This document shows, piece after piece, positions 1-64,000 of a stretch of 64,000 nucleotides of DNA. Origin of the DNA: Apostichopus japonicus (Eukaryota; Echinodermata; Holothuroidea; Aspidochirotida; Stichopodidae); the NCBI RefSeq assembly GCF_037975245.1, contig NC_092576.1:9813501-9877500 (forward strand), given 5' to 3'. Under the pieces are notes generated by a model that did not search any database, was not told the origin of the DNA, and saw only the letters and a list, made by a program, of their open reading frames with translations. The translations under genes were made by a program, and so were the position numbers. Each line of letters starts with the position of its first letter. Position 1 is the stretch's first letter.

Positions 1-245
1 CCCAATTTGGAATCCAATGGCATCAAAGAACCAAGTCAGCCCTGTTCACAAAGGGTATCACCCAGTCTCCTTTTAGATGTATGTGTTTTACATTTGGTAC
101 ATTCCCAAAACGAGAACACCTGCTTGAATCCGACCTAACTCATGATTGCTACCAGGGAATTGGTATTAGTGTAGTCATTTCAATGCAGTCCGGTATTGTT
201 AATTTTTAAGATGGATTGATTTGATTTTTTTTTATCTTTTCTCAG

Positions 246-1114
246 AGTACGGTGCTTTGCCAGTCATGGTTATCATTGGAGACGGTCTCCATAACTTTGG
301 TGATGGCCTGGCCATAGGAGCAGCATTTACTGCTAGTGTAGGAGCAGGGATCTCCACTTCCGTAGCTGTACTTTGCCATGAAATACCCCATGAATTGGGT
401 AAGTGAACATTCCTTTATAATCCTATAACCATCGTCTGCATGTTAGAAATATGTATCGTTTTCGCTATTAATTTCGTCCTTTTTAAATGAAATAATCTAT
501 TGGAGAGAATATTCCAGTGTACAACACTTACAAAGACATTTATATGAATTTTCATGTTTTGTTTTTTTACTTCTAGGTGACCTTGCCATCTTGATTAAAA
601 GTGGTCTGAAATTGAAGACTGCCCTCTGCCTAAACTTTATGTCTGCATTGACATCATTCGCTGGGCTTTACCTGGGTATAGCTTTAGCAACCACGGAGAT
701 AGCTAGGCAATGGATCTTTGCAGTAACAGCTGGGATGTTTCTGTACGTGGCTCTAGCTGATATGGTAAGTACAGTAGGAGTAGGAGACTATCAAATAGTG
801 ACGAGAGTGTCAGTGGTTGTGTCGGGGATATTTACTACAAGTACTGTGTTGGTTTTGCACATGCAAAACAGTGTGACTCCATGAATACATTGAACATTTG
901 AACGCTTTTTTTTTATTTCAATGTTTAGTTCTTCGACTTTGGCAGAAAACAAATTCAAGAAAAATCGAAAATAAACTTTATTATTATTTTTATTGTTGTT
1001 GTTATTATCATTATCATAATTATTATTGTTATTATTATTATTATTGTTATTGTTTATATTATAATTATTGTTATTATAAGCATCATTTTTGTGTACTTAT
1101 TATTATGATTGTTG

Positions 1115-1153
<39 letters not shown>

Positions 1154-1253
1154 TATATAGGCCTATTATAATAATCATAATAATAAATACACAAAAATGA
1201 TGCTAATAAGAACAATAATTATAATATAAACAATTTATATAGTTTATATTATG

Positions 1254-1287
<34 letters not shown>

Positions 1288-1717
1288 CAAATTGTACTTG
1301 TCACGCAAACACAAAGTAGGAGACAAACTTACCCACAACAGTTGTGAAAGCTGATCAAACATTTCTTCGAATTTTAACAATAACTCGCGAAACCTCGTTG
1401 TAGATACACAATATATTCATTGATTGGATCACTTCCTCGAAATTTCAATTTTTAATGGTTCCATAATGAAATGTATCTGTTAGTTTCTAAAAATGAATGT
1501 GTGTGACTTCCCTTTACGAAGACTTTTACTCAATTAAATTTCAATAATTTTTCAATGTTTCCAATTTTTTTTTCCACAGATGCCACAGATAACTCATATC
1601 AAGAACGTGAAAGACCCCTTGACTACGTTTATCCTTCAAAACATCTTTTTTCTGGCAGGGGCTGTTTTTATTTTTGTGATTGCCATTTACGAAGACGCAA
1701 TCAATTTCAGCTTTTAA
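246..1717 (+). CDS. ZIP (SLC39, LIV-1 subfamily) zinc transporter, 3' coding exons
   Basis: This is the C-terminal part of a ZIP zinc importer in three exons: 246-398, 577-764 and 1580-1717 (TAA at 1715-1717). All junctions are GT-AG and join in frame. The first exon carries the transmembrane-4 metal motif HNFGDG and the transmembrane-5 motif [10 protein letters not shown]; the latter is completed across the first intron and is the signature of the LIV-1 subfamily. The second exon encodes the next helix pair ([11 protein letters not shown], then [17 protein letters not shown]). The last exon encodes the final helix and ends YEDAINFSF, a usual ZIP C-terminus. These proteins move zinc or other divalent metals into the cytosol across the plasma or an organelle membrane. 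The His before the E of HEIPHE favours the ZIP4/6/10/12 side over ZIP8/14, where that residue is Glu; the overall wording looks closest to ZIP4/ZIP12. The N-terminal exons lie upstream of the window. The gene is unrelated to the receptors that follow. Confidence 0.93.
965..1290. repeat. AT and ATT microsatellites in the last ZIP intron
   Basis: The intron holds runs of TTATTA/ATT units (about 970-1080) and two (AT)n tracts (about 1117-1160 and 1256-1287). Short open frames here are by-products of the repeat. Confidence 0.9.
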
Positions 1718-2576
1718 TCAAAATCAAGTTTTTATTTTCTCCTTTTGTTTTATAGTAAGAGCTGAATTAGTTTGAAGTATTTTTGAAATGAATACTTGAT
1801 TATTATTATTTTTTTTTACGTCATGTTTTGAATTAAAAGATTTTACACTATACCTTAACTTTAATCATGGTATTTCGACCAATGAAAAATTCATTTGACC
1901 TATTTGTAATCGACTTTATTCCGGTGAAGTTAAATTTTCTATATAGGATTTTTTATTTTTTATTCATCAATATCATAACTGGAGTGGGAAAAGTTTATAA
2001 GGACTTCTTTGATTATTGCTAATATTTGTCTTCAAAAATATGTTTCTTTATTGGATCCGTTTATATCACCCCCCCCCCTCTCCCACTCCCCATACGAAGG
2101 TATACTACTTAAAAATAACACTATAATAATGACAACATCTCCTAACAATTGACTAAACCCTCATAAATATTTACGATTAATTATGCATATGTTAACCTTT
2201 AAGTAATGTATTCTACTGATTGATTTAAATTGATGTCTTTGATTTGTTTGGGAAGTTATACTCAGATTAGTAAAGTTAAGTTTTATTTTCTTTTTAATAA
2301 ATATAGTATATATATATATTTTTAAATGAGACTCAAGTTTAATTAACGTTATCAGTTAATATTTGATACTGAGAAGGAGACCGAGAATGAAGTTGAAAAT
2401 GTTTCGATTTTTTGATTTAGTCAAAGTTAACAGTCGCAGGTCGGGTTGAGGAAGTGTGGATGAGATTTAACGTGAGATATGAGAGAAATATGTTTGATTC
2501 CATCTATAGCAGCTTTTTTTAAGGTTTATGAAGATAAAACATGTAATGTGGGTTTTGTTTGTATGTTTCGTGAAAT

Positions 2577-2582
2577 AATAAA
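2577..2582 (+). promoter_or_regulatory. Candidate polyadenylation signal of the ZIP gene
   Basis: An AATAAA hexamer lies about 860 bp after the ZIP stop codon, followed within 25-60 bp by a T/GT-rich stretch (2604-2632) suitable as a downstream element. Another AATAAA-like site lies near 2297, so the 3' end is not certain. The stretch 1718-2866 otherwise looks like 3' UTR and intergenic AT-rich DNA. Confidence 0.45.
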
Positions 2583-2874
2583 CATATTACTGACAAAAGC
2601 ACCTCTTTGATTCTTTTTTGTTGTTGTCAGTTTCTCTCACTTCTTTTAACAACGTACATAATCTCGGCTTGTTTTCTTGTATTCGATCTTAGTTTATATT
2701 TTTTTTTCAAAAACGTATTATGTCAACTCAAACGTTTGTAAATATTCTTGATAGATAATTACTCGAAATTAGTACGTAATACTAGCCTACTACAGTCTTC
2801 TGGTCTTGCTATGTTTGACAAAAAAATATGACTTCTAGCAATGTTTCTATATCCATTCTAGTTTCCAATATATT

Positions 2875-3160
2875 CAGGCGCGTAGCCAAGGGGGGGGGGG
2901 CGAAGGGGGCAGCCGCCCCTCCTTGAGCATATTTTTTATATTTTTTTTATGATATCGCTAGTAATTTCAAAAGAGAAAATGCTAAGATGCAACTTACAAG
3001 GCCTGGGAAGTGCCATTTCCAGCGATCTGGGAGGCATTTTCAGCCAAAATTTTCTTGTACGCTTCGCGCCAACTTATGGTGGCGCTATACGCTTAGATAG
3101 TTTGCAATGCCGAATCTACAGTTTCGCCCCTCCCTTGGCAAATTCCTGGCTACGCGCCTG
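2875..3160. mobile_element. hAT-type MITE with 8-bp target-site duplication
   Basis: A 286-bp element begins CAGGCGCGTAGCCA and ends with the exact reverse complement, TGGCTACGCGCCTG. The same 8 bases, AATATATT, flank it directly at 2867-2874 and 3161-3168. An 8-bp duplication and ends starting CA are typical of hAT transposons. The interior has a G-run, a GC-rich start and no transposase, so it is a non-autonomous miniature copy. Because AATATATT is its own reverse complement, the inverted repeat seems to extend through the duplication. Confidence 0.85.
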
Positions 3161-3949
3161 AATATATTTAGCTTTACATCTGTGGAATGCCCTTTTTAGT
3201 GCTCCTCAGAGTTTAGGAATAAATGATGTAATGTTAATCAATTATTTTATAAATTCTAATAACTCAACAAAAAGTCATGTTCTTTGACATTTTTATAAGC
3301 AACAGGGCACTCCTGGGTGATATTCACCATCACTAAAATACATTGTTAACATGTTATATCAGGTCATACAAGTCTCATGTGTTCCCTTTAGGTTGTGTGC
3401 TATATCTGAGGTATTTCACCTAGTGGTCTGTGTATTAGCTTGAGTAGTCAAGTCACTTTGGTTGATGAACGCCAGCTGTTTGTTTAACTGGTCACGCCGT
3501 AAAATATGAAAGTGGTATATAACTACAACCTGCACTGGATACAATCCTTTTCTCTAATAGTCTGCAGCATATCAAACCTTGACCGAGGATGTGCTGGGGT
3601 AGTGAGGAGGGGGCCAGTGGGTGAAAATTAAGAAACGTGAATACAATGAAGCAATTTGAAATGAAGCAAGTTAATTAAAATACTTTTTTAAGATAATTTG
3701 TTAAGCACCTCAAGGAATAACGAATGTATCACCTATTACCATTTATTTTTTCCTTTTTATTAAATAAAACGGATTAGCCATACCCCGTTGTCTTACGAAA
3801 CACCTACGCATTAGGGTAAAAAGCACAAGTTACAACTACATAACCAAAAGCATCAGAACTGCAATTGTTATGGGTTACTTCCCATCCAAACCCATTTGCC
3901 AAGGCATACTCTTCCCCCATCCCCACCGCACCCTCGCACCACGGTTATC

Positions 3950-4345
3950 TCACTAATGGATATTTGCCAACACATCGGACGGGCGAGATGGGCTGTGTGT
4001 CACACGTATGGTATTTCCATATCGGATGGGCGGGATGGGCTGGGGTGTCACACTAATGTGTATTTACACATCGGACGGGGCGGGATGGGCTGGTGTGTCA
4101 CACTAATGGGTATTTACGCATCGGACGGGCGGAATGGGCTGTGTGTCACACACGTATGGTATTTCCATATCGGATGGGCGGGATGGGCTGGTGTGTCACA
4201 CGTATGGGTATTAATATATCGGACGGGGCGGGATGGGCTGGTGTGTCACACGAATGGGTATTTCCACATCGGATGGGGAGGAATGGGCTGGTGTGTCACA
4301 CTAATGGGTATTTACACAGCGGACGGGGCGGGATGTGCTGGGCTG
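3950..4345. repeat. 49-50-bp minisatellite, about 8 copies
   Basis: The motif ATCGGAYGGG recurs at 3974, 4021, 4070, 4120, 4169, 4218, 4268 and 4318, a spacing of 47-50 bp. Each unit continues with a GGGATGGGCTGG-like core, TGTGTCACAC and TATTT. It is GC-rich against AT-rich surroundings. Overlapping open frames run through it in several frames because the unit carries few stops; I do not regard them as genes. Confidence 0.92.
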
Positions 4346-4399
4346 TTCCTTACGTGTCGTGATTTATATAATGTAAACCGCATCGTCGTGTAAATACAG

Positions 4400-5120
4400 C
4401 ATATAAGTTCATGGACATTGGTAGGAATTGTAACGTTTGACATGAAGGAAAATACGATATGAAAAAGACAGAACAGAAAGGTTTATGACAGGTCATAGTT
4501 CTGTAATACTCCCCTCTATTGACTACTTTCAAAGGGCAGTTTACTTGATATGGGTATAATTACCTCTTGCATTAATACACGTCTACTTTCTATTCTGTCG
4601 TTGATGAGAGCCTTTTTATTGCATCGAGAGATCTTTAAACTGTTAATAGTGTACTATGAATCATGATATCTTCAATGCGAATGAGATTTCCATAGAAGCT
4701 TTTGAACGAATAACAAGTAATTAAATAAAATGACTTTCCTTTTGATAATAAAAACAGAATTGGATTTCCTTCCAACTTAAAGCGTCAGTTTGAGATGATT
4801 GACAAATATTTTGTCACTCCGATCAAGTCATTTGAAAAACGACAGAACATTGAAAACCTTCTGTACCACTTAATAGTTAAGAGATGATCCTTTAAACATC
4901 TGAAGTATATCACTTAAAGCGACTGAAGTTTTAAGTCTACAATGCACATATCATTCTTAAAATTCAACAAACAACTCAATTGGAAGAACAATACTATCAT
5001 GTCATCGAATGACATGTTTAAAGTACGGTATATTACAAATGTGTTAAAGAAAATCACGCTGTGTGAAATATTACCCGATTTATCGTTTATATGAAGTAAA
5101 TACATGTTTTGGTTAAATCA
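4400..5120. other. Intergenic DNA, nothing recognised
   Basis: AT-rich sequence with short spurious open frames only; no repeat or gene signature seen. Confidence 0.6.
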
Positions 5121-5121
5121 T

Positions 5122-5420
5122 TAGAATTTATAAATCAATGAATAAACATTTTGAAACTAAGGCTTGTACTGAGAAGTACGTTATTATGAATTTATCCCTA
5201 AAGATGTATTCTAGAGATTTATTTTATTGGTACGAAGTGAAAATATCAATGGCTAGCACCGAAGATTTTTTTCGTTTACAGTGATGACACATTGTGACTA
5301 AAGTCCGCTTTAAGCCATCCATTAAATTTAACATCATATCAATATAGACTAGTAACATAAAAAGTTCGAGTGCTAATCCAAATAGTGAAATTAACAATCG
5401 AACTTTCTTTCAGTTTTCAG
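5122..5420 (+). repeat. Left arm of a 0.3-kb inverted repeat
   Basis: This segment is the near-exact reverse complement of 6474-6790; for example TACTGAGAAGTACGTTATT here pairs with AATAACGTACTTCTCAGTA there. The two arms enclose about 1.05 kb with short tandem repeats and a foldback MITE. The right arm ends where the large receptor inverted duplication begins, so the two rearrangements abut. Confidence 0.85.
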
Positions 5421-5712
5421 GTAATTATGTAAAAATTGCATGGGAGACGATACTGTTGAGATTGTATCATATTTAAGTAATATCCTACTCATTGAACCTC
5501 GCTTAGTATAAACACAATTGTAGGATGGTGTGTTTGAGTGAATATTTGCAGTCTTCCTTTGGCGTACCTGCATGTATGGATGGTTGAATATAAATCCAGC
5601 GCAAAACCAAACTTGTAGCTGCTTTAATGGTCAGTTGATACACGATGTCATGTCAGATCGTAGACATTTTTGTAGATGTAGATTTGCAGATTGTATATCG
5701 CAGACGATTGTA

Positions 5713-5766
5713 AGTCTACGAAGATTTACGAAAGTTTACGAAGATTTACGAAAGTTTACGAAGATC
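5713..5766. repeat. 22-bp tandem repeat (TTTACGAAGATTTACGAAAG)
   Basis: About two and a half copies of a 22-bp unit made of alternating TTTACGAAGA and TTTACGAAAG halves. Confidence 0.8.
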
Positions 5767-5928
5767 TCTCATTATACAATGTTGACTGTATCAAACGAGA
5801 ACAACTTTCCAGGGACAGAAACCTTTTTGGAAGGTGATAACAGTAATGTGATGTCGTATCGGACAAACCTTAATGAAGCCCGATGACTAGTGTAACTTTG
5901 TAATATCATTTCTCTCATCATTATAATG

Positions 5929-6077
5929 TGAACAGAAACACATTTTGAACAGGACTGCATTTGAACAGGAACGCACTTAAGCAAGTACACATTTAACAGG
6001 AACACATGTGAACAGATACACTTCAAACAGGAAGTCATTTGAACAGGAACACACTTACACAGGTAGACATTTAACAG
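5929..6077. repeat. Degenerate about 16-bp minisatellite (GAACAGGAACACATTT)
   Basis: Roughly nine imperfect units of GAACAGGAACACATTT lie in a row and end at the left edge of the foldback MITE. Confidence 0.8.
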
Positions 6078-6094
6078 TGAAAATTATCATTTGA

Positions 6095-6388
6095 CAACCG
6101 ATTCACACAGAGATTATGGATTATGGTATTGTATTACAGTAAAAACTGGATCGTGCTGATAAATCTGTTAATTCTGTAACATGCGCTATTAGGTTTACAG
6201 TAAGAACTGATGATATGTGTAATCCCAACAAATGCAACAAACTGGATTTGTTGGGATTACACATATCCTCAGTTCTCACTGTAATCCTAATAGCACATGC
6301 TGCTGATTTATAGCACGATCCAGTTTTTACTGTGGTACAAAACTTTTAAGATTTACAGTAGTAACTGTGTTCTCTGTGTGTATCGGGT
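6095..6388. mobile_element. Foldback MITE family A, copy 1
   Basis: A roughly 290-bp palindromic element with ends like CCGATTCACACAGAG and CTCTGTGTG-ATCGG. The inner half folds on itself: ATGTGTAATCCCAACAAAT near 6214 pairs with TTTGTTGGGATTACACAT near 6247. Related copies are at 39919-40228 and 54563-54857. No coding capacity. Confidence 0.85.
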
Positions 6389-6473
6389 TCACATGAGCAG
6401 AAACAAATGTGGATAGGGACATACTTGAACTGCAGGAACAAAATTGAACACATCTGAACGTTTCCATTTGCTG

Positions 6474-6790
6474 CATTGAAAACTAAAAGAAAGTTTTTAA
6501 AAAATCTATTGCTAATTTCACTATTTGGATCAGCACTCGAACTCTACTCGAAGTTACTAGTCTATATTGATATGATATTAAATGTAATGGATGGCTTAAA
6601 GCGGACTTTTAGTCACAATGAGTCACACTGTAAACAAAACAAAAAAAAATTCGGTGTTAGCTATTGTGATTTTCAAATCTGTACATTAACAATAAAATGC
6701 ATCTCTATAGAATACATCTTAAGGGATAAATTCAAAATAACGTACTTCTCAGTACTAGCCTAAGTTTCAAAATGTTCATTCATTGATTTA
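6474..6790 (-). repeat. Right arm of the 0.3-kb inverted repeat
   Basis: Reverse complement of 5122-5420 with a few percent mismatch. The 95-codon open frame across it is not supported by any motif. Confidence 0.85.
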
Positions 6791-7655
6791 TATATTGGAA
6801 TATTTAACAGATTCTGACATTATTTAAATATTTAATTTCTTATTTATTATGTCTAATAAGAAAACGTTCATTGAATTAACTAACTTCGATAAAGCATTTT
6901 AATAACTTCCAAAACATTCCATTATCAGTACATGATACCAGACGGAATACTTTAATCCAAAATCAATTTCATTATGCTACACCCTGAATCAGGAACATTT
7001 GAACATTTTCAAAATTCTTCCGAAATGGAAGAATTGCTGAATGTCACTTCATAGCCTTCATTGTCTACATTACAACAATCCTCTGTCTCTAATTATGATT
7101 CGAAATAATTGTCAGGTTTTACAAATAATGATGGAGTAATAACCATGTTCATAACATACCATCGTTGATCATATCTGTTTGATCATATATAGGCGGGAGC
7201 TCTCTTGAGATCAATGCTAATGGCAGAGGACGTATGTTTCCTTGTGCCCTTTGATCCCTATTTAAAAAGAATATTAAATTACTTTTATATGTAATAAATA
7301 ATAAGATATATATATGTAATAAATAACTAATCGCAAAACTTGAAGAAAAAAAAACGCAGTATAGTTTAGGATTAGAAACTTCCGTCGGAATTTCTATGAT
7401 AATACCGTTTAGAGGTTTTACATATGTTCATTAAAATATTAAATTGTAGGTAAAAAAATAACAACCTGAAACATTCACAAGCAATTTGAATAAAGACATT
7501 GAAACCTAAGCAAAAACAATTGTTATCGTTGTAAATTATCAGTACTGTCTTTGTATGTAAGTTGTTAATTACCTGAGAGTCATTAGCCAAATGAAAGAAA
7601 AGAAAGTACTACTTTTTGTTCTAGTATGATTCGTACGTCTCTCCCATTGAATTAG

Positions 7656-8032
7656 TTTTAAAGGGAGTGAAGACTCGCGCACAAAAACAAACGTCTGATG
7701 CCGGTAAACTGACGTATTTTCGAATGAGGTGTAACGGAGGTATTAGACACCATCATCGATCCCAGAAAATACACACACAGCTTGCTACCGTCGGTAATTA
7801 GGCACTAGTGTACAGTCAATACATGAAGCTACGGTCAATACCCACAACACAGTGTACAAAGCAGCGACGGACATCTCGGGTTCAGATAAATGATAGCAAG
7901 GTATCAAGTTTCATTAGTTTCTGCATTTTGTAGCGACAAGGGGGGAAAAAACTTCACTTGCAAGCAACGGAGGGTTAATTTCTTTTCACAGGGCGGCACG
8001 CGGTTTTTGGGCGAGTCTCCAATGCCTTTAAG
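7656..8032. mobile_element. MITE family B within the left arm
   Basis: Inverted ends TTAAAGGGAGTGAAGACTCG (about 7658) and, reverse-complemented from about 8030, TTAAAGGCATTGGAGACTCG enclose about 370 bp without coding capacity. The right arm keeps only one end (about 17341-17375) and lacks the other, so the element was there before the duplication and was later truncated on the right. Confidence 0.65.
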
Positions 8033-8884
8033 TATATGTAATGAATGATATCTACGTCAGTGGGTTCTAGATTGGAGTTCATGTCCTATAAGCAATAGAT
8101 CTGTTCAGAATTAATGAAGATATATAAACTTCGAAAAGAAACTTACGTCGGTGAGGTCATTGTCCTGTGTCCTGTTTTGAAAGAAATTTAATTGACATGT
8201 TTTTGCTATTTCTGGCATTATTTCAAAAATTCATACAGTTTAAAATCAATACGGTTATTGCTTCAATTATGATGTCATAATAACTTATTTTAAGATCATA
8301 ACACTTAACAGAACCCTTTCATTGAACGCCTTACGAGTACCCGATGAAATCGTCTTCCGATAGATAACTGTATATTATTAAGTAATAATAATAATAATAT
8401 ATAAGTAATTATTACGCGAAGATGGGCTAAGCGTCCTATCAATATTATTCGAATTCTTGCTTTGTGTAGAATTGAACTGTATTTTATAACATTATCAAAT
8501 GACGTCAATTTAAGTGCCCGACCGGATACTTACATACAAGTATTATATGAATCGTACATAACATTCTGTATATTTTTTCTTTAAATTCAGAAAGTTTTAA
8601 ATAGACAACATTTCCATTTCAAAAAGTAAAAGGTATTCTTTTATATAACTCACCACGTAACTCATTCCACAAAATGGCAAATGTTATCGGACTGAAAATC
8701 AGTAAGATTGCTATGACTAATGAAACTCCAATTATCATTTGAAGTGAGTTGTCATCGGGGCGTGTTGTTTTTGTAGCTATAGGCAGAGGAAAGAAAATTC
8801 TTTGTGTAATTTAAATATCTAAATCTATGATTCTTCGTTTTGTTTGGTTACGTTAAAGTGAATATGTGTATTTTAACTCAACGA

Positions 8885-9124
8885 ATTATAACTTATCCCC
8901 AATATATATACTTATATAAATTCTGTATACTATTCTGTATATATATATATATATATATATAGTAATATCAATATATATATATATATAGTAATATCAATAT
9001 ATATATATATACATACATATATATAGCCTATATATATATATATACAGCCTATATACATATATATAGGCTATATATTTATATGTATATATATATCAATATA
9101 TATTTATATATATATATATATCGT

Positions 9125-9160
<36 letters not shown>
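8885..9160. repeat. AT microsatellite in the left-arm intron
   Basis: Long TATATA tracts lie between the stalk and membrane exons. The right arm has an AT tract at the same intron position (16255-16430), again showing the arms are copies. Confidence 0.9.
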
Positions 9161-10289
9161 ATACGGTAGGTACTTTACTCCATCAGCTATTCGATGACAC
9201 ATAATTATCTGTTTGTCTAAGTTATAATAACATTATGAATTCAAATAACAACGTTTCTCTTATCTTTCCTTTTCTATATAAGTCGACATTTCATTATGTT
9301 CCCTTGACTTTAAATTGTTGATTAAATATTCCCCATCAGAACATAAAAATATGTAAACAAACTTCCTAGTGAGGAAGTCATAGCTACTGTTTCACTTTCA
9401 CAATAACCAAAAAAAATGTCAAACCTGTTCTTCTGCTAACAAACACATATTTTACCGACATCTTAACTAAGGAAGCACACATAAAAAAAACTTCAGATTT
9501 TAACAACAGTTTTGTTTTTTAATAATGTATCCCGACCAGTCAATTTAATTTTTTTTAAACTTATTGAATATTTTTTACAATATTGATTATTTCTTACCAG
9601 AGGTAAAATTCTTGACACTAGATGGGGTTGTTGTTGTTGGTGGTGGTGCTGATTCTCAAAATAAAATAAGAGATTTATTTATGTGAAAACAATCATGTCA
9701 TAGAGAGTTTTATATAGGTAATTACCTCCAACAGTAAAGCTTTAAAAGACAATTGTGATGTTCAGACAGGATACCTACAAATATGTCATTAATATAAATT
9801 CTTAATTTTATACCGGTTGTTAAAATCATCCTTATCTGGGATTCTTCAATGGCTGAATAGTGATGTTCCAAATTATTAGATACAATGAAAATCACATTCT
9901 TGTAACATACATCATCAGCATCATCTGGATATATCTAACGTTTTGTAATAGTTTATCATTTCTGAAAAGCAGAATGATTGGCATTATAATGGCAATCTAG
10001 AGTAAACTAAGGGGGTTTTTCTTTCACTATAATACGCTCACCTATCCTTACAACACATTACGCATTAGCCAGGAAGCGTTAATTCATGGTACATTAAATA
10101 CTTAAGCGAATACATGTTTCGTGCAATATAATTTCATTTCCTGGTCAGTTTTATATTAACTTTTCATGTTTATCAAACCAACCTTTGATTTCCAAAGTTT
10201 TGTTGGCCCAAGTCTTTATATTTGGACCCTCCTGCCAGGCTGAACAGCTAGCATTATATCTGCCAATATACAGCTTGAGTATACTAAAG

Positions 10290-12610
10290 CATCTTAACTT
10301 AGCTCTGCGTATATAGTATACAATGTAGAGCCAATATTTGATCAATAAAAATAAATAACTTATATTTCTTACCATGACGTTCATGGAAAATGAATATTTG
10401 ATTTGGTTAATCGTTGGTATCAGGCAGACTGCGGGCATGCTTTTGACCAGTATTAATGTAATTATGATTGCATTTTTTTTGTTATCATTATTGTCAATGT
10501 AATGATAATATTACAATAATTTGTATTTCTATTTGTATTGAGGAGTACATAAAATAGTACCTACCACCCTAATTCTTACTCTAGTGATATGCTACAAGTA
10601 GGTTGAAGTAACTATAATACAAGAAATGTAGAAATATTCAAAACACACCGATCTATACACAAACATATAGGGGAATAGTTCTGAGGATACTGCTTCAGTG
10701 ATGGTGTATCTAGGAAATATTCTTACCATACGACATGATGAAAATTGATGTATTCCATTGTATTTGTCCGTCTTCAAACCCGGCAGAGCAGGTTAAAGTA
10801 TCACTGCTTTTTCCTACTCTATACTCGATAACTGATGTAGAATTAAACAGCTGACTTCCAGTGGTAAATGAATTCCAAGTTGTAATATTCCTGTCCTCAA
10901 TTATGGATGAATCCCACGTCAGATTTACCCTGGGTTTCGAATTCAATGCATGGCAAGTAATACTAAAAAATTTGTTTTCTTCCAGCCAAATTGCATCGCT
11001 AATGTAATTTCCATCTTTTGATAACGACATCACTGGAGGCACTGAATGGATAAAAAAAAATTATCAGAGATGCAGAATAGTTTAAAATGTATTGATTACA
11101 TGCGCCAAACATTTCATCAAATATTTTAAGTAAAAAACGAATACTTTTGAATTTCACTGTCATTAAATACCAAATATGACGTTGTTATGACCTTTTTTTT
11201 GGGGGGGGGGGAGTTGGAAAGTGATACTCATTTACTGCTCTGCCCTTGATCTTTCTTTTTTATATGTATTGCAAAGTTATCATTATTTCTTTGTCACGTG
11301 CCTCACGGAAAACGTGATATGTTAAATTCAAATGAAAGCAAATATATGTTTTCTCAAACACTTAAGTCACACTTCTTGAACAGTTCGCGTTAAACATATT
11401 CTTATTTTATAATCGAAATGGTAACACTTGACGGTTTCAGTGACCACCAAAAAAGGCTAACAATTCCTGAAAGGTCCCTTATCTTAGCTCTGCGTATATA
11501 GTATACAATGTAGAGCTAATATTTGATCTATAAAATAAATAACTTATAATTCTAAGCATGACATTCCTTGACTATGAATATTTGATTTGGTTAATCGTTG
11601 GTATCAGGCAGACTGCGGGCATGCTTTTGACCAGTATCACTGTAACTATGATTGCATATTATTGTCATCAGTATTATTAATGTAATGATAATATTACAAT
11701 AATTTGTATTTCTATTTGTATTTGTGGAGTACATACAATAGTACCTACAACCCAAATTCTTACTCTAGTGATATGCTACACGTAGGTTGAAGTAACTATA
11801 ATACAAGAAGTGTAGAAATATTCAAAAACACACCGATCTATCACACAAACATATAGGGGAATAGTTCTGAGGATACTGCTTCAGTGATGATGTATCTAGG
11901 AAATATTCTTACCATACGACATGATGAAAATTGATGTATTCCATTGAGGGTGTTCGTCTTCAAACCTAGCAGAGCAGGTTAAAGTATCATTGCTGTTTCC
12001 TACTCTATACTCGATAACTGATGTAGAATTAAACAGCTGACTTTCATTGGTAGATTTATTCCAAGTTGTCGTATTCATTTCCTCAATTATGGATGAAATC
12101 CACGTCAGGTGTACTTTGGGTTTCGAATTCAATGCATTGCAAGTAATATTAAATTTTTCGTTTTCTTCCAGCCAAATTTCATCGCTAATGTCATTTCCAT
12201 CTTTTGATAACGACATCACTGGAGACACTGAAGGATAAAATATTTATCAAAGATGCAGAATGGTTTAAAATGTTTTAACTACATGCGCCAAACATTTCAT
12301 CAAATATTTTAAGTAAAAATCGAATACTTTTGTTTTTCACTGTCATTGAATACCAAATATGACGTTGTTATGACCTGTTTTTTTTTGGGGAGGGGGGGGG
12401 AGGTTGGGAAGTTATACTCATTTACGGCTCTGACCTTGATATTTCTTTTTTTATATATGTTTTGGAAAGTTAACATTATTTCTTTGTCACGTGCCTCACG
12501 GAAAACGTGACAAAATGTTAAATTCAAATGAAAGCAAATATATATTTTTTTCTCCAACACCTAAGATACACTTTTTGAACAGTTTGCATCAATCATACTG
12601 TTATTTTGTA
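10290..12610. repeat. 1.19-kb tandem duplication carrying an Ig exon
   Basis: Two head-to-tail copies (about 10290-11470 and 11475-12610) are offset by 1185-1186 bp: the Ig exon ends at 10727 and 11913, and AGCTCTGCGT is at 10301 and 11486. The introns differ by a few percent, the Ig exons by clearly more. Confidence 0.88.
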
Positions 12611-13736
12611 ATTACCTTCGTTTAATTTTACAAATTGAAAACGTTTTAGATCTATAAAACATAATTCGGCGCCAAGTACGATATCCTCATTATAATAATA
12701 CACTATATTCAATTCTGTTTGTTATTCAGGTCTGTTAATTGTAATATGCAAGCATGGGAACTTGTATGGTCCGATAAACTACAAAATACATATTTCAAAA
12801 ATCAATATACAATTTATATCGGCAGGGTATGTTCAGGAGTTTCCGAACATTTACGTTATTCTGTTGTCCCAACGATAATTGCGTTAACGAAATGCCAAAG
12901 AAAGACGCCGATAGCCGAAACGTGGTTTATCCACAATGCTTAAGAAGGGTTTTATAGGTCACTCGGGTCCAAGGGTAACGGGAAACGCCCCTAATGTTTC
13001 GTTTTTTGTATTGCGGTTTACGACATGACTCGGTATGTTTCGACATCTTAAAATATACATTTTTCGACATATTTTGTGTGTTATTCGACATAGTCAATAC
13101 GTCAAAATTCGACCACCCGGAAGCTACCATCATAAATGATAGATTCTAGGTTAAAGGTGATATTAGTATTTTATTAGAAGTAATTTAGCCAGTTGTTAAT
13201 CATATTTAAATCTTGAATGTACATTCAATTCACATTCAATTTAGTTTGTCGTTTAATTTTGACAGAAAACTAAACCAATGAAACCAATATGTTATATACA
13301 GTTTGAGAGTAGCATCACTTGAATGATCAAATGGAAGAATTCAAAATGAAATGATCAGCTTAATGTTATTGCATTTATTTTAATTATTAAGTTGATTTTG
13401 TCAATAAGATGAGCAGGTTTTTTTTTTTTAAGAGAATCTATATATTGTGTTCATTTGTATTTAGCAGGAAGCATAACACAAATAGTATCATGTTCTGAAT
13501 TTAAGATACATTAACTATTTTTGCTAACGTTTTAAATATTTCAATTAAATTTTCATGAAAAGGACACCAATATGAAATGTTGATCCTGAATAAAACATAT
13601 ATAATAAACGTGATTTTCATATTTGACCTTCAGCAATGTCAAGTTTAGTTTCCTTTTAATAACTATCAGTATCATATTTATCATTTTAAGTTTCAAAAAC
13701 ATAACAAACATCATACAATTTATAATTCAAATTCCA
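12611..13736. other. Spacer between the inverted arms
   Basis: About 1.1 kb of AT-rich sequence separates the two divergent receptor copies. Both ectodomains would need first exons and a promoter here or inside the arm ends, but I see no convincing signal-peptide exon on either strand. It holds a cluster of phased CGACAT motifs (13021-13115). Confidence 0.5.
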
Positions 13737-14142
13737 TGGTGCTCACAGAAACCGTCAAGTGTTACCATTTCGATTTACAAAATAACAACATGTTTAACGC
13801 GAACTGTTCAAGAAGTGTGACTTAGGTGTTTGAGAAAAAATATATTTGCTTTCATTTGAATTTAACATATCACGTTTTCCGTGAGGCACGTGACAAAGAA
13901 ATAATGATAACTTTGCAATACATATAAAAAAAAAAAATATCAAGGGCAGAGCCGTAAATGAGTATCACTTTCCAACCCCCCCCCCCAAAAAAAAGGTCAT
14001 AACAACGTCATATTTGGTATTTAATGACAGTGAAATTTAAAAGTATTCGTTTTACTTAAAATATTTGATGAAATGTTTGGCGCATGTTATTAATACATTT
14101 TAAACTATTCTGCATCTCTGATAATTATTTTTATCCATTCAG

Positions 14143-14457
14143 TGTCTCCAGAGATGTCGTTATCAAAAGATGGAAATGAAATTAGCGATGAAATTTGGCT
14201 GGAAGAAAACGAAATTTTTAATATTACTTGCCATGCATTGAAATCGAAACCCGAAGTACACCTGACGTGGAATTCATCCTCAATTGGGGAAAGGATTACA
14301 ACAACTTGGAATTCATCTACCACTGAAAGTCAGCTGTTTAATTCGACATCAACTATAGAGTATATAGTAGGAAACAGCAATGATACTTTAATATGCTCTG
14401 CCGGGTTTGAAGACGCAGAATTACAATGGAATACATCAGTTTTCATCAGGTCGTATG
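14143..14457 (+). other. Gene 1 first Ig (C2-type) exon, hypervariable
   Basis: A phase 1-1 exon with the Ig pattern NITC...LTW...DTLICSA, giving Cys-Trp-Cys. It carries six N-glycosylation sequons in about 105 residues. The donor is G|GTAAGG; reading through it adds three residues (DIS after K) and stops. Two copies in the inverted arm (11913-12227 and 10727-11041) keep the Ig core residues but differ from it at 22-26 amino acids. Confidence 0.9.
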
Positions 14458-16257
14458 GTAAGGATATTTCCTAGATACACCATCACTGAAGCAGTATTCT
14501 AATAACCATTCCCCTATATGTTTGTGTATAGATCGGTGTGTTTTGAATATTTCTACATTTCTTGTATTAGTTACTTCTTTCTACTTGTAGCATATCACTA
14601 GAGTAAGAATTTGGGTGGTAGGTACTATTTTATGTACTCCACAAATACAAGTACAAATTATTGTAATATTATCATTACATTAACAATAACGATAACAATA
14701 ATATGCAATCATAGTTACAGTGATACTGGTCAAAAGCATGCCCGCAGTCTGCCTGATATCAACGATTAACCAAATCAAATATTCATTGTCAATGAATGCC
14801 ATGGTTAGAATTATAAGTTATTTATTTTTTATTGATCCAGTATTGTCTCTACATTGTATACTAAATACGCAGAGCTAAGATTAGATGCCTTAGACCTTTC
14901 ATGAATTGTTAGGGCCTTTTTTGTGGGGGGGGGGGGGAGCAGTTATAGTGCTGTCGTAGAACCCTTTAATTTATTCATTTCTTTCGTCTTTCACTTCAGT
15001 AAACGCGACAATTAGTCTGAATATTCCGAGAGAAGAAGAAGGTGAAAGAAATGAATACACTGAAGGGGAGGCTTTAATTTTTACATGTCAAGCTTTGTCA
15101 GCACGACCAGCTGTTAAACTGAACTTAACCATTTCGAGAATATATCCAGAAGGGACACACAAGCCGAATTGCACATACGAAAATAATTCTACATATGCTA
15201 ATTGTACACTGTCTATTGGCAGTTATAATGCTAGCTGTTCAGCCCGGCAGGAAGGTCCAAATATAACAACTTGGGACAACAAAACTTTTGAAATCAAAGG
15301 TTGGTTTGATAGACATGAAAAGTAAATATAAAACTGACCAGGTAATGAAATTATATTGCACGAAACATGTATTCGCTTAAGTATTTAATGTACCATGAAT
15401 TAACGCTTCCCTGCTAATGCATAATGTGTTGTAAGGATAGGGGGAGAGTATTATAGTGAAAGAAAAACCCCCTTAGTTTACTCTAGTTTGCCATTATAAT
15501 GTCAACCATTCTGCTTTGCAGAAATGATAAACTATATCAAAAACGTTAGATATTTCCTGTGATGCTAATGATGTATGTTACAAGAATGTGATTTTCATTG
15601 TACTTAATAATTTTGAACATCACTATTCAGCCATTGAAGAATCCCAGAAAAGGATGATTTTAACAACCGGTATAAAATTAAGAATTTATACTAATGACAT
15701 ATTTGTAGGTATCCTATTCTTCACATCACAATTGTCTTTTAAAGCTTTACTGTTGGAGGTAGTTACCTTTATAAAACTCTCTATGACATGATTTTTTTCA
15801 CATAAATAAATCTCTTATTTTATTTTGAGGATCAACAAAAACTCAAACTAATGACACGACTTCAGAATCTGATGCTCCTGGTAAGAAATAATCAATATTG
15901 TTTAATTTAATCAATAAATTAAAAAAAATTAAATTGACAGGTCGGGATACATTATTTAAAAACAAAACTGCTGTTAAAATCTGAAGTTTTTTGTGTGTGT
16001 TTCCTTAGTTAAGATGTCGGTATACTATGTGTTTGTTAGCAGAAAAACAGGTTTGATTTTTTGGGTTACTGTGAAAGTGAAATAGTAGCTATGACTTCCT
16101 CACTAGGAAGTTTGTTTACATATTTTTATGTTCTTATGGAAAATATTTGTTTAACAATGTCGACTTATATATTAAAAGGAAAGATAAGAGAAACTTTGTA
16201 ATTGAATTCATCATGTTAACATTTAATATAACTTAGACAAACAGAGAATTCTGTGTA

Positions 16258-16294
<37 letters not shown>

Positions 16295-19200
16295 AATGTA
16301 TATATATATATATATATTTATATACATATATATGTATATATATGTAAATATATATATTTATTTATAATATATATATATATAAATATATATATTATATTTT
16401 ATATTATATATATATTACTATATATATTCGGGATAAGTTATAATTCCTTGAGATAAAATTCACATATTCACTTTAACGTAACCAAACAAAAAGACGAATC
16501 ATAGATTTAGATAATTAAATTACACATTGAAAGAATTTTCTTTCCTCTGTCTATAGCTGAAACAACCACAGAACCCGATGACAACTCACCTCAAATGATA
16601 ATTGGACTTTCATTAGTCATAGCAATCTTACTGATTTTCAGTACAATAACATTTGCCATTTTGTGGAAGAAGTTATTTGGTGAGTTATATTAAGAATACC
16701 TTTTACTTTTTGAAATGGAAATGTTGTCTATATAAAGTTTTCTTAATTTAAAGAGAAATTATACATAAATGTTATGTACGATTCGTACTGTACATCGTAA
16801 TACAACTAGTATAATCAGATGTTTTTCATATATTACTCGTATGTAAGTATCCGGTCTGGCTCTTAAATTGACGTCATTTGATAATGATATAAAATACAGT
16901 TCAATTCTACACAAAGCAAGAATTCGATTAATATTGATAAGACGCTTAGCCCATGTTCGCGTAATAATTACTTATATATTATTATTATTACTTAATAATA
17001 TACAGTTAGCTATCGGAAGACGATTTAATCGGGTACTCGTAAGGCGTTCAATAAAAGGGTCCTGTTAGGTGTTATGATCTTAAAATAAGTTATTATGACA
17101 TCATAATTGAGGTAATAACCGTATTGATTTTAAACTGTATGATTTTTTAAAATAATGCCAGAAATAGGAAAAACTTGTGACTTAAATTTCTTTCAAAACA
17201 GGACACAGGACAATGACATTACCGACGTAAGTTCTTTTTCGAAGTTTATATATCTTCATTAATTCTGAACAGATCTCTTACTTATAGGACATGAACTCCA
17301 ATCTAGAACCCACTGACGTAGATATCATTTATTACATACTTAAAGGCATTGAAGACTCGCCCAAAACCGCGTGCGGCCATATGAAAAAGTTAACTTTCTG
17401 TTTGCTTGCAAGTGAAGTTTTTTTCTTGTCGCTACAACATGCAGGCAGTTATGAAACTTGAGACTTGATAAAGTAGCACTTCCTTTTGGCTAATGACTCT
17501 CAGGTAATTAGCAACTTACATACAAAGACAGAACTGATAATTTCCAATGATAACAATTGTTTTCGCTTAGGTTTCAATGTCTTTATTCAAATTGCTTGTG
17601 AATGTTTCAGGTTTTTCAGGTTGTTCATTTTTTTGAACCTAAATTTAATATTTTTATAAACATATGTAAAACTTGTATGTAGAACATTCATCCTCTAAAC
17701 GGTATTGACATAGAAATTCCGACGGAAGTTTCTAATCCTAAAATATACTCCTTTTTTTCCCTTCAGTTTTGCGATTTGTTATTTATTACATATATATATA
17801 TCTTATTATTTATTACATATAAAAGTAATTCAATATTCTTTTTAAATAGGGATCAAAGGGCACAAGGAAACATACGTCCTCTGCCATTAGCATTGATCTC
17901 AAGAGAGCTCCCGCCTATATATGATCAAACAGATATGATCAACGATGGTATGTTATGAACATGGGTTATTACTCCATCATTATTTGTCAAACCTGACAAT
18001 TATTTCGAATCATAATTACAGACAGAGGAATGATGTAATGTAGACAATGAAGGCTATGAAGTGACATTCAGCAATTCTTCCATTTCGAAAGAATTTTGAA
18101 AATGTTCAAATGTTCCTGATTCAGGATGTAGCACAATGGAATTGATTTTGGATTAAAAGTATTCCATCTGGTATCATGTACTAATAATGGAACGTTATGG
18201 AACTTATTAAATGATTTATCAAAGTTAGTTAATTCAATGAACGTTTTCTTATTAGACATTATAAATAAGAAATTAAATATTTGAATAATGTCAGAATCTG
18301 GTAAATATTCCATTTAATGCTTACAACTATGTTACAAATGTTTACAACGACTTAATCAAAGTCCATTCACTCTGGCTTTTTCCAATAAAAATTGTAGACG
18401 TAGCGGAACAAAGCATAGATGATACCGTCATCGGCTTGAATTCTGAAGATGTCCAACTAAACTTCCAGCTTCCAGGGGCAGGTACCATGAAGTACTGGGT
18501 AGCAACCTACTCGTCTGAAGGGGATAAAGTTACGAAAATTATTGCAAAGTCTGTCTCTGGTGTGTATATTTAATCGACTTTGATTGATTTATTAATTTCT
18601 CATGTGTTTCAGTAGCAGAAAATTGATATTTTTATAATAAGTTTTACAAATGTTATAAGTATACCGAGTGCTATGTTATTACTTCATCGACAAAACCACA
18701 GGAGTAAATATATATATTATGTCAATGAAACGCAAGTTATCACAGCCAGTTTTGATCAAACACAGAGTGACAAAGATATCCAAGAAACATTGATGCATTT
18801 AACTGTCTGTATACGGGATGTCATATAAACGGTTTCTTGTTATAGTTATGTTTTAGTAGCAGTGCCACTTTCTATAGATGTAAAGAAGAAATGTCTTTAG
18901 ATTTTCATTCTCAATTTTCTCTTACTTTGATAACATCTAATCAGGTGTGTCTTCAATTTGTTTATGTTTTTTCCCCGATGTAGAGAATGCCCGGATGAAG
19001 GAGATCCTTAATTTCCGTGCATTAGCAAAGAATGCGACAATTATGCCCAGACATCAAAACATTGTGGATGTATTAGGAGTGTCACTTGAAGATGGTGAGT
19101 GGCATACTATCGGCTATTAGTTGATATTTTAACTCGTACCACGTGTAAAGCCTGCTTTTATACCACAAATACATGCAGTTTTGTGTGAGCATTTAGGCCT

Positions 19201-22200
19201 CTCATTCTTCAAGTGCTTTTATTAACTAATAATATTTTAATAAGTTTAATAACAAACAAGTATTAGACACTAGTTTTAATAAGACACAAGTATTAGAAAC
19301 TAGTTTTAATAAGACACAAATATTAGAAACTAGTTTTGATAAGATAAAAATATGAGAAACTAGTTTTAATAAGACATATATATTGAAAACTAGTTTTAAT
19401 AAGACACAAATATTAGAAACTAGTTTTGATAAGATAAAAATATGAGAAACTAGTTTTAATAAGACATATATATTTAAAACTAGTTTTAATAACACACAAA
19501 TATTAGAAACTAGTTTGATAAGATAAAACTATTAGAAACTAGTTTTGATAAGATAAACATATTAGAAACTAGTTTAAATCAGACCTTTCTGTTTATGGGT
19601 GATTGATATATGTTTTTAGTGTTAACTTTTATTATTCAATCATTGATATTCTTTTTTATATTCAGTGCCGTACTTTATCTATCAAGAATATATTGAATAT
19701 GGAACCCTGAAAGATTTTTTAATGAGAAATTACCAGGAATCGTCTGGTGGTTCGAGCAAACAGGACACCCCAGACCAAGAGAAAACATTACATTTGACAA
19801 TGTTTGCAGCTGATATTTGTGAAGGAATGTTGTTTCTGAAAAAGCAAAATGTAAGTTCTCTCTTTCACGTTAATACTTAATATAGTTATTGTTAAGTGAT
19901 GGTCACAACAAGGCGTATGTTTAGATCCGTACGACAGACAGGATCCCTAGAACGCCGACCGTTATTGGTGGCATAGTTAGTACGGCACATTTATTCATTC
20001 CTTCAAAACGTTCAAATGCAAAAAAATGGCTTTGTCCTTTTGAAATTAATATTATTAGCATTATTACGGATATCATATGCTGAGTAACTAAGACTTGAAT
20101 CAATGTATTTGTTTTATTGTGTGGTGAAACATCTTATGTTACCGGTTATCAAGTGCTTTGTTATAGAAGTTGTTAACTTTTAGTACTAATATGGTCACTG
20201 ATTGTAAATAATTCGTATCTCTTGTTTGGATGCATTTTCTTCCAAACACAATTCAGTGTCACCACCCAGGACTAGCTGCGAGAAAGGTATTACTTAGTCC
20301 CAGTGGGAGATGTAAGTTGTACGACTTCTGGCCAGTTGATATAGCCCAAGATAGAGTGAAACAGATTTTAGATAAGGTTAGTAACTTCTTGCCTTCGCTA
20401 TTTGGCTACCAAGATAAAAAAAAGAGGAGAGGAAATGCTAAATAGTAATATATGAAAGTCTTACTTTAACTTTGGTTTTTGTGCTGTTTATGAAAGGTTT
20501 GCACCTTTCTTCATTATGCAGTTTAGGTAACATGTTTGTGACATTACATTGTCTGTTACATAAAAGTGTAAATTAATATAACTTTGTCAGGTGACCTATC
20601 ATGTTTATAAAAACAGATAATTTCCCAATATGTAGAAACAAAGTCACATAGTAAGGATATTCAATAACTTTTGTAAAATATGAACCATCATTTGCCTTTC
20701 TTATACTAATTTCGGTCGGTCTACAAAATAGAGACGTCAAAATGGACCAAAAATGTAGTCGCCTCTGTATATAATATGCGATATTTGATGGAAAAGTTAT
20801 CTCACAACTTTACTTATTATATTTCATAATGATTCCTCTCATTAATAATGTTTACAGAAAGTACCACCCCTAGCGTGGCTAGCTCCAGAAACCGTCTTCC
20901 TCGGACACTTTATGGAAAAATCAGACATCTGGAATTTCGGTGTTGTTCTATGGGAAATTTACTCCCTTGGTATGGCTCATAATAACCATTTTGGATCGAT
21001 ACTTTGCAAAGTTCGATAATGTATATATAAATTGTTGTAACGTTTCTACAATTACTATAGAAGCAAATGTTCATCAAGGGCATTCGTAAAGTTTGTATTT
21101 TTGATTTCTTTGAAACTAAAAGCAGTAGTAGTTGTTAACAGATATAGTTTATACCAAATACAGGCTCAAATGGTGTAAATACCACTAATTATAGTGTTAT
21201 CAGTCTTTTAGCATAAGCAGTAGCTGTATGAAGTTATGTATCAGTCAATGATCCCCTATTGGATTCTTATAAATAATGTTATTATTTGGAGCTCCGTTTA
21301 GTCTCGTTCAAATTCATATCACTTTATCGTTTGCATAAAAGGGTTACATGAAACTCATTTGTGATTATTAGACACTTCCTTTTAAGCATGATTACGTTGT
21401 GTTACTCCCCTTCCAGGAGAGATACCATTTGGTGGGCTAACCTGCGCTGAAATAGAAAGTAAATTAAGAAACAAGGAATCCTTAGATCAACCACTCACCT
21501 GTCCAGGAGGAATGTAAGTTTAAAACTTGTTAATTAGAGCACAATTTGTTGCTTCTCATACCGACATGAAAAATACCACATATACATTCATTCAGCATCG
21601 AGATATAAGAACTGTTATACTGTCTGACCTTTAAATCAATTATAAATGTTCAAATGAAAAGTCTTGAATATTTCTTTCATCTTGGTTTTTTTCGCAGTTT
21701 AGTTTTGTTTAATCATTGTCTCTAGAGACTAGCTGATCATATAAGTAAAACAAAGTACTCTTTTTTAACAGATCTAGATCTGATTACGGCATTTAAAAGA
21801 AACTTTGTCATCCATTTATTTTGTCTGGCAAGTTTAAACAGACGTGTTGTTTATTTGTAAAGCATATTTGCCCATTTTCTTTCCATTTGTAGTTTTGGTC
21901 ATATGCTAGCTACCTGGAACTCTGCCATAGACGAGAGGCCGACTTTTGAACACCTTAACGTAACATTAAGCTCGTTTCTATATGATATGAGAGAGGTATG
22001 TTTTTGAATTTCAATAAATATTTGAAATTAAATATGAAAACCGATTAGTTTACATGAATGACCTTATTCAATATATAACATTATTAAATCATTTGTATAC
22101 AAATACTAACTCAAGGAATTCATTTATTTTATAAATTTTAAACATTGTTTGATGAATATATCTCTTGTTTCCTTCTGTTTACAAGTGTGAAAACTTCACA

Positions 22201-22347
22201 AGAGGAATTTTGTTTCTTACAAAACCTTTTATCTCTTTTAACATATAGTCATTGAATAACGAAAATGATAATTCCGAAGAACCAAATTATTTCAGGCTGG
22301 ATAAAGACTCTTCTTCATCGGATGATTATATTGAACACATTATTTGA
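14143..22347 (+). CDS. Receptor gene 1: Ig-domain receptor tyrosine pseudokinase (5' exon not found)
   Basis: Fourteen exons join in frame with GT-AG introns: 14143-14457, 15000-15299 (Ig domains), 15830-15880 (stalk), 16557-16679 (membrane), 17202-17226 (micro-exon), 17850-17947 (juxtamembrane), 18398-18559, 18984-19094, 19666-19850, 20257-20376, 20858-20969, 21417-21513, 21893-21995 (kinase-like) and 22249-22347 (tail, TGA). They encode about 633 residues after a missing signal-peptide exon. The kinase-like part has a GAGTM glycine loop, IIAK (beta-3 Lys), [31 protein letters not shown] and DERPTF, all hallmarks of the receptor tyrosine kinase fold. The catalytic loop reads HPGLAARK instead of HRDLAARN, and DFG is DFW. 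The activation segment between DFW and APE has no Tyr, so catalysis is unlikely. A type I membrane receptor that signals through partners is the best reading. Ligand unknown. PTK7-like pseudokinases are analogous in layout, not clearly orthologous. Confidence 0.87.
15000..15299 (+). other. Gene 1 second Ig exon, glycan-rich
   Basis: A phase 1-1 exon with Ig cysteines in [10 protein letters not shown] and NASCSARQ and eight N-X-S/T sequons in 100 residues. The donor G|GTTGGT is weak, but the only stronger nearby site (GTAAAT at 15323) would break the downstream frame. Reading through the donor gives GWFDRHEK then TAA at 15324-15326, so a soluble form is possible. Confidence 0.8.
16557..16679 (+). 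other. Gene 1 membrane-span exon
   Basis: Encodes a polar Thr-rich start, a helix [20 protein letters not shown] and a basic stop-transfer WKK. Same length (123 nt) and phase as the left-arm exon 8654-8776; the helix is nearly unchanged while the flanks vary. Confidence 0.92.
17850..17947 (+). other. Gene 1 juxtamembrane exon, identical in both arms
   Basis: A 98-nt exon with the motif SRELPPIYD. The left-arm copy (7160-7257) is the same at every base by eye. Gene 2 keeps SRELPPI in its matching exon 47671-47771, so the motif is a conserved intracellular element, perhaps a proline-containing docking site. Confidence 0.88.
19235..19578. repeat. 30-bp minisatellite in a gene 1 intron, 11 copies
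   Basis: TAGTTTT-like unit starts recur every 30 bp from 19271 to 19570 (two steps of 29-30). Variants with AAGACACAA, AAGATAAAA and AAGACATAT alternate, giving a higher-order pattern. The reverse-strand open frame through it exists because 30 is a multiple of 3. Confidence 0.93.
20257..20376 (+). other. Gene 1 degenerate catalytic-loop exon (HPG, AARK, DFW)
   Basis: A 120-nt phase 0 exon holding HHPGLAARK and KLYDFWPVD. The HRD Asp and Arg, the loop Asn and the DFG Gly are replaced; the DFG Asp remains. Gene 2 exon 49728-49847 has the same replacements with the same length. Confidence 0.9.
22249..22347 (+). other. Gene 1 C-terminal tyrosine tail
   Basis: The last exon encodes an acidic tail with [10 protein letters not shown] and DDYIEHII, then TGA. 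Gene 2 ends with SYFSLDKDSS and DDYIEHIL. Both Tyr contexts (YFxL and YIEH) are conserved although the kinase domains have diverged, which suggests SH2 or adaptor docking after phosphorylation by another kinase. Confidence 0.85.
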
Positions 22348-22689
22348 GGCTTTTCTTGATTCTCTGGACGTTTTTTCTTGGACCTGACGAAGAGTGTTTC
22401 TTCTTGTTGGATGTTAAGATGTGAATATAACTGTGATATTTTGACCGTTTCGCTTTGGTTGGGGAACGACGAACATACATCTTACTTTTGTGGACAACAC
22501 TTTGAAATGAAATCTACTGGATTAACTTAACATGTAAAGGAAATATGATGAGGATGTCCATCTTCCGAGCTACAGATACGAAGTTTCTTTGTTCCTGGAT
22601 TATATACACAACTCTTGGAGCAGCGTCTACACTACAAAGATTAGATGCAAATATATAAGTAGTAATTTAATTAAAAAATAATCAACAAA

Positions 22690-22695
22690 AATAAA
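22690..22695 (+). promoter_or_regulatory. Candidate polyadenylation signal of receptor gene 1
   Basis: AATAAA about 340 bp after the stop codon; the intervening 22348-22689 is likely 3' UTR. Confidence 0.5.
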
Positions 22696-23261
22696 GTGAA
22701 ATTAAATGAAATATTGAGAAAGAATGTGAATGGACATTGACATCGTTTGTAAAGCTTGGTTATCGTTTAGTGTTTGATCAGCCTATAAAATGATCCTAAT
22801 ATTGTGTATTATGGTATAATTTGAAGGAAAAACAAATAGTGAAAAAAAAAGAATTATTTGTAATAATGATCTCAAACGCTATCACAAGAGTGAATTTAAG
22901 GTTTGAAATCGATTTTTCGTTGATAACAGGGTTATAGTATGTTTAAGTATATCTTTAGTACATTAATTCCTACAAGGAAACATACTTTGCAGATATAACA
23001 TTTTTTTACGTTATGGGAAAATGATGGCTTAAACAATCGTCAGAGGCTAATATGGACTTAATTTCAGTTTCGCTAATTCCATAGTTTCAAGAGGGTATTA
23101 ATGCATTAATAAAAATCATTTGTACAGCGCATTAATTAATAGGTCTTAGACTTGCATAATGTTTGCTTTAAAAAGAAAAGAAAACTATTGATTTGACAAA
23201 GAAGTAGAATATTGAATACATATAGTTATCATTTAAGTTTCTTTAATAAGTTTTATTCGGT

Positions 23262-23374
23262 TTAGTTCTTTGTGGTATGACATCTGTTAAACTGAGTAGG
23301 CAGAATTCTGTCTTGATCTGCAATATTCTTTTGTGCGCCATTTTCTACACTAGCTTCATCTACTTTGCTAACAG
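23262..23374 (+). repeat. 113-bp duplicated segment with hydrophobic small ORF, copy 1
   Basis: Encodes MTSVKLSRQNS followed by a long hydrophobic run ending FANS, which looks like a signal peptide or membrane anchor. Copy 2 at 24829-24941 matches it except for three bases, all three changing an amino acid. The two copies diverge exactly after GCTAACAG. No downstream exon was recognised, so I call it a repeat and not a gene. Confidence 0.6.
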
Positions 23375-23790
23375 CTTGTACAAAAAAGTTTCACTTTTAC
23401 ATCATTCAGGAAGATCACGTAGTTATCACATGAAATCTATTTCCTCTTCGGATAGCTTCATTTAACTGCAAAAGAATAAAAATGCAGGAAAAAAATATTC
23501 AAAAAAAAAAAAGAAATTAAGAAGGCATGCAGCCATCGTTTATTCTTAGTTAAAACAGCACATTGTGATCGAAAATTGATTCGCACATTTTTTTTGTATG
23601 ATACATTAGTGAATAAAATAAATCATCCTACTAATTATCCACAAAATAACTGAACGTGTAGTAATAATTGTCAATACAAAGCTAATTAATTATCAGAAAA
23701 AAATAATAAGACATTTTTGAGTGTATAATTTGAAAAGTTGAGTACAAGTTCGTGGTCAAGTATTTTATCAAGTGTATGTACTATATTGTA

Positions 23791-24400
23791 GAATTGTTTA
23801 GCTTGACGCCTTTGTAAAACCTGTTATATCCATATGTGACCAAGTCAGGCACAGGATTTGCCATCAGGCTAAACCTATCCCTTACTTTAATTACATTTGA
23901 CCATGTAAGATGCTCTGCGCATGAGTTGTTGATGATGATTATAGAATTGTTTAGATTGGCACCTTTTGTAAAACCTTTTATATCCATATGTGACCAAGTC
24001 AGGCATAGGGTTTGACATCAGGCTAAACCTATCCCTTACTTTACTTACATTTGACCATGTAAGATGCTCTGCGCATGAGTTGTTGATGATGATTATAGAA
24101 TTGTTTAGATTGGCACCTTTTGTAAAACCTTTTATATCCATATGTGACCAAGTCAGGCACAGGGTTTGACATCAGGCTAAACCTATCCCTTACTTTAATG
24201 ATATTTTACCATGTAAGATGCTCTGCGCATGAGTTGTTTATGATGATTCTGGAATTGTTTAGATTGACGCCTTTGTTAAACCATTTATATGCATATGTGA
24301 TCAAGTCAGACACAGGGTCTGCCATCAGGCTAAAGCTATCCTTTACTTTAATTATATTTTAACATGTAAGATGCTCTGCGCATGAGTTTTTGATATTTTA
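23791..24400. repeat. 153-154-bp tandem repeat, 4 copies
   Basis: GAATTGTTTAG recurs at 23791, 23944, 24098 and 24252, each followed by ATCAGGCTAAA and GATGCTCTGCGCATGAGTT blocks. The open frames on both strands are repeat by-products. Confidence 0.93.
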
Positions 24401-24828
24401 AGCGATATGTAATAAACAAAGTTTCATTTTTCAGATGTTTTGAATTATGTTCTTTTGCCGAAACGAATGTGGAGAACAGAGTCATAGAATGCTATAATTG
24501 AGGAATATTTTTCTTACAGAAACCTTACAGTTTTATGTGGTATAATGTGCAAGAATGTTTAGAAATATCCTTTTTAGTGGCTTGCCCTATACGAAAATCA
24601 TATTTTTTTCGGGATGTTTCAATAAAAGTTACTTTGCAGTATTCTTTTCAGGAACTGAAAACCTACATTTTAGAGGCATGCAATTAATTTTAACCATAGC
24701 AATGTACCATCGGTAGGTATATAACTGAAGTATTGAGTTCCGTATAAATAATGGAATTCGATTATTTTTCATATAAGTTCTTCATTGCAGATGAGTTTTC
24801 TCTCTTAAATGAGAAAAGTTTTCTTCTA

Positions 24829-24941
24829 TTAGTTCTTTGTGGTATGACATCTGTTAAAATGAGTAGGCAGAATTCTTTCTTGATCTGCAATATTCTTTTG
24901 TGCGACATTTTCTACACTAGCTTCATCTACTTTGCTAACAG
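24829..24941 (+). repeat. 113-bp duplicated segment, copy 2
   Basis: Matches 23262-23374 at all but three positions; ends at GCTAACAG and then goes into unrelated sequence with an early stop. Confidence 0.6.
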
Positions 24942-25404
24942 TGCAGAGTCAACTAGCTCTAGGTAGGGAGTCAACTAGAGAAGGACAAAGACAGAAAAGT
25001 GTGGAGAACAGAGGTGGAAAATAGCTACGTTAAGAGGGGTGACAGAGGAGGAACAAGGGGAGATGTTGTTTTTATTGTACCGTAATCATTAAGAGGAGTA
25101 AATAATTGTAACAATCACTTGGTTACCAACTTGTGTATTGTGGTTTTTATTTTTATAATTTTGCATTTGGTTATCTAACGTGATAACCTTGTATGCTACA
25201 TGTGATCAAATCACATGCAATAAAAAATCTCTTCCAAAAATGTATTACTCATATTTCTGGGGACTTAATAACACACTTAACTTGTATTGCAACCACGTAA
25301 CCATTATCTTATGATTTGTAGTATGAAATCAAGTGAAAAGCGATAAAATAATGACACTAAGATTTATTAACACTTCGGTCGAATCATTATTGAGAAAGGT
25401 AGCT

Positions 25405-26040
25405 TCAAACTGGTAGTGTCAGTATGAGCAGTATGAATATTATGTTTCTATCAGATATAAAGGTTTGGAACTGTTTGTACTCTCAGTATGATTGCTTTAA
25501 ATGATGATATATCCAAGTCTGGTAGTGTCAGTATGAGCAGTATGAATATCATGTTTCTATCAGATATAAAGGTTGGGAACTGTTTGTACTCTTAGTATGA
25601 GTGCTTTGAAGGATGATATATCCAATACTGGTAGTGTCAGTACCAGCAGTATGAATATCATGTTTCTATCAGATATAAAGGTTAGGAACTGTTTGTAATC
25701 TCAGTATGAGTGCTTTGAAGGATGATTTGAGAGGACAGTATAGAATGGTATATAGATTTAGAATCAGATAGAGGTTTGGAAATGTTTGTACTGTCAGTAT
25801 AAGTGCTTTGAATCATGGTATGAGAGGACGGTATTGTGTAATATTAACATGAGAATCAGAGAAAGGTTAGGAACTGTTTTCACTGTCAATATGAGTGCTT
25901 TGAAGCATTATATCAGAGGACAGTATAGAGTGGTATTACCATTAGATTCAGATAAAGGTTAGGAACAGTTTGTACTGTCAATACGAGTGCTTTGAAGCAC
26001 GATATGGGAGGACGGTTTAGAGAGGTAACTGTCTGGCAAA
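25405..26040. repeat. 109-bp tandem repeat grading into a degenerate array (family C)
   Basis: TGGTAGTGTCAGTA recurs at 25411, 25520 and 25629, a 109-bp period. It is followed by degenerate units with AAGGTTAGGAACTG, GAGTGCTTTGAAGCA and GGGAGGACAGT blocks. Related units lie at 55725-55860 and 58838-59000. Confidence 0.88.
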
Positions 26041-26099
26041 GTAGACTGTTCTTTGAATTTTGCAATGTACTACGTCAATGAGGAAGGGTGGATTCATAT

Positions 26100-29000
26100 T
26101 AACAGCAACTTTCGTTTCATCTTGTCATAGCGACGATACAAAATATTAGGTGTTTCTGTATATAATGTCTAATAATCAAGATCCAAAGTGCTTCATATAT
26201 CATATTTTCAGATTTTGAATATGATAGTATCAAGTATTCCTGTTTCACCTTTTTTTCAAAGATATTGAAAGACTGGGAATCAACAAACATATTAATTTTC
26301 AAAATGTATTACAGATGCTTCAGAAAGAATACAAAGTTAACAAAACATGTAAATGTAGTTAAATTCTCATTGTCATGATCTTTCGTGAAAATTCTGCAAA
26401 TATATATCTTTGTTCATCTTGCGTCAGTAAATTCTTTATTGGAATTGTACCTTCAGTTAAGCTTCTTCAAACTTTATATTGATACTTGATACGACAAACC
26501 ACCCCACCTACTATAACTGTTAACCTAGTCACAACCTGCATCACTATGTGCTTACTACTGAAACTGTCGTTGGACAACTCCATGGTGGCGTCTGGTCTTC
26601 TCAAGTGTTCCGACGACGAAACTTCATCTCAATAACTGCATTTTACATTTGCTTGGTACATCGTTTCACAACCAATTTCCGCCGCATATTTCCTCAAGTT
26701 CAAGCTGATGGCTTACAAACACTCATATGCGTTCTTAACTGACTGCTCATCGCCAGAATAGACAATTATTGTGTCACATAAATGAAATCTTCTTGCTTCT
26801 TTCACATTTGTAATTTTATTTAATTGTAATTGAATTTAAGTTTATTAAATGTATTCTTGGTCATATTTGCAGGTAACATCTCGGCTGATTAGAGTTGCAG
26901 CTGATCTGTTCAGTTACCTAATCTGTCATGGTGAATTATGATACTGTCAGATTACATGGTAATCTATCCACCTCGAGTCGATGTGTGAAATGCTGAACGG
27001 CCATCTTGTTTAAGAGCTTCATGGAGACAGAAAATCTCATTCTATGATTTCCATGCATTTACAGACCTTTTGGATACCTCGAAAGGTGTAAACATAAGAG
27101 CGCTGGATTCTTACAGTGAACATTTTCGTTATTCAGGCTGTCCAATTATCATGTTCAAGTCTAATTTTGTGGAATCCATGCATTATATCATTTAGTTTTC
27201 TGTAAATGTCTGTAAGAACGAGGAAAGGGTGTTTATTTCCATCTACCAGTTTCGAACATTCTTCTCAATAAAGCCATTAATATCATCTGAAAGAACAAAC
27301 AATTACAATTTTAAGTCAGTTGCTATAACTGCAGATTATAAATAGTTAGTCACTAATCAGGTGTTAATAACCGATGTTAATCAGGTGCTGGATATGACAA
27401 CTGCTAGTTATCTGGTCAGCCATCTTTGGTAAATGAACAAAAACTTAGTAAACACCTTTCCTTCTGTGCATTCGATATACTTTCTAGGTGTTCCTAGAAT
27501 ACTGATTCAAGAATAGTTTGAAGCCCTTGGCTGTACATTTAAGATTCTCTTTGTAACTTACCAAGATTAACTTTGGTCAACTTTGCACTCGGAAGTTTTA
27601 GATGTCAGATGAAGTTATGGAGTCATCATTTTTGCCTCCATTAAAAAGACATATCTGTGATGAATATGAATAAATAAAATAACAATGTTACTATGACAAT
27701 GTATAGTAGACATATAAATCTTCGTGAAACCTTCAATGAACTATTCAGGGCATACATATAACTTCAATTCCTGTAAAGAGAAACAGATAGAGAGAGAGAG
27801 CGCGCGAAAGTCTCTAAGATGCTTAATTCAATAAAAGTGAGCCTGTGACGCCACACAGTACATGTTGGTTACTGATACATATTCATTTCGCTGTGATGTA
27901 TCATCACCCAATTTGACACACTTTTCTAATGCTATTACCACTCTTTGCTGTTCTCATATATGATGCTGCGATGCATTCGTACTTACAGTGTTAACAGTTC
28001 CTAAACCTTCACATGATAAAAACAGGATATTCATGCTGTTCAGATTGACATTAAAATTGCTTTGAAGTATGATATGAAAGTAGAGTTTTATAAAGCCCCA
28101 CAAGGGTGACGTCATCGTGTAATAAGTCTACAGTCTGCTTCACGATTTCTCCTGTTCCGTGTTCTTTTACTGTTATAAACTTGCAACATGACAGAAGTAA
28201 GCCATTGCGCAATCTCAATGTGAGAATAAGGTTAATACTTCAGACAATCACTGACTTCTTTCACAAATGTAAACTGGGTCATCAATCTTCTGTCTGTTGA
28301 GAAGGACGTTAGGAAACTAGAACTAGTGTTATAATCGAAGTTTAATTATTCCTATGTTAGCTTTGTGTTAGCTATTTCATCGACACTGAGCGGCGATGAC
28401 AAGTTTAACATTTGATAGTAAGCCACGGCTGTACTTTGCCACCTCCCTAGCTCATTTTGTCTAAATTGTAAGGACGAGAGCAAGCGATCATTAAAACTAG
28501 GAAATGAAACATGATTCCCTGTTAACATTATTGAAGAGGTTTCACCAGCTGGAGCTATAAATGATTCTTGTCATGGACAAAGGTCATGGACAGGTCAATT
28601 ACGTATCGTTCGTTGTGTGTGCCAGTGAACCGAAAGGACAACAGGAAACGGTGTGTTATACAATATAGATCAGATTGTTTGTGAATTTGCCAATATGTTT
28701 CGTAGATTGTCATTTAATAAGGGCAGATAACTGACAGATAACATAGCAATTGTCTAGGAGAGAAATATACTCCACACTGCTTAGTGTACAACTTGATAAT
28801 GTATGTCTCAAACACGAGATGGATGTTTGATTATATGTCCTTTAGTTCTCTAGTGGCTGAACCATTCCTTACTCCAGGATGTTGATCACATGGGGCGGTT
28901 TGTTGCTGGCTCGTAGCCAGACCGGGCACTGTCCCACCCCATCCCACCCCACCCCACATCCCACCTTCATGCCCCTTCATACCCCCAACCGCCTTCAACG

Positions 29001-30890
29001 AGTGCAAAAGTCTTCGATCATCATGTGTACGAAAGCTATACAAGTTAACACTAAATGAGTATTGTGCCTCACTTTATATAGTTAGTGGGCGTCCAAAACA
29101 GGATACATAGCTACGAGCCTTGTCACATACATTAAATGGATACAATATATTGCACAAGAATACCAATCGGCATTTTAAATACATGGGAAACATATACAAA
29201 TGGTGGCAACGAGAGGTTTTAAGCAACACAAATTCATGATAACATAGGAATTGTATCAATGATCATACAAGAATCTTTCGTGAACGTAAAGTCTACTTCA
29301 TACAAAACTTCAACGTTGCTAAAAATCCCCCAACGGTTCGAAAATGGACGTAATTTTCGGCACCTATATAAATGCAGGTGTGACGTCATCGGGAATGATA
29401 AAATAGATGGAACTTTACTAAGATAAATGTTTATGATTGCAGGTAAAAGTCACTGGCTCTAAAGTTAACTTACAAAGTACAGATAAAAATGCAGCGAAAA
29501 AAATCTAATAAGCATGAAAAATATGAATTAGCATGGGTAATAGATTGTAAGAAAAATGTTAATATCGAAATTAAATTAAGATTACCTTTTAATATTTAAA
29601 AGATGCTAATATTTCTAGAAGAAAGTCGAATTCGGATGAAGGGTCGAATTATCCCAACATTACCCTGGTCTGTTCAATGTTTGATTATGCGATGGATTTT
29701 GCTTTAACTCTGGTTATTATCATACTTCATTTGTTTTAATAGGAAAGAAACAGGGTTCCTGTCAACAAAGTTAGTTACCTATACGCAATACTCGAAATCA
29801 CTCTAGGGGTGATGAACTAGGCAAGAGCTTTGTACACATCATAGATCAAATTATTGACAAGAGATGACTGATTCGGAGCATCGCAATAATACTGATAGGT
29901 TACACTAACACGTGAATCTCTTGACAGTTGGAAACAGCTAAATAAAGATAAAATAAAATAAAATAAATATTATAAAATACAACAGAAGATAAGTCCTGTG
30001 CTCTAACATAATAATCTTAGTTCTTGGCTACCTGAATATCCCTTCCCACGCTGGGGGTAGAATTTAGAAGCGAAAGCATCTTGTTTAATGTTTTATCCGG
30101 TTGTACTAAAAACTTTCACATTTGTTAATAACATTTTCCGATTTCCCGATTTTCAGTTTCTTTTTATATTCTAGATCTCTTCGTTAGATTGAGAAATATT
30201 GAAGTATAGTAAAAATTTAACATCCGTTTCAAACTAATTGAAAGTTATATACAAAACTAACTTGGTTTTGTTACTGCGTTTCCGCTATCTTCGTTTCAAA
30301 AACGAAAACGATATTTTTAGTTTCATTTTACTTTCAACGACTGCAGCTCCCTGCGATATATAACGCAAGTAAAGAAATGAATACATTCAGCATAAGAACT
30401 ACTTATTATCTTGTTAATTTTTTGAGCTAATTTTCTTCAATTTTAATTCTTACGTTTGGGAAGAAACTAGGGAGAGACATGCAGATGATTATATAAGGTA
30501 CGTCTTATCGAATGCCATTTGCGACAGCTGTTATCAATTTAAAATAAAGAACGATTTACATTCGACATCATAAACTACTTTTGTAGCCTACTCAAATAAT
30601 TTTAGCCACGTTACACAGAAACCAAATTAAGTATGTCCTTGTCACTTATCGTGTTTTATGATCAAGTTAAGCACAACGATTTCGTAACATTCCACACATA
30701 TGATATGTGGTTGAAAACATTTTAAGTTGCCTAGCTTATGACCCATGAAACATCCCCTTCCCAACTTTTCTAAGGAATAAGAAAATTAATATCAGAATGA
30801 TTTTGTCTGAAGTATTTACACAAAAGGAAGAACGGCTGAATATTTCACCAGAACAAGGAACGCATTTTACAGAACGAAATACAACTATAA
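26100..30890. other. Non-coding interval
   Basis: About 4.8 kb with no gene signature. It contains scattered remnants of family C (for example near 28050), a C-rich tract at 28920-28980 and an (AAAAT)n run at 29943-29968. Confidence 0.5.
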
Positions 30891-30936
30891 AACATATTTA
30901 GTTTTGTTCGGAAACTACTTTCAAATGATCACAAAC

Positions 30937-31292
30937 CGTAAATTTCCAAGAAATATTGTGAAGTTGTCCTCGAGTTATTACACACATACGTTCCTTCATA
31001 CGAATAATCGACATGTTTGAACCACAAAGCATGATTCTCGGTGATAATGACACCTTTTGTGAAGCGATAATCGACCACATTTTTGCGAAATGATTTCATT
31101 TTCGTAAAGCCAAACAATATTGAGCGATGAATTCTCTACACCATTACATTTCATAGTCACTGAATCGTTGATGGTACCTTTGATCAATTCTACAGATTGT
31201 GACGCCATTATGTGTCGTTGTAAGAAGATGAAGCAAGGTAACATAGCAGAGATGAGCGACCACATGTTGATTGAGATTTTCGCCTTCTTCAT
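30937..31292 (-). pseudogene. Orphan V-type Ig exon with signal peptide, frameshifted
   Basis: On the reverse strand an ATG at 31292 opens a signal-peptide-like stretch, then SVELIKGTINDSVTMKC and NIVWLYENEII, the B and C strands of a V-set Ig domain. The frame then breaks: the rest of the domain (VDYRFTKGVIITENHALWF, YEGTYVCNN, YFLEIYG) continues in the next frame. The break falls in a run of five T (31080-31084). The domain ends at a phase-1 G|GTTTGT donor, the phase used by the receptors here, so it looks like an N-terminal exon of a related receptor. No partner exon follows on this strand to the left within reach. A one-base sequencing error in the homopolymer is possible. Confidence 0.7.
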
Positions 31293-32398
31293 CGTGCTTG
31301 TTATTCATTTCTTCTTTTCAAAGAAGCTGAAATTTGTAGACAATGTTAAAATGTTCTGTCAATAAAAGTCGACCTCTACAGAGAAGAAAATGATCATTTC
31401 GCGAACTTCAGTCACATTTTTAATCAATCTGATAAACGAAGATGAACACTAAATGAACACTAATTGAAGTATGCACAGTTGTGCACAACGAGACGCCTAC
31501 ATTGAGCTGCTAAAATATAGCATATTTTGTAATGTAGGTTGTACTAGGCGTAGCCCGTTAGTTGTCAGTAACAGTGTTCATGAATAGCGTGTACTTTCCT
31601 TCCTGAGTTATTCAAACTAAATATAGATTGTTAAGTTATTGAAGAGAATGAAAATATTCCTGCACAAAAGTAAACACTTCACTCTAATATGAGACTGACA
31701 GAATGATAAAAATTGAAACAAAAGGGGCAATTAGAGAAGGAATGATCTATCCGATTCATTCTATTTGCATAACATAAGCAAAATAGAAACTTAAAGTAAT
31801 TACTTACTGCTGAGTTGACAGTATGCTGAGAGTTCTGCATCACAGACAACTCAATTTAATCTGTTATTGGAATACTATCAGTATTGATTGGCTAAAATTG
31901 TTTTCAAATGTTTAACAAAGAGCGAAGCTTTTATAAAATAAAGGGAATTGGAAAGTAGCGGAAGCTTGTAATGACAGCTAGGAAGTCATTGAAACCTTAA
32001 AAGGGAAGTTTTGTTTTGTAGGATACCTCAACAACTAGAGGGCGCCATTGACCAAAACAAAAGTGGAAAAGATTTGCAGTAATTGAACAACTGACTTGTT
32101 ATCTAAAACATGTTAAGTTGCCACATTACTTGTCATTTTGCCTGGTCATGACTCAGGGATACGCTGAATTTATTTAATTTAAATTCATTCATTTTGATTC
32201 TCACGTCATGCATTTATTTTTTTACAATAATCAGCTGATAAGTAGAAAGTGATAAAAGAGACATGATGTGAAGGAAGTAGAACAATTAACTGTAGTGGGC
32301 TTCACGAAGTGCTCTATTTCCCATAATTTAAGTAATTAGTTAGAGAAAATATTACAGTACGTAATAGCAATATAAACAAACACACCAAGAGAAAAACA

Positions 32399-32442
32399 CC
32401 CCACCACACCCCACTCCACCCCACTCCACCCCACTCCACCCC
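32399..32442. repeat. 10-bp C-rich microsatellite (CCACTCCACC)n
   Basis: About four units of CCACTCCACC. Confidence 0.85.
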
Positions 32443-33558
32443 TTTGTACTCTATCCCAAGACACAATTATGCCCAACCGACAACTAGCCTTCCAGGTAGC
32501 ATACGCCCATTAAAAGCCCCGTTGACTTACACACTAAATCACAAAAGTAATGTGGTCTCTAAGTCTAGATAGAAGTTTTCACTAGCTAAACGCTACCCAT
32601 CACCGGATAGCTGACAAATTGGCCTTTCTTGGCACCATCAATTTTTTGTATCATGACTGAGTAGATTTTTTGCTATCCGAGCCGGAAGTTTTCGTCACTT
32701 GTAAGCAAACCTCTTCACTCAGTGGTAAACAAATTTCCTACGCTGCTCCTGGGAGGCCTAAAGGGGTTTAAAATTGCCTCAATTGACCCAATTTTCTCAC
32801 CACATGTACTTCCATTCATGCTCTTTAACATGAAATCCACAAAAAATAGATCATGATTGATAACAGGTCACAAAGATGTTCTCCTGATGCTTTTTGGCAC
32901 TTTTCCTGAAGGAGAACAATCGAGTGGATTGATATAGACTCTAATAGGAGTATGCCACCTTAACCATGCACCATCATTCCCATCACAACTGAATACCTGT
33001 TTCCATACAATAAGAGAGTGCCGGGTTTCTTATACACAGTCTTAAAGAAAGTATGCAGACAAATGGTCAGTATTAATAAGTACTGAGGTATGATTTACTC
33101 AAGTCATATCTCAACGATCTTACACTAGGTCTGTCAATTAATGTCTTGGTTAAGGAATTCCAAAAATAAATGGCACGAAATCGAAGGCTCAACGGAGAGA
33201 AAGATGTGCGGTTTGCCGTATGTATATGAGATGATGAGGATAGTTGTAAAGAAGTTTTAGAAGGTGTTTGGTAGCAAATTGTGAGTGAAACGGTACGTCA
33301 AAGAAGCAATTCCTAGATTTATTATGTCCTGAAGTTTCAATAGATTTAGTGTTTTGAGAACAAGAACCAGTGTGATCACGCGGACCATAGTGACAGATAT
33401 GTCGGACAGCCCTTTTCTATGATGGAAGTGATTGGAATAATGACTACTATTACATCAGTTTTTGACGAAGAAAGTTTTTTTTTTTTATAACTTTCGTATT
33501 ACAACGATTAACAGGACACTCAGTACTACTGGCATATGAGAGTGATCAAGGTGGATTT

Positions 33559-33559
33559 G

Positions 33560-33598
<39 letters not shown>

Positions 33599-33601
33599 TG
33601 A

Positions 33602-33632
<31 letters not shown>

Positions 33633-33674
33633 TGAATATATATATATATATTATATATTGAATATATATATATA

Positions 33675-33711
<37 letters not shown>
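33559..33711. repeat. AT microsatellite with TTATATATTGAA interruptions
   Basis: (AT)n tracts broken three times by TTATATATTGAATATAT. The open frame over it is an artefact. Confidence 0.92.
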
Positions 33712-33714
<3 letters not shown>

Positions 33715-35158
33715 GTTTGTGGCCAAATGATTTTTATTTTGGGAAATAATTTATTGTCTTCTTTGAAAGAGGAAAATCACATTATTCAACTGATATATGT
33801 AAGGTGGTTATTAGGGGTTAATTTATTAAGGGCTAAACTATGAAATTATTATGAGTGCAACATTCTATGTCATAGTTTACACCTATGTAATGAGTTTTCC
33901 AGATTTATCAAAATTTCAAATGTGTATATCTGGAAAATGAATGGATGGTACGAAATTTCAACGAAGTTTGAATGAGATTATCACACACAACAAATGTACG
34001 GAATATGGACAAATTAGCTAGGTGTCCGTAGTCATATTTTGTCGGCACATTAAACATTTCCATTTTAACCGTTTGTGATATGAATACAACATATTTAGAT
34101 CTAAATTCAACTCTGTCATTATTAATTGCAAAATGCTGTCATCTCATATCGAAGAAAAAAATAGTTTCACTTATCCGTAAAAGAATATTTTCAACAATAT
34201 ACAAAACTCATGACAATATCCTCTTTATTTATTTTTACTGCAGTGGTATAGAACTCTCGTGCTGTCTGTCAATCTTTAATTCTGCTATAACGCCCTCAAT
34301 TAACTACAGCATGAGGTAACACGTGTACCCAGTTCATTGAACAAGGTATTTGTCAAGTTGGACATGATACTTGGTTGGGTTCTTGTGGCCTTTGCAATGA
34401 TTAATACATTGTCCAGCTGTTTATTAACAGTGTCATTCGTGTAACATGGAATATCGGCCCACTGGTTTAAATAGTATGACGATTGTCATCACTGTGTTAT
34501 GTTTAAAAAAAGCATACGTGACATGAACATAGATAACGAAACAGAAAGCAACAGACTTACCTTGTGTGTAATTGCTCATTACCACGGTCTAATTAGGAAG
34601 CTGCCATTCTCTAACTTAATAATGACAGTTCACTGCTTGTATTAACAATAAATCAATTAACTTCGAACTGCGACTTTTGAAGTAACATTTATGAGAGAGC
34701 GACGCTATTAAGCACTTTCATTGTTGGCTTACGTTATCAGTACATACATAGAATGACCAAAATACGAGAGTGAGACAAGTGTTAGTTGTATCATGTAAAA
34801 ATCGAGAGGGTGCTTAATCATAGCAATGTAACTTGTTGACACGTTATTGTGTCTATTTAGTTCCTCTTTCAGTCAAACCGAACATTTACATTCACAATTA
34901 AAACTGCACACGTTTCTAATGAATGTGTTGACCTAAATGTTGAGCTAATTTCGTTACACAAACTTGAATACGAACCTGTTAATGGCGTTATGGTAACTCA
35001 AATGTGTTGTACATCAAATCAACTGACAGCTAATGTATATCACATGAAGGTTGCTAATGTTCAAGATAAGAAAATCGGTTATCCAGATATCATATTTGTA
35101 CATGTCATATCCCGACAACCTACTGTCGGTTCTGATAGGTATAATGCTGGTTTTTCTT

Positions 35159-35285
35159 AGCCGATACTCATAACTGGTACAGCGACTACTCGTTCACGTC
35201 CCACAACCGTGCATCAGTAATTACTACACTTTGTGTTTGTAATACAGTAACATGTGTTATAGGTGGCACTCTAACGACTGCAAAG
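35159..35285 (+). mobile_element. MITE family D, copy 1
   Basis: Begins CCGATACTCATAACTGGTAC and shares GCATCAGTAATTACTAC and CAGTAACATGTGTTA blocks with 35500-35630 and, inverted, with 43980-44122. Confidence 0.65.
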
Positions 35286-35499
35286 CTGTTAACCTGTTCC
35301 CATGTAAGACAAAGAACTGCGCGACTGGACAAGGAGTCTAAGAAGATGACAATGCCTACGAGGTGAAGTAAAGGAGGAACGGTACCGCTTGATTCCAGTT
35401 CGCACCTCTCTTTAAATTACGTCAATTCTTCAACATATTTATAGCATAAAACGACTAGATACGACTTCATTTTAAAATCGCGAATTAGAGAACTCGCAC

Positions 35500-35630
35500 T
35501 CAATGGTTGGTACAGCAACTACTGTTCATGTCCCACAAACGTTCATCAGTAATTACTACTTTGTGTTCGTAACACGGTAACATGTGTGACAGGGCATGAA
35601 TATTATGTTACCCTACCAGCTTATGAGTAT
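35500..35630 (+). mobile_element. MITE family D, copy 2
   Basis: Shares the GGTACAGCAACTACT start and TCAGTAATTACTACTTTGTG core, and ends CCAGCTTATGAGTATCGG, the inverse of the copy 1 start. Copies 1 and 2 might therefore be the two ends of one 470-bp element. Confidence 0.6.
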
Positions 35631-35929
35631 CGGATGTTTCACTGCACGAATATTAAGGTGTCAGGTCCTACTAATGTTTGTCATTTAAACCGTCAATAAT
35701 AATATTGACAACATGACCAACTTAGTCCTGGATTCAAGCAAAGAGTCACACATTTAGAGCTCGTTATTTGTTATCATAAACGTTTATAAAAGCAACGAAA
35801 ATGAAGTCTGCCTGGTTTATGTGAATATTACTACTACTAAGATCATTTTTGAAACAAAATAAAATAAAACTGTTAGCAAGTTGCTTATCCACTAAAGAGC
35901 CTGTGTAAGAGAATGTGTTAAAGTATGTT

Positions 35930-35971
35930 AGCCTGAAGTTTCGATCCTAGCAGGATCTTCTTCAGAGGCTA
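35930..35971. repeat. Palindromic motif
   Basis: AGCCTGAAG and CTTCAGAGGCT flank GATCCTAGCAGGATC, a nested hairpin of about 41 bp. It looks like a shared fragment of a dispersed repeat; origin not identified. Confidence 0.5.
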
Positions 35972-37861
35972 AATGACAAGTAACGTACAGTAACAGAAGA
36001 GACAAAAGCACGCACAGAATACAGTCAGGTTAATGAGCATGGTGAACACAAAGAGATAGATGTAAGGGGATTAGTAGACAATGGATGGAGAGAAGAATGT
36101 AAGAAACCAACAGGGGAAGAGGAGAGGTTAGAGATAAACAGTAAATATTATTTTTGAGAAGCATATCTATTCCTTTCCGAGAAGTAAACGGCACATGTCA
36201 AAGCTAACGTTAATTGACAAGCATCCATAAAGTAATTAATGACACTGTTAGAATAACACTTTATTAGTATCATCTGGTAGGGTTGACCTGCATTTGTGTG
36301 GCTTCCTTCAAAATGTGATAAGAATGTTTGACATGTGTGTCCATCATAAAACCTCAAAGGTTCGTGTACTACCAATATCAACATGTAGAAACATTCAGCC
36401 CCTTTCACGGAGAATGCCTTCGTTGTTGGTTTAACGGAGAATTCCTTTGTTGTGGGTTCTGTGGCCTATGGGATATCAGGACAGTTCAAACAGTAGATGA
36501 AAAGCTGCCGGCCGCACACCTTACGTGGCATTGAAGTGTAACTTGCAGACTAGGTTTTCAGTAGTAGTTAACATAGGTAAGAAAGGTGACCGTGGGAAAG
36601 AAAGGTAACTACATTAAAAGGATGAGAGCTCATGCGGTCAACATGGTATTTAAGATTATTAAATCAAGCTTTAATGTTAAAAGAAACTGCAAATATCACA
36701 AACCTAATGAAAAGAACCCTAACTTGTAGTGCTGGAAGGATATTAAAATTATCCCAGAACGGCCAGCAATGTTTTATTAAGACATAATTAAGTATTGATT
36801 TTCCACGTTTCCATTAGAAACAAAACAAACTATGTTCCTAGTAGTTTTATTTTATTTGACATTTTATGTAAAACAAATTAAATTGTATCTTCTGCGGTAT
36901 ATTTTGTATTATCGAATGGACGAAAAACGGATAATGTAAAACAATCTACACGAAATAGATTTTACCTTCCTTATTGAAAAATTAAAATATCTAACATATT
37001 GAAATAAAGGAGATTAACTTAGTTCTGATGATAATGTGAAGTACGAAACGCATACAGAATATGACACATGTCTATGAACAAAACACGGAAGTACTAGAAC
37101 TAGTTGCCCTTTCTCTCCAAATTTAAAAGCACGACGATTTGTTTATATAAGCAGCAATCATGACGTTGCTAACAGTTTAACACGTGATGTCTCCTAACGA
37201 CCACTTTCTCCCTTCTCACTTCATATGATCCAATCAATGCTTTCTAATTCGCGTCAAAAACAATCAGTAATATGCTTTACTGAGTGCAAGTCAGACGCAT
37301 ATGACTATATAATAACTGATATAACTATGCTTTAGATCTTGTTATAACAGCTCAACAAACCTTATTTGGTAGATCCCGCCCTCTCCCCCTCACCAGGGAA
37401 AAGAAAAGAGGACGAAATTGATACCAACGAAGAAATGATTGCTCCATCAGGAAACTATATTACGTACTTTGTAAATTGAAATATTATTTTTATATATATT
37501 TTTTTATATTATTTTTGATATAATATTATTATTTTGGGTTGCAATATTATTTCAAAGCGAAGTACATATTACTGACACAAACACATTACTTCTTGACAAT
37601 TTGAGGAAATTTCTTTGCCGCGAATGCGCAAATTACCAATGTCAATACCACAATGTAACCATTAATTTTTAACAAACCGTAAAATTTCCAATATCTTCAT
37701 GAACAACTGTATTTCTCCTCATTCAAAAAAGCCGACGGGTTGGATTGTTGAGGATAGTAGCAGTAATTTATGTTTTATCTTTAAAGCGATCGTTCAGAAT
37801 AAACCTTTCGAAATGAGATGATTTCTTGCTCGTAAATCCAGACTAAATCAGTGACAAATCG

Positions 37862-37960
37862 TCTACTGGACAGTTCATAGTCACTGAATCGTTATCGCTG
37901 GCCTAGATGAATTCCACCGATTGTGAATCGGCCATTTCAGTAAGTGAGACGAGACACAAT
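37862..37960 (-). pseudogene. Decayed copy of the V-type Ig exon
   Basis: The reverse strand reads SQSVEFI, a stop, then SDNDSVTMNC, aligning with SQSVELI and NDSVTMKC of the exon at 31 kb. Flanking bases (for example around 37815) also match that locus. The internal stop and divergence mark it as dead. It lies 4.6 kb upstream of receptor gene 2, on the other strand. Confidence 0.65.
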
Positions 37961-38178
37961 GTAACCCCTATTGAGATTATAAATAGACTGCGATATGAGC
38001 CTTTTTTGGTCATGATTGAAAACGCCTGTTTATATACGTTGTGCCGTATTTATGATTCCCTTCCGTGGATATTAAGATAGATTGTTGCTCATTAATGAGG
38101 TTTTATATTACTATTTATGATGTATGTTGTCTAATAGACCTTATAGTTTTAACTACCGTCACCGTTTTGAAACCTTTG

Positions 38179-38334
38179 TATGTTATTCTACTTCCTGAAC
38201 TAAGCAATAATAAGTTGTATGTTATTCTACTTCTTGAACTAAGCAATAATAAGTTGTATTTTATTCTACTTCCTGGACTAATCAATAATAAGTTGTATGT
38301 TAGGCTACTCCCTGAGCAAAGCAATAATAAGTTC
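38179..38334. repeat. 39-bp tandem repeat, 4 copies
   Basis: Units such as TATGTTATTCTACTTCCTGA followed by ACTAAGCAATAATAAGTTG. 39 is a multiple of 3, so both strands stay open; the 126-codon forward frame is a by-product. Confidence 0.92.
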
Positions 38335-39231
38335 AGCGTGTTTGCAGACTATTTTATCGAAATTGGAATAACCTTCTTACAAAAGAAACCACTTCAATGT
38401 AACATAATACGGATAAATACAAACAACATCAGAAGGCTTCATTAAATGAATGTTCTAAACAAAGGTACGCTATTGTCATGACAATACAATGGAAAGGCAA
38501 AGAGCATAATTCAGGTACTGTTGGTTCAATTTGAGTTTATTTTCATATTCACATAAATTCAGCGAATGTCTTACTATGCTGCAGACCAGGGCGTCGAGGA
38601 ACCAATTGTGCCGCTGAATACATAGCTTATTTTACAAAATAATAAACCTTTGAAATCTAAAGCAGGTAAAAAGGGAACGAAATGAAATAATTCTTACAGG
38701 ACGAACTTTACCGTTTTACGGGTCATTTCCAATAAACGTCTGCATATTTTGAAGTCAACGTGTCCAGCTAAAATGATTGGACTTTTCGGCTGCTGTATTT
38801 AGAACTGGTATAAGTTTTACAGCTGTGCAATGAAAAGTTTCCTTAATTATATATTACTCCAAAACTATGACTTTGTTTCAACTTTACGTTCGTCTGTGTG
38901 TGTAATGTGTCCTTGTCGACAAAAGATTTGTCTACGTCTATGCTCTATATGGAAAATGAGTGCGAGTCAAGTTAATTTCAATATAGCCCCATCACATATC
39001 GTTTAATTATTGAAGGCGTTTGCATTTCTTACCGTGTGTTTCTACCGTTTGCTTGTTTATTCATAGAAATCATGTAATATATATTACAAAACTTACAACA
39101 TATTGTGATTAAATACGCTGTAAACACTTTTTCATAGAAATAAGTGAGATTCAAAGTTATGAATATCATAACATTTCAGTGCCCCCTTTATTACGAAAGC
39201 AAATAAACCCCGTTTAAAACAGACCCTTATT

Positions 39232-39528
39232 GGTGCTGTGGTCGAGTGGATGGAGGCGGTGTCATTTGAAGCAATGAGGCTTGGTAATCGGGGTTCGATG
39301 CCTGGCCGGTTCATAGTTAGGTGGATTTTTCATCCAAGCGCAATCTACGGTTTTCACATCTGAAATGACTTTTCAAAATTGAAAAGATTCCAAATTTGAG
39401 TTAAAATGTTGAATTGGAAGCCACCCGATGGGAAAGCTGTAATCCTTAAGCCCTTACGGGTTTCTCTCACATTTGTGGTCGCTTCAGCGTCGTAAAAATA
39501 ATTGCTGATTATTTTTATTATTATTAAA
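39232..39528 (+). mobile_element. tRNA-derived SINE
   Basis: The head resembles a class II (Ser/Leu) tRNA: GTGGTCGAGTGGATGGAGGC as box A region and GGGGTTCGATGCC as box B. It continues into a body of about 220 bp and ends in an ATT-rich tail. Another copy starts at 63954 and runs off the window. Confidence 0.82.
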
Positions 39529-39918
39529 GTTTAGTGGTCCTTTAATTAGAAATGTGTATTATCTAGTAAGCAGTTAAAGTTCTGTCCATCGTTTATGGCT
39601 GTTAACACGTCGAGTTGTATGCACTTTTATTGCTTTCATTCCCAATGGAGTATGAGGAGACTTTATCAGTCAGACTACTTTTTCTTTCATACTGTGATCA
39701 TATGTTATGGTTGTCATTTGTTTTCACCGGTTAGATGACCACAGTTTAAAGTCATTCAGTTATATATTCAGTATGTAAACAGTTGATCCAAACAACCGAC
39801 TATATTTATCAGGTAACAGGTAAAGCTGCTTCAAGTTAGAACTAGCACAATCGATTTTAAGTGATTTGAATGAATCAGTTTATTATATCTTTGAACTCAC
39901 TAGTTAAGTATTTGCAAG

Positions 39919-40228
39919 CAGCCGATTTCACACAGAGATTACAGTAACTACTGTAAATCATTAAACTTTGTATCACAGTTAAAACTAGATTGTTCTAACA
40001 ACTCTGATAAATCGGTAGCACGAGCTATTTGGTTTACAGTAATAACTGAGGATATGTGTAATTCCAACACATGCATCAAACTGAATTTGTTGGGATTACA
40101 CATATCCTCAGTTCTCACTGTAATCCTAATAGCACATGCTACCGATTCATAGCACGATCCAGTTTTTACTTTGGTACAAAACTTTAAGATTTACAGTATA
40201 GTAACTGTTCTCTGTGTGTTTCGGATGT
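39919..40228. mobile_element. Foldback MITE family A, copy 2
   Basis: Ends GCCGATTTCACACAGAG and CTCTGTGTGTTTCGG, with the same internal hairpin around TTTGTTGGGATTACACATAT. Highly similar to copies 1 and 3. Confidence 0.87.
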
Positions 40229-40230
40229 CG

Positions 40231-40510
40231 CAAGAGGTAGTGGAAGTGTAAAGATGGGAAATGGAAAGGAGATAGGGAACGAGGTAGGGAAAGGAGGGAA
40301 GGGAGTTATGGTAGAGAATAGAAAATGAGGGGCCTAAGGAAAGAGGAAGGGCAATGATAATTCGAGGTAAGGGAAAGGGTAACTGAAATGAGAAGGGGAC
40401 ATAAAAAAGAAGAATGGGAAGCGAAAAACAATAGAAGGATGAAAGACGAGGGAATATAAAGGTCTGAAGGGAATGAAAAGGCATAAAACAAGTGAAGGTT
40501 AATGAAAGAA
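40231..40510. repeat. Polypurine tract
   Basis: About 270 bp of almost pure A/G on the + strand with only isolated pyrimidines, for example GGGAAAGGAGGGAAGGGAG. It starts directly at the end of MITE copy 2. The reverse-strand open frames are low-complexity artefacts. Confidence 0.85.
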
Positions 40511-42579
40511 GAGAGTGGGTGTAAATTAGCTAATTAAACTTACTATGAGAAATGATGACACGTCTAACATTATTATTGAGACTATATAGAACTTACGGTG
40601 ACTTTCATACTTCAAATGCCATTAAAACGTTATATTACCTGTTGACTATACCTTCTATAAAATCATTGTTCTTAGCTCTGAATATAAAACAGACTCAAGT
40701 AGCACTAACCATTATCACAAATAAAACACAAACATTTCGTTCAAAATTATTCCAAATTTGGATTAAAATGTTAACTATTATCCTCCGTCGAGTCATATGT
40801 TTACATATGATGCAAAACTCGTCATTGGCTATCTACATGCATGAATATTCAATGAATAAAGAAGAATAAACCGGACGGTACTCTTCCTCCTGATTGATTA
40901 ATTTTTTACTTCAGCAGGATCAGGTTGGCTGTTTACGGACGCTTAAACTAAAAAGATCTTCCACAAACGGGTTGTTTTACTCTAGCTATAGCGCATGCTC
41001 GTCACCCCTACAAAAACTTACAATTTTTTCGTAAAACTTAGTTAATTAGCTGGAACATGTTCCCCAGGGGCCAGTTGGCCCATCCAAGTGACGGCTCTTT
41101 GCGTGGCGGTTTTCGGAAATTTGAGTGGAACTCGACATGCTCTGTGTCTGAATTCGACATGTTTGGAGCGGTATTCGACATACTGATAGCTTAGCATTCG
41201 ACTGCCAAGGTTTTTTGAGGCTTTCTTTCAAAATGTGTGGAATATTTTCTTCTTTTAATTAGTTGTCAGGATAAATGTTAATTTATTATAACAATCAATG
41301 AACGTAATTTATTAATGGAACTCCTCAAAATATAGAACCAATCACTTCATAAAGATCAATGTTGCCTTTGATGAACGAGGCAAAGGAGTAAATTACTTCT
41401 ACAACTTGAAGTAAACCTCCATCAAACCTCGCACCGTATCACTCGTCTTGAAGCTCCGTGCATTAAAATCTCCATTTACTTCGTTTTTATACACCGTTTT
41501 CAACAAATTGTGTAACCAAATAAGGACAATCTTATAGGAAATCAAGTAAAACAAATCAATTAGACCACGGTGGATTTCTCAGTTTAAAATTATTGAGTAC
41601 AATCAGCGTTTGTTTTATCTGATCAAAGGGTCAATGTTCAGGGACAAATCTGCAAGAAGAAAAAAGGAGAAAACATCACTTATATTATATTCTAAGAGAA
41701 TTTGTTATGAAAGGGATAACGGTTTGGTTATTTAAGAAAAAAAGACAAGGAAATAAAATGCTCGTTCAAATGATATCGATTTTAGACACCCCTACGCAAT
41801 ATTCGACCATATGTGTATATATAAGCCAGTGCTGAATGCGAAATTCGGAATATTGGAATAGCCTGCATGCATGTAGTGGGGGTTAGATGATACCAACACA
41901 AAACAAAACAAAAGTTTGATTACCTTCATGATCTGTAATTTTATTTTCAATTTTGCACAATATTCACATCACTACAGTCTTTACCTTTTTTCTTGATGTG
42001 AAACAGGTCACCGTTATTGATAGCTTCGAATAAATAAATATTTTGATAAAAAAGAACACATTTCCAATTTGCAAACAAATACTTAATAGACATTTGATGA
42101 AAGCGTTATTGTCAATTGTTAATCTTAACTCTACTATCAATTATTTTAGTGTCTCAAAATAACTTTTATATTGGTTATCACACCGTGTTGGGAAACAAGT
42201 AGCTGGTTAATTTTCTGTTACAATATCGTCATTGCAAATAGATTATAAATGCAATGCATTTGCCAGTTTTTAAATGTTGACCGTTAGAGCGTTATTAGAC
42301 CAATGTGTTTATCTTAGTGTGTAATTAATAATCATATCAGCACACTTCCTTAGTCCGAACTTGGATTGACTCATTTTTACATAATATGGAATAAATATGT
42401 TCAACGATGATATTCTGCTGTAATAGTTCAAGTTGAGCTATTGAGTCAAAGTAACTTGATTTACCACTGTAAGTATTTGTAAACGAGAGGAATAATCTAT
42501 TTAATACTTATGGTAAGAGACAGAGAAGCAAGCAAAGAGGAAGAAAGTAATGATACGGGTATTTTTTTCCTTCTAACAG

Positions 42580-52239
<9,660 letters not shown>

Positions 52240-52665
52240 CGTTAGATTGAAAAATTTGTCTCGAAAGAAGAGAAGATTGTATTAATTAATTGAGAAAATT
52301 AATTGAGAAACATTATTATTGCTAATCTGCTAATAATATACATATATAAATCTATTTACGAGGTTAAGGGTATATCTTGGGCCTTCTTTCAATATAATCA
52401 CTGCAATAACAAGTAATGCTTTTAACGAATGTTACTTTTACATCTAGCAAGAAAACACTAAAATTACAATGGGCTACACTAATTTTGTTTTATCTTTTCC
52501 TACGTACAATTTATTTAAGTCGTGGAATATTCGAAGCTATTGTTTGGTCATTTGTTTCCACATCACGTTTTACAAACCAGTGAGCTTAAAAATTAAAAAA
52601 AAAAATCTGTTTAAAATTCACGCTCAAATGTTTCCAGAGGTTGTAAAACTCATATCAGTTGATAA

Positions 52666-52671
52666 AATAAA
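52666..52671 (+). promoter_or_regulatory. Candidate polyadenylation signal of receptor gene 2
   Basis: AATAAA about 430 bp after the stop codon. The 79-codon frame 52469-52708 lies in this probable 3' UTR and is not a gene. Confidence 0.45.
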
Positions 52672-52709
52672 ATATATGAAAAAGCTTATTAAGCCAGAGA
52701 TAAATTGAT

Positions 52710-54560
52710 GAGAGAAATTTTATTTGCAAAGAGAACTAGTCTAATACAACTTCTTTAGAATTTTAAATGATGAATAGTTATGCTCGTTACTATGTTATGT
52801 TGGTATGTTAGGATGCTTGTCCTTTCAGAATATCTGACTAACCTGAATATTAATTTGAATAAGAGTCAGTAACTCTAAAGTTACAAACTTGATATATGCA
52901 TCATGTAATATTTCATCGTATAATTGTTAATGTGGTTGTTATATTTGAGAAGACATAATGTAAAGTATAACACTATATCATGCCATTAAGATTTGCAGTA
53001 GATTTACATGTACATCAGTTGCATTAAGTTAGACTGTATAGCTTCCTACATTTAAGGTACATGGTACATCTATTTCCTGGTAAGATTTTGTTGGCAAGAT
53101 ATCGACAGGATATGCCCCTGTCATCCATATATTTTCAGTTTCGGTTGATGAAATATATTTATAAAAGGGATTTTTGCTGAAGGGACATAACTATTATTGT
53201 GATAAGTGTTATCGACGTTCAAGTGCACAATCCTCACATTGAATTTAATCGTTTAGCTGTTTTATAGTTGATCTTTGGAAGTAATTATGTTGTAAAATCT
53301 TCATAACAGCGTGAGATATATTCTCCACAGTTAAAAATACTTCTAAAATTATAAGTGTTCTCCTTCAGTCTGTTTATTACTATCATTTTGCAGCAGCCGC
53401 TTTAATAAGGGATTAAGCCTGTAAATATATTTTACTGTCATCAAGACTAAGTTTGATCTTGTCTTGAATTTTACTAGTGAATATATTAATTAAAATATTA
53501 ACAGAGCGGTATTTTTGTAATTGATTTCTGTCGTTTATGTTAAAAGAAGGAAATGACTTAAATGGCCTCCCATATACTTTCAATGTATCAGCAATAGTAA
53601 AATAACGTCATTTGGTGTCATTTTAGGACTAATCGTAATGCAAATGAACTGAGATTTCCATTTACCATTTTCTTGTTTATCTTTTCATCTTAGTTTCGTC
53701 GCTTCTATAATTTACAGAAACGAAAGACAGCTATCATATATGATATATTCTCTTTCTCACATGATAAACGACAGAATGATGATAAATATGTTTCTTAAAT
53801 ACCGTCGTAAAGAATGTGTATGTTTTTGGGATCTTAAATTGAATTTCGTCCCTTCTACCAATGAACGGCATATTTTCATGGATACTAAACACGGTATACA
53901 CGTAAAAGTATGTGATAACACAGTTATTCGGCACACAATTACATAACAATTCCAGATACTGAAAACATGAAAGGACTAATATGACGAATAGTGTTTATAG
54001 AACAAATAGTCTGATATGCCCTGTTCGTGATTACTATGATTATTACCTTTAATATTCTTTTGTTTACCGCACATCCTGCTTAATATTTGGTATGCCTGAG
54101 GTTGAAAAAAAGTTGTGAAATGTAATCAACATTGTCAACAATATGATTTTGTCTTGAATGATTCTGCATCACCTGGGGACATGTACGTATGTATTCTCTA
54201 ACCTGAAATACAATAAACACCATTGGCGATCCTCAAGTTGATTGGTACTTTTGTTAATTAAGAAAGTACACCGAAGTAACCAGGTTGTTTTGTACGGTTT
54301 TTTAATATCTTTAATTTGAAGTAAAGAAAAGTAAATTAGCGGCGTAAAGAGATGTATTTCATGAAAATACCAGGCAAGACGGAATGATATATATTTTTCG
54401 AATAATGAATGTTAACGATATGATCCCAAACTCAAGTTATGATATGCAATATGTAATGGATGTGTTATGAATATGTACATGTATAGAATCATTTTATAAT
54501 CAGCTTGACTTCCATCACATGATCAATTAACTGAATAATTTTACCTTTAATTTGCAGAAA
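52710..54560. other. Intergenic DNA, nothing recognised
   Basis: AT-rich; overlapping short frames on both strands near 53740-53949 have no motif. Confidence 0.55.
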
Positions 54561-54562
54561 GT

Positions 54563-54857
54563 CCACCCAATACACATAGAGAACAAAGTTACTACTGTAA
54601 ATCTTAAAGTTTTGTAACAAAGTAAACAATGAATCGTGCTATAAATCGGTAGCATGTGCTATTAGGATTACAGTAAAAACTGAGGATATGTGTAATTCCA
54701 ACAAATCAAGTTGTTGGGATTTGTTGGGATTACACATATCCTTAGTTCTTATTGTAATCCTTATTAAACATGCTACCGATTTATCAGCACAATCCAGTTT
54801 TTACTGTGGTACAATTTCTTTAAGATTTACAGTAGCTATCTCTGTGTGAATCGGTTG
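54563..54857. mobile_element. Foldback MITE family A, copy 3
   Basis: Right end reads CTCTGTGTGAATCGGTTG, the exact inverse of the copy 1 left end CAACCGATTCACACAGAG. The core hairpin is present, with a short internal repeat of TGTTGGGATT. Confidence 0.87.
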
Positions 54858-55724
54858 AAAAGTCAATGGAAACGATTATATCACATTTATTAAGAGCTAA
54901 GCACATCACAAGAAACAACTTGCTGTGACATTTCTTCCACTGTAAGCTTTAAAAGAGGGAAATATCAACGTAGATGTCGAAAAACGCATACTGTGTCGAA
55001 ATTACCTCACAAGAAGTATCTTAATGCTTTTATAAGACATGACATATTGTTTTAACTAATGTGTCACGTCTGTGTAGCAAATAAACAAATTGTTTAGAAA
55101 TTGTAACGGTCTTAATAAGGCATTTAGTATATAACAGTACTTGTGTTATTATTTTTATATTATTATTATACTAGTGTTATTCATCATAATTATCGTAATC
55201 ATGTGCCATCTATATCTCCAGTGACAGAGAAGCATATGGACAGTCAATTCGGGTGAACATTAATTAAGGAACTTGAATACTGTGTTCAAGAGTTATGACA
55301 AGAAGATAATGAGCTTTCAGGTTTACAGGGCTTTAACGAAAAGAAGAAGAAAAAATACTATTCAACATTGTGTTTGTTTATCAGTTGTATTGTATCAAAT
55401 ATGTGTACATAAACTTTCAGTTCAGGGTCCACCATAAAAGCAAAGCAATTGCTTTATGGCTTACACTTAAAAATTCGTAATATATTTTGGCTTTAGAGAG
55501 ACGGTGGACTGTCGTGAATTCATGCTGTCACAAGGTAGGACCGTTCTGGTATTGACTATAGTAAGTGATCGATGGTTCAAGCGGATCATGAGCATCACGA
55601 ATGGTACACAGTTCTTTTAAATGGCTTCCATATAAATATCGCGTTGAGGTCACTACTCGATACAATATAATCTCCTAATATGTTCCTTAACTCATCTGGG
55701 ACAGTCGGGACGCTTTCAGAGCAC

Positions 55725-55860
55725 TCATACTGTCAGTATGGGCAGTAGGGATATCATGTTTCTATCGGATAAAGGTTAGGAACTGTTTGTACTGTCAATA
55801 TACCAGTGGTTTGAAGCATGATATGGGAGGACAGTTTAGAGAGGTGGTGTTAGCATTAGG
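55725..55860. repeat. Dispersed repeat family C, second locus
   Basis: Shares AAGGTTAGGAACTGTTTGTA, a TTTGAAGCATGATATGGGAG-like block and GAGAGGTGG with the array at 25.4-26.0 kb. Confidence 0.75.
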
Positions 55861-57630
55861 GAAATTGTCCCAACTGGCTGGTTCTTTACAATATCGAACT
55901 TCCTGCTAATTTATGTCTTTCGTTATGGAAACAGTGTAGGAGAATGCATTAATCAATCGACAGAATTTATTCTATATTTCCGTTCAATTTTGCTCTTTGA
56001 ATGTTATATCCTTTTATTGGTATTCAGTGAAAGCACCGCAGCATGCATGTTATGATGAGAAATGAGAAATGTATGTTATGTACTTTCATAAAAATATCGG
56101 AGACTTATAATTTAGTCCTTGCATTAATCTTCTTGAGAGACAGCCTACTGAGATTTTGGAGAATTTTTTTTTTTTATATATAGGGCGTTACAGTTTTACC
56201 AATGGGATGTTCAGTTACATAGGATATCAATAATTATAGGAGTTTTGTTTTTAATAATACTAAACTATAATAGTTGAAAGGTATTGACTGTAATTACTAG
56301 TTATATAGGTGATGAAACAAGTGGCACATATTCTTTACGATTCTGTATTTGTAATGTGATTTGACTAAACTTTGAAGACACTAAACTTTGAAGACACTTT
56401 ATTCACATGGGTTTGTTACATCGTTTGGGACAGTGCTCCGACATGGACACAAGGTGTGAGGATGGCCTTACAAGCAATTCTGGCTTCACGTTTATATGAT
56501 GTCATATAGTAATACAACTTTATACTGTTTATCACACGAGAGAAAGACAACATTTTTGAATGCAATTATCATACAAGTCGATCTTTGAAAATCATGCATC
56601 TCTGTCGTTTTATCGTGAGAACACTTTAAAGGAAATCCTTCCAAAGCGATCATACAATAGGATATAAAATATAAAAGATGGATAAGCTAATCTCTCGTCG
56701 TGATACACACAGAGTTTTCTAGACCAAAACATGAATAATGTAATGGATGAATTGCAAAATGCAAAGATGTTTGTAACTTTGGTCTTCTTTATCATTTCTC
56801 CTACATCCCGGTGAAAAATGATGAAAATGTTGAAACGTGACCTCTCCTCGATTTGCATCTCTCTTCACAGACCTGACTTCCTTTCAAATATCTATAGCAA
56901 ATAGATAACCTCAAGACATAAATGAATGACACATTACAATTTTTTTTAATTTTCATGTTTATTTTTTGTCTCTGGAACATAAATAAAAAACAGGATTGCT
57001 TAACGAAATTCTTTAGACACCAAATTGGGCTGTTTCTCTTCCGAGAGCATATCTGGTCGTCTTTTAATTTTGTGAGGAAATTCTATTACATTACCGTACA
57101 GATTAAAAATGACTTTATGCCATTTCAAAATGTTTAACGTGTTTCAAGTAAAGAAAGTGTGATGAACTTAGTTAATAACATTGATCCAGGGTGAATAACA
57201 TCTAAAGATAAAGAATTTGATTCGGATATTTCGCAGATATGGAAACGACAGTACTATGACCTATTTCTCTAAGATTTGGCTGATCACAAGTAATAATGTT
57301 GTCAAGAAATGCACAAAATGAATTATTATGTATTGCATTAATACTTATATCGTCATACTTTGTAATTGATAGAAGAATAAATGGGATAATTACTAGCACA
57401 ATGTAATACATTTAATATACAAATGGTTCTACAATACCCAGTACTATTTTTACTTTCTTATGAGATTATTTAATTCTTATTTGTAATAGTTTCATTAACA
57501 CAACTAATATAACGTTACGTGAAAATCATGTGATATTAATAATGGTCTGATGTTGCTCTGTACAAGATGGCCTGTCAGAAGAAATCACTTAGCCATGTAG
57601 ATCTTAACATTAGGATATGTAAATACTTTC

Positions 57631-58465
57631 TGAAAAGTTTCATCATTATAACAACATTATTAGTTGTTTGTTGACTGCTGTGGTTGTATCATATGTTACA
57701 TCTTAGTACAGTCATTTTTTTAATAGTTTTTTTCCTTTGCTAATAACTACAGTTCCATCTCGGCTGCTGTTTTTGTCCCTGTTCCAGCTCCATGGAACAA
57801 AGTTTCATAATTATGACAACATTATTATTTTTTGTTGGCTGCTGTGGTTGTTTCATGTGTTACATCTTAGTACAGGCATTTTTTAATAGAGTTTTTCTCC
57901 TTTGCTAATATATACAGTTCCATCTCGGCTGCTGTTTTTGTCCTCGTTCCAGCTGCATGGTACAAAGTTTCATAATTATGACAACATTATTATTTTTTGT
58001 TTGTTGCTGTGGTTGTTTCATGGGTTACATCTTAGTACAGTCATTTTTTCAATAGAGTTTTTTTCCTTTGCAAATAACTACAGTTCCATCTCGGCTGCTG
58101 TTTTTGTCCCTGTTCCAGCTCCATGGAACAAAGTTTCATAATTATGACAACATTATTATTTTTTGTTGGCTGCTGTGGTTGTTTCATGTGTTACATCTTA
58201 GTACAGGCATTTTTCAATAGAGTTTTTTTCCTTTGCAAATAACTACAGTTCCATCTCGGCTGCTGTTTTTGTCCCTGCTCAAGCTCCATGGAATAAAGTT
58301 TCACAATTATGACAAGATTATTATGATCATTGACTGCTGTGGTTGCTGCATGTGTTATATATATATGTGTGTTAGTACAGTCAGTTTTTAATAAAGCTTT
58401 TTCCTTTGCTAATAATTATAGTTCCATATCGGAGGCTGCCTTGTCCTTGTTCCAGCTCCATGAAA
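57631..58465. repeat. 165-bp tandem repeat, 5 copies
   Basis: AGTTCCATCTCGGCTGCTG (the last unit variant) recurs at 57751, 57916, 58082, 58247 and 58420. Each unit also has CTGCTGTGGTTGTTTCATG and TTAGTACAG. Confidence 0.93.
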
Positions 58466-58837
58466 AGATGAAGAATCCCTACATATATTTATCGTCAAAA
58501 TAAGCAACTGCAAAAAAACAAAGGAAAGTTTCATTAAGCTATAATCTCAGCATACTATAGTACATTTCATACATAATCCAAGTCTTATAACTCCATCCTT
58601 TTTACTACACTGATTCAGTCTGTATGCTGACAATTATACAACAAACAAACTAGACCTCTCTGCCTCAACTCTGTCCTGACTAATTAAACACGAAATGAGG
58701 CAATCGCCATCAAGAAAGGAAGACTCCTCTTATAATAAATATTCATTATGCTTAAAATCGGGATTGTTAATACTGTCCTTTTCTCGTATTGATTGTATGA
58801 GAAGTCTAAATATGTTTTTTATATAAAAAAAAATAGG

Positions 58838-59035
58838 AACTGTTTATACTGTCAGTACGAACGCTTTCAAGCATGTTATGGGAGGACAGTATATAGTGGT
58901 ATTAGCATTAGAATCAGATCAAGGTTAGGAGCTGTTCATACTGCCAGTACAAGTGCTTTCAAGCATGATATGGGAGAACAGTATAGAGTGGTATTATCAT
59001 TAGTAAAATAATCTCAATTGGCTGATTGCATATGC
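58838..59035. repeat. Dispersed repeat family C, third locus
   Basis: Two units of about 90 bp with GAACTGTTTATACTGTCAGT and GGGAGGACAGTATA blocks, matching the 25.4-26.0 kb array. Confidence 0.78.
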
Positions 59036-62000
59036 AAGACTGTGTTGAGAGTAGGAGCAAAGAAGTGAAATGTATGTTTTCAGTCCTTATACAATAGACA
59101 TGCAACACTTTTCCCCAGAATATATGAATGACTAAAAATATGTTGAAGGCAATTTATTGCATTATGTTCACAGCAGATGTGTTAAACAGTTCAGTTACAT
59201 TTCACACATAGCAAACCATCGTCATGGTTACATATCAACAATGACACGAGTATCCAGTCCTATAGACTAGATTTGATGGAAGAACCTTAAATATATTTCC
59301 AGGACAGTTACTTCAAACGAAAGTGAAAAACTAAAATGATTGCAATTGTTGGGGAGGGGGATTAGGAGGAGGGTGGAGGTGAGGGTGGTGCTCGGGGACA
59401 ATAAGGAAGCCAGTGAAGTATATGACAGTTGACTATTTTAGAGGTTGCTCAATAAAACTTTCGGGGATGTTCTGTATCCCTTCATAACACATCAGTATAG
59501 CATTTTGCATGACAAAGACAATTTTTGTAAGATATTTTTTGGATCTAACACAGCAGAGCGAATGAGTTCATCATGGTGGCAATTCAACTGGAAATTCTTT
59601 TACATTTCTTTATAACATTTGCTTCACTCAGTCAAAGTAGAAAGTATTAGAAAAAAATGGATTTTGCGACAGAACGCTATACATATAGAAAACATTGGCA
59701 GCTAAGCAAACAGAACAAATATCTTACATGTATTTTCTCCCAAAAACTTCAACAAGAAAATTATAAAAGGTATGAAAAGCTATTGATGAACATCTGCAAT
59801 GATGAATATACAGACCAACCACTGGGAGAGACTGCCTTGGAGAATAGGTTACATTCAATGCACAAGATCTCATGTTAGAAAGAAAATACACAGATGGGGT
59901 TTCAACTAACCTTGTGGAATATGTTCCTCGTACAGAGAATGATCGCACTTTATGACAACTGAATATTTAAGGAAGGAAAGAGTCCTATTGACATAGGTTT
60001 CTAGAGGTTTAAACTCGCTCTTGGCTCCCTCATCACCGGACAAAAAAAATGATATGCTTGACAATTAAGATGGAAATGAAAAGACTAATTGTAATGAAAT
60101 ATGCATCAAATTTGCTATTGATCATGGGTTATAAAGTTGTATTCTCAAACAATTTTGAGATAGGACATCCTATACATGTTATATATTTAGTGTAACAAAA
60201 TATCAAAATTCGAATTAAAATCAGGTTTTTGTCCATAAGGGAATTATCAGTTGTAGATTATAGCATTTAAAAGCATGCATATGACACCGAGGCATTAAGA
60301 ATGGTTAAAAATGACAAATTTAGAAATCCACCTGTTTCGAGTATGCTAAAAATAAAGAGAACAAAAATTCCTAAGGAGATCAAATATATTGTAACGTCTA
60401 GGTAACGTTGTAAGACACAACCTGCAGATTTATTTTAGTTTGACTATTTTAGGAAAGCATTTAAAACTTTGACTTACTTAAAATGGTCGAATTAAGAATG
60501 TGGACCGAATACTCCACAGGCTACCCTTTCAGTTAAACTCAATTCATTAATCCTTCAGTACTGCTTTAAGTGCAAACAAAAAGAAAACAGTAGAAACTAG
60601 AAATTGGCAAAATTAATAAAGATAACTCTACGTTACGTTTAACATTGACACAGAGACTTAATCAAATTGTATTGAAAGTTTCATTCGTCTCTAATTTAGA
60701 CATTCTCGCAGGGCTTACCATTCTCATAGTTCAGAACATATTTCTACATCTCTATTAAGACCGAGAAATAACATTTATTAAAATAGCAATTGATTTCCAT
60801 ACAATAGATGATGGTAGTCGAAGAACGGAAAACATATAAAGTACAATTAATATCATCATATTTCCGCATATCTTGAGTAGCTCCAATAAGAAGGCTTACA
60901 GTAACTTCAAATAATATCACATGTAATTGAGTTATACTCGATACTGCGGAAGCGTTGAATTGAAACTGTTATGTACCTTGTCTTAACAGCATTTATAGCG
61001 GCCATGTTGTCAAATCGTAAAAAAAAGAGAAGAACTATTGGCTGATTTATATTGAGAAACAAATACCTCATCTTTCAATTGCATAAAACAAACGTACACG
61101 AGTCACTGTGTCGAAACTTCGTCACACCAAACATTAGTTAACTCCGATGCAAGATTGTGTTACAAACCGTTGATTTCAACCAGATGTCTCTTAGTATAAT
61201 TGCTGCCATGAGTCTTCTAAAACCATCGTACGTAAAGTTAATTCTGTTGAGCTGAATAGATTATATCATCCAGGATAGAGATAGTTCCTTCACATTTATC
61301 ACTTTCATAATTATCTTTACTAGAATATTATTTCTTTTTCGCGTCTCCAGATAAACATTCAAATGTTACGTTGTCCAACATGCATCGCAACGTCAGGTTT
61401 GTCCCCTATGTTACTTTATGAATTCCTGATTTCAAAGAATATCACAATAATTATTGTCCACAGTAGAAATTTTATCACCCTGTTTCTAACCATCATTGCT
61501 AGATTTTTCATATCCTCGACAATCCGTCTTTAGTTCCTGTGTAACTCGTTTAGCAAATATATATTATTTGTTATAGTTTATGTTCGTCTGCAGTTTTCTT
61601 TATAAGCTTTCAGCATTTTGATTTTTCTCTTTCTTGGTCAAACAGATACTGACAAACACATCTGATATAAATCGTTGTTGCCAACACCGATATTCATCGG
61701 TATTAGACGTATGATTTATGCTAAAAGTCGGAGAGGTGCCCCTAAAATGCGAATCAAAGTCTTCCATCCATAACACGAATTTGAGAAAATGTAAAAAAAC
61801 ACTAAACTGCAGTAATTATAATGTAATACATTTGATATACGCTGTACAACTTGCACATTGATATTCAGCTAAGCAAGAGACACTAACGTACAAAGGGGAA
61901 TTAGGCAATACACGGAAGCAATGCATTGCAAGGCAGATAAAAGGTTGTTCTTCACACATTAAGCGCAAAACGAAAATACAATATAGTTAAAGACAAAATG

Positions 62001-62140
62001 AAACTCTATCAAAATATTACAATACAAAAAAGCAAAAGTAAAAGGATAACGATAAAAATAAATGCTCTCATACGTTTAATAGGCTAATTTAAACGGATGA
62101 AAGCCCCATGAAGCGATAAAAAGAAAAGGAAAAAATCAGG
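59036..62140. other. Intergenic DNA, no supported gene
   Basis: A 73-codon frame at 59657-59878 has no recognisable domain or splice context. A G-rich patch lies at 59350-59400. Nothing else stands out. Confidence 0.5.
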
Positions 62141-63000
62141 TTTATTTGACGAAACTGAAAACCTTTTGATTAGGAGAGGTACAAACAATACGGTAGCTTA
62201 AAGGTTTAACTTGATTAGATAAGAGTGATAGAATATTATCAATTAATGATACTTTGGTATCTATTGCACGCCGATCTTAGATATTCAAGCAAAATAAGTC
62301 AAATAATCACAAGAGACAAGCATCGGCGTAGGAGTTAAGCTAAGCCATTAGTCAGAGTGACTACCAATTAATAGCCAGTCTGTAAAACCAGTGGTTACCT
62401 GTTTATAAAAACATCAGAATAGTCTTAGAATTATGTAAAAAAATTCGCAAATTCTGTTCCGTTATCATGTTCATGTTGTGCATTGTCAATGACAGTTAGA
62501 CGAGTACTGGCCTAACGTCGATTTCTTTGCAAAATTTAGTATGTTTAAAGGTATGCTGTATGGGCTCCAAATATGCTAGATATTCAAATATGGTCACCTT
62601 TGGTCAAAATTTTTAAACTGGTTTTATTACAACCTTCGAGGGATATTCTCTCACTGGGACAATTCAGTCATCTTGTGTGCTCATTTAGAATGTCTGAGAA
62701 CAATTTGAAAAGTAAAGACTTCCAGAAAAGTACTTTTTGAAAACTTCTAGCAATAGTAGCGTGCTATAATTTTGCTATAATTTACTGACTACCATCACAA
62801 TTACATGAAATCGACAATACTGTTAAAGGGGACACATGATATCTTTTAGCGAAACTGAAACCTTTTTGATTAGGAGAGGTACAAACACTACGGTAGCTGT
62901 TAGGTTAAATTGATTAGGCAAGAGTCACTGTGACAGAATATGATCAATAACTGATAATTGTGTAGCTAATGTACGCCGATCTTAGACAAGCAAAATACTA
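62140..63000. repeat. Direct repeat pair of about 150 bp
   Basis: 62145-62295 and 62845-62998 share TTTTGATTAGGAGAGGTACA, ACGGTAGCT and CGCCGATCTTAGA blocks with moderate divergence. Confidence 0.75.
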
Positions 63001-63204
63001 TTAGGAAATACAACAATATATCTGTCTTATTATTATTATTAATATATATATTATCTTTATCATATTTATTAAAGAACTTCAATGGAAAAGCCCAATAATG
63101 TAGGACTGAGGGATTATGGAAGGAAGGAAGGGAAAGGGGGGGGGGGGAGACAAATCCCAAGAGTGGTATCCTTCTATTCAAATTGGATAATCAGTAAGAT
63201 AACA

Positions 63205-63455
63205 AGTGGGAAATACTAAAGAGCGCCATCTATTTGCTGCCTCGCTAAACAGAGCCTCATCTTGTTAAAATAACAAGTAGGAAAAGGGTTGTTGGGTGAT
63301 AAGGGTACACCATACCATTATTGCACATCTGTCTCATACCTCTATGAAACATGAGTGGTTGTACATAAGGGGATGCATACTAATAGGAAATAATGAAGAG
63401 AGCCATCTATATTGCTCCCTCGCTAAACAAAAACTCATCTTGTTAAAATAATTGA
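63205..63455. repeat. Short direct repeat pair
   Basis: Blocks near 63208-63270 and 63384-63447 share GCCATCTAT, CCTCGCTAAACA and CTCATCTTGTTAAAATAA at a spacing of about 175 bp. Confidence 0.7.
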
Positions 63456-63953
63456 CTGCAGTGTCCTTTGGAAGATGGAACGCTTTGATTGTCCATTCTG
63501 TACAAAATATGAGAGTTATTTCAACAGCAAGAAGGTTACATTTGCTTAACCCTGTTTGTCTTCTTACGTTTATGAACACAGACTGATAACAAACGATAAG
63601 ACTATAGATGCATATTTGGCACCCTTTGTCTTTGTCAGTTTGAGCAAAGTTCGTGCCGTATCAATAATTGGGGGAGTGTGTTGGAATAGCTGGATTTGTG
63701 TTGGAGTGCGGCTGGTGGTATTTATACTAGATCACAATATTGTCGTTATGTGTTCGCCTTTTTAATTGAAGCAACTGGTCATTAGCATCGACTACGTGTT
63801 ACAATAACTTGTGGGTTGTAGTCCGTTAGTTCATTAGGAGGAAGCTTAATGATAAGTGCGACTCATTATCCGATTAATAGACGGTTAATATGCATAAGAT
63901 GGTTTGCAATAACAGTAACATTCCTCACTATATTTTATGTGGACGTTATAACC

Positions 63954-64000
63954 GGTGCTGTGGCCGAGTGGATAAAGGCGGTGGCATTTGAAGCAATGAG
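63954..64000 (+). mobile_element. tRNA-derived SINE head, cut by window end
   Basis: GGTGCTGTGGCCGAGTGGAT and CATTTGAAGCAATGAG match the SINE at 39232, with a box A closer to a real tRNA. Confidence 0.8.

Follow-up and report, generated by a model that had tools for sequence, protein, structure and literature searches.

Do the immunoglobulin (Ig) exons of a sea cucumber locus diversify under selection? The question is raised by a window of 64,000 nucleotides from Apostichopus japonicus (C16:9813501-9877500), by which we mean the whole stretch of DNA analysed, in which three copies of one Ig exon differ from each other chiefly at sites that alter the amino acid. We call the copy in the forward gene F (14143-14457, + strand) and the two reverse copies R1 (10727-11041, − strand) and R2 (11913-12227, − strand). 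All three lie where the initial annotation had placed them, are 315 nt in length, open and bounded by phase 1 at both ends, and carry usable splice signals. They match the C2-set Ig domain of Pfam (PF08205) with E values of 6e-7 (F), 4e-6 (R1) and 3e-9 (R2). We conclude that the Ig ectodomain has probably come under positive selection since a recent duplication, and that copying, conversion and selection may together diversify receptors linked to a pseudokinase.

The exons of the forward gene all lie on the + strand. Copy F is its first Ig exon (Ig1, phase 1-1). This is followed by a second (Ig2, 15000-15302) that gives a weak Ig_2 match below the Pfam cut-off, and then by a Thr/Ser-rich stalk exon (15830-15880) and a transmembrane (TM) exon (16557-16679), both with predicted borders. 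The kinase-like part begins with an N-lobe exon (18398-18559, codons 18400-18558) in which the IIAK lysine is kept, and continues through the alpha-C exon (18984-19094, codons 18986-19093), the hinge/alpha-E exon (19666-19850, codons 19668-19850), the catalytic-loop exon (20257-20376) and the APE-region exon (20858-20969). A probable last kinase-like exon (W...ERPTF, 21900-21960) has approximate borders and is left out of the counts below. Scanning for an ATG, hydrophobicity and a donor gave no convincing candidate for a signal-peptide exon of this gene.

The joined kinase-like exons match the tyrosine-kinase fold PF07714 with an E value of 6e-35, and the nearest solved chains are those of CSF1R (E 3e-24), FGFR1 (1e-23) and KIT (4e-23). 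An Ig ectodomain, one TM helix and a tyrosine-kinase fold are likewise the plan of the class III/V Ig receptor tyrosine kinases (RTKs; CSF1R, KIT, FLT3) and of FGFR. Those receptors have three or more Ig domains, whereas we find two Ig exons, and the forward gene differs further in having at least 150 related matches in the genome. It also lacks the HRD and DFG motifs of catalytically active class III/V RTKs. HRDxxxxN is replaced by HPGLAARK and DFG by DFW, so that the catalytic HRD Asp and DFG are lost. The predicted product is a pseudokinase, with two Ig domains, a TM helix and a kinase domain that lacks the catalytic residues.

The genome comprises 671.6 Mb in 35 contigs of a single assembly. 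Its mitochondrial COX1 makes sense under code 9 (AAA=Asn, ATA=Ile), which echinoderms share with flatworms, and the COX1 protein resembles that of an echinoderm, probably a sea cucumber. Searching the genome with the DNA, we find two more near copies of Ig1, named C21 (91%) and C10 (89%) after their contigs. The first lies within a segmental duplication common to 12824-29666 of the window (+ strand) and G000:C21 at ~15.054-15.072 Mb. In both F and C21 the exons are open, lie on one strand in the order Ig1-Ig2-stalk-TM-kinase and have compatible phase-1 borders, and the same catalytic motifs are lost. This arrangement of the genomic DNA suggests that the exons would be spliced into one protein. 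The C10 copy is older (dS 0.39-0.47 against each recent copy), and little of its gene can be aligned past about 80 bases of exon-side intron.

R1 and R2 lie in tandem in the left arm of an inverted duplication (6796-12612, − strand), a copy of 13737-18312 that stops short of the kinase-like exons. Of its Ig2 exon just residues 68-100 of 100 are left (10181-10279, − strand), the 5′ two thirds being gone. These losses are what would be expected if the arm were a truncated gene in which R1 and R2 are decaying as pseudo-exons, uninformative on selection, a reading that is compatible with positive selection on F and C21 and that we rate as a serious possibility, a little short of even. Against it, both Ig1 copies, the stalk exon (9598-9654, − strand) and the TM exon (8654-8776, − strand) of the arm, the last two with predicted borders, are open and in matching phase, and have splice signals. 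It is therefore possible that the arm encodes a short, putative Ig-Ig-TM protein. The evidence from F and C21 presented below stands without R1 or R2.

The divergence of the three window exons had been taken as the mark of diversifying selection. By our recount, codon changes that alter the amino acid or are silent number 28:2 (F-R1), 22:4 (F-R2) and 23:1 (R1-R2), almost identical to the counts first given. We reject such counts as proof of selection because neutral change itself offers about 3.6 replacement sites for each silent site; each Ig1 pair has 244-246 of the former and 66-68 of the latter. Counted per nucleotide the differences become 32:6, 27.5:6.5 and 28.2:4.8. On a codon alignment dN/dS does exceed 1 in all three pairs (1.52, 1.14 and 1.64), but without significance (Fisher p 0.41, 0.82 and 0.50), so when judged by silent sites the three-copy counts fit neutrality.

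Measured against introns the excess is beyond chance. Replacement differences are 2.65, 1.47 and 1.55 times the expectation from flanking introns in the three pairs, with Poisson P values (1e-6, 0.03 and 0.02) that ignore the clustering of changes. The flanks themselves are 3.2-10.1% apart, rather than the few percent that had been stated, and the exon as a whole outpaces them for F-R1 (12.1% versus 5.6%, p 5e-4) but not for F-R2 (10.8% versus 8.6%, p 0.29). The Cys-Trp-Cys signature of the Ig fold is invariant (Cys29, Trp42, Cys84), as had been noted. Most sequons, however, are not fixed; two of the six N-x-S/T sites of F (66 and 96) are present in all three copies. Thus the initial annotation had caught a real signal but inferred too much from it.

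The comparison of F with C21 includes both Ig exons and the kinase-like part. Within Ig1 the two genes have 22.8 replacement and 5.2 silent differences. Ig2 has 31.0 and 6.0, with a divergence of 12.5% and dN/dS of 1.67, and the two Ig exons together have 53.8 and 11.2 (dN/dS 1.45). By contrast, the five kinase-like exons have 6.0 replacement and 8.0 silent differences, with dN/dS of 0.21. Between the Ig and kinase parts the replacement rates differ (p 9e-13) while the silent rates are alike (p 0.48), and the ratio of replacement to silent change differs with p 0.0035. The constraint on the kinase-like exons means that the divergence of F and C21 is not the decay of a dead gene, and we therefore reject for this pair the possibility that all copies are pseudogenes.

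The neutral yardstick for the pair came from introns, with 3,864 alignment columns spread over 5.5 kb and base-change probabilities taken from the introns of 12.8-18.3 kb. The replacement rate of Ig1 plus Ig2 is 1.81 times the local intron rate (block-bootstrap CI 1.31-2.39, P 0.0003), and the silent rate 1.28 times (CI 0.56-2.22). Pooled Ig pN/pS is 1.41 (block-bootstrap CI 0.81-3.18), not significantly above 1. From the 12.8-18.3 kb introns we expect 14.3 replacements in Ig1, where 22.8 are observed (Poisson P 0.02), and 14.1 in Ig2, where 31.0 are observed (P 7e-5); for the kinase-like part 32.4 are expected against 6.0 observed (P 2e-8). The strength of the excess rests in Ig2. Nowhere else between F and C21 has a stretch this long diverged as far, and none of 771 other overlapping 300-column segments of the alignment reaches it. 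Ig1 alone lies weakly above the introns (P 0.07 with the nearest, 0.003 with all), and is equalled or exceeded by 56 of the 771 other segments, the top ones surrounding the TM exon (16.0-16.9 kb). We read this recent acceleration above the neutral intron rate, restricted to the ectodomain, as positive selection. The reading is moderately supported, because of the C21 copy, the Ig2 exon and the constrained kinase-like exons. F and C21 also provide a pair open to test, with the same scaffold and some 54 replacement differences in the Ig exons against 6 in five kinase-like exons.

With C21 included there are four recent copies of Ig1. Their six pairs give dN/dS of 1.02-2.55, none of the six significant, and their exon-side introns are 3.2-10.5% apart. 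Mean values over the four copies are 0.125 for dN, 0.089 for dS and 0.083 for intron divergence. The corresponding ratios are 1.52 for dN to intron (bootstrap CI 1.02-2.17), 1.41 for dN/dS (bootstrap CI 0.80-3.02) and 1.07 for dS to intron (CI 0.48-1.91). In a test of site classes M2a is preferred over M1a by 2ΔL of 21.3 and 21.6 on two trees, placing about 10-12% of codons at an omega of 12-16, and codons 24, 37, 52, 92 and 93 have posterior probabilities above 0.9. None of 80 simulations under M1a with the mosaic genealogy described below reached 21.3 (95% point 5.7, maximum 10.3).

The site-class signal depends on few codons. Without codons 91-93 the value of 2ΔL falls to 12.6, and when masking takes out the 12 codons that differ at two or three nucleotides it is 3.3; such masking inevitably strips the codons that vary most, but still demonstrates the dependence on them. 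Adjacent differences are in about twofold excess in the Ig1 exon (41 against 21.5 expected), and a similar excess extends through the whole F-C21 alignment (81 against 41.5), so multi-nucleotide mutation may inflate the M2a signal. The flanking introns have a smaller excess (10 against 9.8, and 20 against 15.1).

These properties would also be consistent with relaxed constraint, where redundant ectodomains drift in a near-neutral manner and clustered mutations swell the apparent excess of replacements. Pairwise dN/dS not significantly above 1, the excess of adjacent differences in the exon and in the F-C21 alignment and the loss of the M2a signal on masking all speak for it. So does the observation that some other very recent pairs of the family have dN/dS of 1.2-1.7, older pairs lying mostly at 0.3-0.6. 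Drift, however, should stay within the intron rate, which the replacement rate of the F-C21 Ig exons exceeds, and in these two genes the cytoplasmic exons are under tight constraint. Moreover, two recent pairs of similar silent divergence, L015-L024 and L012-L016, have dN/dS of 0.43 and 0.41. We therefore consider relaxed constraint unlikely, though it retains some weight.

Is fast change then a general property of Ig1 in this family? The genome contains 97 Ig1-like matches (E up to 10), five of which are the near copies. We took 25 further Ig loci (L011-L035) and used 22 for pairwise dN/dS, leaving out L022, L025 and L027, in which the exon carries a stop, or its frame is closed and no late donor follows. 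Among 60 distinct pairs dN/dS is below 1 in 40 and above 1 in 17, and 3 are identical. None of the 17 is significant, and seven of them have no silent and 3-4 replacement changes. By inspection, the introns of these other copies usually diverge beyond the exon. We therefore reject the idea that Ig1 is fast throughout the family. With most other pairs below 1, acceleration above the introns is particular to this cluster of copies.

Comparison with the older C10 paralogue adds a time course. Measured against C10 the recent copies of Ig1 are conserved, with dN/dS of 0.19-0.31. Using five Ig1 copies and five trees, a model with separate omegas for the recent and C10 branches is better than a single omega by 2ΔL of 30-33, with values of 1.6-1.9 for the recent branches and 0.07-0.08 for the C10 branch. 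The recent omega does not differ significantly from 1 (2ΔL 2.2-3.2). By these branch values, change in Ig1 is episodic, the exon having been long conserved and then fast after recent copying. Ig2 is far more diverged from C10 (for F, dN 0.53 and dS 1.07).

The genealogy of F, R1, R2 and C21 switches twice within about 1 kb, as judged from parsimony-informative sites. In the upstream intron all 10 informative sites support FR1|R2C21, whereas in the first half of the Ig1 exon 5 of 6 support FR2|R1C21, and in its second half (8 of 9) and the downstream intron (8 of 11) the grouping is FC21|R1R2. The four copies thus have the appearance of a conversion-like mosaic, and the switches point either to sequence exchange between copies on the two chromosomes or to retained ancestral variants. 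It is very improbable that the exon only looks fast because gene conversion has homogenized the introns, exon conversion being rarer or selected against: the switching genealogy and an upstream intron just 3.2% different between F and R1 would suit this, but it would make exon silent sites exceed the introns too, where the ratios of 1.07 for four copies and 1.28 for F-C21 are close to 1 with wide intervals, and the F-C21 yardstick reaches well beyond the nearest introns.

On the reading of positive selection, the exons would be part of a family of Ig receptor pseudokinases that has expanded in this lineage, each member having two Ig domains, a stalk, a TM helix and a tyrosine-kinase-like domain stripped of its catalytic residues. 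Copying in a recent burst would have generated the window's inverted repeat and its tandem duplication, and the segmental copy on C21, after which the two Ig domains would have changed amino acids faster than neutral with the cytoplasmic pseudokinase held under purifying selection. A putative role in recognition is plausible for these receptors. The ectodomain may recognize a changing ligand, whether microbial, allogeneic or a fast-evolving self ligand, perhaps in immunity, and the pseudokinase may signal by partnering active kinases, allosterically or as a scaffold. The recognition surface would then be diversified jointly by duplication, gene conversion and positive selection.

Ig-type ectodomains, clustered duplicates and raised replacement change are likewise found in the allorecognition or otherwise diversified Ig loci of invertebrates (Hydractinia Alr, Botryllus Fuhc, Dscam and VCBP). 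None of those systems, to our knowledge, includes a pseudokinase tail. Echinoderms, which are closely related to chordates, have very large families of innate immune receptors. More tentatively, and at present doubtfully, well over 100 Ig receptor pseudokinases, inactivated by the HRD-to-HP[GA] change, might form a germline-diversified recognition system in animals of this lineage, built by duplication, exon conversion and bursts of selection on Ig domains upon a fixed scaffold. If this were true, a large set of Ig receptors with dead tyrosine kinases, with a measurable burst of ectodomain change in one recent cluster, would add a receptor class to the echinoderm immune families, and would offer a ready-made series in which to study signalling through a pseudokinase tail. 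Among the titles and abstract openings listed in the literature searched, none describes an echinoderm family of Ig pseudokinase receptors on this scale, which given the coverage of that literature is weak evidence of absence.

The size of the family is seen with the catalytic-loop exon. A genome search with its 36 residues gave 232 candidates, and 150 of these received a score (weakest E 0.022). There are thus at least 150 matches, 72 on C12, 43 on C16 and 35 on 11 other contigs, in a list skewed toward relatives of the query. None of 20 sampled matches has HRD (18 have HP[GA], one HPE and one SPG), and in all 20 DFG is absent and Lys replaces the catalytic-loop Asn. In a table of one review of pseudokinases HRG, HRS, HRN or HKD stands for the consensus HRD (PMC13259870). 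As here, the kinase fold is retained and catalytic motifs are replaced. Compared with the forms given in that table, the present gene differs in its HPG, in the prevalence of HP[GA] and of Lys for the HRDxxxxN Asn among its sampled relatives, and in the large lineage-specific number. A second, diverged gene of the family spans 42.6-50.3 kb of the window, with an Ig1 exon (42580-42933, + strand) and catalytic-loop and APE exons (49728-50298, + strand). Across the genome 51 of the 97 Ig1-like matches, and 30 of the best 41, are followed on their own strand, 0-25 kb downstream, by a listed catalytic-loop match, compared with a mean of 1.4 and a maximum of 6 in 200 random placements. Among the matches listed, one lies up to 25 kb upstream in the same orientation for 20 of the 97, and on the opposite strand for 7.

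The exon encoding the dead catalytic loop of the forward Ig receptor pseudokinase gene (20257-20376, forward strand; HPGLAARK in place of HRDxxxxN) has at least 150 matches across the A. japonicus genome, where 150 out of 232 candidates were scored. Two contigs, C12 and C16 (the latter containing the window), hold 115 among the 150 matches listed. These span 0.6-25 Mb of C12 and 0.8-46 Mb of C16, with many clustered.

Within the window there is a second Ig pseudokinase gene (42580-42933 and 49728-50298). Its Ig1 (42580-42933) has 19% identity to that of the forward copy, and its catalytic loop resembles that of the forward gene.

Three further Ig exons, L032, L033 and L034, lie on C12 (G000:C12:6589832-6593242) at a spacing of about 1.5 kb, with zero coding differences among all three. 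Either they were copied in tandem very recently, or the repetition is an artefact of the assembly.

Elsewhere in the genome, fragmentary COX1 matches occur on contig C29 (G000:C29:14745-31219), with full-length COX1 located on C35; the fragments are either a nuclear mitochondrial insert or an assembly leftover. The window also contains an ORF (447-884) with a Pfam match (E 2e-14) to the ZIP family of zinc transporters, together with tandem repeats with periods of 165 (57634-58462), 309 (44886-45501) and 92-109 bases (25409-26027).
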